This document shows positions 1 through 64,000 of a stretch of DNA of 64,000 bases, piece by piece (the first letter of the stretch is position 1; the number at the start of each line of letters is the position of its first letter). Under the pieces are notes generated by a model. That model was not told the DNA's origin and did not search any database. It saw only the letters and a program-made list of their open reading frames with translations. The DNA comes from Brachionus koreanus (lineage: Eukaryota > Rotifera > Eurotatoria > Ploima > Brachionidae). The position numbers and the translations under genes are program-made. The DNA lies in the NCBI GenBank assembly GCA_016987375.1, contig PJRA01000005.1, positions 3,876,043 through 3,940,042 on the forward strand. Reading direction: 5' to 3'.

Positions 1-1308
1 GGGGTTGGGGGGTAAACCTCGGACTAGATCCAAAAAAAAACTGGAAGAAGTATATGTTTTTACCATTTTTGGTCAAAAATCATGGTAAATTGTTATAAAA
101 AAAATACAAAATAAATTTTGTATTTTATTTGTATTTAAAAGATTATGAGCTTTCAGATTTGGTGAATATTTAATGAGTTATGACTATGAATACCTGAGAT
201 ATTTTGACTTGTTTTTTATCAATATTTTTTTAAATTCATGGTTCAATTATATTAATTTTAATTATTAGATTAAATTAAAATTTTTAATGATGGGTATTTT
301 GAGTAAATATTGAAATTGAAGCACTTAAAATTTAAAAGTTGAAAATTTTTAAAATAAATAAAAATTGATAGCTATCGATCATGATTACACTAATTTCCAA
401 TTATTTTTCAAAGTCAGATTAATGATAATTTTTATTATTTAATTGAATTAAAATTTTAAATTTTAATATGAAATATTTTAGAAAATTAATCATTTATTTG
501 CAAATAAAGATATAAAAAAAAAACACAAATTGATTAGACTAAAGAAATTTTAAGCGCAAAAATTTCTGTGAGATTCAATCGGAATAATTGAATTAAATTG
601 AATATAAATAAAAAATTTTTATTAATCATAAATTTGTGTTAACTGTAATGTTAAATTATTTAGGAGTATCAAAAAGTTTCGGGAAAATGAGGAAAATAAA
701 TTCAAGTTTTTATTTTTTCAGGCCATTTTCTATATCTTATTAACAAAGTTTCATTCTTTCACTTTACTTGCGAAAGGTCTATTGATACTCTGCTTTAAGA
801 ATATTATTAAGTATCTCTTTAATTTTGGGGTACCAATTGTTCTTGATTAGTACGATCGGGAAACAATCAAAAATCAAATGAAGCTAAATTTTGTGAGTAT
901 GCAGATGGTCGATTATACTCATACCATAATGAGCTATCAAAGTACCATTTGAAGTTCTTAGTGTTTTATTGAACATGAGGTTTAGAATGCTCAATCTAAT
1001 TAAAAAACAATTGAGAATCTAGCTTCGCATTTGACTTTTTCCAAATTTAAAATAACATTAAAATCATATTAATTAATAATGAATAAAAAATTTTTAATAT
1101 TTTTTTACTTAAATTAAAATTGTGTCTATTTATTTTAAAGACCTTAACCTCGGACAAATTTTGAGTTTTTTATTTCCAAATAACTCGACAAAAATACTTA
1201 ATCTATTATGAATGATTTAGTTTAAAATTTACATAAGAAGAAATTAATCTATCATTTATATTTAGCATGTTTTATTCATTAATTTAAAATTTAGATCTAT
1301 CTTCTGAA
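1..1308. other. AT-rich non-coding DNA
   Basis: No supported coding exon, RNA gene or repeat was seen on either strand. The sequence is low-complexity A/T with short homopolymers and many stops in all frames. Confidence 0.4.
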
Positions 1309-1845
1309 TTGATGGTGCACATACTTGGATTTTTGCTTTCCAGTGGTGAATTTAATTTTATCATTAGTCAAGAAAACACTTTTCAAAATATTCAAAAAAA
1401 AAATATAATGAACATTAACTCACCCGTATCTTTTCTTTTCAAACTTGTACGTCAAATATCGCGTCTTTGCATGGACGTTAATAGGCCAGAAAAGAATGTA
1501 CAGCGAAAAATAGCACGTGATTTGTGGGATAGCATAATTGAAATTTTTACTGATCTATCCAAAGCCGATCAAAATCAATTACAGAACCAAAATCGAGTTC
1601 TTCGAAAATTTTTTTTACTCATTAAAAATCGTCATGTTCGTACCATAGTCATTTCAGTATTATCAACTATTTTCAATGTAGCTGATACATAAGCAAATAT
1701 AGAAATTCACAATGAATTTAGATACTTGTGGCCATCTTCGCTTGCTACAATGACGTCTCTTAATCTCAACTCATTAACTGATTTACTGAATATTTTATTA
1801 ATAGATTCAATCGATTATTTGAATCCATTTGAAGTTAGTAGCTTA
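1309..1845 (+). pseudogene. INTS8: INTS8 C-terminal fragment, interrupted
   Basis: The open frame from about 1402 resembles the C-terminal third of Integrator complex subunit 8 as I recall the human protein. A segment reading ARKIARDLWDSIIEIF corresponds to the family's TAKDLWEVVVQIC stretch. It is followed by a hydrophobic FLLIKN..VRTIVISVLSTIFNV block and, further on, WPSS. The frame is broken by TAA at 1690-1692, between the IFNVADT stretch and the WPSS stretch. The alignment around it is nearly gap-free, so a skipped intron does not explain it. Homology ends near 1845, where a non-LTR RT scrap begins on the other strand. No start exon, upstream exons or 3' remainder are visible nearby. 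INTS8 is a nuclear Integrator subunit acting with the PP2A module on snRNA 3' processing and transcription termination. This piece looks non-functional. The identification rests on remembered family sequence. Confidence 0.6.
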
Positions 1846-1895
1846 TCCGAGACGTGATCAAACGCCTTCGAGAAATCTAAAAATACTAATTAAAT
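1825..1895 (-). mobile_element. Non-LTR retrotransposon RT scrap
   Basis: On the minus strand one frame reads LVFLDFSKAFDHVSDKLL. This is the classic non-LTR reverse-transcriptase motif with the first catalytic Asp (LDFSKAFDxV). The frame closes within a few codons on both sides, so this is a small remnant. It abuts the broken end of the INTS8 fragment. Confidence 0.7.
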
Positions 1896-2027
1896 TTTGA
1901 TTGTAGAGGACTCATCGATAGAAATTTATTTACTGCAACCACTAGTGTAAATTTCTGGCACAGTAGGTTTGATTGTTACTTAGAGATGAATAGAAAAATA
2001 TTGGATAGAGATTAAATAAATGTTTTT

Positions 2028-2267
2028 GGATCATTTTTGGATGATGAAACTTTCCAATTGGTTGATAAATGGATTAGTGAGGAAACTTATAAAGAAGTTA
2101 AAAGACGTTCTAAAGAATTATTTAGTACTCCTGAAGCTCCAGCTCATGCAAACTTGAAAACTTTGTCGAAAAATATCAAGAGCACAACGAAAACTTAATC
2201 CAGTATGCAGGAGCCATAAAGGATCTGACAAGGAAACTTTTCCTGGATTATATGTTGGAGAGCTAGG
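2028..2267 (+). mobile_element. Possible retrotransposon gag scrap, frameshifted
   Basis: Two overlapping frames are open. The first (2028-2200) contains WISEETYKEVKRRSKELFSTP. The second (about 2150-2267) contains YQEHNENLIQYAGAIKDLTR. The order 'ELF..PE' then 'ENL..YA..IKDL..K.F' resembles the capsid region of metazoan Ty3/gypsy-type Gag proteins. A frame change separates the halves and stops follow. No pol domain was found alongside. Alternative: remnant of an unrelated gene. Confidence 0.35.
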
Positions 2268-2269
2268 AA

Positions 2270-3275
2270 TTATTTTAAAAAGCAGTTTGATAAGTTCGGT
2301 TTAATCGATATCGACGAGTTAGATACAATGGTATTAAAGGGCTAGAGAACAAGAAGTACTAAACTTGAGTAATTGCAATACGTGGTCAAAGAAAAATAGT
2401 TTGACAGAAAGCTCAGAAACCAAACAAGAACCCCAAAACAAGAACCGATGTATAATAGAGAATATAATATAATTCACAAAAGAAAATAAAGGATTTGAAA
2501 GAAATCAACCTGATTTTAAACATTCATATAATTTTAATGAGTTAAATAATTAGAGAATAGTAGGAATTCCTATTAACGATGGACCGTATCTAGAATATGT
2601 TCCAAGATTACCTAAATCTGTTAATAATATTTTCAAATATTAATCTATTATATATTTAAAATTAACCATTGACTTAAATAAGTTTAAGTTAATTTTTTTT
2701 TGATAACAATTAAAAAATTGGAAAAAAGATTTAACTTAAAAAGCTTTTGACTTGGACTTGTAGACATTTTTTTAATTATAAGATTCAAAATTTTCAAGTT
2801 TCGATTTACTCGTTAAGACTTATTCCTTACCAATATAAGTCTGAATAAATACCTAAATAAAGCCTAAAAGTATTCTTAGTTTATCTTTTTAATTTTTTTA
2901 AATTTAGTTAATAAAGCCTTTTAAGTTCTCGCATCTTGATCGAAGACATTAAAAATTAGATTTCTTTATTAGTCTCATATAAACTACGTCTTTAGAATTA
3001 ATTAAATTCTTAAAGGTCTAATTATTTTAGAATAAAATTTGATTAACATTGTTTGTTTACTTAATAAGTTAAAATATAATTATCTTGAAAACATTTATTC
3101 TTAGTAAAATATTCATTTAAATTAGTATTTAAAAAAATAATATTTTAATTGTGTGAGGTATGTTTTTCTTAATTTAATAAAATCTCAATTTTCAAATCGA
3201 TTTTTTAAGTATCCAACATTTATTGATAAATAAGTTAAAAAAATAAATCATAAAAATAAAATTCAATGCGCTCCA
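2270..3275. other. AT-rich spacer
   Basis: No supported gene. Only short open stretches occur, such as 2556-2642 on the plus strand, without recognisable homology. The 3' end of the minus-strand chimeric gene lies at 3276. Confidence 0.35.
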
Positions 3276-6200
3276 CTAATACCGATACTGTTGTTGTGGA
3301 AAGCGATTTCCTGCTGTTGACTGTAATAAAATGTTCGGTTGAGTTTGCTGTGCCAGCTGCATACCGTAGCCTCCATTCAGTCCAAAATTATTCAAACCAT
3401 AATTTTGGTATATGTAATTTGAACTCGTAAAAGGAATAACTGCTTCTTGCTGAAAATATGCATGATAATTAAGCCATTGATTTGTTTGAGCTGATTGTGC
3501 TTGATAGCCTATTGGCATCGGCTTTTCAATCGATTCACACATTTTTTTCTGATTGCTTATAGGATTTATGAAAGAACTTTGATTTTCAATGCTATTTGTC
3601 TGTTGTAGCTTCCCATTTCGTTCATACCCAATTGGTTTACTTACAGTCATATTATTTGGTATTTTGGTTGTATTTATTTTGTCAACGTTGTTTGATGAAG
3701 TTGACAAGAATGGTGACAAACGGTTCAATAAATCGTTTTCATTGAAAGACCATAGTTGACTGATGGCATTATAGACGCTTTCTTGCTTTGGTTCTAATTT
3801 TTCGGATGAAGATAATGAAGAGGATGTTGAAGAAGAAAAAGAGTTTGGTGATTGACTAGAGTAAATAGGTGTCGAGGGCGGCGGCACATCAATTTTTTTA
3901 GTGCTATTAATCTCTATCTTCAAGTCTTCAAGTTTTTCGGCTATTTTGTCGTTTTTAAATGGTTGAACAACAGAAACCGGTCTATGAATTTTGCTTGAAG
4001 CTAAAATTGGTTGTGAAACTGATAATGCTTTATCTTTAGCGTTTGTTACTTGAGATTGCTTAATTTTAGTTTGGGTATTGTTAGTAGGTTTTTTGGCTAC
4101 AGCTTCTGCAAAATTTTTTGGCTTATCTGATTGAGCATTTTGAGAAATTTTAGAAGTAACAGGTGCACTTTGATGCATTGTATTCGATTTTGAACCTCTT
4201 GAAATTGTTTTACTTTTAGTCTCATTTTTAACTGGCTTTGAGTCCACTTTTTCCTGGCATTCCACGGGTAATAAATATGCTAAACTAGCATTAGGATCAT
4301 CTATTAATGTATGCAACAGTTCTAGAGCGAACTCCACATATTCCATTGAGTCAGCACTTATTTCAACTGTATATTTGTCCAAATTCAATTTTGCACTGGT
4401 GATTTTCTCAATAAGAGAAAGATTTGAGTTATTGGTCCCCACAACTCGCGCAAATATATCATCTGGTATTATAAGTTTGCGTAAATTAGAAAAATTTTTA
4501 GACTCTTCATAAAAATTGTCTAATTCATTTATTTTAACAATTTTAGAATTATCTGTGCTAAAATCATCAAGTGAGTCCAATTTTGCCAACGAGCTTACTT
4601 TAACTGGCTCGAAATCGTCCAGATCGTTTAGTTTATTGACTGTTTTTTGTTCAGAAAAGTCGTCCAAATCACCAAAGCTCTTTTGCTTTTCCTCTTTTAT
4701 TTCTAATTCTTCTTCTTTAAATGTTTCTATTGTAGTTTGAGCTTTACTCTCTTTTTTAGTATGTTTATTGCTATTTTGTTGATTATTTTTTTTCTTGTTC
4801 TTCTTTTTCTTTTCAGATTTTACCTGATCTTTTTTATTTTGATTTTGAGATTGAGAACTTTTTTTACCCGAATTAACAATTTTTTGTAATTGCTTTTCTA
4901 GCTCTTTTTCAGCTTGTTCTTTGGCTTCTTTGTTCAATTTTTTTCTAATTAGTTTCAAATCCTTGCCCTTTTGATTAATTATCTCGTTCACGTTTACAGT
5001 GCTTGTCGTAGTGGTTGTATTAGTCGAAGTGGTAGACGCAGTAGTTGACAATGTGTCCATGTTTTCTTCTTTTTGCAATTTCTTGAGTTTTTTCTTAAGC
5101 TTTCGTTTCTCTTTTTTCCGTTGGGCTGCACTTTTAGGAGTTTGATTTGACTGCAAATTTTCCATCTGATTGAAAAAATCTATAGGCCTTAATTCTTCGC
5201 TTGGTAACTTGATAGAATGGTTTGAACAACATTTTTCATGTTGATGAAAATGCTCCTCATCTGGATAAAATTCTTCATCTTCATTATCAAAATTTTCTTC
5301 ATTGTCATCATCATAATCCTCATCGTCATCTAGAAATTGATGTTCTCCTTCCTCTTCATTGTCAATATCAAATTCTAAATGAGAAAAAAAAGCTAATTTA
5401 TTTTATTTTTGTCCCACACTAATCGCAATATGATATAGACAACTAATGAGTTAATAAATTTTGTATTGAAAAGTATCACCTTTATCTTTCGTCTCCATAA
5501 TTAGTTCCATAAATTGATGAAATTTTTTTTTCAAATCTTTATCTATATTCTTATGATTCATTTTCTGAACAAGTACCAAAAATGACTCTTCGGGAATTTT
5601 AGTAAAAACATTCTTTAATTATAAACTATGAATGATACGCATATTTAATTTTGGCTAAGATCTACTTTTAGATTGTTTTTTATACAGTTTTCAATCAAAA
5701 CCATTTTAGTTATAACTTGCTTAGTACTAATGTCATCTTCGTTCAAATTAGCACTATTTGAAAAAATTGTTGTCGTACAACTATCATCTTCAATATCTAT
5801 ATTTAACATTGATTTACATGCTATTAGATAGCTTTCCAATTCATTTGCGTAAGAGTCTAGCTCATTAACTTTGCTTTCTTCATTTGTCAGCTAAAAAAAA
5901 ATAATCTTTAAACGTGCACTTAAGTAAATCAAAATTTTGATTACTTTATTTTTATACTCCTTGACTGAATGAAAATAGTAAAACGCTTCTTCGTACTCTT
6001 CTTGTTGAAAAAAATACATTCCTAGATCATAGTTTATCTTTTAAAAAAACAATAATAAAAAAATTTTAATAATGAACGATTTTTTTCTGTAATAATAAAA
6101 ATACAAATTTATGTGACCGATTTCAGAAAAAAAAAATATTTTTTTCATAAAAATTTTAATAATTTATTTTAGGTATAAGAGGCTATTTAATTTTGTGGTT

Positions 6201-8214
6201 TTTTAAAGCAAGTATAGTATTTTTTTAGTTTAAAAGTTAAAAACTTATTTACATTATATTAATAAAATACATTATACTACTTCAATAACGGTTTTTTTTT
6301 AAAAAGAATGCATGCAATTTTTAAAATTTTCTTTAATACTTATCGATTAAGATTTGCCCCTTTCTAAAAAAACTGAAACATAAACATATTTTGATAGAAA
6401 TAAAATTTTTTAAAATAGCCTTTAAAATCTTACCATCTTATTTTTAATTTTTAAAAAATTTAATCAATTTTTTAGAAAAAAAAATTTGTCTTTATAACTA
6501 AATTTGAAATTTTTATTAATAATCAGTCGAGCTTTCTAGTATTAAATTTTTAACTTTTTTGTCAATAGACAAATTCATAGAAAAATCTACAAATTTTACT
6601 CATATAAAAAAAAACTGTTTATCAAAATATAATCAATCTCATTTGCAATTTAATAAAATATCCCTCAAAGATTATTTATCTGTTCTTTTCTTTTAAGCTT
6701 TAATTTGAATAATAGCCTTAAATAGAAATTTTCATTGCTTGTTGTACATAAGAACGTATACGTTTTTTCGTATATAAATTGAGGGAGATGAGCCGTGGAT
6801 TTGTAAATGGAAGATATCTGTTTCAAAATCCATTTTAAAAATTATACCATTGATATAATTTCTTTATAACGAAGAAATAAATCGAAAATGCCCAAATCAA
6901 TATTGGACAAAAGATTTTGGAAGCTTATGGAAGAATTAATCTCTAAATATTTGTATCCTTTGAAATCACATGACACAAAATTCTATCCAAAATGAAGTTG
7001 CTATTCAATTAAAGACAACTTTTTGTGAAAATAAAAATTCTTCAGTTACTTTTTGTTGGAAAAGAACTGTTGACCAGATCCAAATTGAACACAAAAAAAT
7101 TCATATTTGCTAATTTATAAAAATAATAGAATCGATGCGAGATAAATAAAGAGTTGAGTTCAATTGTCTCATCCTTAATATTCTTTTTTAGAAATATTTT
7201 TTTTTTCTAGAGATTAATTGCATTTAAAAAAAAAATTACACTTATTAAATTGAAGAGATATTTTTCTAATAGCAGAAACATAGGTATCATTGACCCAAAT
7301 TTACAATATTTTTTATTTTTCCAAAAACAAAAAAAAAACCTGCAAAATCCAAATAACTTACTATATTTCGTAATTCGTTTTTATCATATTTAATCATATT
7401 ATTCCAATTGAGATCAAAATTATAGACATCTTTGTTAGTTTGGTCATTTCGGATACTAAAACACGACGATACTGGCTTATAAAGGTCGTTGTTATTGAGA
7501 TATTTGAAAAAAAATTCTAAATAATCAATAGTTTCTTTTGTACTAGTTGGACCAAGTTTTTTGTTTTTTGGCTTCCCACAACTTAACAAATCAAAAATCT
7601 TTTAATCGAAAAGTTACTTTTATCGAATTTTACTAGTGATTTTTGGATGATAATTTCAACCTTAGATTCCATCTAAGATAAAATTGAAGCACAAATATTT
7701 GCTCCTTTTCAAGTTTAATCAAATCTAAACTGGTAAGTTTTTTAAGTTTATATGTTTTTGACTTTGTACAATCCTGATGTAAGTTTGTCAAAAAAATTAA
7801 ATAGTCCATCAAATCGCAGAGTTCAACGAAAGGGATTCTTAATGTTAAATTAGGGAATATCGCTTGCTTTTTAAATATTTAAGCGTACTCTTTTTCTAAC
7901 TCGTTCAGGTTCCAATTAATTAAACAAACAGCCTTGATGGCCAGAGTCTTTAGCAAAGAGCACTTGTTCTCTTCGTCGCTCATTAGCTTTGATTCCTGCA
8001 AAAGTTCTAGTATAAACGAACTTATTGAATCTTAACGAGAATTGTTAGCTAATTGAAATTTGAAAAATCATTTGTTACCTAAAAGGTTATTTGTTTCTTC
8101 CTCATAATCATCAGAGCTATGAGATTGTCGCAATTGTTTTATAGCTTCTTCGAATTGCTCTAGTTGATTGATCGATTCGTCAATCAAATTTTTGTATTTT
8201 AAAAAACTAGTCAT
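3276..8214 (-). CDS. Chimeric INTS8 N-terminus / Mask (ANKHD1) C-terminus, KH domain
   Basis: Eight exons join in frame with GT..AG ends: 8214-8079, 8030-7889, 7837-7634, 7581-7362, 6037-5945, 5890-5666, 5612-5480 and 5374-3276, giving 1083 aa. Residues 1-340 resemble the INTS8 N-terminus: SFILELLQES..LLKTLAIKAV..WNLNELEKE, a TPR-like YDLGMYFFQQEEYEEAFYYF at about 237-256, then ESYLIACKSML. From residue 341 the protein instead matches the plus-strand Mask gene just downstream. DKDLKKKF..FMELIMETKDKE parallels DKDLIRKC..CMDAILKAKEKQ. Next come an acidic stretch, a Lys-rich AAQRKKEKRKLKKK (Mask has AAQRKREKRKMKKK), a KH domain at about 683-765, FAEAVAKKP and KPIGYER. Ankyrin repeats are absent. 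Introns are about 50 nt except intron 4 (about 1.3 kb). The KH loop reads GTNN, not GxxG. Transcription of the whole chain is inferred; two separate genes remain possible. Confidence 0.6.
6043..7361. other. Long intron 4 of the chimeric gene
   Basis: AT-rich sequence lies between a good GTAAGT donor (7361) and an AAAAG acceptor (6038). A 36-codon plus-strand frame near 6888 has no recognisable homology. No other element is supported. Confidence 0.35.
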
Positions 8215-9711
8215 TTTTGTTAAGATGATCTGAATCAAAATTAACTAAAGAATTTAATTGTGTAGTTTTAAAAATATTTAAAGTTTGATGGAAAGCAAGT
8301 AAGCAAGAAATAGAAAATATTAGCAACATTTTAATAGAGGAGAGAATGAAACAATATTTTGGAGCTATAAAATAATTATGTTAATGAATTCAAATTGAAT
8401 TTTTCAAATTTCAAATTTTTTCATATTTGTGTGATTTGCACGAGATGCTTTGAAGGTTTCGAATTTTTAGTTATTTCATTCCTTAGGGTAAAAGCAAACG
8501 CTTCAAGTTGGCTACAAGTCGATTTTGTTTGGTCTTATTAAAATATCAAGTATTTCTTGAAAAAATATCGATTTCCATCAATTTAGTCTAGTGATTTAAA
8601 TTGCTATTTTAAACAAGTCTTCACCTTTAACTATTTCTAAACCTTATAAACAAATAAATTTTCTTTTGACTTATCTAAATTTTTTCAGACTGATAAAAAG
8701 ACTGAGTGCTTCGGATTTTAAATGAAATCTTTTAAATTTTTGTCGAATGACAAAGAACTAAATTGATGTAGATTTTTTTAATTATTTAATATTTATTTAT
8801 TAATAAATTTTGATTTCGAAAAAAATTTAAATTAATTATTTTCAAAACCTAATCCTGTGATAAGTTGACCAACCTAATTCACTTTATTTATAAAATTACT
8901 CAAAAACTTGAATTGAAATTATTCTAAAGTTAATTCAATATTATTTAAAAAAATAAGCTTGGCTAATAATTTTAGAGTGCTATTTTAATGACCTATTTGA
9001 TAAAATTTAATATTTTTTTATAAAATTTTTAAATAAATGCAAGCTTTTTATTCAATTGTACAAATTTATTAGTTTGTTTGTTATTTTAGCATTTCGAATT
9101 CGTTTCTTTTTTTCTCCTCTTAGTTTCTTATTCTTAACTATTCCAATAGTGAACTTATAAGATTATGAATTTGTCTTCATTAATACTTTTTTAACATAAA
9201 TTATTTTTTTTTTTATAGCGAACAAATACATATAAGCTAAACGATACACCAACAAACTTCTAGGTTAACACAATAACTTAATTTTTCGATTGATTATTGA
9301 TTATTACTGTAAATCAGTTTAAAATAACTAAATTAGTTATTTAACTCAGACAAAAATTGGAAATATATCTAAAAAAATTAAATAAAACTTTACTTCAAAA
9401 TCAAATCTTACATTACAAAATTTGCTTAAAAATAATACAACTAATAGCATTCTAAATGTTTGTTTAAATATCATTTGAAAATACTTGACTTAATTGAATC
9501 GGGTTTTAAGATAAATAAAAAGAAAAAAAATGAAATTTTTATGCATGATAAGAGCTAATAATTTAACATACTTACAATGGGCGGTCTCACAAGAAAAAAA
9601 TCTAATACTTATAAAAATGTCTTCATAATATTTGAAAAAATCTGTTTTTCTAAATTTAAGAGATTAAAAAAAATTAACAAGTACTAAATAAATTAGACTT
9701 TTTTAAAATTT

Positions 9712-9732
9712 CAACAACAACAACAACAACAA
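9712..9732. repeat. (CAA)n microsatellite
   Basis: Seven CAA units in tandem, in a non-coding AT-rich setting. Confidence 0.85.
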
Positions 9733-10331
9733 TAAGAATAGCAAAAATCGCAAATATTTGCTTTAAAAATAATAAATTTAAAAAAATTAAAAGAAATTTT
9801 AAAACAAAAATAGAAATTAGACTCCTAGAAATTAATACTGAAACAAATTTAAAACTACAAAAAATAATTGATATGGTAAAAATAGTTTATGGTGTTGGCT
9901 TATTTATTTCGAAAAAATTAACTATTCTTTCCTTTGAATCAAATTTTTAAAATTAATTTAAGCTTTATGAAAATGAATAAAAATTTTATTATCTTTTAAA
10001 TTTAAAAAAAAATTATACTTATAAAATTTTAAGTGTTTTAAAAAATCTTTCACATTACTTACTTGATCAAATTGTTTAGATAGTTTTGAAATCAGACAAA
10101 AAATTTGTGCTTTTTTCAATCATACAAATCATTTGTTTTGATATTAATAAATTTGCATTTCAGATGCAACAGACTGTGTTTTTGCAAATGCATAAAAATT
10201 AAATAAAAATAAATTATTATAAATTATTTAAGAGAAGAAAGAAAATCGAAAATTTTCATTCTTTAACAAAATAAACTCATAACACGAAGAGCTTTTGTTG
10301 TTCATACTATTGAAAGAAAATAAAAAAAAAA

Positions 10332-10350
10332 AGAGAGAGAGAGAGAGAGA
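10332..10350. repeat. (GA)n microsatellite, upstream of Mask
   Basis: A run of GA dinucleotides follows an A tract about 100 nt before the Mask start codon. GA runs near promoters can bind GAGA-type factors in animals. A regulatory role here is only an inference. Confidence 0.8.
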
Positions 10351-10449
10351 ATAAATTCTATCGTTCTAACCAATTAAAATTTATATAATAACATTAACGT
10401 TATCTATTTTAAAGTTTTACTTTTTCTGTAGTTGTTATTTTGAGAAACA

Positions 10450-13400
10450 ATGGATATTGAAAAACTGAGCAAATTAAAGCCACGAAACCGTAACAACACG
10501 AATACGGCGCGTAACAAACTTTCAAAAAAGAACAAATTTGTTTTGTCGTCACAGCCGTCCGACAAAAACAACAATCTTGAACGCTTGAACTCGAAACTAA
10601 ATTCAAATTTTATTCAAAAAATAAGCCTAAACCAGGCCGACGATGATAATGAAATGAATCAAATCGAGAGCTTTGTGTTCAACGAAGACGATCCGGACAA
10701 TGTCGAAGAAGTCGATGACGATGATGACGAAGACGACGGCCTCAATCTGCTTAAAAACAGACCCAAAAACTATGCTCAAATCGACAACGATACTAAGCTA
10801 AAATTGGAAGCGTTGCTTGCCAATGCCGGCATAGAGTCTATAACCGGCGATTTGTTCAAAGATCCTCAAATAATGCAAACACTAACGACTACTTACGTGC
10901 GCACACTTAATGAAGTTGTAGCCAAAACAAAATTAAAAAAAAGTGTCAAGCCCAAAAATGAAACAACCAAAAGCAGCAACAAGAATATCAACGAAGTAGT
11001 CGAATCAACGTTCGAGGAGTTTATCCTCGCTGCAGCGGCCGTAGCCGCTGCTTCTTCGTCTTCGAATTCGACCATGTCAAACAATGGAGACGAAGACGAC
11101 GAAGAGCTTACCGAAGCCGACATCGAACATCACAATTACATGATTCAGAAACTCGACAAAACAGATAAAAAATCGACCAGCTCGAGCTCAAGTTCGTCAA
11201 GCTCGTCTCTAAAGCAAACTATAAACTCATGTATAGGAAATCTCACTAGTCCCGAATCGCTACTTAATAAATTGATCGACTTAAAGCCCGACTTGGTCAA
11301 TTCAGATAAAGAAGCGTTGGATGCTTTGACCCAAGTAGCTAATAAAAAAATAGCCGTTGGCAAAAGTCTCACTGAACTATTGGAAGAGAACGCTGATTCG
11401 GTTCTAGGCTTAGCTTGTGCGAGCGGCTATCTGGAACTAGTCAGCGTTCTACTAGCTATAAATTCAAACTCAAATTTGGACACTGTGTCCAAATCGAAAA
11501 TAAAAAATGAATCGACGCCACTTATTGAAGCATGCTCGAACGGACACGAGCAAATTGTCGAACTCCTGTTAAAACACGGAGCTAATCCGAACAAAAAGTC
11601 ATCCAGTGGATCTACGCCACTTCATTATGCAATAACAAATCAGCACGCCAATATTGTTAAAAAACTAATCGAATCATGCAAACATAACATTTTGATTGAA
11701 CAGACTAATGAAAATGGTCACACACCTTTAATGGAAGCTGCTTCGAATGGATACTTGGATTGTGTCAAAATACTTGTCGAGATTGGCCAAGTCAATGTAA
11801 ACACATACTCGGCTGAATTCAAAGAAACAGCTCTTACTTTAGCAAGTTACAAAGGTTTGTTTTTTATTTTTTCAACAAAAAAAAAAAATCATCTATTTTT
11901 TGTATGTTGTTTTAGTTTTTGATTCGAAAATTTTTTTTCAAGTTTTAAATTAATTACCAGGGTTAGAAAATAAATAAAAAAGTATGCTAAAATTTAATTA
12001 AGTAATTTGCTTTTTTTTTTTTAGTTATTATAAAAAAAATCTCAATTTTATAACTTTATTTCACTCTTTTTTTTTTCCTTACGTTCGATCATTTCATTTA
12101 TTCAATAATTTTTTCATTCATTGATAAATGTTAGTTGTTGATCTAAACTATTTTTTAATTCTCTAAAACAGCTTTAAAATGAAAATTGTGTGTTCATGTC
12201 ATGTAAGCCAACGTTAGTCATTGAGGAAATTAATGACACGCTTACGTCACGTGATTAAAAGCAACATCATAGCCTTTTTATCCTAATGACAACATACACA
12301 ATACACAATATTTTTTTTTCTAAATTTTCCTTCCAATTCGGTTAGATCATTTGTTTTCAAAAAATTTTTTACTGAATTTTTTTGTTATTTAGAAAAAAAT
12401 AATTTTGTTAAAATGTTTGATAAATTTGACTTTTTTTCTAGAATTTTTAATAAAAAAAGCCAAATTAATTTTCTAAAAAATGAACAAATCACTCGGCAAA
12501 CCATAAATAATTTAAGAAATAAGTTTAATTTCGATTTCGAATTCAGAAGTTTTTTTCCTTTCTTTCTTATTCAGTCCATGTTAGAGCATATCAGCCATAT
12601 ATTAACGGTCGGGTAGTTAGCCCGACGTGCTTGCAGTCGGAACTGACCGACCTCTTCTGATTGAAGTCGGATGTCCAAACCACTACACTATATGACCGAC
12701 CGCATTCAGAATATATGAGTGAAAAAATTTTTTCTTCCTTTTTTGTAGTTGAGAGAAACGAGTCTTTTAAGCACATGTGTGTTTATGCTTTAAAATGTTA
12801 AAAGAAGAAAATGATTTTGATTCTACCACTCTACTTAAATTTGATAAAAAAAACAGCATACTAAAAATAAAAAATAAAAAAATTGATTACAAACTATTAA
12901 AAAAACTTACCTCTCTATTCTTTAGTTGTTAAAGTAAAATAATAAAAAAGTTAAAGTAAATTTTAAAAAAAGATTATGTTTATTTTTTAAAAACTGCAAA
13001 AAATTAAGTTTCAAATAAAATTAAAAAAAAAAAAATTTTTTTCTTACAGTGAGATGTTGTTTAATTAAAAAAAATATTTAAGGTCATGTCGAAGTAGTGA
13101 AGTATTTGCTGGAAAAAGGAGCAGAATGTGAGCACAAAACTGACGAAATGCATACGGCATTGATGGAAGCCTGTATGGATGGCCACATCGAAGTCGCCAA
13201 AATATTGATCGAACATGGAGCTAATGTAAACATGCCGCCTGATTCCTTCGAGTCGCCGTTGACTCTTGCAGCGTGTGGAGGCCATGTAGAACTAGCCGAT
13301 TTGTTGATAGACAACCATGCTGATTTAGAGGAACGAAACGATGAAGGCTACACACCGCTGATGGAAGCTGCTCGAGAGGGCCACGAAGAAATGGTTGCCC

Positions 13401-16400
13401 TTCTTTTGTTCCACGATGCGGACATTAATGCGATAACAGACGAGACCCAAGAAACAGCGCTTACTCTAGCTTGCTGTGGTGGATGTTACGAAGTAGCCAA
13501 ATTCTTGCTCGAGGCCGGAGCCGACCCTAATCTTGGCAATGCTTCTACGCCGCTCATGGAAGCAGCGCAAGAAGGCCATCTTGAACTTGTTCAATTGTTG
13601 ATTAAAGCTGGCGCTGATGTCAACAAATTTTATACAGCTCTCATCACCAACGGACAAAATACAACACAAAATATAACAAGCTGTGAATCTGCGTTGAGTC
13701 TGGCTTGTGAAAATGGTCATACGGATGTAGTAGGCTCACTTATTAAGGCTGGGGCCGAGCCGGACCGTGCCGATCCAGACAAGGGCTTTACGCCGCTAAT
13801 GAAGGCGTCTAGGTCCGGACAGCTTTGTACAGTACAATACTTGGTCAACAATTGCATGGTTGACGTTAATAGAGCGACTAAAAACAACGACTCGACCGCA
13901 CTAAGTCTGGCATGTTCAAACGGACACATGCAAGTTATCGAGTTTTTACTGCAAAGCGGAGCCAATCCTTTATATGTTCTAAAAGATAATAGCAATTGTC
14001 TAATTGAAGCATCGAAAAATGGTCATGTTAAAATAGTCGAATTGCTAATCGATTGGAATTATTCGTTAAGCGAAATGGACGAAACGAAAAAGTCAAAGAG
14101 AAAAAATTTGAAAATAAATCTCAAGCCGAAATCGTCACAAAACGAACCATCGTCTAGTTTGGTTAAACAAATAAAAAAATCAGTGACCAAATTAGACACA
14201 ACGTCGGACTTGGGCGTGGAAAATTTGGTCAACGTTTTGCATCATTTTGCTTTTGGCGATATACCAACAGAGACCAAGACGAAAAAAAAACGCAACAAAG
14301 ACGACATTAGTCTAGTGTCGATCGAAGAATTCTGCGAATGCAAATGTCAAGGCAATTGTAATGAAACGCCCGACGACAAATTGCTGCACTTGTCTCTTTC
14401 GATCGGCTCGAAAATAGACGAGACCGATTGTGAACAAGTGATGGAGTACGAGAGTGACGAGGATGAGGCGGACGACGAAGACGAGGACGAACAAATAAAG
14501 AAGAAAGAGAACCTACTGCAAGAATTGTTGAAAATAGAAAAACAACTGGAAATTCAGCGCAAGTCGAAAATTAAAAATCAAAATTCGAACTATGACCACA
14601 TGAGCATGATCAACAAATATTTGATTAAGCGGTGTCAATGCGAGCTAAATCGTTTGTACAAAATAAAATTGAAGCAATTACAAGAGCAGAAAATAAACGA
14701 AATAAAAGCTGAAAAGATAAAAAAGTGTTCGAAAAAATCGACTAGTAACTCGTCGACACCGAAGAGCTCAGCATCGGAAGAATGGCTGCCGCCACCGCCG
14801 CCTCCGTTCGCCGCCGCCGCCGCCTATCTAATACAACAGTCGATGAAGTCCAAGGCCAGCCAGCAGAATTCGCCGCACATCGATCTTGACATGGCCACCG
14901 AGACCAACAACGACACGGCTCTAACGGTGGCCGTTCAAGGCGGCCACGAAGACCTGGTCAAACTACTGATTGAAAAGGGCGCACACATCGAACACAAAGA
15001 CAAAAAGGGCTACACGCCACTCATACTAGCTGCCAGTCTGGGACATCATCGGCTAGTGCAACTTTTGCTACTTTACGGCGCCAATGTCGAAGCACAATCG
15101 GATCGAAACAAAGACACGGCTTTGTGTGTGGCAGCTCAAAATGGCAAATACGAGTGTTGTGAAATTTTGCTAACCAAGGGACAGGCCAACAAGGAGCATA
15201 GGAACATAAGCGACTACACGCCCTTATCGTTAGCGGCGTCAAACGGCTATGTTAACATAATTAAATTGCTGTTGTCGCACGGCGCCGAAATTAATTCACG
15301 CACAGGCTCAAAGCTGGGCATATCGCCGCTAATGCTGGCCGCAATGAACGGTCACACACAAGCAGTTAGATTTCTAATCGAAGCCGGATCGGATGTTAAC
15401 TCGCAAATAGAGACCAATCGAAATACGGCTTTGACGCTGGCTTGTTTTCAAGGTAGAGCCGATGTAGTGAGTCTCTTGTTGGACAAAAAAGCCAATATAG
15501 AGCACAGGGCCAAAACTGGCCTGACTCCTTTGATGGAGGCGGCCTCGGGCGGCTACGACCAAGTAGGCCGAATATTGCTTGAGCGTGGCGCCGACGAGAA
15601 CGCTCTACCGGTGCCAACAACCAAGGACACCGCTCTTACAATCGCTGCCGAAAAAGGACACGTCAAATTTGTCGAATTGCTCATACAATACGGAGCTCAT
15701 TTGGAGGCCAAAAACAAAAAAGGCTGCACGGCTCTGTGGCTGGCTTGTAATGCCGGTCACTTTGATGTCGTGCAAACGCTCGTATTGAACAACGCCGATT
15801 CGGATTCGTTCGACTCACGACGAACATCGTGTCTAGTTGCTGCGTTCAGACGTGGTCATGTGAAAATATGCAAATTTCTAGTGCGTCATGTTAAGCATTT
15901 TGCGCCCGACCAAGAACTAACTAGATACATTAATTCGTTGGTTCAGGCCGACGATAAAGACTTGATTAGAAAATGCCAAGATTGCATGGACGCTATTCTA
16001 AAGGCAAAAGAAAAACAGGCTCAAGAAGCCAACAAATATGCTAGTTTGCTGCTCAAAGAACTCGATCAGGAAAAGTCCAGAGAGCAAAGCAAAAAGTTGG
16101 CCGCTCAGCGAAAACGCGAAAAAAGAAAAATGAAGAAAAAACAGCTAAAAGAGTCCGAAGAGGACAAAGAAGAAGAAGAGTACAAAGAAGACATGGAACT
16201 GAGTGTCGAACCGGACGTGATAATGCCAAGCACCGAGAGACTCATTCTAGACAAGGATTTGGCTGAGAGTACGCCCGAGCCCGAACCAATCGAACACACT
16301 GTTCAAGTGACTGAGCATGTGGTCAAAACGNNNNNNNNNNNNNNNNNNNNNNNNNNNNNNNNNNNNNNNNNNNNNNNNNNNNNNNNNNNNNNNNNNNNNN

Positions 16401-18860
16401 NNNNNNNNNNNNNNNNNNNNNNNNNNNNNNNNNNNNNNNNNNNNNNNNNNNNNNNNNNNNNNNNNNNNNNNNNNNNNNNNNNNNNNNNNNNNNNNNNNNN
16501 NNNNNNNNNNNNNNNNNNNNNNNNNNNNNNNNNNNNNNNNNNNNNNNNNNNNNNNNNNNNNNNNNNNNNNNNNNNNNNNNNNNNNNNNNNNNNNNNNNNN
16601 NNNNNNNNNNNNNNNNNNNNNNNNNNNNNNNNNNNNNNNNNNNNNNNNNNNNNNNNNNNNNNNNNNNNNNNNNNNNNNNNNNNNNNNNNNNNNNNNNNNN
16701 NNNNNNNNNNNNNNNNNNNNNNNNNNNNNNNNNNNNNNNNNNNNNNNNNNNNNNNNNNNNNNNNNNNNNNNNNNNNNNNNNNNNNNNNNNNNNNNNNNNN
16801 NNNNNNNNNNNNNNNNNNNNNNNNNNNNNNNNNNNNNNNNNNNNNNNNNNNNNNNNNNNNNNNNNNNNNTAAAATAAATTATTTTAAAAAATACTTATTT
16901 ATCATCGTTTAAAAGTCCGAATTATTTATCAAATAGAATGATTTATCAATCAGAATAAAATTATTTATCAATCGATTAAAAGTCCATGTTTCAATGATTT
17001 TTATTAAGTTATTCAAGAAATGAGAAAGATTTTCTCTCAATCGAAGCGTATGTTTATTTTTAATATTATCATTTGTTGACATAAAAGCGTTGTTTGTACT
17101 CTGGGAACCGGGAGCAGCTCCTTCATACCAAAAAAACGATCATCCAATTGTTCTTTTTTAACTTCCTTTACCTCGATTTGTTTGAATTTTGGTTCATATG
17201 CTCTTTTAACATGAGCCCAACAAGAAAGACGTCTAGAAATTAAAATTCTTTCAATTGCAAGTGTAATTGCATTAGCATAAATTATAGATTAAATGATTTT
17301 TTTAATTAAATTGTAATTGTTATTTAATTGTAAATTTACATGTAAAGATCGAAAAAAAAAACAAATATCTTCAGTAGTTTATTAAGTGATTATAATAACA
17401 CCTATCTGATAAAATAACCCTTTTTTATCTTCGTATCCAATCAAATTAACTGGATGACCTTGATAAACTTTTATATATCTTGTATTTAGACCAGATAAAA
17501 GCCATGATAATGATCCTTTTGGTTTCGAAGCATACTGACATTCTGATTTTCATCAACACAATTGAGATGCATGCGAGCCCGACATTTCTAATTAATAAAA
17601 CATTTAAAATATTCTTTTATTCCATTTTTGGTAATGTGATTTTATCGTGACGATGCAATGACAAAAAGCTACAAACAACGAGTTCTAGTACCAGCGAGTA
17701 AACTAGAACGCATCACTGCTGTGTGCACCAAATCGTTGACCAATATTCAAGTAATTGAAAATTTGACAAAGTGTGCTTTAAAAATAGAAGAAGCCAAGCT
17801 TAAATCATCGAGTATTGGCGAAAAATATGTTCTGATAACAGGCAACTGTTTAGATCAAACAAAGTATGCCTATGAGCTTATTGAGACTTTGATCAATGAT
17901 CCTTTGGCCAACTTGGCCAATTTGTTGCCCAGCAGTGAGCCAGAGCCGCCAATTGTTCAGCAGCAAAGTGCATCAAAACAAAAACAAAAAGCTGCTCACA
18001 AGCCAAAAACAGTGCCGGCCGTTCAACAGCATGTGAATGCAAAGCCTAGAAATTTTGCCGAAGCTGTGGCCAAGCCGGTCAATTGGAGTCGACGTCATTC
18101 GGTATCGCCATCCAAGCCGGAGAAAAAAATCGACAAACCGGTACAATTGGTGTCGCCTATTAAAAAACAAGATAACGACGAAATTAAGCATCCGGGTGCA
18201 CCACCGTCAGCTCCTTTGCCAGCCAAAATTGAGTTTTCTGTAGCTCAAGAGGACAGTCATGCCTATGAGCCGTTAATATCGAACAAAGTTATAAACGAAG
18301 TACTCTCCGATATACTGTCTCCTAATTTCAATCAAGTAAACAAGCCGTTGAGCAGTCCGAGTCTGAATCTTAACGAGCCGATGCCCATAAAGCCAACAAA
18401 GCCCATTGGCTATGAAAGACATGAAAAACAGTTTAGAAATTCTAATCAAAATTTGGACCAGAACAATCTGAATCAAAACGGTTGGATGATAAACAATTCG
18501 ATGGACTTTTTGTCTAATCTCAATCATCAAATGGTGTTTAGTTCACAAATGAACTTGTTACCAACAAATTCTCAGCTAACAAACCAGTTTAACATGTATC
18601 ACAATTTTCATAAGCCGATCACACCAGCGCACACACCGCCTATATCGATTGGGACAATGAATGCAGGAATTATCAATTATACCGGCAACTATGCCAATTT
18701 TCCGGCAAATCAAGCCCCTCTAATTCAACACAGTCAAATGCTTAACACGGCACCGCTTATGCATAGTGCAGTACAAAGCGCACCTAATCAACAGCAAAGT
18801 TTAATAGACAACTTTTTTTTCAGCTCTAAATCGACTGGATTTAATTATAACAACTTTTAA
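10450..18860 (+). CDS. ANKHD1: Mask/ANKHD1-like ankyrin and KH domain protein
   Basis: A large cytoplasmic scaffold of the Mask/ANKHD1 family, known as a Hippo/Yorkie and JAK-STAT co-factor. Exon 1 (10450-11854) has a basic and acidic low-complexity N-terminus, poly-Ser and Ala tracts, and the first ankyrin repeats. Exon 2 starts at 13083; the join gives ASYKGHVEVVKYL, a seamless repeat. Exon 2 encodes the rest of array 1 (to about residue 795), a charged linker with poly-Pro (about 1037), array 2 (about 1067-1408, opening TETNNDTALTVAVQGGHEDL) and a Lys-rich coil. It then enters the gap at 16331. The KH exon probably starts at 17669 after ...CAAAAAG and ends TAA 18858-18860. An in-frame TGA lies 21 nt before the ATG at 17658, so that ATG is probably not a real start. 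The KH loop lacks GxxG. AATAAA overlaps the stop. Two long arrays then KH is the family layout. Confidence 0.88.
11855..13082 (+). other. Mask intron 1
   Basis: A 1228-nt intron, GTTTGT..TTTAAG. It is far longer than most introns in the window and contains a SINE-like insertion (12605-12702). The splice phase (1) restores a canonical ankyrin repeat, which supports the boundaries. Confidence 0.75.
12605..12702 (-). mobile_element. tRNA-related SINE-like element
   Basis: This is a GC-richer island inside an AT-rich intron. On the minus strand it reads TATAGTGTAGTGG, close to a tRNA A box. About 45 nt later comes GGTCAGTTCCGACTG, a degenerate B box. Repeated GTCGG/CCGAC segments make it self-complementary. 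No full cloverleaf with a paired acceptor stem was found, so it is called tRNA-derived rather than a tRNA gene. Confidence 0.5.
16331..16869. other. Assembly gap (Ns)
   Basis: 539 unresolved bases lie within the Mask locus, directly after the Lys-rich coil. The missing DNA may hold the end of exon 2 and further Mask exons. Confidence 0.98.
17137..17590 (-). mobile_element. FLYWCH/MULE-type DNA transposon remnant
   Basis: The minus strand carries two fragments in family order. At 17590-17486 a frame reads KCRARMHLNCVDENQNVSML followed by HYHGFYLV and stop. This matches the C-terminal half of a FLYWCH zinc finger (CxAR..., HxH). At about 17275-17137 comes RRLSCWAHVKRAYEPKF, like the MULE transposase 'CW.HV' segment. 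Frames are disrupted between them and no terminal repeats were identified. It lies in the Mask intron before the KH exon, opposite to the gene. Confidence 0.6.
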
Positions 18861-20480
18861 TAAAAACAAATATAAAGCAGGAAATTTGTTTTCTTTTTTG
18901 TTTATTTTTTTTTTTTGTTTATTTTTTTTTTCTTTTTTTAGAAACTGACCTTTTTTTAAAAAGAGTTTTTTTAGAATTTTTAATATTTTACGTTTATTAT
19001 TTAAGCTAAAAATATCGTTGAATAAATATTTTGAAATGATAAATTAGACTATAAGAAAAAGAAATTTTCACTTATTTTTTTTTCTTTTTCAAATTTTACT
19101 TATAATTTTTAACTTAATTGGATATGTTTTTCTAAAAGAAATAGACTAGAATAAATACAGTTTAAGTAAAGAGGAAATTTTATTTGCCATAGTATTTTAA
19201 TTGAAGCGCTTCGATTTCTTTTTAAAGATAATAATAATTAGCTAGGGCAGATTACCTGCGGAGCGAGACTGGTTTTTGCCTCGGTAAGATTAATTTGATT
19301 TATTATGAAAGAAATAATACAAATTTATTATTTTTATTTATTTATTAAAAAAAGCGATGTTAGTAAAATATAGTATAAACATGTAGAATAAAATTAATTA
19401 TTTGATTTGACACTAAAATTTTAAAAAAATTTATTAAGATAAGAAATTATTAATTTTTTCTGAAAATTTTTTCATTTTATAAAAAATTAATTTTAACATT
19501 TTTAGCTAATAAAATCAATTTTTTAAAATTTTATTTACTAAAGGCGCCTCAATATGATAGTTGACCATCGACAACCTTATTTTTTTTTGTATTTTTTATG
19601 ATTATTTGAATCTTATAATAAAGGAAAATACAATATTTAGCCATTTGAATTTGCAAACCTAGGAAATTTTTGAATGAATTCTCTCAAAGATTTAAAAAAA
19701 AAAAGTATCGTGTCTTTAAACTGAATATTTCATTTAAAATTTTTATTTTAAATTTTCGTATTTTGCAAAATAATATTTGTTACTCAGAATTAACATTGAG
19801 AAAAAATCGTGTAATGAAAAAAAATACAAAAATAAAAATTTTTCATTGTAATGCATTTTCAAAGCCTTCCAAAAAATTAATAATATCTTTATATAAAACT
19901 TTTAAATCGGCTTGTTTTAGGATCTTTTTGCACTTTACGTAAAGAAAGTTGACATATCGCATAAGTAAATAGGAAATAACCAAATATCTATAAACACGGT
20001 AATGTTTTTCAACTGACTTGTCCTTTTTAAAATTTTTTCCAACAAGTCATTACTTTTAATTGAAAAATTAAAAATTTTTCAAATTATTTATTTTTTTTGA
20101 AAAATTTTGACCATAAAACTTAATTTAAACTTAAATAATCTAAAAAAATCTAAAAAAAGGAATATCCTCATAATTTAAAATAGAATTTTTATAAAATTAT
20201 AATCTAAATAATTGTTAATTTTATTTTTCTAAATATTTTATAATTTAGAAAAATTCAAAAATTTTAAAAATTTAATTAAAGTTTTTTTGGTTAATTTTTA
20301 AAATAAAAGAGTAATTAATTTGTCTTACAAAACTATTTAACGAATATTAGTTGTAAAAAAAATAAATAGAGATATTAAATAAAAAGCATTTTTTAAAATA
20401 ATTTATTTTATTTAACTAAAGGAGAGAATAAAAGGCTAAATTGAAAACAAAAAAATAATCTATTTTATTTGATGTTTAGT
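18861..20480. other. Intergenic region, Mask to myosin 3' ends
   Basis: These are convergent 3' ends, Mask rightward and myosin leftward. The stretch is AT-rich with T and A tracts. A short GC-richer patch near 19247-19287 (CCTGCGGAGCGAGACTGG) was not identified. The 90-codon plus-strand frame at 19670 is low-complexity and unsupported. Confidence 0.4.
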
Positions 20481-23400
20481 CTATTTTCTAACAGATTGAG
20501 CTCTTTGTGGAACTGAACTTCCGGCACGTGTTTGGTCTCTCTTTAAAAAAAAAAATGAATTAAATTTCAAAAACTAAATTTTGAACAGCTAATCATACTT
20601 GAGGTGAATTATTTCTGGCTTGTGAAACAGAACTTCGATTTTTGGCTCTTTGTTTGTTTAGCAAATTTTCAGCTTGTCCAGCTCTTTCTTCTGCATCTTC
20701 TAAGTCATGCTGAACTTTTCTAAATTTAGCTAAATTGATTGATGCTAATTCTTCTGCCTCCTCAATTTGTTTCTTGTAGACTTTCAATTTGTTTTGCAAT
20801 TTGTCAATCAAATCCTGCAATCTAGCTTGATTTTTTCTATCTTCTTCAGATTGATTGGCAAGTTCTTTCAATCTTCTGTCGTTCTTTTTAACTTCTTTCA
20901 AAGTATCTTGATGACGTTTTTGTTCAATGTCCAATTCTTCTTCTAATTCGTGTATCTTATTTGGAAACAATCATAAAAAATGAAAAAGGCTATAAAATTA
21001 ATAAATAATTTTTACTCTTTGTTCCAATTTTTGTATAATTCTCTTTCCTCCTTTAAGAGCACTTGATTCGGCTTGGTCAAGTCTAGTTTGTAGATCTCTT
21101 ACTTGTAACTCTAAAGCTTTTCTTAATTTTTCAACATTTGATACATGTTCTTGTTCAACACGCAATTCTTCAGCTAAACGAGAAGCGTCACCACTAGCAA
21201 CTTTAACTCTATCTTCTGAATTTTTCAATTCAACAATAGCTTCATCTAAGTCAGATTGCAACGAAGCTAGATCGTTTTCTAATTTTCTTTTCAATGCTGC
21301 CAAACTTGATTTGGAAGCTTCTAATTCGCTGATTCTATCAGCAGCATCATGTAAATCATTTTCGGAAGCTTTGCGAGCTTTTTCGGCTTGTTCTAATGCA
21401 GTTCTAATTTCTTCAAGTTCCCCATCTAAAAGAATAACTCTTCTCTCAGCTAAAACAACATTTTCTCTAGCTTCATCGCGCTTTCTAATTTCATCATCAA
21501 TTTGAGATTGCATTTCGTTTATTGTTTGCTGCAACTTTTTGTTTGTCTTTTGCAAGTCTGCATTTGCACGATTCGAATGATCTAATGAAATTTCTAGTTC
21601 GTTAATGTCACTTTCTAGTTTCTTTTTTTGTCTAATTGCCTCAATTTTTCCTTTTGTTTCGGCCTCAAGACTTGCTTGCATTGATTCAATGGCTCTTTGA
21701 TGATTTCGTCTTGTATTCTCAAACTCCTCTTCTTTTTCGTGTAATCTACGATCAATTTCTTGTCTAACTTGACTCAATTCCAATTGAGCTCTTAAAACTT
21801 TGGCCTCTTCTTGCTCCAAAGTTGATTCAAGCTCTTCCAATGCAGTCTGTAATTCATCTTTTTCAGCTTCAATTCTCTTACGTGACTTTTCTAATTCATG
21901 AACTGATTTGCCCCCGTCACTCAATTGAGCCATTAAATCTTTTAATTCATCGGCTAGATTTTTATTTTCACGTTTTAATGACTCAATTGTTTCGCTACTT
22001 TGATCAAATTGAGTTTTCAATTTAAACAACTCTGTAGAATATTGACGTGACTCTTTTTGTGAAGACTCAAGCTCTTGAGTTATGTCTTCACATTTTTGCT
22101 TCCATTCACCAATTAATTTATCAAATTGTTTCTGTTTTTTTTCCATTGCAGAAGCATTTGAATTTGCACGCTCAACATCTACCATCAAATCTTCTACTTC
22201 ACTTTGCAATTTTTGTTTTGTCTTTTCCAAACTATTACATTTGGCCAATGCTTGTTCAACTTGCTCTTCGGCTTCGGTCAATTTGGCAGCCAATTTTCTC
22301 TTAGCCTCCTCTAATTCTTCAGCTCTAGCTAAGCCTTCTGTTTCATATTTTGATCGCCATTGTTGTAGATCAACATTTAATTTAGCCAATTGTTTTTGTA
22401 GTTCAGCCTTGGCGTCACGCTCTTCGTCACATTGATCTTTAGCTTGTTCTAAATCTGTGTTCAAATTACGCAATTGTTGAGTTAATGAAGCTTTGGCTCG
22501 CGATTCTTCTTCTGCATTTCGTTTAGCTTCTTCAATTTGAGATTGTAGTTGCTGCTTAGTTTTGCCAAAGCCACTAATTTGACTTTCCAAATCTTCAATT
22601 TGTTGTATTAAATTTGAATTTTCAGAATGTAAACGTCCTTTTTGAGAATTCAATTCGTTCATTGATCGTGATGATTCATCCAATTTTGAATTTAATTCTT
22701 GTATCTGTAGTTCAAGCTGTTTGACCAATTTTTCCACATTGGCCTTTTTAAAATGCAATGTAATGTAATTAAAAAAATAAAATTTTTTTTAACCAAAGAC
22801 AAAAGACAAAAAAATATTTTTAACAAAGAAAAAATAAAAAAATAAATGCAATAGTGTTTTTACTTTAGCTTTATTTGCTTGCTCAGTTTGGACTTTGGCT
22901 TCGTCAACTTCAGATTTAACAAGTTGCTTTTCTTTTTCTAGTCTAATTAATTAATTTAAATTATTTTAAAATAAAACATTTATTTATTTATTTAATTCAA
23001 TATTTAAACATACTTGTTTTTGGCTTTCTGCAACTGATCAATTTGCTCACCCATTTCGTTTACAGCATCTTGATGTTTTTTTCTCAATTGTGCCGTGGTT
23101 GCTTCATGCTGTAAATTAGCTTCCTCAAGATCACGTCTCAATTTCATCAATTCAGCTTCTCGTTTTTTGTTCAAATCTATTTGAGCTGTTGTGGCACCAC
23201 CAGCTTCTTCCAAGCGTTCATTTAACTCATCCAATTCTCGAGACAAGTCGGCTCTCTGTTTTTCTGCTTTTGCTTTTGATTGACGCTCCGATTCAATCTC
23301 TTCTTCAGCCTCTTCTAAACGCTTTTGCAATTCTTTTATTTTCTTTTGCATACTTGTTGATTGTCCATGTTCTTCTTCAACTTTTGAATTTAGTTGATTT

Positions 23401-26400
23401 ATTTCACCATCTTTTCTTCTTAATGTGTCCTCTAGATCTTTTTTGATTCTTTCAATTTCTTCAATTTGTGACTGAGCATTTTTCAAGTCTGATTCCAATT
23501 TTCGTTTAGCTTTATCAAGATCTGCTCGAGCTTTCTTTTCTCTTTCCAAATTGTCCTCTGTTTCATCCAATGTTTGTTCTAATTTGCTCTTTACCTTATT
23601 CAAATGATTAACTTTGTCTTCTTCCTGTTGCACTTGTTCAACAGTTTTTGAATTTGTTTCTTCTAGTCGTTTTTTCTCGCGGCCTAATTTGGCAATGGCT
23701 TCATCTTGACGAGCCATTTCATCTTGAAGTTTATGTATTTGATTATCTTTTGACTTATTGTCTGAATCAGATTTGCTTAATTTTGTCTTAAACTCATCAA
23801 TATCTTTTTTCAAGTCATTTATTTCTTGCTCTAATTTTTTCTTTTTTGAATTCAAGTCAGTTGCACTAGTCTCTTGTTCAGACAATTTGTCTTCGAGCTC
23901 TTTAACTTGGCCTTCCAAATCGGATTTTTGAAGAACCAATTTTTGAATTTTATCCTCTGCATTACCACTACTGTCTCTTTCTGATTGCAATTGAGTATAC
24001 AAATCGTTTTTTTCTTTCAAAAGCTTTAGATTTGTTTCTTCTAATTCTTTTCTCAATTTTTCTTCTTTTTCAAAGTTTTCTTTTAGTTGAGTCAATTCTT
24101 CTTCTTTTGCTTTCATCTCGTCCTCTTGTCTAGCCACAGATAATAATGGCTTGACTTTTGTATACAATTTCCACCATGACCAGTTTCTCAACGAAAGATA
24201 GGCTTTTATGTTTCGTTGTAAAACTGAAAGAGCCAAACGTTGGTCTAACATAACTTTATATTGTTTTTTTATCACATACATTCTAATGTGAGATTGTAAC
24301 ATGCAAATTATTTTAGATATAGCTGCATCTCTAAGTTCTTCCAAGTGACCCAATACACCGGCTCTGAAGAAAACTTTAGTATTTCCAAGTCTATACAAAT
24401 CTTCACCAAGTGCAATATCTTTCAAGATCAAACCGGTTGCTTTGATTGCATCAACAAAACCTTTTGGAACCGCATTTGGAGCCAAAATACTGTATCGTTG
24501 TTTGAATTCAGCAAACATCATTCTGTTTGGAAAACCTTTTCGACAAATACGAATGCCCTCCAAAACACCATTACATTTTAATTGATGCATGACTAAATGA
24601 GGATCCAATATACCACCAGTTTTAACTTCATTTGGAATAATACAACGAACAAAGTGAGGATGAGTTTGTTTCAAAGTGTTCATTAGTTTATTCAATTGTT
24701 CTCTATGACTAGCAGAAATTGACTGCATACTACCACCTTTTTTGGCCTTTCCTTTTTCTTCCTCTTGACCCATATCTTTATACAATTTAGCTAAAACAGC
24801 ATTTGTTTTGCTTGTCTTGAACAATGTAGCCACTGTAGTATTAATAGGATCTTTGTTTTTCTCTAGCCATCCAGTAACACTATAAGATACAGTACCTGCA
24901 TAGTGATGTAAATCAAAATGGGCTTCAGCTTTGCCTTTAGCTGGTTTTGGTTTACCAAAATTTGGATGTTTGCCCAAATGTTGAGCATACAATTTTTCTT
25001 GAAAGGTTTTGTCTGTAGCTTTTGGCACAATACATTCTTCTTCGAGAATTGATAATAAGCCCATTGGTTTTTCAATTAAATCAATGCAAGCTTGTAAATC
25101 CATACCGAAATTGATCATTTCCCATTGAATACCTTCTTTTTTGTATTCTTCTTGTTCCAATACAAACATGTGATGATTGAAAAATTGCTGCAATCTTTCA
25201 TTAGTATAATTGATACATAATTGTTCAAAGCCATTGTAATCGAATATTTCAAAACCAGCAATATCCAAGACACCAATGAAAAATTGTCTCTTTGTTTTAG
25301 CATCTAGTGTTTCGTTAACTCTATCTACTAGCCATTGAAAGAGACGCGAATAGATTGACTTGGACAAGGCACCAATAGAGTTTACAACTTGATCTTTGTT
25401 TTGACCTTTGTTAACGTATTCGTTGCCAACTTTAATTCTTGGTTTTAATAAGCCTTTGATCAAATCAGCACATTCGACACCCAACAAATGAGCAACTTTT
25501 TCACACTCTTCAGTTCCATCAGTTTCGGCTTGTTCCTCTCTTGGTCTTTGTTTCCATTTTGAATTACCCCAATGCATTATAGCACCAGTGGCCTTGAACA
25601 AGTCCAATTTCTCTTGAGCACTAAAGTTCAAAACGTCAAAAGCTTCGTCAGTCGCTTTCATTTCTTCGGCATCATCGACATTATCAATAGTCAACATGCC
25701 TTGGGCAATAAAGAAGTATTTTGATGGATCTGCATCGACCAACAAATCCTCTATAAAAGAATAAATAAATTAATAAACAAATTTAGAATTTTTTTGTCAA
25801 ATTTATTAGATTTACTATTAAAATAAAATAAATCAGAGAAAAAAATCTTATTACTTACTTTGATATTTTGGATATTCTTTTGCCAATAATTGATAGAATA
25901 TGTGATAATTTCTCTCAGCTGGTTGTTGAAATGTTACTCTAGATTTTTCAAGCAAATATGATTCAATGTCAGCACCGGCAATTTTACCAGTAGGGCCAAA
26001 ATGAATACGAATGAATTTACCCTTTATTTATTTTTGAAATTAAATTATATTTGATTTATCAACATTAGAAATATTAATAAATGCAACTTACAAAACGAGA
26101 AGAATTGTTATTACGAGTTGTTTTGGCATTACCATAAGCCTCTAATACTGGATTAGCTGACACAATTTGATCTTCTAAATTTGCTTCTTTTTTCTTATTT
26201 TATTTTTATTTTTTGTAAAAATAAATGTTTTCTTTTCTTTTTTTTTATATTTTATCAATTTACCTCCTCGTCTTTTTTGGCAGCAGCCGAGCCAGTACAA
26301 GCAACAAATGCAAAGTATTGGATAACTTTTTTTGTATTTTCAGTTTTACCTGCTCCTGATTCACCACTTTTTTAAATTTTTTTTAATTTAATAAAATAAA

Positions 26401-26952
26401 ATTAATTTTCTAATTATACGTAATAAGCATAGATTGATTTTCTCTATCTACCAACATGCTAGCATAGGCATTGTCTGCAATTGAGTACAAATGTGGTGGT
26501 ACTTCGTTCTTTTTTTTTCCACGATATAAATCTACCATTTTCATAGTATAAACAGGCAAACGTTTATACGGATTGATTACAACACAAAAAAGACCTGAAT
26601 AGGTGTAAATCAACCAGCTCATGTAACGAGTTCTCAAATTATGCAAAATTGAGGCGTCGTTCAAATAAGTCAAGTCAGCCATGTCTTCGCATTTTTCAAA
26701 CTTTGGCGGATTCATTTGCTGAAGTTCATCTTTTTTCACTGTAACTGTTTCTCCCTTGGAAGTTTTTACAGTTACTTGATCTCCTTTTTCGCTTTGCACC
26801 TCACATGCCAAAAAGCCCTCTTTCTTGTCAACTACCCAAAAGTTTTTCTTGCCATCAAACGGCTGAGATTGGGCCTTAATTTTTTCGGCTTGTGGAACAA
26901 GTAAATACTTGAGAGATTCAACAATCTCTGGATCATTCAAATTAGCGTACAT
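20481..26952 (-). CDS. Mhc: Muscle-type myosin heavy chain (class II)
   Basis: Nine exons join in frame: 26952-26420, 26366-26264, 26193-26092, 26021-25859, 25750-23014, 22942-22864, 22743-21016, 20955-20599 and 20540-20481. They give 1953 aa, close to the usual 1930-1960. The N-terminal SH3-like region (from about residue 30) is followed by the P-loop GESGAGKT at 179-186, split by an intron just before it. Then come NNNSSRFGKFI (switch I), DIAGFEIF (switch II region), a Lys/Gly loop 2 (KGKAKKGG) and the converter. One IQ-like helix ([14 protein letters not shown]) precedes a continuous heptad-repeat rod and a short basic Ser/Arg tail (RAQSVRK). This is the ATP-driven motor of thick filaments. 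Most of the motor and proximal rod sit in one 2.7-kb exon. No alternative exon cassettes are visible, unlike fly Mhc. A non-coding 5' exon may lie upstream. Confidence 0.97.
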
Positions 26953-28316
26953 GATTAGATTTTTTCTTTTCTTTTCACAAAAAGATGTTCGCTTCTTCTA
27001 ATTTCTTCTTTACTATTTATACTTTCTAATCAACAATTTAATCGTGTTTAGATACAATAATTTTGCCATAAACCAATAGAAATAGTTCTAATGAAATTTA
27101 CCAAGGAGATAAATATATCAGACTATCAGTAATTAACTTCTAAATAGTTTAATTGTTTAGTTTTTTTTTTTCTATTCATTTTTGTTCAACTCTGTATTAA
27201 ATTACTAATCGTTGTTTTTCAGTAAATTTGTTCATTTATTTTTCTATTAACTTTAGTATTAGCTTTTTATTTTAGCCTAAAAAAGCCTAATATGGTTGTA
27301 TTTTATAACATTTACTCTTTGTTTTTCATTTATCACAAAAAATTGAATCTAATTCTTTTTCAGTTAAATAAAAATCCTAATAAAACATAATTAAAAAATT
27401 TTGAATTTCTTCTTCATATTGTTCTATTAATTTTATATTTCTGATTCTTTTTATAAAATTTTATTTTTTTTAAATTTTAATTTTTAATAAAATTTGTATA
27501 CTAAATGCAGTTAATTATTTATTAAAACCAGAATTATACAAAAATCGTTTATATTGATAATAAAACTTTTAACCCATTTGACTCATTTGATTCATTTGAG
27601 ATATCTGAAATATATGCAGTTAAATCAAAAATAAAATTTTTTAACTCATTTGAGAAAAATTCATTGCACAAGCTTTCATAAATAACAGAAAAAAAATTTA
27701 AAAATTTTCCTAGATTTTTCCTAGAACAGGTGTTTTTTTTTGAGCAACGAATGCAATTAAATTCGTCAGCCGAGCTCATTCCTTGTTCTTTTATGCATTT
27801 AGCATACATTCAATTGAGACATATTTCAACCGATGAAAACTAAACCATTGAACACTATTTATAGCCAACAAAACAGACCTCACATTTTTTATTAGATTTT
27901 TTGTTAAACTATAAAAAGTGTAATTTTTTTTTAAAACGCATTTTGATCTAAAATTAACCTACCTGAAGTTTTTCGGAAAAATCTAGAACTTGGCTTCCAC
28001 ATTTTTTTTTAAATTTCAGAGTTTGTGCAAAATTAAGTTGTTTTTTTTTTGTATTTTTCAAAAAGGGAAAGAATTTATTTATATTTTTTTTTAAATTCTA
28101 AAAATTTAATGAAATTATTTTAAAAAACAATAGTATTCAAACCTGAAATTGATAGAAATTTTCAAATTAGTTCTATTTTAATTTTTTTATTTTGAATAAA
28201 ATATAAAAAATGACTTAATTTAAAAAAAAATTGAAAAAATTTGAAAATTTTAAAAAATTCAAATAATAATCTAATAATTTAATAATCGACATTCTTCATT
28301 TCATTTTACATCTAGC
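26953..28316. other. Myosin upstream region
   Basis: The presumed myosin promoter lies here. It is AT-rich with repeated TTTATT/AAATTT stretches. A minus-strand 86-codon frame at 27549-27809 has a few Cys residues and an Asn/Glu/Ser repeat but no recognisable domain, so it is not called a gene. Confidence 0.35.
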
Positions 28317-29672
28317 TTAAAAAAAATTTATCAAATATAAGTAGGTAGCTAAAATTAAGTTCAGATAATTTATGGCGTTTATCTCTGCCGAACATGTTAC
28401 CAAGGTTGGCTGCATACAGCGACCTTCAAATTGATTAAATCTGAGATTGTTTGGACATCTTGAGTGATTGAAAACACGATTGTCACGACATGTAAAGAAA
28501 TATTGGCAATTAGGCCGATTCTGGTCCAAATAAATCCCTTGGGGTTTGTTTAGACAATTTGGAACCATGTCGCACAAGCTCGGGTCTTCGTTCGCAAAAT
28601 AATTGCATGGACTTGTGCAGTCTTTTCGTATTCCACATTTCACTTTTGAATAATCCAAACATTGTTTGGTGTACGGATCAAAAAGCAAAGGATATTGGCA
28701 CAATTGGATAACCAATCGTCCGTTAATACATTCATAATATCGGCAACAACTTTTCGGATCAGCAAAGCGGTATTTCTCTTTGTTAGCTGGACACTTGGAT
28801 GTACATTTAGAATTTTGTTGCCAGTCACACACTTGTTTGTCTTGTCTATAATACAAACCAGGCTCGCACAAAATAACTTGATCCTTGCCACCATTGCAGA
28901 AATGGTAAGCTGTACAATCATAAGGATTGGGAAAAAAACCTGTTACATCAATTGGACATTCAATTGAACCATACAATTCTTTAAGAGCTGCGATTGACTG
29001 GGCGCTATTGGGCATTAAGCTGTTGTAGCCCCCTGATACTAATCCTCCGCTATGAATATTTGACATTGTAGTTGGCTTTTTTAGACTAGGACAATCAGAG
29101 TCCAAAGGCCAAACACAATTAGCTTCAGATTGCTTCCACAAAAGACCTCCCTGACATGTAAATATTTTAGCTTGGCCTTCCTGACAGTAAATGTATTTTT
29201 TGCAATCTTGTGGATGTCGCAAATAGCCGTAGTCCTCCGATGAGCAGATGCTATCAGTAATCGATGAGGAAGTAAGTGGGTCTGGTATTCCCATGTTAGT
29301 AAAAGTCATTTGATTGATCGGATTTTTCTGAGTATTTGAAAGCTTGGTTGAGGTTAATTTTGGAACATATTTGGTGTTAATTTGTTTACAGTCTACATTC
29401 ATGGGCCAATCGCAAAGGCCAGTCTTTGGATTGAAAAATAAGTCCTCTTCGCAAGCGCGTACTGAGTGAGTGCCTCCGTCACAAATATGATAGACCCAGC
29501 AATCAGTTTTGTCTGGGAAAAATCCGTCTTTTGTACATTTAAAATAACTTTGAACCATTTTAATAACTTAGAAAACAAAATAATAAATAAAATTAAATAC
29601 AAAAATGAAATTTGTTTTTTTAAATTTATTACCAATTGTATATAAAATTATATGGGAAATTAATTTAATCAT
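28317..29672 (-). CDS. Secreted peritrophin-like protein, five chitin-binding (CBM14) domains
   Basis: Two exons, 29672-29633 and 29566-28317, separated by a 66-nt intron (GTAATA..TCTAAG), give 429 aa. The short first exon supplies a hydrophobic signal peptide (MIKLISHIILYTIV). Five six-Cys chitin-binding type-2 modules follow. Each has the pattern C..GFFP....DC..Y..C..G......C...L.F......CDWP...DC, for example TKDGFFPDKTDCWVYHICDG and DVTGFFPNPYDCTAYHFC. The fifth is more divergent (NRPNCQYFFTC). The C-terminus ends in a hydrophobic stretch (NLILATYLYLINFF) after a small polar segment. That could be a GPI-attachment signal or membrane anchor. The protein probably binds chitin in cuticle, lorica, trophi or gut lining. 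Without the first exon it would seem to lack a signal peptide. Confidence 0.9.
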
Positions 29673-31733
29673 TTTCCATGGCCATTCATGAAAAGTCAAC
29701 AAAAAGTTTAATGTTTTAAAATTGACTCATTTGCTTTTAAAATCGAAATAAACAATTTAAGATGATTTTTTGCTTATCATTTTAAGCAAAATCTAAACGC
29801 AAAATTAGAACTTAAATCGTTTTAGAAAAACAACAACGGATATGGCTAATCAAATGAAGGAATCCGGAATGTAAACAAAAAGCCGCCCGCAAATAGATGG
29901 ATTTCTTATTATAAAATAATATTGGCAAATTAACTAGTCTCAAACTTTTATATGTTTAATTAATAGGCATAGATTGAGGATTAAAAGACTTAGAGAAACT
30001 GGGTGGTAATTGACCATGTGAATGAAGGCCTATTTTATGCAATACTAACAATGGGACAAAAACAAAAATCCAATTCAATTTTTTTTATTTTGCTTTTCAT
30101 TGTGCTTGATATTTTTAAAGGGATCTGTTTACTTTGATGCAGATTTGAGCACATATGGGGACTCTATGAAAATTTATCATTTAATACCTTGAACTTGAAG
30201 CAAATTCGTTGTTTGTTTGGAGATTAGTCTATTTTTTTTTCCTAAATAATTTTCTTAATAAGCCGTTTTTATAAACAAGAATATTATTTGGTATAATTGC
30301 TTTTAGAGGATTTAATTTTTTCCAAATTGAAACCGCTTAATTTTATTAAATTGTCCAAACTTTATCCTCTATTGAATTTTATATCTCTTAATCTAGCTTG
30401 ATTAAGCAACCATTGTAATTTTGTTTATTTTTTTAGATTGGCCTTTTATTCAAACTTAATCAAAAATATTAAATAATAGCTTCACTCGAGTCTATAATGT
30501 AATCCTAAGATATCCATTAGCGTTCACAAAGCCGTTCATTTCTTGTCTTATCTCTATCAATCAAAATTTAAACTAATTTTTTTTATAAATTAAAATTAAA
30601 ATAAAAAAACTAGCTAATTAGCTAAAAAAAACCTAAAATTTTGAAAAATTCAAAGTTCAAGTTAAAGTTTTTTAAACGCTTTAAGTAACTTAGAGCAGGA
30701 AAAAGTCTGCTTCTAATTGTTCATTTGAACCAATATTTTCTTGAACGATTAATAAATACATTTTTAAAATTAAGTAATTATTTTTATCCAAGAATTGTGT
30801 GCTTAAAATCTGTTAGTGGATATTGTATACATCAAAAATCCAAAACTAAACTAAATATTTATCTATCCGATACATTTTATCTTTTTCTTTTATTTTTGTT
30901 GAAACCAATTAACAACAAAAGAAAATTTCAACTCCTAAATTGCAATTTAGTCTATAAGTTCACAATAAACTAGTTTTGGCTCGTTAAAAACGGAAGAAAG
31001 TTAATGATAAAATATTTTTCTTTGCTTACTTTTAGCGTAAATATTAAATTGGTTTAACATTATCGACGACAAACGAAAAAAAAATTAATAAGCTAAACTA
31101 TGACGATATTCATTGATTATTTGTACAGTTTAGCTATTAAGACCAAATGCGGACAAGGAGCTCTAGCTTTAATATATGGCCTTTGAACATAGCTCGCATA
31201 CTTGTGAATGTTACTTGCATATTTACATCAAGAATTAATACATTATACAAACAACTAAATCTTATTGTAAATAAAATATTTCGATCCAATCTGAATGCCC
31301 TAGACGATACGAGCAAATATTGAAAATTAGTCCCAAATAAATATTCTTTAATAAGATAAACAAATAGATTAGTCTTTTTTTTGGTGATCACTTTGGTTGA
31401 ATCTTATGCTTTTTTAAATATTTCCAATTTAGATTCTCATGTAATTTGAGACATTTCGTTTAATATTCTAATTTTTATCTATTACTTTCTCTATATAATT
31501 AACTTGTTTAAATAATCATAGCAATTAGCCTGAAAAATTAAAGTTAGCATTAAGTTGATGTATCAATTTATTTGTATTTTCTTGTTTCTATCAATCAATG
31601 CTTCTTGAATTAACCTTGTAAATCACATTTCAAATACTTTGATATAGCATAATGTAGGGTTTGATGCGGAATTAAAAGTAAAATGAGAATTAGAATGGCA
31701 ATATTTATTTAAAATGGATTTTAAAAAAAAATT
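29673..31733. other. Intergenic region
   Basis: AT-rich, about 2 kb. The frames at 30725-30973 (plus) and 31137-31391 (minus) show no homology, no splice context and biased low-complexity composition. Nothing else was seen. Confidence 0.35.
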
Positions 31734-32475
31734 TTAATTCATAGCTGTTATAAAAATATTCAAAATGCATAAAACAAATAGCAAAATCATTGATAAATTG
31801 TTCAAAAAATCAAGCTTTCGCTGTTTATACTCATCATTGAAATTTAATTTGGCTGAATAGAGTAGTAAGAAACCAATTAAAGATGACATCAATATGGAGC
31901 TAGTTCCAAGTGTTATTTGAAATGAATAAAATTGATAGAACAGAGTTTTTCCATGCTTAAAAACGTGTTTTATTTGAATGCTATTAGACATGATAATAAT
32001 AATCAGGCACAAAATGGTTGCCAAGCTTTTTTTTATTGTATAGACATTTGCGTCAACTGTTCCAATTGGCGGTCTCTTTATTAAACATTCAAAGAGTTAT
32101 ATAAAATTTAAGTTTAAATCTACTTTTCTATCTTGAGGTATAAGTGCATCTGGTTTTTTAAAAATGTTCTTCAAAAGATTTTCATTTTTTTTTAAAGCTC
32201 CTTTTTCCAAGTCAACATTCTACAAAAATAAAAACATAATATTCAAAATAAAAAAAAAAGAACAGTCTAACAGTTAACAAAAATTATCATTAATAATAAA
32301 AGAAATTTTGATCAAGAATTTTAAATTTAATTTAAAAAAAAACACCATCTACCCTTTGATTTTCTAGTTTGACAACTACATTTTTACAATAACCGCACTT
32401 AGATGTTATCAAATTTGAATCATTCGGACTGTTATTGCTTGTAGTAGGAGCATTTGATAATGATTCTTTGGACAT
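31734..32475 (-). CDS. NINJ1: Ninjurin family membrane protein
   Basis: Three exons, 32475-32353, 32219-32124 and 32075-31734, give 186 aa. Donors include GTAGAT and acceptors end TAG or AAAG. The C-terminal half matches ninjurin. DANVYTIKKSLATILC aligns with the family's YATKKSxAE helix region. Two hydrophobic helices follow, and KLDFLNNLSMILLFVLCILN then IFITA is the family signature (KLDFLNNLAT...NIFITAF). Ninjurins are small plasma-membrane proteins with two transmembrane and two amphipathic helices. NINJ1 polymerises to rupture membranes in lytic cell death and also mediates adhesion. The N-terminus is Ser/Asn-rich and carries a CGYC motif (residues 27-30) that I do not associate with vertebrate ninjurins. 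A 3' splice-like CATTTAG lies 13 nt before the ATG. Paralogue identity (NINJ1 versus NINJ2) cannot be decided. Confidence 0.88.
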
Positions 32476-32488
32476 TGCAAATATGAAT

Positions 32489-33381
32489 CTAAATGAAATT
32501 TTAGCTACAATTTATTAAGGAAATGAATAAAGAGCTAAGCCGTAAAATAAGAACGTTTAAAACTATTTGATAAGTTATGCAATCGCTTTTAATATCACGC
32601 TCATCAATGTAATAAATCTTTTCAAGTAAATTTTTTCATACCAGTAGATTTATTTTATATTATAAATGATTAAAGCAGGTAAATTGTTTACAAGTTGCAA
32701 CTGGATTAATTCATAAATTCTAATTGAAATGCTAAAATAATAAAGTTTTAATTTTAATTTTTATCTTATCAAACCGATGCGTAGTTACAAGGCTTTTAAT
32801 AAGAAAAAAATTCAAAGAATAGATAATCAACATTTTGACTCCCGGGAACAATTTTTAAATATGAACAAAACTTGAAAACAAAAGGGTTTTTATTGTTTTT
32901 AAATAAAATATTATTATTAATTGTTATTTTTTCCTATTTGTTTTTAAACTTAACTTCAAAAAATTGAATGATATTAAATCGTTTTATTCCAAACAATATT
33001 CTCTAAAGTTCAATAACAAATAGATGATGATTATTTTTAATCTAATCAATATAAATACTCATATTGAACTAATTACTTTTCTCTTTTTTACTTTATTTAA
33101 AAATCGTCAGGAATTGCTAAATAAACTGTAATCAGCATGTATTGAGTGATGCTAGATGTTTGTTTTTTTTTCAAGAATAAACTTTATCATACAAAAAAAT
33201 TTTTTTTCTTATTGAAGTAAATGAAAATAGAAAAAAGAATTTAGACTTAGAATGATAATTTAAGTGATGAGCTAAAAATTTCATTTTAAATCTTATCATT
33301 AAAGCTTCCACAAAGATAAGATTCAATTCAATTTATTTTCAATTTTCAAAATTATAATAGACTAAAATTTTAAATTAAAAA
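32489..33381. other. Divergent intergenic region
   Basis: AT-rich sequence between the ninjurin start (leftward) and the coiled-coil gene start (rightward), presumably holding both promoters. No coding exon was seen. Confidence 0.35.
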
Positions 33382-34309
33382 ATGCTTTCTAGATTCAAAA
33401 AGAAACTTACTGAAATCAAAACGGATTTAAATCACAAGTATTATGTTCTAAGAATTCTAAGAATTGTTTTCTTTAAAAAAAAAAATTAGAATTGATCAAT
33501 TAGAAGTTGATAAAAATTATGTTTTACATAAAACTCAACGAAACATTCAATCATCACTTACTAAATCGGGTATCAGTTTTATGAATGAGTAATATTTGAG
33601 AAAAAAAGTAAGAATAAGCTAAAAAAAATTTAGCAAGGATGAAACGATTAAAAAAGTGCAAGAAACATCAAAAATAATTAGACATGACTCTCAAGTATTT
33701 AAAATTTTAAATTTTGAAAAAAATTTTAAAATACAATCTAAATTTAAGAGCTTTGAAAAACAAGTAAAAGAAGTTGCGCTAGTTCATTCAACCAATCTAT
33801 TCTACACATTTCGAACACTTGAAAAAGAATTAAATTTGATTTTTAAATCAATTGATTACACTAGAATTACAATTGAAAGAATTCAGAATTTTTGCTTTCT
33901 GTTGAATCAGGATTTTATGCAATTGGAAGAGATATATTCTGAACTGGATGAAAAAAGAGAAATTGAAAAAAACAAAGGTTAATTTTTAAATAATTAAAAT
34001 AGCTTTTAATTAATTAAAAATAGAAAACTCTTGAGACTATAAGCAAAACTAAAGCTTAATTTTCTATCAGGTTTATAAATTTTGTAAGACATGTGACAAT
34101 GATTCATTTTTTATTCTAGAAAATTTTTTAATTCAAATTTTTTTTTACTTTAGATGACTCAAAAAAAATTGATTTAGATGAAAATTTATTAACTACTGAT
34201 GACGAAAAAATAGGTAAATTTAAATTAATCAAATTTAAACATTAAAGCATAAAATTTATCTCTAGAATTTAACGATAAATCGGTGAAACTTGTTTTAAAA
34301 GATATTTAA
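33382..34309 (+). CDS. Small coiled-coil protein, possibly dysbindin-like
   Basis: Five exons join in frame: 33382-33437, 33490-33588, 33634-33977, 34154-34213 and 34266-34309, giving 200 aa. Introns of 44-176 nt start GTATTA, GTAATA, GTTAAT and GTAAAT and end TTAG, TTAG, TTAG and CTAG. The protein opens MLSRFKKKLTEIKTDL, followed by amphipathic helices with heptad spacing. A segment reads RTLEKELNLIFKSIDYTRIT, then QNFCFLLNQDFMQLEEIY, and the tail is acidic. The short N-terminal 'ML..F...L..IK.D' followed by a leucine-rich coiled coil with FC/LE resembles the start and core of dysbindin (DTNBP1), a BLOC-1 subunit. The protein is shorter than the vertebrate form. That family link is tentative; the exon structure is better supported than the name. 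Confidence 0.55.
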
Positions 34310-34487
34310 TATTTGGCTCTTTAATTTTTTCTTTTAATAAATAACTTAAATTTATTTGTAATTATTTTTATTCAAATGAAAATTTATAAGACAACAAAAT
34401 ATCCAATAAAAAACCTCTAGACTTTTTGAATTTTAAAGTTTTATTCTAAAAATTGGAAATAAGAACAAGTGCCTTAATGCAAAAAAA

Positions 34488-35945
34488 TTATTCTGCGTCT
34501 GAATCATCAGTGACATCTTTAACTTCGTAGTCCTCATTCTCTTCATCGTAATCATCATCATCTTCATCATAATTGCTAGTATTTCTTTTTTTGTTGTCAC
34601 TTAAACTCGGCGCTGATGCATGTGCTCTAGAATTTTTTTGTTTCTGATTTAAATTAGATGTAGATTCCATGTTTCGTCTAGGTTCATTAGATTTGGACCT
34701 ACTTTGGTCCAAGTTATTTTTAGACCGACCTGAAGCACTGGTCTTATGTCCACCACCAGAAAAAATATCGTCCATCGAATTGCTTTGTCTATTTGACTCA
34801 TTCAAACTTTTGTTTGAATTATATTGCAAATTGCTAATTGTAGACTGAGTAAAATTGTTCCTGAATTCTTCTAAATCACTTTCAGTATCAATTTCTAACA
34901 AATATTTATATGCTGTTGAGAGCATTTCTAAAGCTTTTGCGTGAAATATCAATTGTATGTGAGTAAAATCTTTAAGAATATTTTTCATATCATTCAGCTT
35001 TTTTTGTTCTAACTTGTCAATGACATCTGCCAAAATTTTATCTTGTGTTGACACTTTTTCAGCGGCATTTTCAGCATTTGCTTGCGCTTGGGCCTAGTGA
35101 AAATAAGAAAAAATAGAATTTACTATTCTTACCCTTAATAAACTAATAATGCTTAGGCAAATCGACATATGTGATCAAATTAAAATGATCTTGCTCAAAA
35201 ATCATTATTAAATAAAAATAAGTTTTTTGGTAATTTTTAGTAAAAAATTTATTGCAAAAGCATTCAATGTTTAGCTTAATTAATTTTTGAGCATTATCAT
35301 TAAATTTTGATCATTAACTTCATTATGCCTAATGCTTACAATATTTCTTCCATCATCGGGCTTTCTTTGCATTAAATTATTTAATTGTTGCTGCTTTTTC
35401 TTCTCCAAGTCTCTTGTTTTAATTGTAGATTTAATTTCTTTCTGATAAATTATTTATTTAAATTGAAATCATGAATTTCTCAGCTATCTTACTTTAGTCG
35501 ATTTCAAGTATTCTTGATACTTGCTAATCGGTTGAATAATTCTTTTTTCAACTCTTTCAATCTATTTGGAAAAATAGATTTTTAACAACTCTAAATATCT
35601 TTAGATTTTTTGCTTACCATTGCATGACGATAGTCTTCCAAGGCAGATAAATAGCTACTATAGTTAACAAGTCCTCTTTTGGAGCTAGAATTAATTTGCT
35701 CTTTTCCTGAATACTCATTTATAACGCTAACTAGATGATCAGATGTGTCTCTTAGGCGAGCGTTCTTGCGCGCTATCTTGCCAAAATTTTCACACAAATT
35801 TCCCATACATCCTTCCAAAAGATTGATTCTTTGTGTCAAAATTTTTGACTGTGATTCACTGTAAATTAAAAAAATTAGCAAATTTTATTCTAAAGCCAAA
35901 AATTAATTACTGGTTAATGGTACCACTTAGATTTATGTTGGCCAT
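34488..35945 (-). CDS. CIBAR1: CIBAR/FAM92-family BAR domain protein
   Basis: Five exons, 35945-35911, 35858-35618, 35561-35493, 35441-35340 and 35093-34488, give 350 aa. The region from about residue 18 matches the FAM92/CIBAR BAR domain: LCENFGKIARKNARLRDTSD aligns with the family's LCQIFAAYVRKTARLRDKAD. Next comes ALEDYRHAMV, and in the last exon LNDMKNILKDFTHIQLIFHA then KALEML. CIBAR proteins bind phosphoinositides, partner with CBY at the base of cilia and also act at mitochondrial cristae. The C-terminal 130 residues are Ser/Asn/Arg-rich and end in a long Asp/Glu tract, longer than in vertebrates. A TTAAAG acceptor-like site precedes the ATG by 9 nt. Confidence 0.92.
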
Positions 35946-38900
35946 TGACTTATCCTTTAACAACAATTAAAAATAGCTTTATAAATAATGTAAATCTAGT
36001 GCTCTTACATTTAAAATTTCAAATACTAATATATGAAGTAAAGCTAAAAATTAAAGGTAACTAAGAAACTAGATTGTTGCTCAGCTTTTCAATTTGTCTT
36101 GCCTATTTTCTCTATTTCTAATAATTAATTTCAATTAAATTATCCTAAAATTTCGGCTAAAAATTTAAGCCAAGCTTTAAATTATTAAACAAAATTAAAA
36201 GGAATTATGCTCAAAAACCAGAAGTTTTTACATGTCTTGTCATCGATACTTTAGTATAACATATCAAAATTGACATAGGTTTAATGATGGTCATCAGAAT
36301 ATCATTAAACGTATGTCAGTTTAATGTCACGTTTAGTGTGATGTTATTAAAAATTGAGCTCTTATTTTAAAGAAATAAAAGACTAATTTTTACTGACAAG
36401 AAATTAAAAGCAAAATTATTGAAAATTTAAATAATTGTACCTTTATGATTTGTTGTAAAAGTTTCATTAAAGTCAGAAATTATTTTCATAAAATATTTTT
36501 TTTTAATTTTTTACTGATATGTCATTAAATTGGGATATTTACGTTAATAGCACTAGAAAACCGGACTGAGTATTAATAAAAATTTCAAATTAATTACTTT
36601 ATCTGAAAAATTTTCAAGGGTTTAAGATACTTTTATTGATAATTTTTAAAAAATTTAAATTTCTATCTTTAAAAAAGTAAACAACAATGAGTGTTCTTTA
36701 ATAATAATGTTAATATTAAAAAGTATTCTATCCTTGCGAATAATGGAGTATTGCAGTGAAAATTAATTATAAATATAATTATAAATATGTTGTATAAAAT
36801 AATTTAGAAATGTATGTACTTAGTTGACAAAAATTTTAATTAGATATTTTAATTAAGTCTCATAATGGTATTCAAATGTTTATGGTTGTATAGAGAAAGC
36901 CACATTGTAGCAAGTGGAGTCTTATTTAGAAAGGTGTACGATAAATACAATAATGATTCCAAGTTAACTATTACTAGATTATAGTTTTTTATGAAACAAT
37001 TCATCAAAAATAAAATTAAATATTAAATAAAAAATTTAAAAGCATCTGATATAATAATTTTTAGCTATATTTTTCAAAAGACGATATAAGATTAATTTGG
37101 AAAATTTTTTGTAATATATAAAAAATTATTTTTTATTTAGATGAAAAATGTAAATGATTTCAAATAATAAAAAATTTTATACAGTAGTTAAATTAAAATT
37201 TAATAAAGAGCTGATGTAAGTAGTCTAAAAGGAAGTATGAAGAATGATTGCATTCATTGATTTGCTTCATTTGTTGCTTTGATTGAGAAGATTGAATATA
37301 ATCTATAAGCGTGAATGCTCTAGTCAATAAAATATTTTTTTTCTAATTGACTTGAATACATTCACACTGACAGCAATTATATTTAAGATGCATTGAAGAT
37401 GAACATTGGCATGCTTGATGATTGTGTTTTTGAGATTTGTGACGTTTTTAAAAATTCGAAAATTAACAAATGACAAAAACGAATTCAACTATTTATAGTA
37501 TGTTTACTGATACCTTATTCGTACACAAAAATAACAAAACGATTCGTTTTGGTCGTTGCTTGAATCGTTTTTTGAATAACGAGAACAACAACAAATCTAT
37601 ATAGTAACAAAATATGAAACGAAACAAAATGAACAATATAAAGTTCACATTCCATTTTTTTTCGATTATGGATATTTAGTTTCGATTCGATGATCGTAAA
37701 ATAGCCCCGCATTCTTCTCTATTTTATCCAATAATTTACCTGTTTCGTGTTCGATTGTTACCTGTGTCGTATTTTTTTAACCTTAAAATTAAGTCAAGCA
37801 TAAACTTTGAATAAAATTAATGGACTCTAGACCTAGTTTTTCTAGTTAAGGTTATGCAAAGGTCAACTAGGCAAAACAATGTCAAAACTAGTCTTTACCT
37901 TTTTTTTACCTTTAAAAATTCGAAAATTAAAATGGCTGTAAATGACCGATTTAGTCAATTTTCGTTTTTAAATATAGCTAATACTACCTTTTCTCAACAA
38001 AGTAACTTGTGTATGAAAAAAGAGTTTTGATATTTTAGAAACGAACCGACAACATATTTATAAACTGAGCTAGTTAAGCTATCTGTGATGCGATAACTTG
38101 AGCAGAAATTATTATGGTTGTCATGGAATTACCAAGCTTTTTTTGAATTAAGTTTTTATCTCTCTCTTTCAATACGCTGCTTACTTGTTTAATAATTTTT
38201 AATTTAAATTATGAACTTATCATAATAAACTTTACAAAATGCTTGTTTAAGTTTTAGTCATAATCTTGAGAATTTCAACCGTTTCTAATTTTTTTTCTAA
38301 TTTAAACTTGTTACGAAAAAAAATGAAGACCTTAAAACCAATATTTATTGTATCCTATGTAAAAAACAAAATTGTTTTTGACAAATTTTTTTTTCTAAAT
38401 AAAAATCCTATGACCTAATAGACGTCGAGTTCTATGACTTAAATAGGATTTTTTTATTTTTAAATTTTGTCTTTCTAAAGGAGACCTATTCAGTATTATT
38501 AATTGTTTTATTTATTTTTGCGATTCAATATTAAAAATTTCTAGAATTCAATTGAATCCCATTCAAGCCAAGTGACTAGACAAAAACATATTTTGAAATT
38601 CAAATTTCTAGAAATATATGCTATTTTAAAAAAGAACTTTTATAATTGGATGCCATAAAAAAATTTTGTATTTTAAAATACTTAAACTTTTCAAAATTAG
38701 AAGTTCTTGTGGTTTTTTAAACTAGGTTTATATTTTGTTTCTATTATCCCATCAAATTATAATATTTGAAAAATAAAATTTATTTTAAAAACCAAAAAAA
38801 AACAACTCAATAAACCTATCTAGACTTTTTAATTATAAGTGGCTAAATATTTGAAAAAAAGCCCTAAATTTTTTTTTCAAATTGAACAAAGGCTTCAATA

Positions 38901-39212
38901 GAAAGTTATTCGTCAAATATTTAGTATCGTTTTTATTATCGACAATTGGATTTTTTTTGTTAACCTGAATTTTAATTAAGCCAAAAAATCAACCTTTTAT
39001 AATTCATGATTAAAATTTTATTTTTTTTTTTTTATTCTATTATCAATTTGGAGCCAAATTTTTCAAATTAGGTTTGCTCTTGTTAAGAGTTCCATTAAAG
39101 AGCCAAACTTTTATTTCATTTTTAAAAATGAATAAATATTTAATATACAAAATATATTCATTTATTTAAAAATTTTTAATTATTAATTAAAAACATTTAC
39201 TAATAAAAATAA
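35946..39212. other. 3.3-kb intergenic region
   Basis: AT-rich, no supported exon. It contains a 17-nt-armed hairpin at 36272-36317. A 65-codon minus-strand frame at 37515 has no recognisable features. Confidence 0.35.
36272..36317. repeat. Short inverted repeat (hairpin)
   Basis: Arms 36272-36288 (GACATAGGTTTAATGAT) and 36301-36317 are reverse complements at 16 of 17 positions, around a 12-nt loop. No adjacent gene ends here, so it is not obviously a terminator. Confidence 0.6.
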
Positions 39213-39631
39213 TTAATTAAAGACATAATTGAAAAATATGCAAGTCAATGGTAAAATAGATAATAATTCAAAAGTTGTTTTTGTAAATGTAATGCTTGAA
39301 TTACATATATCTGTGGTACAGCATTTAACTCGATTATTGTAACTATCACTTTCTACGCAAGATGCAGAACAGCTTTTAAAAATCTTTGTCCAACCGAGAC
39401 CATCTTCAGCTTCTTCTTTCTTTAAAATTTAAATTAATCATTTCATTCATGCTATTCTAAAAGTGAATTTCTTACTTTGCAAAAAAATTCTCCAGCTTCA
39501 CAAGTTTGAACATGTTGTCTTGTATTCATATCGAATTTCCCGCAGCCATCACATACAAAGCATTTGAGGGCCTGAGCAGGATTAAGAATCAAACCAATAA
39601 ATGCAATGAAAAAAAATTTAAAAAAAAACAT
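39213..39631 (-). CDS. Secreted or GPI-anchored Ly6/three-finger protein
   Basis: Two exons, 39631-39476 and 39419-39213, give 120 aa. A strong signal peptide (FFFKFFFIAFIGLILNPAQA) precedes LKCFVCDGCG, the typical start of a Ly6/uPAR three-finger fold. Spaced cysteines follow (QTCEAGEFFCK, KSCSASC). The family's diagnostic C-terminal CC..D.CN appears as CCTTDICN. A hydrophobic tail (LLSILPLTCIFFNYVF) suits GPI addition. Such proteins act at the cell surface as receptor modulators or adhesion factors. A specific orthologue cannot be named. The in-frame TTG two codons upstream is not needed; ATG at 39631 fits the signal peptide. Confidence 0.85.
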
Positions 39632-40809
39632 TTTCAATAATGGATTTTTTAAACATTTCCAACAAATATTTATAGTTATTCAGAATATCAAGGATCATCA
39701 AACAAACTAATACCATGTCAATTTCTCATTTGAATAATCTAATTTAAATTTAAATTATTATTTTGTTTGTTATCTAAGTCTACGTAGTATATTTTAGGTA
39801 AATTTAAGCTGGGACCTAGGATTTAAGTAACTGGGTGTATTCTTCAAGATTTTTTTTTCTACCTTTATTTTCCAAAATACTTTGATTGAAGCAATTTTAA
39901 TAAATCTACAATGTATTTAAATTGATTTAAATCGAATCAAATAAATAATATAAAAAATTTGCTGACTTGTAATTAAAATAATCTCGATCGTTTTTAATTA
40001 TGATGCAGAAAATGATGTCTAAAATACATTCAAAAAAACAATAAAACACCAAACTATAATTTTCACTATTTCTTAATTATTGTGGATTTGAAACTGAATT
40101 GATTATTTTAATTTATCCACGAAAAACGTTTCAATTTACTCAAAAGAGGTAAATGAATCGGATTTTTTAACACTAGATCGCTTGAGGGGTTTTTGAAAAA
40201 TTTTAATCAAATATAATTGAAATTTAAAAAATGACTTTTACTAGCTAAAAATCTAAAATTATGAATAAGTTTTCAAAGAAAATGTTTAATTTATCTTAAT
40301 ATATTTATTTTAATTTTTATGAGACATCAGTTGGGTCTCTTACTGTTAAAATTTTTCTAAATGATTAAATTATTTAGGCTTAATCTTTTAAAAAACAAAA
40401 ATTGATCATTGTAAAAAAAAATATAGAAAAATTGTTGAATTTTGCTTAAATGTAAAATTTTAAGTTTTAAAAAATTATTTAATATAGTGGCTATTTATAT
40501 TTTGGCGTCAATTTTCATTCTATTTTTATGTTCTTCTTTTAAAAGTATTCAAAAAACCAATTTAAAAAGAGCTTAGTCAAATCTGAATTATTGAATATTT
40601 TTTGTAACCAAATTAGCCTCTTTTATTACTATTTTTTTGTTTCTTTTCTCAATTTTTTATTTTCAAATAATTTCGTGATGTAAAACCTGCAAATTTGGTG
40701 TAAATTTATCCATAGCAAGGGTAAACGGTGTTTGAATAATATCAAAATTATATTTATAATTTTTATTTGTACCATCAGTATTACAAAACAGTAAAATGAG
40801 ATTAAATAA
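39632..40809. other. Intergenic region
   Basis: AT-rich, about 1.2 kb, with no exon or repeat supported. Confidence 0.35.
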
Positions 40810-41545
40810 TTAAATTATTTTAACTGTAGGATTCTGATCAGATTTTAAATCATCAATAACAAATTCTTTCGGCCTTTAATTTTAATATTCAATTTTTTTA
40901 ATTTAAATAAAAAATAATCAAGTATTTACCATTCAAAAAGACGCGGAAAATTTCGAATTTCTTCTTCTGTAAATTCAGTTAGCCTTTTAGGTGGGAGCAT
41001 TGAAGGCTCTATTTGATCAGTTATATTTTTTATTATGTCTTTAGGAATTTTCTGCAAAAAAAAATTAAATAAATTATTACTTTTGATTAATTAAACTAAA
41101 TTACATTGTCTGGAAATACTATTAGTCGACTTAATAAACTATTTCTATAAATTTTTGGAGGCATAGCGTTTTTTGTGCAATTTTTGATAATCCTAGTAGG
41201 GTCGTTTTCATGATACTCCCACGCAGGTGTATATGTTGCACCTTTAGCATAACCAGTATGATGAAAAAATCTATATGTTCTCCATAGGTCATCTTTCAAT
41301 GCAATGTCTTTGCTATTAATTACTACAACATAATCTCCACAGTCACTACCAACCGAATATATTGGTTTGTTTTTGCCTAATAAATATCTGGATAAAACTC
41401 TACCGGATATTATGGGATCTTGCCACTTTGCATCAAACAGATACCAAACGCGAGTAAATGTAGTCCATTGCTTTTTCATCAAAAAAATATATTAATTTTT
41501 ATCATAAATTCATTTTATTATTACTTTAACTCTATTGAAAGCCAT
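40810..41545 (-). CDS. MRPL13: Mitochondrial ribosomal protein L13 (uL13m)
   Basis: Four exons, 41545-41525, 41470-41105, 41051-40930 and 40873-40810, give 190 aa (about 178 in vertebrates). The first exon encodes only MAFNRVK. Exon 2 begins QWTTFTRVWYLFDAKWQDP, matching the family's QWATFARIWYLLDGKMQPP. SDCGDYVVVINSKDIA (nucleotide-binding-like fold strand) and HHTGY follow, and LIVFPDN spans the exon junction into KIPKDI. The C-terminus has PPKRLTEFTEEEIRNFPRL. It is a structural component of the large mitochondrial ribosomal subunit. Introns are 44-57 nt. The upstream neighbour, UMP-CMP kinase, is transcribed divergently from about 400 nt away. Confidence 0.95.
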
Positions 41546-41947
41546 TTCAGTTTAACAAAAATTTGAATCAATTATTCAGAGTTAAGTTTATAACATTAGA
41601 TTATAAAAAAAATATAATTTTGGATTTTAAATTTCAATATTTTTGTTAACAAAATGTTAGTTTGTTGTAAAAAAGCATTTTATTTTGTTAAGTTTGATTG
41701 AATTTTTTCAAAAAAAAAATTTTAAGTAAATGCTTGATTCAATGTGTATTATTTTTCTAAATTTTTTCATTGAAACAATTTTTTTCTCAGAAAAAACACG
41801 TATTCAAAATTTTTAAGTTTCAGTCGAAGAGCTTTCGCCCTTTTCTTTTAAAAGTGTCTATTTTTTTTTTGTTTTAAGAACGTTTGAGAAAATTTAAAAA
41901 TTAATCTAATAAAAAATATACCAAGCATTCTAATTAACTCATTTAGA
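41546..41947. promoter_or_regulatory. Divergent MRPL13 / CMPK1 promoter region
   Basis: About 400 nt of AT-rich DNA separate two divergently transcribed housekeeping genes, so it probably holds both promoters. The right end (ACTCATTTAG, then one base before ATG) looks like a 3' splice acceptor. Confidence 0.4.
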
Positions 41948-42593
41948 ATGTCTTCATTATCATCATTCAAATTACCTAAAGTAATATTTGTTTTGGGAGG
42001 ACCAGGAGCTGGCAAAGGGACACAGTGTTTGAAAATTGTTGAGGTGAGAATTAATCTGAAGATGAATTTAAAATACTTATTTAGTATCGAAGAACTTTGG
42101 TTACGTTCATTTATCAGCTGGAGAGCTACTTCGTGCCGAGCGACAAAGACCAGGATCGAAAGTCGGTGAACAAATCGAGGATCATATCAGAAAAGGCACC
42201 ATCGTTCCAGTAGAAATAACATGCTCACTTTTAGAAGCTGCAATGAAAGAAAGCGGCAAAGAAACATTTTTGATTGATGGTTTTCCAAGAAATAAGGATA
42301 ATTTGGATGGTTGGAATCGTCAAATGGGTGATAAAACCGATGTAAAAGGTGTTTTGTTTTTTGAGTGTTCCGAACAAGTTTGTGTAAATCGATGTTTAGA
42401 ACGAGGTAAGCAAAGTGGACGAAGTGATGATAATGAGGACACATTAAAAAAAAGAATAACAACTTATAATGAGTCAACTTTGCCTATAATTCAATATTTT
42501 GACCAAATGAAAATGGTTAAAAGAATTGACGCCTCCAAAACAGAAGAACAAGTCTATTCAGAAGTTGAAGCTGCCTTGAAAGAGATTAACTAG
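41948..42593 (+). CDS. CMPK1: UMP-CMP kinase
   Basis: Two exons, 41948-42043 and 42093-42593, around a 49-nt intron give 198 aa, the usual length. The P-loop GGPGAGKG is at residues 17-24. The intron splits IVE from NFGYVHLSAGELLRAE, the NMP-binding helix (family: KYGYTHLSAGELLR). GFPRNKDNLDGW and ECSEQVCVNRCLERG then SGRSDDNEDTLKKR form the NMP and lid regions with the expected Arg and Asp residues. The enzyme phosphorylates UMP and CMP (and dCMP) with ATP, in pyrimidine nucleotide supply. The start codon follows a TTTAG acceptor-like site by a single base, suggesting trans-splicing or an unseen 5' exon. Confidence 0.95.
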
Positions 42594-44038
42594 GAATTTT
42601 TCATATTATAATTTTCATTACATACCGACAATCCTTTAATACTATAATAATTTGAAAATAGACTCAGAATATTATTTAATTATTTATTTTTACTATATTT
42701 TATTTCATGTATTTTTAAAAATACATGTTTTGAGATCATATTTTTTAATTTTTAATATTAGAAAAATTTTAGCAAATTTTTGTCAAAATATATTAAAACA
42801 TTTAATTCTATAATAAAAGAATATTTTAAATAACAGTTTTATTTAATATAAATTTCTTATTATTAATTAATAAGCGTAAAATTTCATTATCCAATATAAT
42901 AGTTATAAAAAAATTTAAATCAAAATTTATTATTTACCAAAAACGATTTTGTTTCTATTTTAAAAATAAATAAATAACAACAACCATTTAAATATTTTTT
43001 GAATCCTTATTTTTACAAATTTTTAATAATATTTAGTTAATTAAAAAATTATTGAATCAATCAATTAAAAAAAAGTTTGGCTTGAAGAGATCATGTTGAA
43101 ATACGCCGCTTTCTATTGCACCTGAAAGCATCGATGTTTTCTTAACAGATAAACAATGTGCTCTATGATAGGCTCTTGAAACCTGACATTTTTGATACTA
43201 TATTTTACTAAAATCGCCTTTTGGTGTTTATTAAATTAAATAAACTAATTAAATAATTATTAAATTTAAAAACCTTTATTTCGGACAAAATTTTAGCCAG
43301 TTATGTAAACCGGCAAATCTTAGTTGGCTGGATCAAATCAGATAGTGTGTACAGATCCCAACACAAAAATATATATAATAGCTCATTGATAATTTAAAGA
43401 TTTTTTCTCATGAACAATTTGAAAAAAAGAATAGAGCAAATATCTGAACATTAATAAGACATAATAAATTAAGCATTTATTGAAGTAGAATAATATTTTT
43501 GATAAAAGATAAGTTACTTACTAGCTTTAGTCGATAAAATACAAATTTTTAAACACATGAATGTCAAATAAAATGCAAAAAAGCAATTATTTATTTAATA
43601 ATTATTTAATCGGTGAAAATTATTTATTTAATAAATTTTTCTAGTTTTGATTTTAATTAATTGAAAAACAATTTTATTATTTAATTTTTCTAGAAAGAAA
43701 AAAGTTATATCAGACTGGGAGCTTTGGAGCTTTATCCTCCTAGATTATTTTTTAAATAAAAAATTAGTTATTTAAATATAAAATTTTTTATTTAAAGAAA
43801 TATTTTAATTACAAACAAAAAAAAATTCATAAAAGCAAAAATCTCATTTTCCCTGATATGTTTGAGTTTGTGTTAAGAGTGATTATAGATAGCTTTTGAA
43901 TGCACTTAAAAACTAATGATAGAAAAAAATTTCAAAAATTTCCAAATTTATGGTTAAACCTAAAACGGCGAAAAAAAGACCATTTTTTAATAAATTTTTT
44001 GAAAAATTTTTTTCATTTTTTAAAACACGAAAAAAAAT
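42594..44038. other. Intergenic region
   Basis: AT-rich with no supported exon, running into an assembly gap. A slightly GC-richer stretch at about 43080-43220 was not identified. Confidence 0.35.
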
Positions 44039-44143
44039 NNNNNNNNNNNNNNNNNNNNNNNNNNNNNNNNNNNNNNNNNNNNNNNNNNNNNNNNNNNNNN
44101 NNNNNNNNNNNNNNNNNNNNNNNNNNNNNNNNNNNNNNNNNNN
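44039..44143. other. Assembly gap (Ns)
   Basis: About 105 unresolved bases directly abut a SINE, so the gap is probably repeat-related. Confidence 0.97.
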
Positions 44144-44267
44144 GGGTTTAAACATGCGCCCCGTATTGCAGAGACATTTTGAAGATTTTTCCACCCTCAT
44201 TGGGTTTTGAACCCTCCACCCTCTGCTTGCATGTTTTACACACAAACCACTCGGCTATACGGGCTGA
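44144..44267 (-). mobile_element. tRNA-derived SINE
   Basis: On the minus strand the head reads GCCCGTATAGCCGAGTGG, whose TAGCCGAGTGG matches the A box of Ser/Leu-type tRNAs. About 45 nt later GGGTTCAAAACCC matches the B box. The sequence continues with unrelated GC-richer DNA to the gap edge. The acceptor stem is not closed, so this is a SINE head rather than a tRNA gene. Its 3' end is lost in the gap. Confidence 0.7.
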
Positions 44268-44395
44268 TCAATTACTTGCAATCATTCATCAAGAGTTTTT
44301 ACATTACATTTTTTACATAAATTTTGCTTTATTTAAATTAAGTAATTTTTCCTCAAAGCCAAATGTCAAATCACCAGTGTAATAAAAATAACTGT

Positions 44396-44480
44396 CTCTG
44401 TTCTATCTTAATTGATAATTGGGAAGCTCTCATCTTTCAGTAGCATATTAAGCAACGGTTCCATTCTGAAACAAATTTTA
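44396..44480 (-). mobile_element. Possible diverged LINE fragment
   Basis: The stretch TTCTATC..GATAAT-GGGA-GCTC.CATCTTTCAGTA..T..T.AGCAAC.G.TCC..TCTGA resembles the region at about 52598-52670 inside the RT-bearing LINE. It has no open frame. The match is partial and judged by eye. Confidence 0.35.
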
Positions 44481-46688
44481 TTGCATTTAGTTGATCATCT
44501 ACACCGTAATTATTACCCAGTCGAAACCGGTTCTCCCATTTTTTAATTAAAAGAATTTAAACATGCGTTTTGAATTAAAGACAAATTATTATAAGATTTT
44601 TTAATTTTATTACAGATAGTTAAATAATATCAATAAATAGAATCAATCATAGCAAATACTCTTCAAAAACTCTGCAATTTGTTTTTTGTTGATTCGTTAG
44701 TTGGCAATCATTGATAGCTTTTTAAAAAAATTTCTTTTATTGATTCAAGCATTAAATCGCTTTTGAAAAATAAGTAAAACCAAGATTATTTTAAGGCTAA
44801 TTTTAAATCAAATTTTTAAGGTTGTTAAAATTCTGCTACACACTGTAACAATAGATTTAACAGCATATGAAAGAGTCTGCAAATTATCTTTAATTTCTGC
44901 AGAATTTAATGAAATCGATAAGTATTGAAAGGTATATTAAAGAAAATATTTAACAATGTTAATGACAACTACATATAGCTTCATATGAAGAAACAAGGAT
45001 TCATTATTTTTCAGATTTTAATAGCAACTTTTTTATCTAATATTGTTCAGTACTAACCGAAACGTTATTATTTTCAAAGTCAGAAAATGGTCGAAGTGAA
45101 ACATCGTTTTTTTTAATTTTTAATTAAATTATTTTCTTTTCTTTTGATTTACTTTTTTCTGTCTATGAGGCTTTAATTAATCAAAAAAAAATAATATTTA
45201 TAAAGTTAATTGAAAAAAAAGTCTTTCAAGAATCTATGTGCATCTCTCTTTGTTTCAAGTGAATTTTAAATAATTTATAAAAAGTTTGTATCACCCAAAT
45301 TAAATTAAGTCTTTTTAGTAATTTGGTAAATATACAAGACTCTCTATGTATTCAAGTTTAGTTAATTGAATAAATACAAATGGCAAAACTGATGACATAC
45401 ACCGTTTTTTACAGTATTATGTCTGTGAATTAATTAAAAAAAAACTTTTTTAAATTGAATTAAATTATTAAATGAATAAGAAGAAAAAAAACGATAGGAA
45501 ACGTTTAGTCTGTGCTGAGAGTTTAGATGCTAGTGTTGACGCTTTGGTTCTTAATTAGACGCTTCATAGAATGCTTTTTGTTTCAAGTTCTTGTTCTTTA
45601 TCTTCTATTGTCAATTTGCCTTTCACTAGTATCCCATGCATTGCATTCTTCTAACCAAGTATGTTCTAGAAAGCCGTAGTGTAAGGTTTTCGTTCGGATT
45701 CTCATATGTTAGGATCGAAAAACATTGCGTAAAATTAGTTATGATAGTTAGGAGTTGAACCGGGAAAATATTCAAATTGATAATATTTTGGCGCTGAAAA
45801 TTAAATTTTAAAATTAAAGATATCTTAATTTCTGTTTCAATTAAAGATGACTAGAAAATAAAATGCAAATTTTTTGCAAGAACTAAATTTGTATCAACTG
45901 ATACAGTGTTGATATTTGGTAATTCAAATACCATTAAAAATATATAGTTAATATCGAAAATTCTTTCTTTGTTTGATAAAATAAAATATTTAAAATAAAA
46001 TCTTGCAGAAATGTGGACACATAGCTTGTTGTAATATATTTTTCGAAAATAAATAAAATAAAATTTTTAATTTCCTTTTTTTTTGAAAATCAAATCAATA
46101 ATCAATTAAAATCTTATATATATTATATCTAAAAATTTCATAAATTAAAAGTTACTTAAACAAAAAATGTTTTAAAAAAAGATTCAACAAACCATGTTTC
46201 ACTTTTTTGAAGCATTTTTTTAAAAATATTTTTTTTCAATATATTTTTGATTTTTTGAAAGGTATTTAAATCTCACAACATCTACAATTTACAGAATGAA
46301 TTTTAGAACCAAAAGAAAAATGTAAATTTAAAAATTTTGTTATTTGTTTCAAACTAACAAAGTTGTTCACAAGTAAGAGACGCATTCATCTCACTCCAAT
46401 ATACAATATATTAAATGAACATGATGAGCTGGGTTGATACAGAGAACCAGTGCAAAATAAGATTGCGAATGATTCAAGAGGAAAAAATTCCTTTTCAATT
46501 TGATGAAAAAATATACAATTTTATCACAAAGTTTTATAAATTATTTATAAAGAATAAATTCAATAAAAAAAATTTAAATATCTTGTTCAATTCTATTTAA
46601 ATTAAAGTTTAAAAACCTAAAATCGGGCCAATCTGACACACCAGGCTTTAAAATGCTCACAAATGAAGTTATTGAGTTAGAATTTAAA
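44481..46688. other. Intergenic, repeat-rich but unassigned
   Basis: AT-rich. A degenerate coding-like patch on the minus strand at about 45600-45715 (LRLSRTYLVRRMQC) may be transposon-derived. A 61-codon plus-strand frame at 46415 is unassigned. Confidence 0.3.
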
Positions 46689-46886
46689 TTAGTACAAGTT
46701 TATCTTTTTAATCAAAGCATATTCAATTCTTTGACCATTGTTGCCTGAACATATCTTGATGCTTCTGACATTCAAGGCTCCAATTCTACATCTGTGTTTC
46801 CCAGTATCCCATGTCCCATTTTTCTGCTTGTTAGCTCCCCGAAGATTTTCAGTCTCAAGTGTCATTATTGGCGTTGTATTGTCCAT
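46689..46886 (-). mobile_element. LINE ORF2 5' (endonuclease start) fragment, inverted
   Basis: A minus-strand open frame contains CRIGALNVRSIK followed by NNGQRIEYALIKK. This is the beginning of the APE-type endonuclease of non-LTR retrotransposons (typically 'RIGTWNVRSL...E...'). The frame ends after about 65 codons. It lies back-to-back with a LINE 3' end on the plus strand (46915-46985), as expected for a 5'-inverted insertion. Confidence 0.65.
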
Positions 46887-46914
46887 TTGGATGATACCAC
46901 TACTCCCTTGAGTT

Positions 46915-46985
46915 TTCTCACCGAAATGAGAATGACATGGGGAAAATTAAGAAAGATCCATTTGAGTGAAAATTAATAAAGTAAT
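46915..46985 (+). mobile_element. LINE 3' terminus fragment
   Basis: CTCACCGAAATGAGAATGAC and the next 50 bases are nearly the same as the reverse complement of 51344-51415, the 3' end of the RT-bearing LINE. Both end ..TTGAG.G.AAAT..AAAGTAAT. Orientation is opposite to the adjacent endonuclease fragment. Confidence 0.7.
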
Positions 46986-47121
46986 CAAACAACAAAGTTA
47001 CTTAAAGATTTGCTCGACATGCAGTCTACTGTAGCTGTTATCCTTATTATTTTTACTTTAATTATTATTTACCGAATTTACTATTATTTCAGAATTTACT
47101 AAAAGCAATTTCTTTTTTTTC

Positions 47122-47212
47122 AGGCGGCTGAAAGGAAGGACTAAGATCCATTCCAAACTGCCCGGGTCTAAACCCAAACTATATTTTTAAATAAAAAAAA
47201 AAAATAAAGTAA
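47122..47212 (+). mobile_element. Diverged truncated LINE 3' end
   Basis: The frame HSKLPGSKPKLYF then stop and an AAATAAAA tail parallel HSELPGVFPKTI-stop-(TAAA)n of the two better copies at 47228 and 50845. It is 5'-truncated to under 100 nt. Confidence 0.5.
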
Positions 47213-47227
47213 TCTAAGATAAATATG

Positions 47228-47397
47228 CAATTATTTCCTCTCACTAAAAACTAGTCATTTTTTATTCTCACTTAGTCATTATCTTTTTTATTTTGAATGT
47301 TTTTATTCAATCGCTAGGCTGACAAGAGGGACCATGTTCCATTCTGAGCTGCCTGGGGTATTCCCTAAAACTATTTAAATAAATAAATAAATAAAAA
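47228..47397 (+). mobile_element. Truncated LINE 3' end with (TAAA)n tail, copy 1
   Basis: About 165 nt are almost identical to 50845-51011. A short coding end (MFHSELPGVFPKTI then TAA) is followed directly by TAAATAAATAAATAAA. Such a heavily 5'-truncated copy with a simple tetranucleotide tail is typical of non-LTR elements. Confidence 0.65.
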
Positions 47398-48698
47398 TAA
47401 AGTAATGACCCTATTCTCAACCAGAAAAGAATAAGGAAAAAAATAATATTCGATTTTTTAATGATTTTAATTGAATATTTTTAGTAATTTTTTTTTAATT
47501 TAAAATTGATTTGTAAGCTATGAAGTATTAGAAGTGTATTTTGATTATTGAATGTCTTTTAGAAAGTTATAAAAGAGAAAGAAGGTATACTTATAAGTCC
47601 GTGAGGTTCTTAACTGAAAGAGATTAAACTTAATATAAATTTGAACAGGAATAGCTGTTATTAATAAGCGAACGCTTTAGGATTCATCAAAAGACACTTT
47701 TTTATTTTAAAATGTAATCAATACTCATCAAATAAAATAAAATAAAATCGGCACTGTTTAGCCTACTGATATGATAAGGTTTATTAATTTTAGAAATTTT
47801 TTTACATTAGATGCTCAGAATTTTTGTGAAATCAAAAAATTAATGGTCCTAATTTGAAGCTTTTGAATTTGTATTTCTAATTTTGATCAAAAATGCTTGA
47901 AATTGATTGATTCCTCATATTTGAAAAGCCGACATGTTTCAGAAGTCAAAATATCAGCACGCATCAGTAAAAAAAAAAAACAAAAATTTAAAAGGTGAAT
48001 TAATGTCCAGTTTTTCAATAAATTTGTATCGGTCCTTTTGCTTTAGCAAGAAAATTTGGACTTGACTTGGACATTTTACTATCTTCTAGTTGGGATTGGT
48101 TTTTTTTGCTACAGATATGTGAATGAAATGATTTATTTTAATGCTAACTTTTTAAAATACATCAAAAGCTAAAAATATAAACTAAAATTAAATGAGGCTA
48201 TTATAAATAATTAAAATTTAAACAAGAACAAAAAAAAAGTAAGCGGTTTTGTATTTTAAACGGTAAATTAAGATACAATTTAATTTAATTAAAAAATAAA
48301 CTCAAATACTCATGATCGGTGCACGCTTTTGTCTTTGCTTAGCTTAGAATCATTGCTATTAAAGAATCATTTGACAAAAATTCTCAATCAAAAATAATAA
48401 TTTATTAAAGCTTACCTTTCGATTCGACTATAAAAGCATTTAATTACTTTGTTTAGAATTAGAAAAAAAAAAAAAAAGTATCAGCTTGATTAGTCTAGAT
48501 GAAATACCTTTTTTCAGATATTCTATTTTGAGTTGGCATCATATTTATTCAATGATTAATCGATATTTGTTATTATCTAGGAGAATTTTTTTATTTGTTG
48601 ATTTGTTGTAGCTAAAAGAGCTCTTTTTTTCAACCAATAGACTATTTTTCTCTATTTTTCTTCTATTTGTTTATTCTAATTGGTTTAGTTTTATTTTA
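47398..48698. other. Upstream region of the bHLH gene
   Basis: About 1.3 kb of AT-rich DNA. No coding exon was seen. A pyrimidine-rich TTTTATTTTAG ends near 48699, a possible 3' splice site for the bHLH mRNA. Confidence 0.4.
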
Positions 48699-48768
48699 GA
48701 CACACGTTTAAATTAAACGTTTGAGTCCAAATTTAGTTAGAAAAAACAATTTCCATCAACTATCAGAA

Positions 48769-49542
48769 ATGTTCTTTGAAGCCAATATGATAAAGTCGGA
48801 GTTTATTGAGTCATTCGACGATCAGTCCAAGCTGATGAGTCAATGGTTCAATGATATAGAAACATCGCCATCATCTTCCTGCTCTATTCCATCCTCTCCT
48901 TTTGATCTCACCAGAGATCTGCTACAGCCAAACCATTTGGACAATCAATTACAAATGCAGTATCACTACGATGTTCAATATCAGGAAAACGCTTACCACT
49001 ATGAAAATGTTACAAATCAGTTTGATTATGGCAACCAGTACTACCACTCCAACTACTATCCGAATTACAATGACTATTCATGCTACTATCAGACTTCGTC
49101 GCAAAGTTTCGACAATTCAGCTCAGTTGAGAAACTCACTAGAACTAGACAGCTCGAATATATCAGTTTCGTTTTCATGTAGTCTGACCGAAACTGACGAG
49201 GATGATTTAATCGAACAGCTAGATGATGCCAAAAGACTGGTCTTCCCAACGAACAGAGTTCAGCAAAGACAAAGCCGCAAGCCAATTTGTAACCGAGCGG
49301 ACCAAGACTTGAGCGCGGAATCGAATGGAAAACGAAAGAGAAAGAGAATTCTCAATCGGCTGCAGAGAGCCGAGGCTACAATGAGAGAAAAGAGAAGAAT
49401 GCTTAAGCTTAATAAAGCGTTTGAAGAGTTGAGAAAAGTTTTGCCCATTTCTGAATTCGCCAAAAATAAGCTTTCAAGATCAGAAACGCTAAAATCAGCT
49501 ATCGAATATATTGACCGCATGGCACAACTATTATCCTTGTAG
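48769..49542 (+). CDS. bHLH transcription factor
   Basis: ATG at 48769 is the first in-frame Met, giving 257 aa. The open frame extends to 48712 behind a possible splice acceptor, so a further N-terminal exon is possible. The N-terminal 190 residues are rich in Ser, Asn, Tyr, Gln and His, typical of disordered activation regions. The basic helix-loop-helix at about 196-255 reads RLQRAEATMREKRRMLKLNK, then AFEELRKVLP, a loop and LSRSETLKSAIEYIDRMAQL, ending at the C-terminus. The basic region holds the expected E (contacts CA of the E-box) and R residues. Helix 2 with 'ETLKSAIEYI' recalls achaete-scute and related class II bHLH proteins, but the basic region differs. The subfamily is unresolved. 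It is likely a nuclear cell-fate regulator binding E-boxes as a dimer. Poly-A signals follow at about 49618. Confidence 0.88.
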   Translation: MFFEANMIKSEFIESFDDQSKLMSQWFNDIETSPSSSCSIPSSPFDLTRDLLQPNHLDNQLQMQYHYDVQYQENAYHYENVTNQFDYGNQYYHSNYYPNYNDYSCYYQTSSQSFDNSAQLRNSLELDSSNISVSFSCSLTETDEDDLIEQLDDAKRLVFPTNRVQQRQSRKPICNRADQDLSAESNGKRKRKRILNRLQRAEATMREKRRMLKLNKAFEELRKVLPISEFAKNKLSRSETLKSAIEYIDRMAQLLSL

Positions 49543-50844
49543 CATTTTAATTTTTCGCTTTTATTCTTATTTAACTATAGCTATTTATTGTAAATTTGAT
49601 TAATATTAATATTTTATAATAAAAAATAAATTATTAAATATATTTGTTTTTAATAGTCGAATAGTAGTTATTTAAATTCAATTAAATCATGTGCCTAACA
49701 CAATTATGAAAGCACTCTATTTCAATTTTTAAATCTAGTTAGTAAGACAGAACTTCACTTTTTTTTTCTTTACATCATCCTCGCGGTGTTTACTAAATAA
49801 ATATAAGTAAAAACCATTTGTTGTCTTTAATTGAAATGTAAATTGAGAATTAATTCAAGAAAAAAGTGTTTTGTAATTTATAAAATTTAATATAAACATG
49901 TCTTGTAAAGCAATTAAGATACTTTTTTTTTCAAATTATTCAATTTATTTTCTTTCAAAATAAACATAATTTTAAGTTTGTCTTAAAATAAGGATTTTTG
50001 AAATTTTAATCCATAAACCATTAAGGCTGCTCTAATTAAGTGGATAAAAGTTAATCAAATTAAAATATTTCTAATTTTTAACTCATATTTTTTGACAATT
50101 AAACAGTTAAAAGCAATAAAAAATAATTGATAAGAGTCATATTAATCGTATAGCTCGTCAATATTGTTCCATTGTATTGTAAGTACTCATCTTAAACTAA
50201 GATATTCTACGAGTTTGTAATTTTTAGTTTCAAATTGCTTCAATGTGTAATTTAAGATGTTTTAAGAGCGAAGAAAAAATTTAGATACTGCATATTTTAA
50301 GTCCGCATGACTTTTTCAGGTGTAAAGATTTTCTTCAAGTGTGCTAAGTTAATTCATGTTTCAGCTTTCTTCTTATTCTTCTTCTAACTCATAAATAACT
50401 GTCTTGTTCAGTAACAGTTGGACATTATTGTCTACTGGTGTCATGCATTTTAGTTTATTTTTCGTCTTAAAGTTTTTAGTTTTGACAGACTTTTGCTTTG
50501 AATTAATTATGTTTTAATAGCCTTTCAATCGATGCATATCATATTATCCAAATTGACTAATTGTTTACAACGATTAAATGTAAACAAAAAACTAATCTTT
50601 AAGTCATATTTAGATAATTCCTCAAGCATATCCATAACACCTTATTAAATTAAACTAACAACTAACGATACATCCTGTTAGGGACCATGAGCTATTCTTC
50701 TTTACTTTATTTTATTTTAAGTTTAATTTATCATGTGATTTGAAATTGAAATATCAATTTATTTATTTAGACAGTCATTTCAAGATTAGCCTAGTAAAAT
50801 TTATCATTATTATTAAAAACATTGTTTAAAAATTAGTTAAATAA
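49543..50844. other. Intergenic region
   Basis: AT-rich, no supported exon. Confidence 0.35.
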
Positions 50845-51011
50845 GCAATTAGTTCCTTTCACTAAAAACTAGTCAAGTTTTATTTTCACTTAGTCATTTA
50901 TCTTTTTTATTTTGAATGTTTTTATTCAATCGCTAGGCTGACAAGAGGGACTATGTTCCATTCTGAGCTGCCTGGGGTATTCCCTAAAACTATTTAAATA
51001 AATAAATAAAT
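50845..51011 (+). mobile_element. Truncated LINE 3' end with (TAAA)n tail, copy 2
   Basis: A near-identical direct copy of 47228-47397, 3.6 kb away. It begins GCAATTAGTTCCTTTCAC and ends AAATAAATAAATAAATG. The two differ at only a few positions, so at least one insertion is recent. Confidence 0.65.
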
Positions 51012-51339
51012 GAATTGTTTAAAAATTGGTAAATGCACAATAGAATACTACTCTGTGGGTTTTTAAATAAAACAAGTACAAATAATGAATTTAAGTATTT
51101 GAATTAATTTGAGCATAGTTGAAATTTTGAAATTTAATTAAAAATTTTACGGCTTACAATTACTATCTATATTGCGAAAGTAAAAAGAAAAATGGTTTAA
51201 TTGTTTATTTAAAAAAAAGACACCAATTATTTAATTAAAACAAAAAATAAAATCAAAATATACATTTGCAGAACTTTTTGATCCGACGTCTCATTTTTTG
51301 TCACTCAATTACTTATTAATTTATTCACTCATTGTAGAA

Positions 51340-52870
51340 CATAGGGTCATTACTTTTGATTTCCTCTCAAGTCGATCTTTCGCCTTCTCCACATGTCATT
51401 CCCATTTCGGTGAGCTCTTTCATAATAATTGACCTCCTTGTTACTGCTGGTCTTTCTACTTTACGTCGCCCTTGTGGTGTCCATTGAAGGGACTTTTGGT
51501 ATTCTTTTTTCTTTCATTCTAAGTCCAAGCCATCGCAATTTTTTGTTCTTAATGCATTTTCTTAATGGCTCTGAATTTGTTCTTTTTTATAGTTCAGAAT
51601 TTGACAGTGTCTCAGGTCAGTATATCTCCAGAATTATTCGAGCACTTCCAGTATGAACGGTATTTAGATTTCTTTTATCAGATTCACTTCCGTAATTTAG
51701 TGTACAGTTTGATTTTTGTTTGTCTCTTTTTCTGCTCCTATTGCTGTACTGATGGTGCTTCATAAGTATGTATGTAAATAGTATTTTGATTCTTTTACTA
51801 ATTCGATTTGTCACTTTCGTTTTTGCCGCATTTATTTCGAGTCCAGCTTGTTTAGAATTGTTTGCCAAATCTTGTGTCTTCATATAATCTGCATATGTTC
51901 TTCCGTCCTAGATATTAGTACCAGATCAAGTCTAAGTCTTCAAGCTTTTAACTGACAGTTGTTTTCTTCAATACAAAATCAATCACTATTAGGAATAGTG
52001 TCGGAGAGAGAACGCACTCTTACCTTACTCATGTACAAACTTTGAAGCTCTCAGAATACCCTTTTTCCAGAATCACACTACACTCAAATTTCTAGTAGAA
52101 GAGTTTTATCGAGTTAACTTTTTTCTGTGGTAAGTCATATGATCTTAGCATGGCTCACAGGGCTTCTCTATGTATGCTGTCAAAGGCTTTTTTGAAGTCA
52201 ATGAAGTTAAGATATAAGACAAGGGGCTGTTCCATTCGAGACTTTGCTCTTTGATGTTTCTAAGTTCAAATATCTGGTCTATGCATCCTCTCCCTCGTCT
52301 AAATCCTGCTTGTTCTTCTCTGAGTGTAACATTCAAAGAGCTTCTGATTCTTTCAAGAATTATGCTACAGAACGCCTTGCTTGCTATTGGTAGTAGTATT
52401 ATTCCTCTCCAATTATCACAGATCATTTTGTTTCCTTTCTTAGGGAGCTTGACTATTAGGCCTTTTGACCGATCCTCTGGTATAATTTCTTGTCGCCATA
52501 TTTTGCTAAAGAGATCGTGCAGTATCCCTAAAGTGATCCTACCATCAACTTTCAGCATTACTGCTGTTATCATCATTTTTTTTTTTAACCCTATTCTATC
52601 CTATGTGGATAATGGGGAGGAGCTCATCTCCTTTTCAAGTACCTTTTTGAGCAACAGCTCCGATCTGACACAGAGGCTACTGCATCGAATTTATCATCAT
52701 TTACAAAGCTGCAATTTTTTAGAGCCTTTATAGCAGTTTCTATTTCTTTTAGGCTTGGCACTTCTGTGTCAACATTTAGATAAGTGCTAGCTGGTTCTAG
52801 TTGTAAATGCTCTTTGGTGTGTTCTCTTTCTGACACTATTCGTAATACTGATTGTTTATGAACCGAACAA
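51340..52870 (-). mobile_element. Decayed non-LTR retrotransposon (LINE) with RT domain
   Basis: Minus-strand fragments appear in ORF2 order. 52836-52624 has VPSLKEIETAIKALKN, the linker before RT. 52576-52145 has IPEDRSKGLIVKLPKKGNK, then NWRGIILLPIASKAFC and EEQAGFRRGRGCIDQIFELR, the RT fingers. After frame changes come CVLSP and a YADY where the catalytic YADD is expected. Then ANNSKQAGLEINAAKTKV and, at 51480-51360, TPQGRRKVERPAVTRRSI then KELTEMGMTCGEGERST, the usual C-terminal tail. Several stops and frameshifts and the lost second catalytic Asp show it is inactive. The 5' endonuclease part is missing. Confidence 0.85.
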
Positions 52871-53325
52871 GATTAATCTCCAAAAAAAAATGAAGTTAAA
52901 TTAAAATAAAAATTGATATTGGTATTTCTACAGCTTATGAGATTATTGAAAGCGTCTAAAGGTTTTAATAGTATTTTACTTTGATAAAGTGTTTTTAATA
53001 AATTCAACTATTTGACCTTAAAAAAAATACAGAAAATATTTAATTTAATTATTCTAATTGATTTTATTAGTTTTTTTAATTAAATGTTATTTATGCTTAA
53101 ATATATGACGCAAAATTTTTTTAGCTAAGTTTTGGGAGGATTTTGATTTATAATAAAAAAAATAAAAAAAAAAAGAATGCTTATAAAGCTTATAGCTTTT
53201 TTTTTAAAAGTTATTACTAATTATCTATAAAATAATATTTCTGCAAATGCACTACAGCCAAATTTGTCATTTGTCCCAATTTAAATAATGCTAAATTTTC
53301 AGATTTTCACAATGATGCGACTATG
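52871..53325. other. Intergenic region
   Basis: AT-rich. CACTACAGCCAAATTTG at about 53251 recurs in similar form near 55355 (minus) and 59062. Confidence 0.3.
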
Positions 53326-53526
53326 AAAATTTTTGATTAAATTTCATTTTTCAAAAATGATCAAAGCATTTTAAATGCGCAATTAAATTTCAATTTAATC
53401 CTCTTTAAGAAGTCTAAAAATAAAGCTTTGAAATTTTTCAAAAATCAAAAAATCTGCGATGAAATTTAATTGCGTATTTATAATGTTTGGTTCATTTTTG
53501 AAAAATAAAATTTGATCAAAAATTTT
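53326..53526. repeat. Long inverted repeat, 67-nt arms
   Basis: Arms 53326-53392 and 53460-53526 are reverse complements at about 60 of 67 positions by eye, separated by a 67-nt spacer. The RNA could fold into a near-perfect hairpin. No open frame lies within it. It could be a MITE-like element or a hairpin RNA source. Confidence 0.75.
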
Positions 53527-54157
53527 ACTTTGCCTTACATTTAGAGAACTTTATTTTAATATTTATTCAAATCATTTATCTCTTTTTTTTTAAATTCACA
53601 GCAAAATTTAAAATTGAACTCCAATCTGATTTAACATTTTTTTTCAAAACAAGTTAAATATTTTTCATTCAAACCTATCAAGGCAAATTTTAATTAATAG
53701 ATTTACAGAACTTGATTTTGATCTTGTCAAATTTGGTACACAATATAGAAAGAGATCTAATGTTTTTTTTAAATAAAATAATTAAAAATATTTTTAAATC
53801 GTCTCTAATTTAATTCATTATTTTCAGTTTATATTTATTAAAAATTTTAAAACTAAAAATTTAAAAAGTTGAAATTTTTGTCTCAATAACTTTAAAAATA
53901 AATTTTGGATAAATTTTAATTTTGAACTTTTTAAGGCTTTAGTTATTTTCTAAATTTAATAGGATAAATTGAAATGCTCTGTTAAGTTTGCTTTTTAAGA
54001 AACCAAAATAAACAAGTGCTTTAATTTTTCTACAAAATGATAAAATTATATCAAAGATTTATTTAAACTCGCGAACAAATTAGCAAAAAAAATAATTAAT
54101 CAAGTGAAATTTCTTTATAAAATAAGATTCTATACATTGTTGAATTATTCAAATATC
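53527..54157. other. Intergenic, downstream of RAB18
   Basis: AT-rich and without features. It probably contains the RAB18 3' UTR on the minus strand. Confidence 0.35.
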
Positions 54158-54760
54158 TTAACAATAACCACAGTTTGCATTTTGATTTAGTTGAGAATTT
54201 TGCCCAACATTCAAATTATTCGATCTATTTTCCCATAAGCCTGGTGTTTGAAGAATTTTTTCAACTAATTCTTCAAAAGCTATCTCAACACCTTCTTTAG
54301 TTTTAGCACTGGCTTCTATAAAAAGCATTGAATGCTTTCTCGCAAACTTTAAACCTTCTTCTTTTGTAACCTCTCGATTCGATTTGTCTATCTTGTTGCC
54401 AATCAACATTTTCACTATGTCTGGCTTGTTTGCAAAAGTTTCAAGTTCGTTAAGCCAATTTTCAAGTTTTGTAAACGTTTCACGACAAGAAACATCATAA
54501 ACGAGTATAGCACCTTGGGCGCCTCTGTAATAGCTAGGAGTTAGTGTTCGAAATCTTTCTTGACCAGCTGTGTCCCAAATAGCCAATTTTGTCTTGTTGC
54601 CTTCAACAGTTAAAGTCTTTACTTTAAAGTCTACTCCAATTGTTGCTGACAGCTGTGGATCGAACAAATCATCGGTAAATCGAAGCAAAAGTGATGACTT
54701 TCCTACTCCGCTTTCTCCGATAATTAGAATTTTCAACGTTGTTAGTATATCATCATCCAT
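54158..54760 (-). CDS. RAB18: RAB18 small GTPase
   Basis: A single-exon gene of 200 aa. G1 GESGVGKS is at residues 15-22. The effector region [19 protein letters not shown]3 [21 protein letters not shown]4 NKID and G5 EASAK are all intact. The switch and the '[21 protein letters not shown]' start closely fit RAB18, which controls lipid-droplet and ER-membrane contacts. The C-terminus ends NCGYC: a terminal Cys with another three residues before. This is a prenylation signal, though different from the CSVL ending of vertebrate RAB18. No intron interrupts the gene, in contrast to nearly all its neighbours, so retrocopy origin is conceivable. Confidence 0.94.
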
Positions 54761-54782
54761 TCTCTTGAAAAAGAAAGTTTGA

Positions 54783-56622
54783 ATTATCTTTCTAAAATAA
54801 ATTATAAAATAGAGAGCAATTCAGTTCAAAATTATAAATTACGAATATTTTTTTTCGTATCAAATTGAAATAATTTATGTGAAATAATTTTAAAAAATTT
54901 TATTCTAAGAATTTGAAATTTAAATTTGCTCTAACAAGACAATATTTTTTATCTATAAATGAGGCCTCCTTTTTTTAGCTTTATGTTATATCAAATCGAA
55001 TCATAAAATATTTTACAGAGAAAATTACCATCACAGAAAACTCCAAAATAAATCAGTTGCTATGTGCAGCATTTATCTAACTTTTAAATTAATAGCTTGG
55101 CAATTTGAAAAAATTAATAATGTCCAAAAACCATTGCATTTATTGAATGAAATTAGACCGAGAGCCTGCAAATTTTTACAGTATTTATTGTCAGCACATT
55201 GTGGTTTTGTGAAATTTAGTACAATAGAACAGAGCAGAATGTTAAAAATTTTTGTAACTTCTTTTAAAAGTCAAAAGCAAGTTCTGTAAATGTAACATGG
55301 TGCAACATTCAACATGCAAACTTAGCATAATTTTAATTTGACCAAATTTGGCTATAGTGAATTTTGAAGAGTTTTTCCACATCATTAGTAGGCTTGGTGT
55401 TTTGTTGCAACTAAGTATGTTGCACTTTGTTGCGCTTACAGAACTAATTAAAAACTTTCCGAAAAAAAGTTATAAGCTTTTTTAGAATTAATTCTTGTTC
55501 TCTTTTTATATTTTGTAACAAATTCCAAAATCTACATTTTGACTATGAAAAAGAATAAAAAACAAAATTAAAAGAATGTAGTATTTTTCAAGTTCTAATA
55601 AATAAAATTTTTTTGATTTTTTTTAAATATTTTTCAATTTTAACTAAAAAATATTAAATTTCAAAAAATGATTTTTACTATTTCTATGTCTTTTTACGAA
55701 ATTTTCCCAGTCAAAAAAATTTTGTAGAATTAATAATGATTTTTTAAAGGTTTCCAAACGCTTTTTCTTCAAAACTATCGAAAAAGAAGAAATTCTATTT
55801 TGACAGTTTTCAAGTAAAATTAAACTAAACCAAATTTATCTTTTAAAAAATAATAAAATACATCGGTTTATCTATGGAAGCGATTATATCAATGCATTGC
55901 AGACCTAAATGAAATGTGTATGAGAAAAATGAATCATCCAGACACAAGGAAACATCATATGTGAGGTGATATCTAGAGGCACAATTAACAGGAAATTCTG
56001 TAAAAGTAAAGTTCAATGATTCAAAAGCTTTGGCTTTTATTTAATGCTTTTATACAATTTTCAAATTTTGAAATCTTAATTTTCTTCAATTTTTATTGTT
56101 TATTTTTAAACTCTTTTTACTAAAGTCAAATTATTTTCATTCTTTAAAAAAAGCTAATAAATATACCCGAAATCTTTGGACATTGAACACCGCCCTGTTT
56201 TATTATGAAATGTTTAAAAAAAACATATTTCCGAGAAAACCTTTTTTAAATAAACTAAATTTCTAATTTTTTTCTAAAGCAAACTTGATTATTTACAAAA
56301 ATTAATGAATTTTTTAACATATAACTAAATTCAACCAGAATGCTTTTTTTTAGAATACACCCAGGTGTGCATTTTAGTCAAAAATGGGGGGTGTGCATTT
56401 TTCAGATTAGTTCAATCAGTGATTAAATAAATTGATAAAAAAAAAATTTATAATGAAATTTGGCTTGAAAAAATTTGAAATTAAAATTATGAAATTTTGT
56501 GAAGAGGATTTTGTTTCTATAGCGACAAAATATTTAATAATTTAGCTTTTTTAGTTTATTCAACTTTTATTTCATTTCGAAGAACTAAGACTAAAACTAC
56601 TGAAACAGAATAACTGACTGCA
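54783..56622. other. Intergenic region between RAB18 and GAS8
   Basis: A divergent pair, so both promoters probably lie here. A 75-codon plus-strand frame at 55062 has no recognisable homology. A stretch at 55275-55320 resembles 58975-59015 (dispersed repeat). GTGTGCATTTT occurs twice in 56366-56402. Confidence 0.35.
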
Positions 56623-56650
56623 GTCGTATTGGTAATTGACTTAATTCAAA

Positions 56651-58161
56651 ATGGTAAATTTTTAGAAAATTTAAAAATTAAAAAGAATTTTTTCCAATTT
56701 ATCATTTTTTAGCCTCCAAAGGGAAAGAAAGGAAAGAAAGGAAAAGCTAAAAGGAACACTCCTACGGTTATCGAAGGAATTTCGACCGAGGAAATGTCCA
56801 AGGAACAACTTGAACAGCATATAGTTAGTATTCGCGAGGAATTGGATAGAGAGAGAGAAGAACGAAACTATTTTCAATTGGAAAGAGACAAAATAAACAC
56901 TTTTTGGGAGATAACTAAACGACAGCTGGAAGAAAAAAAAGCTGAATTGAGAAATAAAGATCGAGAAATGGAAGATAGCGAAGAGCGTCACCAAGTCGAA
57001 ATTAAAGTTATGAAACAAAAAGTAAAGCATTTGCTTTATGAACACCAGAATAATTTGGCTCAACTAAAATCAGAAGCTCAATTGGAACTTAAAGTTAATA
57101 ACGAACTTAATGAAGAAGGTCAATTGGACCTTAGAACCGAAAAGCGGCAACTAAAAATTTCGATGAAAGAACAAGAGCTGGCACACGAAGATGTGATACG
57201 AAACTTAAAAAAAAGTCACGACTCATTTGTTACCAATTTAAGAGAACAGTTTCAAAACCAAGCAAAAGAAATTGAGGAAAAATATGAGAAAAAACTCAAA
57301 CAGCTCCGAGACGAACTTGATATTAGACGAAAAACCGAAATACATGAAATTGAAGAACGCAAGAATAAGCAAATTAATAAATTAATGGCTGATCATGAGA
57401 AAGGTTTTAGTGATATTAAGAATTATTACAACGATATTACTTTGAATAATTTGTCTCTGATAAATACTTTGAAGAGTGAAATTGAAGAAGTCAAAAAGCA
57501 ACGAGAAAAGGTTGAAAAACAGATGTCGGAAGTGCAAGCAGAGAACAAAAGAATGGCTGAGCCTTTAAAGAAAGCTGAGGAGAGAGTTGCAGATTTAGAG
57601 AGACAATTGTTTTCGTATGAAAAAGATAAAGCTTTGCTTGCATCGACAAAAGCACGCTTAAAAGATTTAGAAGATCAATATGCTAAATTGGGTTGGGAAC
57701 ATGAGGTATTAACACAACGCTTTGAAGGAACAGTTAAAGAGCGTGATGAATTGTACAAAAAATTTGTCAAAGCTGTTCATGATGTACAGCAAAAGAGCAA
57801 TCTTAAGAACTTATTATTAGAAAAGAAACTTGGTGCATTGGGAGATACCTTAGAAAAGAAAGAAGCTCAACTGAACGAGGTGCTAACCGCATCCAATTTG
57901 GATCCGTCTGCTCTTACTGTTGTAACAAGAAAATTAGAAGACGTGTTAGATTCAAAAAATAGCGCTATTAAAGATTTACAATATGAATTGGCTAGAGTAT
58001 GCAAAGCTCATAATGATTTATTAAGAACTTACGAAGCCAAATTAGCTCAGTTTGGAATACCAGTAGAAGAAATGGGTTTCAAGCCTTTGGAGAGCACAAT
58101 TGGCGGAAATCAGCAACAATTGGGTAAAGGTGTATCTGGTCTTGTTTCGGCTCCGACATAA
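56651..58161 (+). CDS. GAS8: DRC4/GAS8, nexin-dynein regulatory complex subunit
   Basis: An almost entirely coiled-coil protein of 483 aa (vertebrate GAS8 is 478). The second exon runs 56713-58161. It begins [17 protein letters not shown] and matches GAS8 along its whole length. [40 protein letters not shown] and [20 protein letters not shown] are near-identical to the vertebrate protein, as is the ending [13 protein letters not shown] Met is needed before PPKG. The best reading is an exon of only ATG (56651-56653), a GTAAAT..TTTTTTAG intron of 59 nt, then exon 2. Starting at the internal ATG (56794) would drop the conserved basic N-terminus. The protein links axonemal doublet microtubules and regulates ciliary dynein, so it implies motile cilia. 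Confidence 0.96.
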
Positions 58162-60146
58162 AAGCTTATAATCAAAAGTTTTAGTTTTTCTAAATTTTGC
58201 CTTCTTATAAATATTAAATAAAAGCTCTTAAAATTTAATCTGATTTGAAAATTATTATTACGCTATTTGTATGATCTAATAATTTTTCCTAAGAATTTCA
58301 TGTTAAATTTAAATTTTTCACCTAATATGATGGTCCAAATCTCAGCTTGAATGGGCATCTGAACAAATTCCCAGTTCATGGAACAACAAAAATTTGAATT
58401 TTTGATTGTTAAATTTCAAATAGCATATTGAATTTAATGGATTAAGTGTTCACATAATATGTTGTCTTAATAATAATGCTGGTTTTGTAAACATCAACTG
58501 GTAAAAAAGATAAATGATCACCCAATTTGTGATAAAAAAAATATTTAGGAAAATTTTTACTTTTGAAAAGTTTTTCTGGTTTTTCATAAATTTATGACAA
58601 ATTGTGGACAGAACAAAGGATTTAGGTTTTCTCGAATGCCTTGCGTCTTCGCTTAAACTTTAAATTGTTACTTAAAATTGAATATAAAATTCTATATATA
58701 ATAAAAATAAAAAGAATGCTAAAATAAGAAAAAGGATGATAAGATTAAGTTAATGTACAATTGTCAGTCTGGTGAAAAATTTTAATTTTTAATTTAAATT
58801 TAATTTAATTTATTTAGCGCTTTCGCATTTGAATATGTATTTCAATCTGTTTTATTTAAAAAAAAAACGAAATTTGTAAAAAGATAATTGAACGTGGTTT
58901 TCGTTCAATGGTTTCAATCACAATCAATAATTCAGAATATAAATTTTTATAGCTTTTAATTTTAAGATCAAAAACAAGTTCTGTAAATACAACATAAAAC
59001 AACAAACCAAGTAGCATTAATGCTTTAGTCTGCTAATGATGTACAAATTCTCTGAAAAATCCACTACAGCCATTTTTTTCCAATTTAAATTATAAATGAC
59101 AAATTTGCACAGTTTTACCCGAATGTTCTTAATAATAATTCAATTAAGGATATTGCTTAAATTTTTGAATGTCTGAATTTATTAAATGTTTAATTATAGT
59201 CTTAAATTTTTGTTATTATAGACTTCTTTTTATTTTCTGTTTGTTATTTTAAAAAATCTTATTCTATGAATAATTAAAAAAGATTAATGAAGTCCATTTT
59301 TCTCAATCGAGAAGGAACCATGCTTGAGGCGCCTTCTGGCAAAGTGTTAGCCGTGCTAATCCTGAAATAAATGTAGAAGTGGAAATGATACAAAATAATG
59401 AGTCTGTAGATCATTGATCAAAACCTGATTGTTTCACTGTAAATGAAAAAATTTCCTCTGCCAACAAAAAAATTCTGTAGACCATTTAAATAAAAAAAAA
59501 GTATTCAAGTAAATTCAGTATTTTTATTTTATTCTTATACTTGTATAAAATATATTCCCATATATATGGGAATAAATGTATATACATTGATACTTTTCTC
59601 AAAAGTCTTTAATAGAATAAAAAAAAACAAAAAAATTTTTTTTCTTCTTAATATAAATGTGTATATGAGGAAAGTAAAAAGAGTATAAAATTTATATTCT
59701 TATACTTATTGTTTAGGAATCAAAAAATCAGTTTTATGTCTAATTTTTACAATTTTCTTTTCGAAAATTGAACAATGTATGAAAGTAAAAAAATTATTAA
59801 AACCTGTATTTACTTACTTATTTCCCATTGTATAATTATTTAGTCATCCTTAATTCAAAAACAAATAGAGAAAATTAAAAATGGTTCTTAATTTTTCAAA
59901 ATACTTTAGATCATATTTAAATATCAGAAGATAAAGTATTTAAAGCTAATAAGATCTAGAAGACAATTTGCTAAGCAGGTTAAAAAAAATACATAAAAAG
60001 ATAGAATAATTACGAAATTTCATGAATAAAGTAACAAATATTTGCTTGTTTAATTTATTTAAAAAAAAAAACAAGTACAATTAATAATTTTTTTAATTCA
60101 TTTTTTTATAAGAGACAGCTAAAGTTAAAATATAAATATTTTTTAG
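58162..60146. other. Intergenic region
   Basis: About 2 kb of AT-rich DNA. It contains a 22-nt perfect palindrome (59553-59574) and a dispersed repeat copy (about 58970-59110). A GC-richer patch at 59303-59365 (GAAGGAACCATGCTTGAGGC) was not identified. Confidence 0.35.
59553..59574. repeat. 22-nt perfect palindrome
   Basis: TATTCCCATAT and its reverse complement meet without a spacer. It has no flanking gene context to suggest a function. Confidence 0.7.
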
Positions 60147-60335
60147 TCTTCTCTTGATTTCAAAGGCCAAGATAAAAATAAAAAAATTTTAGAATTTGAA
60201 AAAAATTCTAAATCTTGTGCATGTAAAAATGTTTTAGATTACACTCGAGACTTATTAGTTAGTTCTTGTGATGAAAATAATTTTATCACATGTCTATGCT
60301 TTAAGAATAATCTAATGAAAATAATTTTTGTTTAG
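60147..60335 (+). other. Exon-like open frame, unassigned
   Basis: After a TATTTTTTAG acceptor-like site, 62 codons stay open with ordinary amino-acid composition (SLDFKGQDKNKKILEFEKNS, then CACKNVLDYTRDLLVSSCDE). A TAG follows just before ARL8. It could be the last exon of a small gene or a decayed copy. No family was recognised and no upstream exon was found. Confidence 0.25.
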
Positions 60336-60356
60336 TCTTTCTTTAATAGAGTAAAA

Positions 60357-61019
60357 ATGCTTGCATTAATTCAAAAGGTGTTGGACTGGTTTAAAAGCTT
60401 ATTTTGGAAAGAAGAAATGGAGCTCACACTTGTTGGTTTGCAGTATTCTGGAAAAACAACATTTGTGAATGTCATCGCTGTAAATTTTTTTATTTAGAAA
60501 AATTTTTTTTACATAATTTTTAGTCAGGTCAATTCACCGAAGACATGATACCAACTGTGGGATTTAACATGCGTAAAATTACAAAAGGAAATGTAACAAT
60601 AAAATTGTGGGATATCGGAGGACAGCCTCGATTTAGAACAATGTGGGAGCGATATTGCCGAGGAGTAAATGCCATCATGTAAATTTTAATCTTTTTTCTC
60701 AAAATTGCTAGATATTTGTGAAAACGTTGAAAATTTTAGCTATATGGTCGATGCTGCTAATCACGATACTATCGGAGCAGCAAAAACAGAACTTCATAAC
60801 CTTTTGGACAAGCCACAACTCCAAGGAATACCAGTTCTTGTCCTAGGCAACAAGCGCGACTTACCAAATGCTTTGGATGAAAAACAATTGATAGACGAAT
60901 TAAATTTAAACACAATTCAAGATAGAGAAATATGTTGTTATTCTATTTCATGTAAAAAACAAGAAAATATAGACATTACATTGCAATGGCTAATCCAACA
61001 TTCTAAATCAAATAGATAA
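60357..61019 (+). CDS. ARL8: ARL8 small GTPase
   Basis: Three exons, 60357-60479, 60524-60678 and 60740-61019, give 185 aa (186 in vertebrate ARL8B). The N-terminal amphipathic [20 protein letters not shown] replaces the ARF myristoylation site and is acetylated in the family to reach lysosomes. Other motifs are the P-loop GLQYSGKT at 27-34, TVGFNMRK (switch I), [10 protein letters not shown] (switch II), LGNKRDLP and the ending [12 protein letters not shown]. These are almost identical to vertebrate ARL8. It acts with kinesin adaptors in lysosome positioning and axonal transport. Introns are 44 and 61 nt. The second splits the codon before YMVDAAN; a TAG acceptor earlier in that intron (60709-60711) would break the frame. 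A TTTAATAG site lies 7 nt before the ATG. Confidence 0.96.
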
Positions 61020-61280
61020 ACTCGTGTAAATAAATAACAATAAGAATGAATCAGTTCAATAAAATTAAGGATTAAATAATTTATTCATGAAAATTTCAAA
61101 TTTTTTGTATTATTAACTTAACTAGTCTATTAAAAAAAAAAATAAATTTATTAAATTAAAAATTGTCTATATAAAACAATAATTCATATTTAAAAAAAAA
61201 ATAATGTTTTTGGAATTAATAGACCAAAATCAGTTGTGAGACTAATATAATTTTAAATTAATAAAAATATTTCAAAATAG

Positions 61281-62670
61281 TGGAAAGTAGTCTGCAAGAC
61301 ATATTGAATGAAAATGATGAAGCTAGTCTTGATCTTTTTTTGGATAAAATTTGCAATGAATATAAAGATGGATGGACAGAAGAAAATTGGGAAGAAGTAT
61401 TAAATGAGTTGCATTTAAATTTTATTATAAACACTTTAGCAATCGTATAGCTTAGTAATTGATTAGTTTAATTTTAAAAGGAAATGGAAAAGCATCCTTT
61501 TTTTATGACAAAAATTCCTGAAAACGGCGAACTGCCTCCTGCTGTAGAAGGTAATCAAAATTTAAACTATGAAACAATTTTCTCTTTGAACATTATTTGA
61601 AAATACCATAGCTATTAGACAATTGAAATGGGACCCAGAGGATACGCCAAGAGGTACTTTTGAATTGTATCATTATTTTGTCTGTATTTGAGCACAATTT
61701 TTTTAAGAAAAAGCTATCAAGTTAAAAGATGAAGGAAATTTATATTTCAAGGCTAAAAAATATTCTCAAGCTGTTGTGTCATATACAATGGCATTGAAAG
61801 AAGATATAAACGATGATGAGGAACTAAAATCAACTCTGCATCAGAATAGAGCAGCAGCACATTATTACATAAAAAACTATCGATCTTCACTTAGCGATTG
61901 CGTTTTTGCACGCAAATTCAATGCGAAAAACATAAAGCCAATTTATAAAGGCGCTGAATGTTGCTATGAATTGAAGAAATTCGATGACTGCATTAAATGG
62001 TGTGACATTGGTTTGATCATTGATTGTGACGATGTTAGATTAAGAAATTTAAGATCTAAGGCTCAAGCTGACAAAAAGACGCATGAGAAAGAAAAACGCA
62101 AAAAAGAAACAATGGAGCGAAAAAAAAATCAAACATTTTTAACTATTTGGAATCTCATTAAACAAAAGGGTATTGAAGTACAAGAAAAAGAAAAAGACTT
62201 TTTAGAATTGCTAGATAATCCTACAAACCCTCAGCAAAAGAGGATTTCAATTAATAGCCAAAATGATAAAGAGCTGGACTGGCCAGTTATTTTTCTTTAT
62301 CCTGAGGTTGGTCAAACCGACTTTATCGAAGGATTTCATGAAAAATCAACTTTCAGCGAACATTTAAACATTATGTTTGGACAATCACCTGATTGGGATA
62401 GTGAGAAAAAATACACTCCCAATTCTATACAGATTTATTATGAGAATCGAAAAAGAGGAAAGCTAATGAAAGTAGACCATCAAATCACATTGTTTGAGGC
62501 TTTAACTAAAGAAGGGTGAGAATTTTGAATTTAGAAAATTTGATTCTTTTTAGACAAATTTATTTTTTTAAAGTATGATCGTTCAGCTGGCAACTCCAAG
62601 CTTTATAGTTTTAGTGAAAAACTCCAAATTTGAAAAAATTTATTTAGAAAAATTTGATCAAATAAATTAG
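61281..62670 (+). CDS. TTC4: TTC4, TPR co-chaperone
   Basis: Visible exons are 61281-61396, 61481-61550, 61612-61653, 61708-62515 and 62574-62670, in frame, about 377 aa. The first visible exon opens at an AAAATAG acceptor as TG GAA AGT. The start codon may therefore be split, with its A in an unseen upstream exon; GTG at 61280 is an unlikely start. WTEENWEE and HPFFMTKIP match the TTC4/Cns1 N-terminus. TPRs follow from KLKDEGNLYFKAKKYSQAVV through HQNRAAAHYYIKNYRSSLSD to FDDCIKWCDIGL. A charged linker and the C-terminal wheel domain (WPVIFLYPEVGQTDFIEGFH, TPSFIVLV) complete it. It is an HSP90/HSP70 co-chaperone acting in cytoplasm and nucleus. It lies about 260 nt downstream of ARL8 on the same strand. 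Confidence 0.93.
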
Positions 62671-62759
62671 TTCAAAAATAATTTTTAAACAAAAAAATAT
62701 TTTTCTTTTTATTTAAATTAAACTTTTTAAACTGGAATCTGTCGAGTTGTCGACTAGAA

Positions 62760-63076
62760 ATGTTGAAACGTGGACTAGAAACAAATAGCAAAAGATTTAA
62801 AGTGAAAAAAACTGATAGAGAAAACAACCTTAGTCCATTAAGTGGTATAATTAAATTTTAATAAAAAGTTAAAAGCTAATGTATTGTTTTTATTTTTTTC
62901 TCAAAGCACATGGAATGATTGAAATGTGTCAGCAAATAATTTTGGAAAATAAACGAGTATTTGACGAAAACTTGCGAATTATTGAACAAAATCAAAAGAT
63001 TCTTGAGCAAAACAAACGAGCTCTTGACTTTATTGATCAATTGCTGACTAGAGGCAGGCCAAGTGAACAAATTTAA
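62760..63076 (+). CDS. Small coiled-coil protein, unknown
   Basis: Two exons, 62760-62844 and 62907-63076, around a 62-nt intron (GTATAA..CTCAAAG) give 84 aa. The N-terminus is basic (LKRGLETNSKRFKVKK). The second exon is a helix with a repeated pattern, ENKRVF-ENLRIIEQNQKILE then QNKRALDFIDQLL. It has regularly spaced Ile/Leu and Asn, suggesting a short coiled coil. I do not recognise a family. It begins only 90 nt after TTC4, the kind of spacing seen where mRNAs are trans-spliced. The frame is open just upstream of the ATG, so an extra 5' exon is possible. Confidence 0.5.
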
Positions 63077-63563
63077 CTAGTTAATTTAAAAAAAAATTTA
63101 TTCTTTTAGTATAATTATTATTAAATTGATGTATTTTGGTAAATTTTTCGGCTGTTATTTGTCAGCAAATTTATATGGAAAATTAACTAGTCATTTTTTT
63201 GTTTTTATTTATTGGAAAAATAAATTATTTTAAAAATAAAAAATCATAGTTCATAAAAAAATAAATATATATATATATATATATATGTATGTATATATGC
63301 ATGTATGTATGTATGTATGTATGTATGTATGCATGTATATATGAAAAAAATTGAGAAAAAAACTTAAAACAATTAACAAAACTTAAATATTTTATTGAAA
63401 CGTTTTCAAATGAAGCTCAAACTTTAGTTTGTCAAAGTGTTCTTTCTACCAAACTGTTTGTCAAATATTTTTGTTTGTTTTTACAATTTTAAAAAATAAG
63501 AAAAAAAATAGTTAAAAATTATTTACAAAAGTAGACCTTTAAAAACTTCATATAAATAAAAAT
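63077..63563. other. Intergenic with microsatellite
   Basis: Convergent 3' ends. The stretch contains the (AT)n/(GTAT)n tract at 63265-63344 and otherwise AT-rich DNA. Confidence 0.5.
63265..63344. repeat. (AT)n and (GTAT)n compound microsatellite
   Basis: About 20 nt of AT repeats pass into roughly ten ATGT/GTAT units interrupted by GCATGTAT, ending TATATATG. A simple-sequence tract, probably length-variable. Confidence 0.95.
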
Positions 63564-64000
63564 CTAAATGATGACACAGCATGAAGAGAGTAAATTTTTT
63601 CTCTTTTTCTTAATTGACTTTTTTTCAACAACATAGTTTACATCTTTATCCGAATTTTCGCTCATTTTATTACTCTCGGAAACCTTGTCATCAGATATTT
63701 TTATTTTGCTCTCATTAGCTAAATTTTTGACTACTGGAACGGTTGACTGCTTGATGGCTCTTGTGTACGAGTCGTTATTTGGTCTTGTCTGAGCAGAACA
63801 CTCAGTTCTGGCTTCGGATTCACAAATTTTCTGGTCCATGCTTTTAGATTTATAGTTCATCTGTTGCAATAGTTTAACAATTGGCTTATCATCGCCTCTG
63901 TTAAATACAACACTTTCTCTCGGAGTCGGTGTTGTACTAGATACCTGCTGGCCGTATATTTGAGCTGGAATATCACTGCCCGCTATTGTAGACCTGTGAA
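63564..64000 (-). CDS. 3' exon of a CaaX-ending protein, partial
   Basis: A minus-strand open frame runs from the window edge (possible acceptor TTCACAG at 64000-63994) to TAG at 63564, about 142 codons. It is polar, with GSDIPAQIYGQQVSSTTPTP and FNRGDDKPIVKLLQQMNYKS. A Ser/Lys/Asp-rich stretch and a basic IKKKRKNLLS follow, and it ends CCVII. The last four residues CVII form a CaaX box (farnesyl or geranylgeranyl), with a neighbouring Cys for palmitoylation and an upstream polybasic patch. Together these predict plasma-membrane attachment. The upstream part lies outside the window, so the family is unknown. Confidence 0.6.
   Translation of the reverse strand, partial: HRSTIAGSDIPAQIYGQQVSSTTPTPRESVVFNRGDDKPIVKLLQQMNYKSKSMDQKICESEARTECSAQTRPNNDSYTRAIKQSTVPVVKNLANESKIKISDDKVSESNKMSENSDKDVNYVVEKKSIKKKRKNLLSSCCVII

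Follow-up and report, generated by a model that had tools for sequence, protein, structure and literature searches.

The 64,000-nucleotide stretch of Brachionus koreanus DNA that we analysed (the window) carries, according to a first-pass annotation, the N-terminal part of INTS8 joined in frame to the C-terminal part of a Mask/ANKHD1 protein. Is this one gene, where do its two parts meet, and what could the product do? We conclude that it is very probably a functional chimeric Brachionus gene, composed of a duplicated first third of INTS8 and a duplicated tail of the neighbouring Mask gene, under purifying selection and common to B. plicatilis and B. calyciflorus. The annotated in-frame chimera is supported by its sequence, by selection, by orthology and by a predicted fold.

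The predicted gene lies on the minus strand (window positions 8214-3276), and its eight exons give a single open reading frame of 1083 codons plus a stop. All splice borders are GT..AG with matching phases, and introns 1 to 7 measure 48, 51, 52, 1324, 54, 53 and 105 bp. The annotated coordinates, strand, exon number, borders, phases and frame length were all found again, and the proposed 5666/5612 junction is intron 6 (Table 1). Two details of the model were revised on the way. An end of exon 3 at 7661, which gave 1074 codons, was replaced by 7634 because the orthologues carry SSKNHY, and a premature stop suspected in exon 2/3 was gone once the 51-bp intron 7888-7838 was spliced.

Table 1. Features of the chimera and its surroundings, in window coordinates
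Feature	Position	Strand	Remarks
Chimera exon 1	8079..8214	-	Start codon at 8214; residues 1-45.3; ends in phase 1, Asp codon split G/AT
Chimera exon 2	7889..8030	-	INTS8-like
Chimera exon 3	7634..7837	-	INTS8-like; ends in phase 2
Chimera exon 4	7362..7581	-	INTS8-like
Chimera exon 5	5945..6037	-	INTS8-like (INYDLGMYFFQQ)
Chimera exon 6	5666..5890	-	INTS8-like; last residues ENCIKNNLK
Chimera intron 6 (junction intron, phase 0)	5613..5665	-	53 bp; 52 bp in the C59 copy
Chimera exon 7	5480..5612	-	Fusion point probably inside; INTS8 similarity to ~5586, Mask similarity from ~5543
Chimera exon 8	3276..5374	-	Mask-like tail; stop codon 3276-3278
Four LDDF-like motifs of the chimera	4512..4673	-	Two in the Mask tail
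Chimera KH domain	4314..4478	-	Pfam KH_1, E 0.0015, 18.6 bits (cut-off 21.5); loop GTNN, not GxxG
Mask-like gene (tail parent)	10450..18860	+	Ankyrin exons from 10450 and 13082; tail exon to 18860
INTS8 fragment (INTS8 residues 667-857)	1288..1833	+	In-frame TAA at 1690-1692; broken copy of the other parent

The INTS8-like part and the position of the join

Residues 1-340 had been likened to INTS8, and we asked whether searches would reach that family. The Pfam scan for INTS8 identity gave sub-threshold matches only, and human INTS8 was reached neither by chimera residues 1-375 of an earlier gene model (phmmer against PDB sequences) nor by a profile built from three chimeras. Because this direct matching failed, the identity was established by a detour through Brachionus INTS8. 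Residues 1-375 of the earlier model matched B. calyciflorus P0003 (E 3e-32), a true INTS8 that itself matches the PDB chain 7cun_H of Integrator complex subunit 8 (E 3.7e-62), and residues 71-349 matched INTS8 in a profile-profile comparison (E 1.2e-33). The likeness is thus one to Brachionus INTS8 and not directly to the human protein. The true INTS8 gene, on contig C59 of the same genome, likewise has an Asp codon split in phase 1 by its first intron, and the phase-2 end of exon 3 corresponds to intron 2 of that gene, the positions being alignable only roughly. The predicted structure of the B. plicatilis chimera had INTS8 as its best match, followed by KH domains; the alignment used held three true INTS8 rows, and the model is not wholly independent of INTS8 sequence. 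When the alignment held one INTS8 row, the N-terminal part was of low confidence and the model weak outside the KH domain, and neither program placed an INTS8 chain among the best 50 matches listed.

The chimera retains the N-terminal helical domain of INTS8. TPR_INTS8 (PF25756), which belongs to the C-terminal half, was found in P0003 and P0006 (the shorter P0007, of 601 aa, is without it) and was absent from the pieces of the chimera, from P0001 and from P0002; the chimera is therefore not an INTS8. The share taken from INTS8 is about a third (349 of 1036 residues), not the annotated 5' half. The motif WFEF near the N-terminus occurs in human INTS8 and in all four others compared, two of which are from Brachionus, and in none of the four full-length chimeras, although the alignments disagree on which chimera residues stand opposite. 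Compared with the known INTS8 structures (PDB 7cun, 8rc4 and 9eof), the chimera thus lacks WFEF, the TPR half and a segment of about 25 residues around PGSLSSLQHMKDANENIL, and has a foreign tail added. In an INTS8 tree the chimera branch was long (1.5 changes per column), and a clade of chimera and Brachionus INTS8 was neither supported nor rejected (AU p 0.196).

Similarity to INTS8 ends near residue 349. Similarity to Mask sets in near residue 364, at DKDL...MELIMETKDK, in a weak match with a probability of 8% and E 0.004. Exon 7 therefore probably contains the join. The annotation had let the parallel to Mask begin with the exon after codon 340; the Mask tail is there, but the boundary was probably misplaced, since INTS8 similarity passes the junction into exon 7. 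That the parallel starts exactly where Mask's second ankyrin array ends was nearly right: the array runs to about residue 939 of the 1531-codon Mask frame on C59, and the chimera-like similarity starts at about 958, some 20 residues behind it.

The Mask-like tail and the parent genes

Mask/ANKHD1/ANKRD17 proteins combine ankyrin repeats with one KH domain. The gene next to the chimera has many ankyrin matches, in two arrays, and we take it to be Mask/ANKHD1; a search for its name returned general ankyrin proteins only, among the best 60 of 449 matches, and a family search returned bacterial ankyrin families far below their cut-offs. Chimera residues 461-1080 matched the tail of this neighbour with E 3.1e-21, and the two tails have the same order of landmarks, namely the DKDL segment, AAQRKxEKRKxKKK, LDDF motifs, the KH position, KPxNFAEAVAK and KPIGYER, as judged from a comparison with this one neighbour. 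Both the annotated landmark order and the assignment of residues 341-1083 to Mask were thus recovered. The chimera is without ankyrin repeats; Pfam recognised no Ank family in its exon 8, in P0001 or in P0002.

The KH_1 match of the chimera was below the Pfam cut-off in B. koreanus and above it in two relatives (below in three of the five chimeras), and Pfam recognised no KH domain in B. koreanus Mask. The KH loops of the five chimeras are GTNN, GTKN, GPKN, GSKN and GTKN, the second glycine missing from every one, whereas fly and human Mask have GRGG there (PMC8572007). Because the loop is without its second glycine and KH_1 is under the cut-off in three of five, RNA binding by the chimera may be weak. 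The presence of a KH domain in the chimera but not in Mask suggests that the two proteins could divide their labour.

On C59 the chimera lies between both parents: INTS8, which shares its strand, is 3.4 kb away, and Mask follows on the other side in the opposite orientation. This position fits local duplication. Mask is present on C8 and C59. In the window it lies 2.2 kb from the chimera in opposite orientation, as annotated, and comparison with C59 shows it to be interrupted at about 16331-17651. The true INTS8, which carries WFEF, is separate from the chimera beside it on C59 and is visible for residues 6-673, followed by N. Since a separate INTS8 still exists, the chimera is built from a duplicate of INTS8.

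One gene or two

A second copy of the chimera, on C59, has all eight exons open. Between the two copies dN/dS was 0.11 overall (0.074 in the INTS8 part versus 0.125 in exon 8). The annotation had proposed a search of related genomes for the same junction, and it was found in B. plicatilis and B. calyciflorus, where the fusion is a single, colinear predicted protein; 34 residues across the join are identical. Identity to the B. calyciflorus chimera was 78% in the INTS8 part and 63% over the whole protein. The open exon chain of the second copy and the colinear protein in two other species are more than chance would give, and a fusion common to B. plicatilis and B. calyciflorus is not recent. 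A search for the fusion outside Brachionus, of limited sensitivity, scored 7988 candidates; five proteins reached an E of 0.01 or lower, and three of these are from Brachionus. P0001 and P0002 are predicted proteins; P0004 and P0005 consist of exon 8 only and are uninformative on the join.

Could the locus instead hold two genes, for example in an operon? A truncated INTS8-like gene would then end with VDLSQN and a stop at about 5645, and a Mask-tail gene, spliced in cis or in trans at 5612, would be translated from the exon 7 ATG that opens MNHKN. Retention of intron 6 does lead to an in-frame stop, the Met of MNHKN is kept in all three species, and trans-splicing occurs in rotifers. However, of the 17 residues that precede this Met (NVFTKIPEESFLVLVQK), all are identical in B. 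plicatilis and 15 in B. calyciflorus. They include no Met, and an in-frame stop immediately precedes the splice site; their translation therefore requires splicing to exon 6. Moreover, the VDLSQN ending is not kept on C59, where a 1-base deletion alters the reading, INTS8 similarity runs on beyond the junction, and the records of two species hold one protein. We therefore consider two genes quite improbable. A recent decaying duplicate or an assembly artefact, towards which the broken INTS8 fragment on the same contig and the 13,035-base run of N directly before the window start might point, is already refuted, short of an error common to several assemblies, by the dN/dS of 0.11, by the lack of broken exons in either copy and by a colinear protein in three species, and we give it next to no chance.

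Possible function of the chimera

If the chimera is one gene, its INTS8-like helical module could still dock on an Integrator partner such as INTS5, and the Mask tail would supply a KH fold and short acidic LDDF motifs. Having neither WFEF nor the TPR half, the chimera would work alongside INTS8 rather than in its place, serving as an adaptor that ties Integrator to Mask's RNA or protein partners. This mechanism as a whole, an INTS8-derived adaptor with Mask's KH tail whose function we infer, is tentative and on balance doubtful. Since Pfam no longer recognises a KH domain in B. koreanus Mask, the chimera may have taken over some of Mask's KH role. A transfer in which the KH role in Brachionus moved off Mask, which keeps its ankyrin arrays, onto an INTS8-type docking module without a PP2A anchor seems rather unlikely; if true, the chimera would serve as an accessory subunit, specific to this lineage, through which Integrator is linked to the targets of Mask.

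Two other readings accept the gene and dispute this mechanism. The INTS8-like part may have left Integrator and been neofunctionalised, perhaps serving Mask's partners only, which we put slightly below an even chance. Its identity to Brachionus INTS8 in the shared part is 31-34%, and WFEF and the segment around PGSLSSLQHMKDANENIL are gone; yet, when chimeras are compared with one another, this part has a lower dN/dS than exon 8 and a higher identity than the protein as a whole, and therefore keeps a constrained surface. Alternatively, the chimera could be a dominant-negative or decoy INTS8, competing for an INTS8 partner and leaving Integrator without phosphatase. WFEF reportedly holds PP2A (Drosophila IntS8 work, 2020), and its distribution, in every INTS8 compared and in no full-length chimera, would suit a decoy; but searches of the open-licence literature did not turn up this role of WFEF, and we regard a decoy as unlikely.

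On the preferred reading of one chimeric gene, the locus would clearly exemplify a new animal gene made from two unrelated flanking genes and kept in several species of one genus. Half of the gene derives from the machine for Pol II termination and dephosphorylation, a core apparatus usually regarded as fixed in animals. If the chimera still binds Integrator, rotifers own an extra Integrator adaptor; if it does not, a surface of the core scaffold has been turned to another use. KH decay in the parent beside a retained KH in the chimera would be a directly testable shift of function between neighbouring genes.

Gene fusion is already known as a type of event, and no INTS8/Mask fusion was found in the open-licence literature on Brachionus gene fusion, rotifer Integrator subunits and ANKHD1 fusions. 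Drosophila jingwei is likewise a chimeric new gene, formed by duplication from parts of two parents and under selection; its parents are other genes, and those of the chimera are both close neighbours. Mammalian ANKHD1-EIF4EBP3, as described in PMC10454556, is also an evolutionarily conserved fusion that uses the Mask/ANKHD1 gene, but it is a transcript that reads through from ANKHD1 into part of the gene downstream, whereas the Brachionus chimera is a separate predicted gene of duplicated pieces that has the Mask tail only.

Structure of the chimera and its fusion point

Joining the eight exons on the minus strand of the window gave 1083 codons and a stop, with GT..AG borders at all seven introns, which bears out the frame proposed in the first-pass annotation. 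A 1074-codon model with the end of exon 3 at 7661 was dropped because the orthologues have LRLKLSSKNHY at that point; an end at 7634 brings this stretch back and gives the 1083 codons. Intron 4 (6038-7361) is 1324 bp long, against 48-105 bp for the other introns, and carries many indels relative to a second copy of the locus on C59, another contig of the same assembly.

Coordinates of the chimera, its INTS8 relatives and Mask
Feature	Sequence	Coordinates	Strand	Remarks
Chimera exons 1-8	window	8214-8079, 8030-7889, 7837-7634, 7581-7362, 6037-5945, 5890-5666, 5612-5480, 5374-3276	minus
Mask	window	10450-18860	plus
INTS8 fragment	window	1288-1833	plus	INTS8 residues 667-857; in-frame TAA at 1690-1692
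Chimera	C59	130169 down to 125184
INTS8	C59	121752 down to run of N at 118506	same as chimera	downstream of chimera

The first 340 codons had been likened to INTS8, and this likeness stood by an indirect route but not by a direct match. Residues 1-375 of the 1074-codon model found no solved INTS8 by phmmer and no Pfam family above cut-off, but matched, besides two orthologues, a B. calyciflorus protein (P0003, E 3e-32). P0003 matches 7cun_H (Integrator complex subunit 8, E 3.7e-62), carries TPR_INTS8 (Pfam, E 2.4e-75) and, judged by its sequence, is a true INTS8. Profile-profile alignment of chimera residues 71-349 with INTS8 residues 72-349 gave a probability of 99.9 (E 1.2e-33). Among their precomputed Pfam accessions, both full-length database chimeras have PF26725, and so do three INTS8 proteins in the database. 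In a tree of the INTS8 part, the four chimeras cluster together (100/100); the branch that leads to them is long, and its attachment point carries no firm support.

The neighbouring gene, which carries two ankyrin arrays, is presumably Mask, as the first-pass annotation names it. The proposed Mask origin of the later part was supported by a profile-profile match of chimera residues 461-1080 to the C59 Mask tail (probability 99.4, E 3.1e-21). Another alignment, a weak one (probability 8, E 0.004), pairs the chimera from residue 364 onward with a segment that lies about 20 residues beyond the second ankyrin array of Mask; the Mask part was thought to start exactly at the end of this array, which is close but not exact. 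Because the INTS8 match extends to residue 349 and the weak Mask match starts at 364, the fusion point probably lies between these residues, in exon 7.

If intron 6 is kept, the frame in the window ends after VDLSQN; on C59 the same frame reads otherwise because of a 1-base deletion. The exon 7 frame has an in-frame stop directly before the splice acceptor, and its first ATG starts MNHKN. The 17 residues before this ATG are predicted to be coding only when exon 7 is spliced to exon 6, and they are all the same in the chimera protein predicted from B. plicatilis (P0001) and 15/17 the same in that from B. calyciflorus (P0002). These readings argue for one gene, not two.

Conservation between copies and across Brachionus

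Window positions 3054-21298 are homologous to C59 124960-143275, with aligned blocks 83-95% identical, and all eight exons of the C59 chimera are open (1084 codons). C59 is a 220,545 bp contig with large runs of N, either the other haplotype or a duplicate. Between the two copies, 24 of 1153 sites differ in exons 1-7, with no indel, and 105 of 2099 in exon 8, where the only indel is of 3 bases. Intron identity is 96, 92, 92, 89, 85, 92 and 96% for introns 1-7, with indels in introns 4-7. By the Nei-Gojobori method, dN/dS between the copies was 0.112 overall (44 nonsynonymous and 85 synonymous differences), 0.074 for residues 1-340, where third codon positions hold 16 of the 23 differences, 0 for exon 7 (0 nonsynonymous, 1 synonymous), 0.125 for exon 8 and 0.063 over 80 codons in and around the KH domain.

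Among named species, the nearest relatives of the gene are P0001 of B. plicatilis (1092 aa) and P0002 of B. calyciflorus (1105 aa), entered in public databases as a hypothetical protein and an unnamed one. Both are colinear with the window chimera from start to stop, at 77% and 63% identity over the whole alignment, which very probably puts the organism close to B. plicatilis. The search for the same junction in relatives succeeded: TKQVITKMVLIENCIKNNLKNVFTKIPEESFLVL, which spans the probable fusion point, is unchanged in all three proteins. Two further database proteins, P0004 and P0005, match chimera exon 8 only. At the level of predicted proteins, these comparisons showed a product under constraint that joins an INTS8-type module to a Mask tail with a KH domain.

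Features lost and kept, and a possible role

WFEF, which we take to be the site where INTS8 contacts PP2A, occurs in human INTS8 and all four other INTS8s compared (two of them from Brachionus) and in 0/4 chimeras. Two further parts of INTS8 are missing from the chimera, the segment around PGSLSSLQHMKDANENIL and the TPR half. The piece of the chimera that corresponds to Mask's KH position hit KH_1 at E 0.00024, with a score of 21.2 bits where the cut-off is 21.5; P0002 and P0005 score above this cut-off, P0001 and P0004 below it. Mask of B. koreanus itself gave no KH_1 match up to E 10 (Pfam, C59 Mask), and the GxxG loop of fly and human Mask is absent at its KH position (window 17640-18860, C59 138572-139489). 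The KH loops of five chimeras read GTNN, GTKN, GPKN, GSKN and GTKN. LDDF-like motifs in the KH-bearing stretch number four per chimera, against two in the Mask tail.

According to PMC8572007, the loop of fly and human Mask is GRGG, a GxxG to GDDG mutation lowered RNA binding, and loop-mutated Mask still rescued microtubule and synapse defects. A KH domain without GxxG thus need be neither idle nor needed. INTS5 and INTS8 are described as a stable module, and PP2A recruitment as needing the shoulder module (PMC7980224, PMC9006982). The chimera might dock as INTS8 does, would then bring no phosphatase, and would present Mask's KH domain and motifs in its place, a scheme we offer tentatively and regard as doubtful. 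The chimera is no less likely to act apart from Integrator than to dock in this way, and we give action apart from Integrator slightly less than an even chance.

Genes of chimeric make-up are already known, and so is one fusion that involves ANKHD1, a read-through with EIF4EBP3 (PMC10454556). No INTS8-Mask fusion turned up in the literature that we searched.

Genomic neighbourhood

On C59, INTS8 lies on one side of the chimera and Mask, on the opposite strand, on the other, so the chimera is placed between its parents. Whole-genome searches covered the assembly of 83.3 Mb and 92 contigs, with only the best candidates scored. Among these, residues 1-375 of the 1074-codon model gave 13 matches (six in the window contig's chimera, five in the C59 chimera, two in C59 INTS8), and the Mask tail gave four (Mask and the chimera, each on both contigs). 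For the part of INTS8 beyond about residue 867, the assembly gave no match; the corresponding sequence may fall within runs of N.

Intron 1 of C59 INTS8 and of the chimera is phase 1 in both, splits an Asp codon G|AT, and lies a few residues ahead of what looks like the same helix. Chimera intron 3 shares phase 2 with the second intron of INTS8. Where INTS8 has one long exon, the chimera has further introns. The identity of C59 INTS8 (119628-121752) to P0003 is uneven, 86% in residues 31-164 and 48% in 165-489. The INTS8 fragment in the window directly follows a 13,035-base run of N and is oriented opposite to the intact-looking INTS8 of C59.

Window 20593-26997 and 28317-29567, both on the minus strand, hold open frames that we take to resemble muscle myosin heavy chain and a chitin-binding peritrophin-like protein. 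At window 16331-17651 an interruption (539 N and about 780 bases) splits the tail exon of Mask; the C59 counterpart of this exon is a single open frame of 1531 codons.
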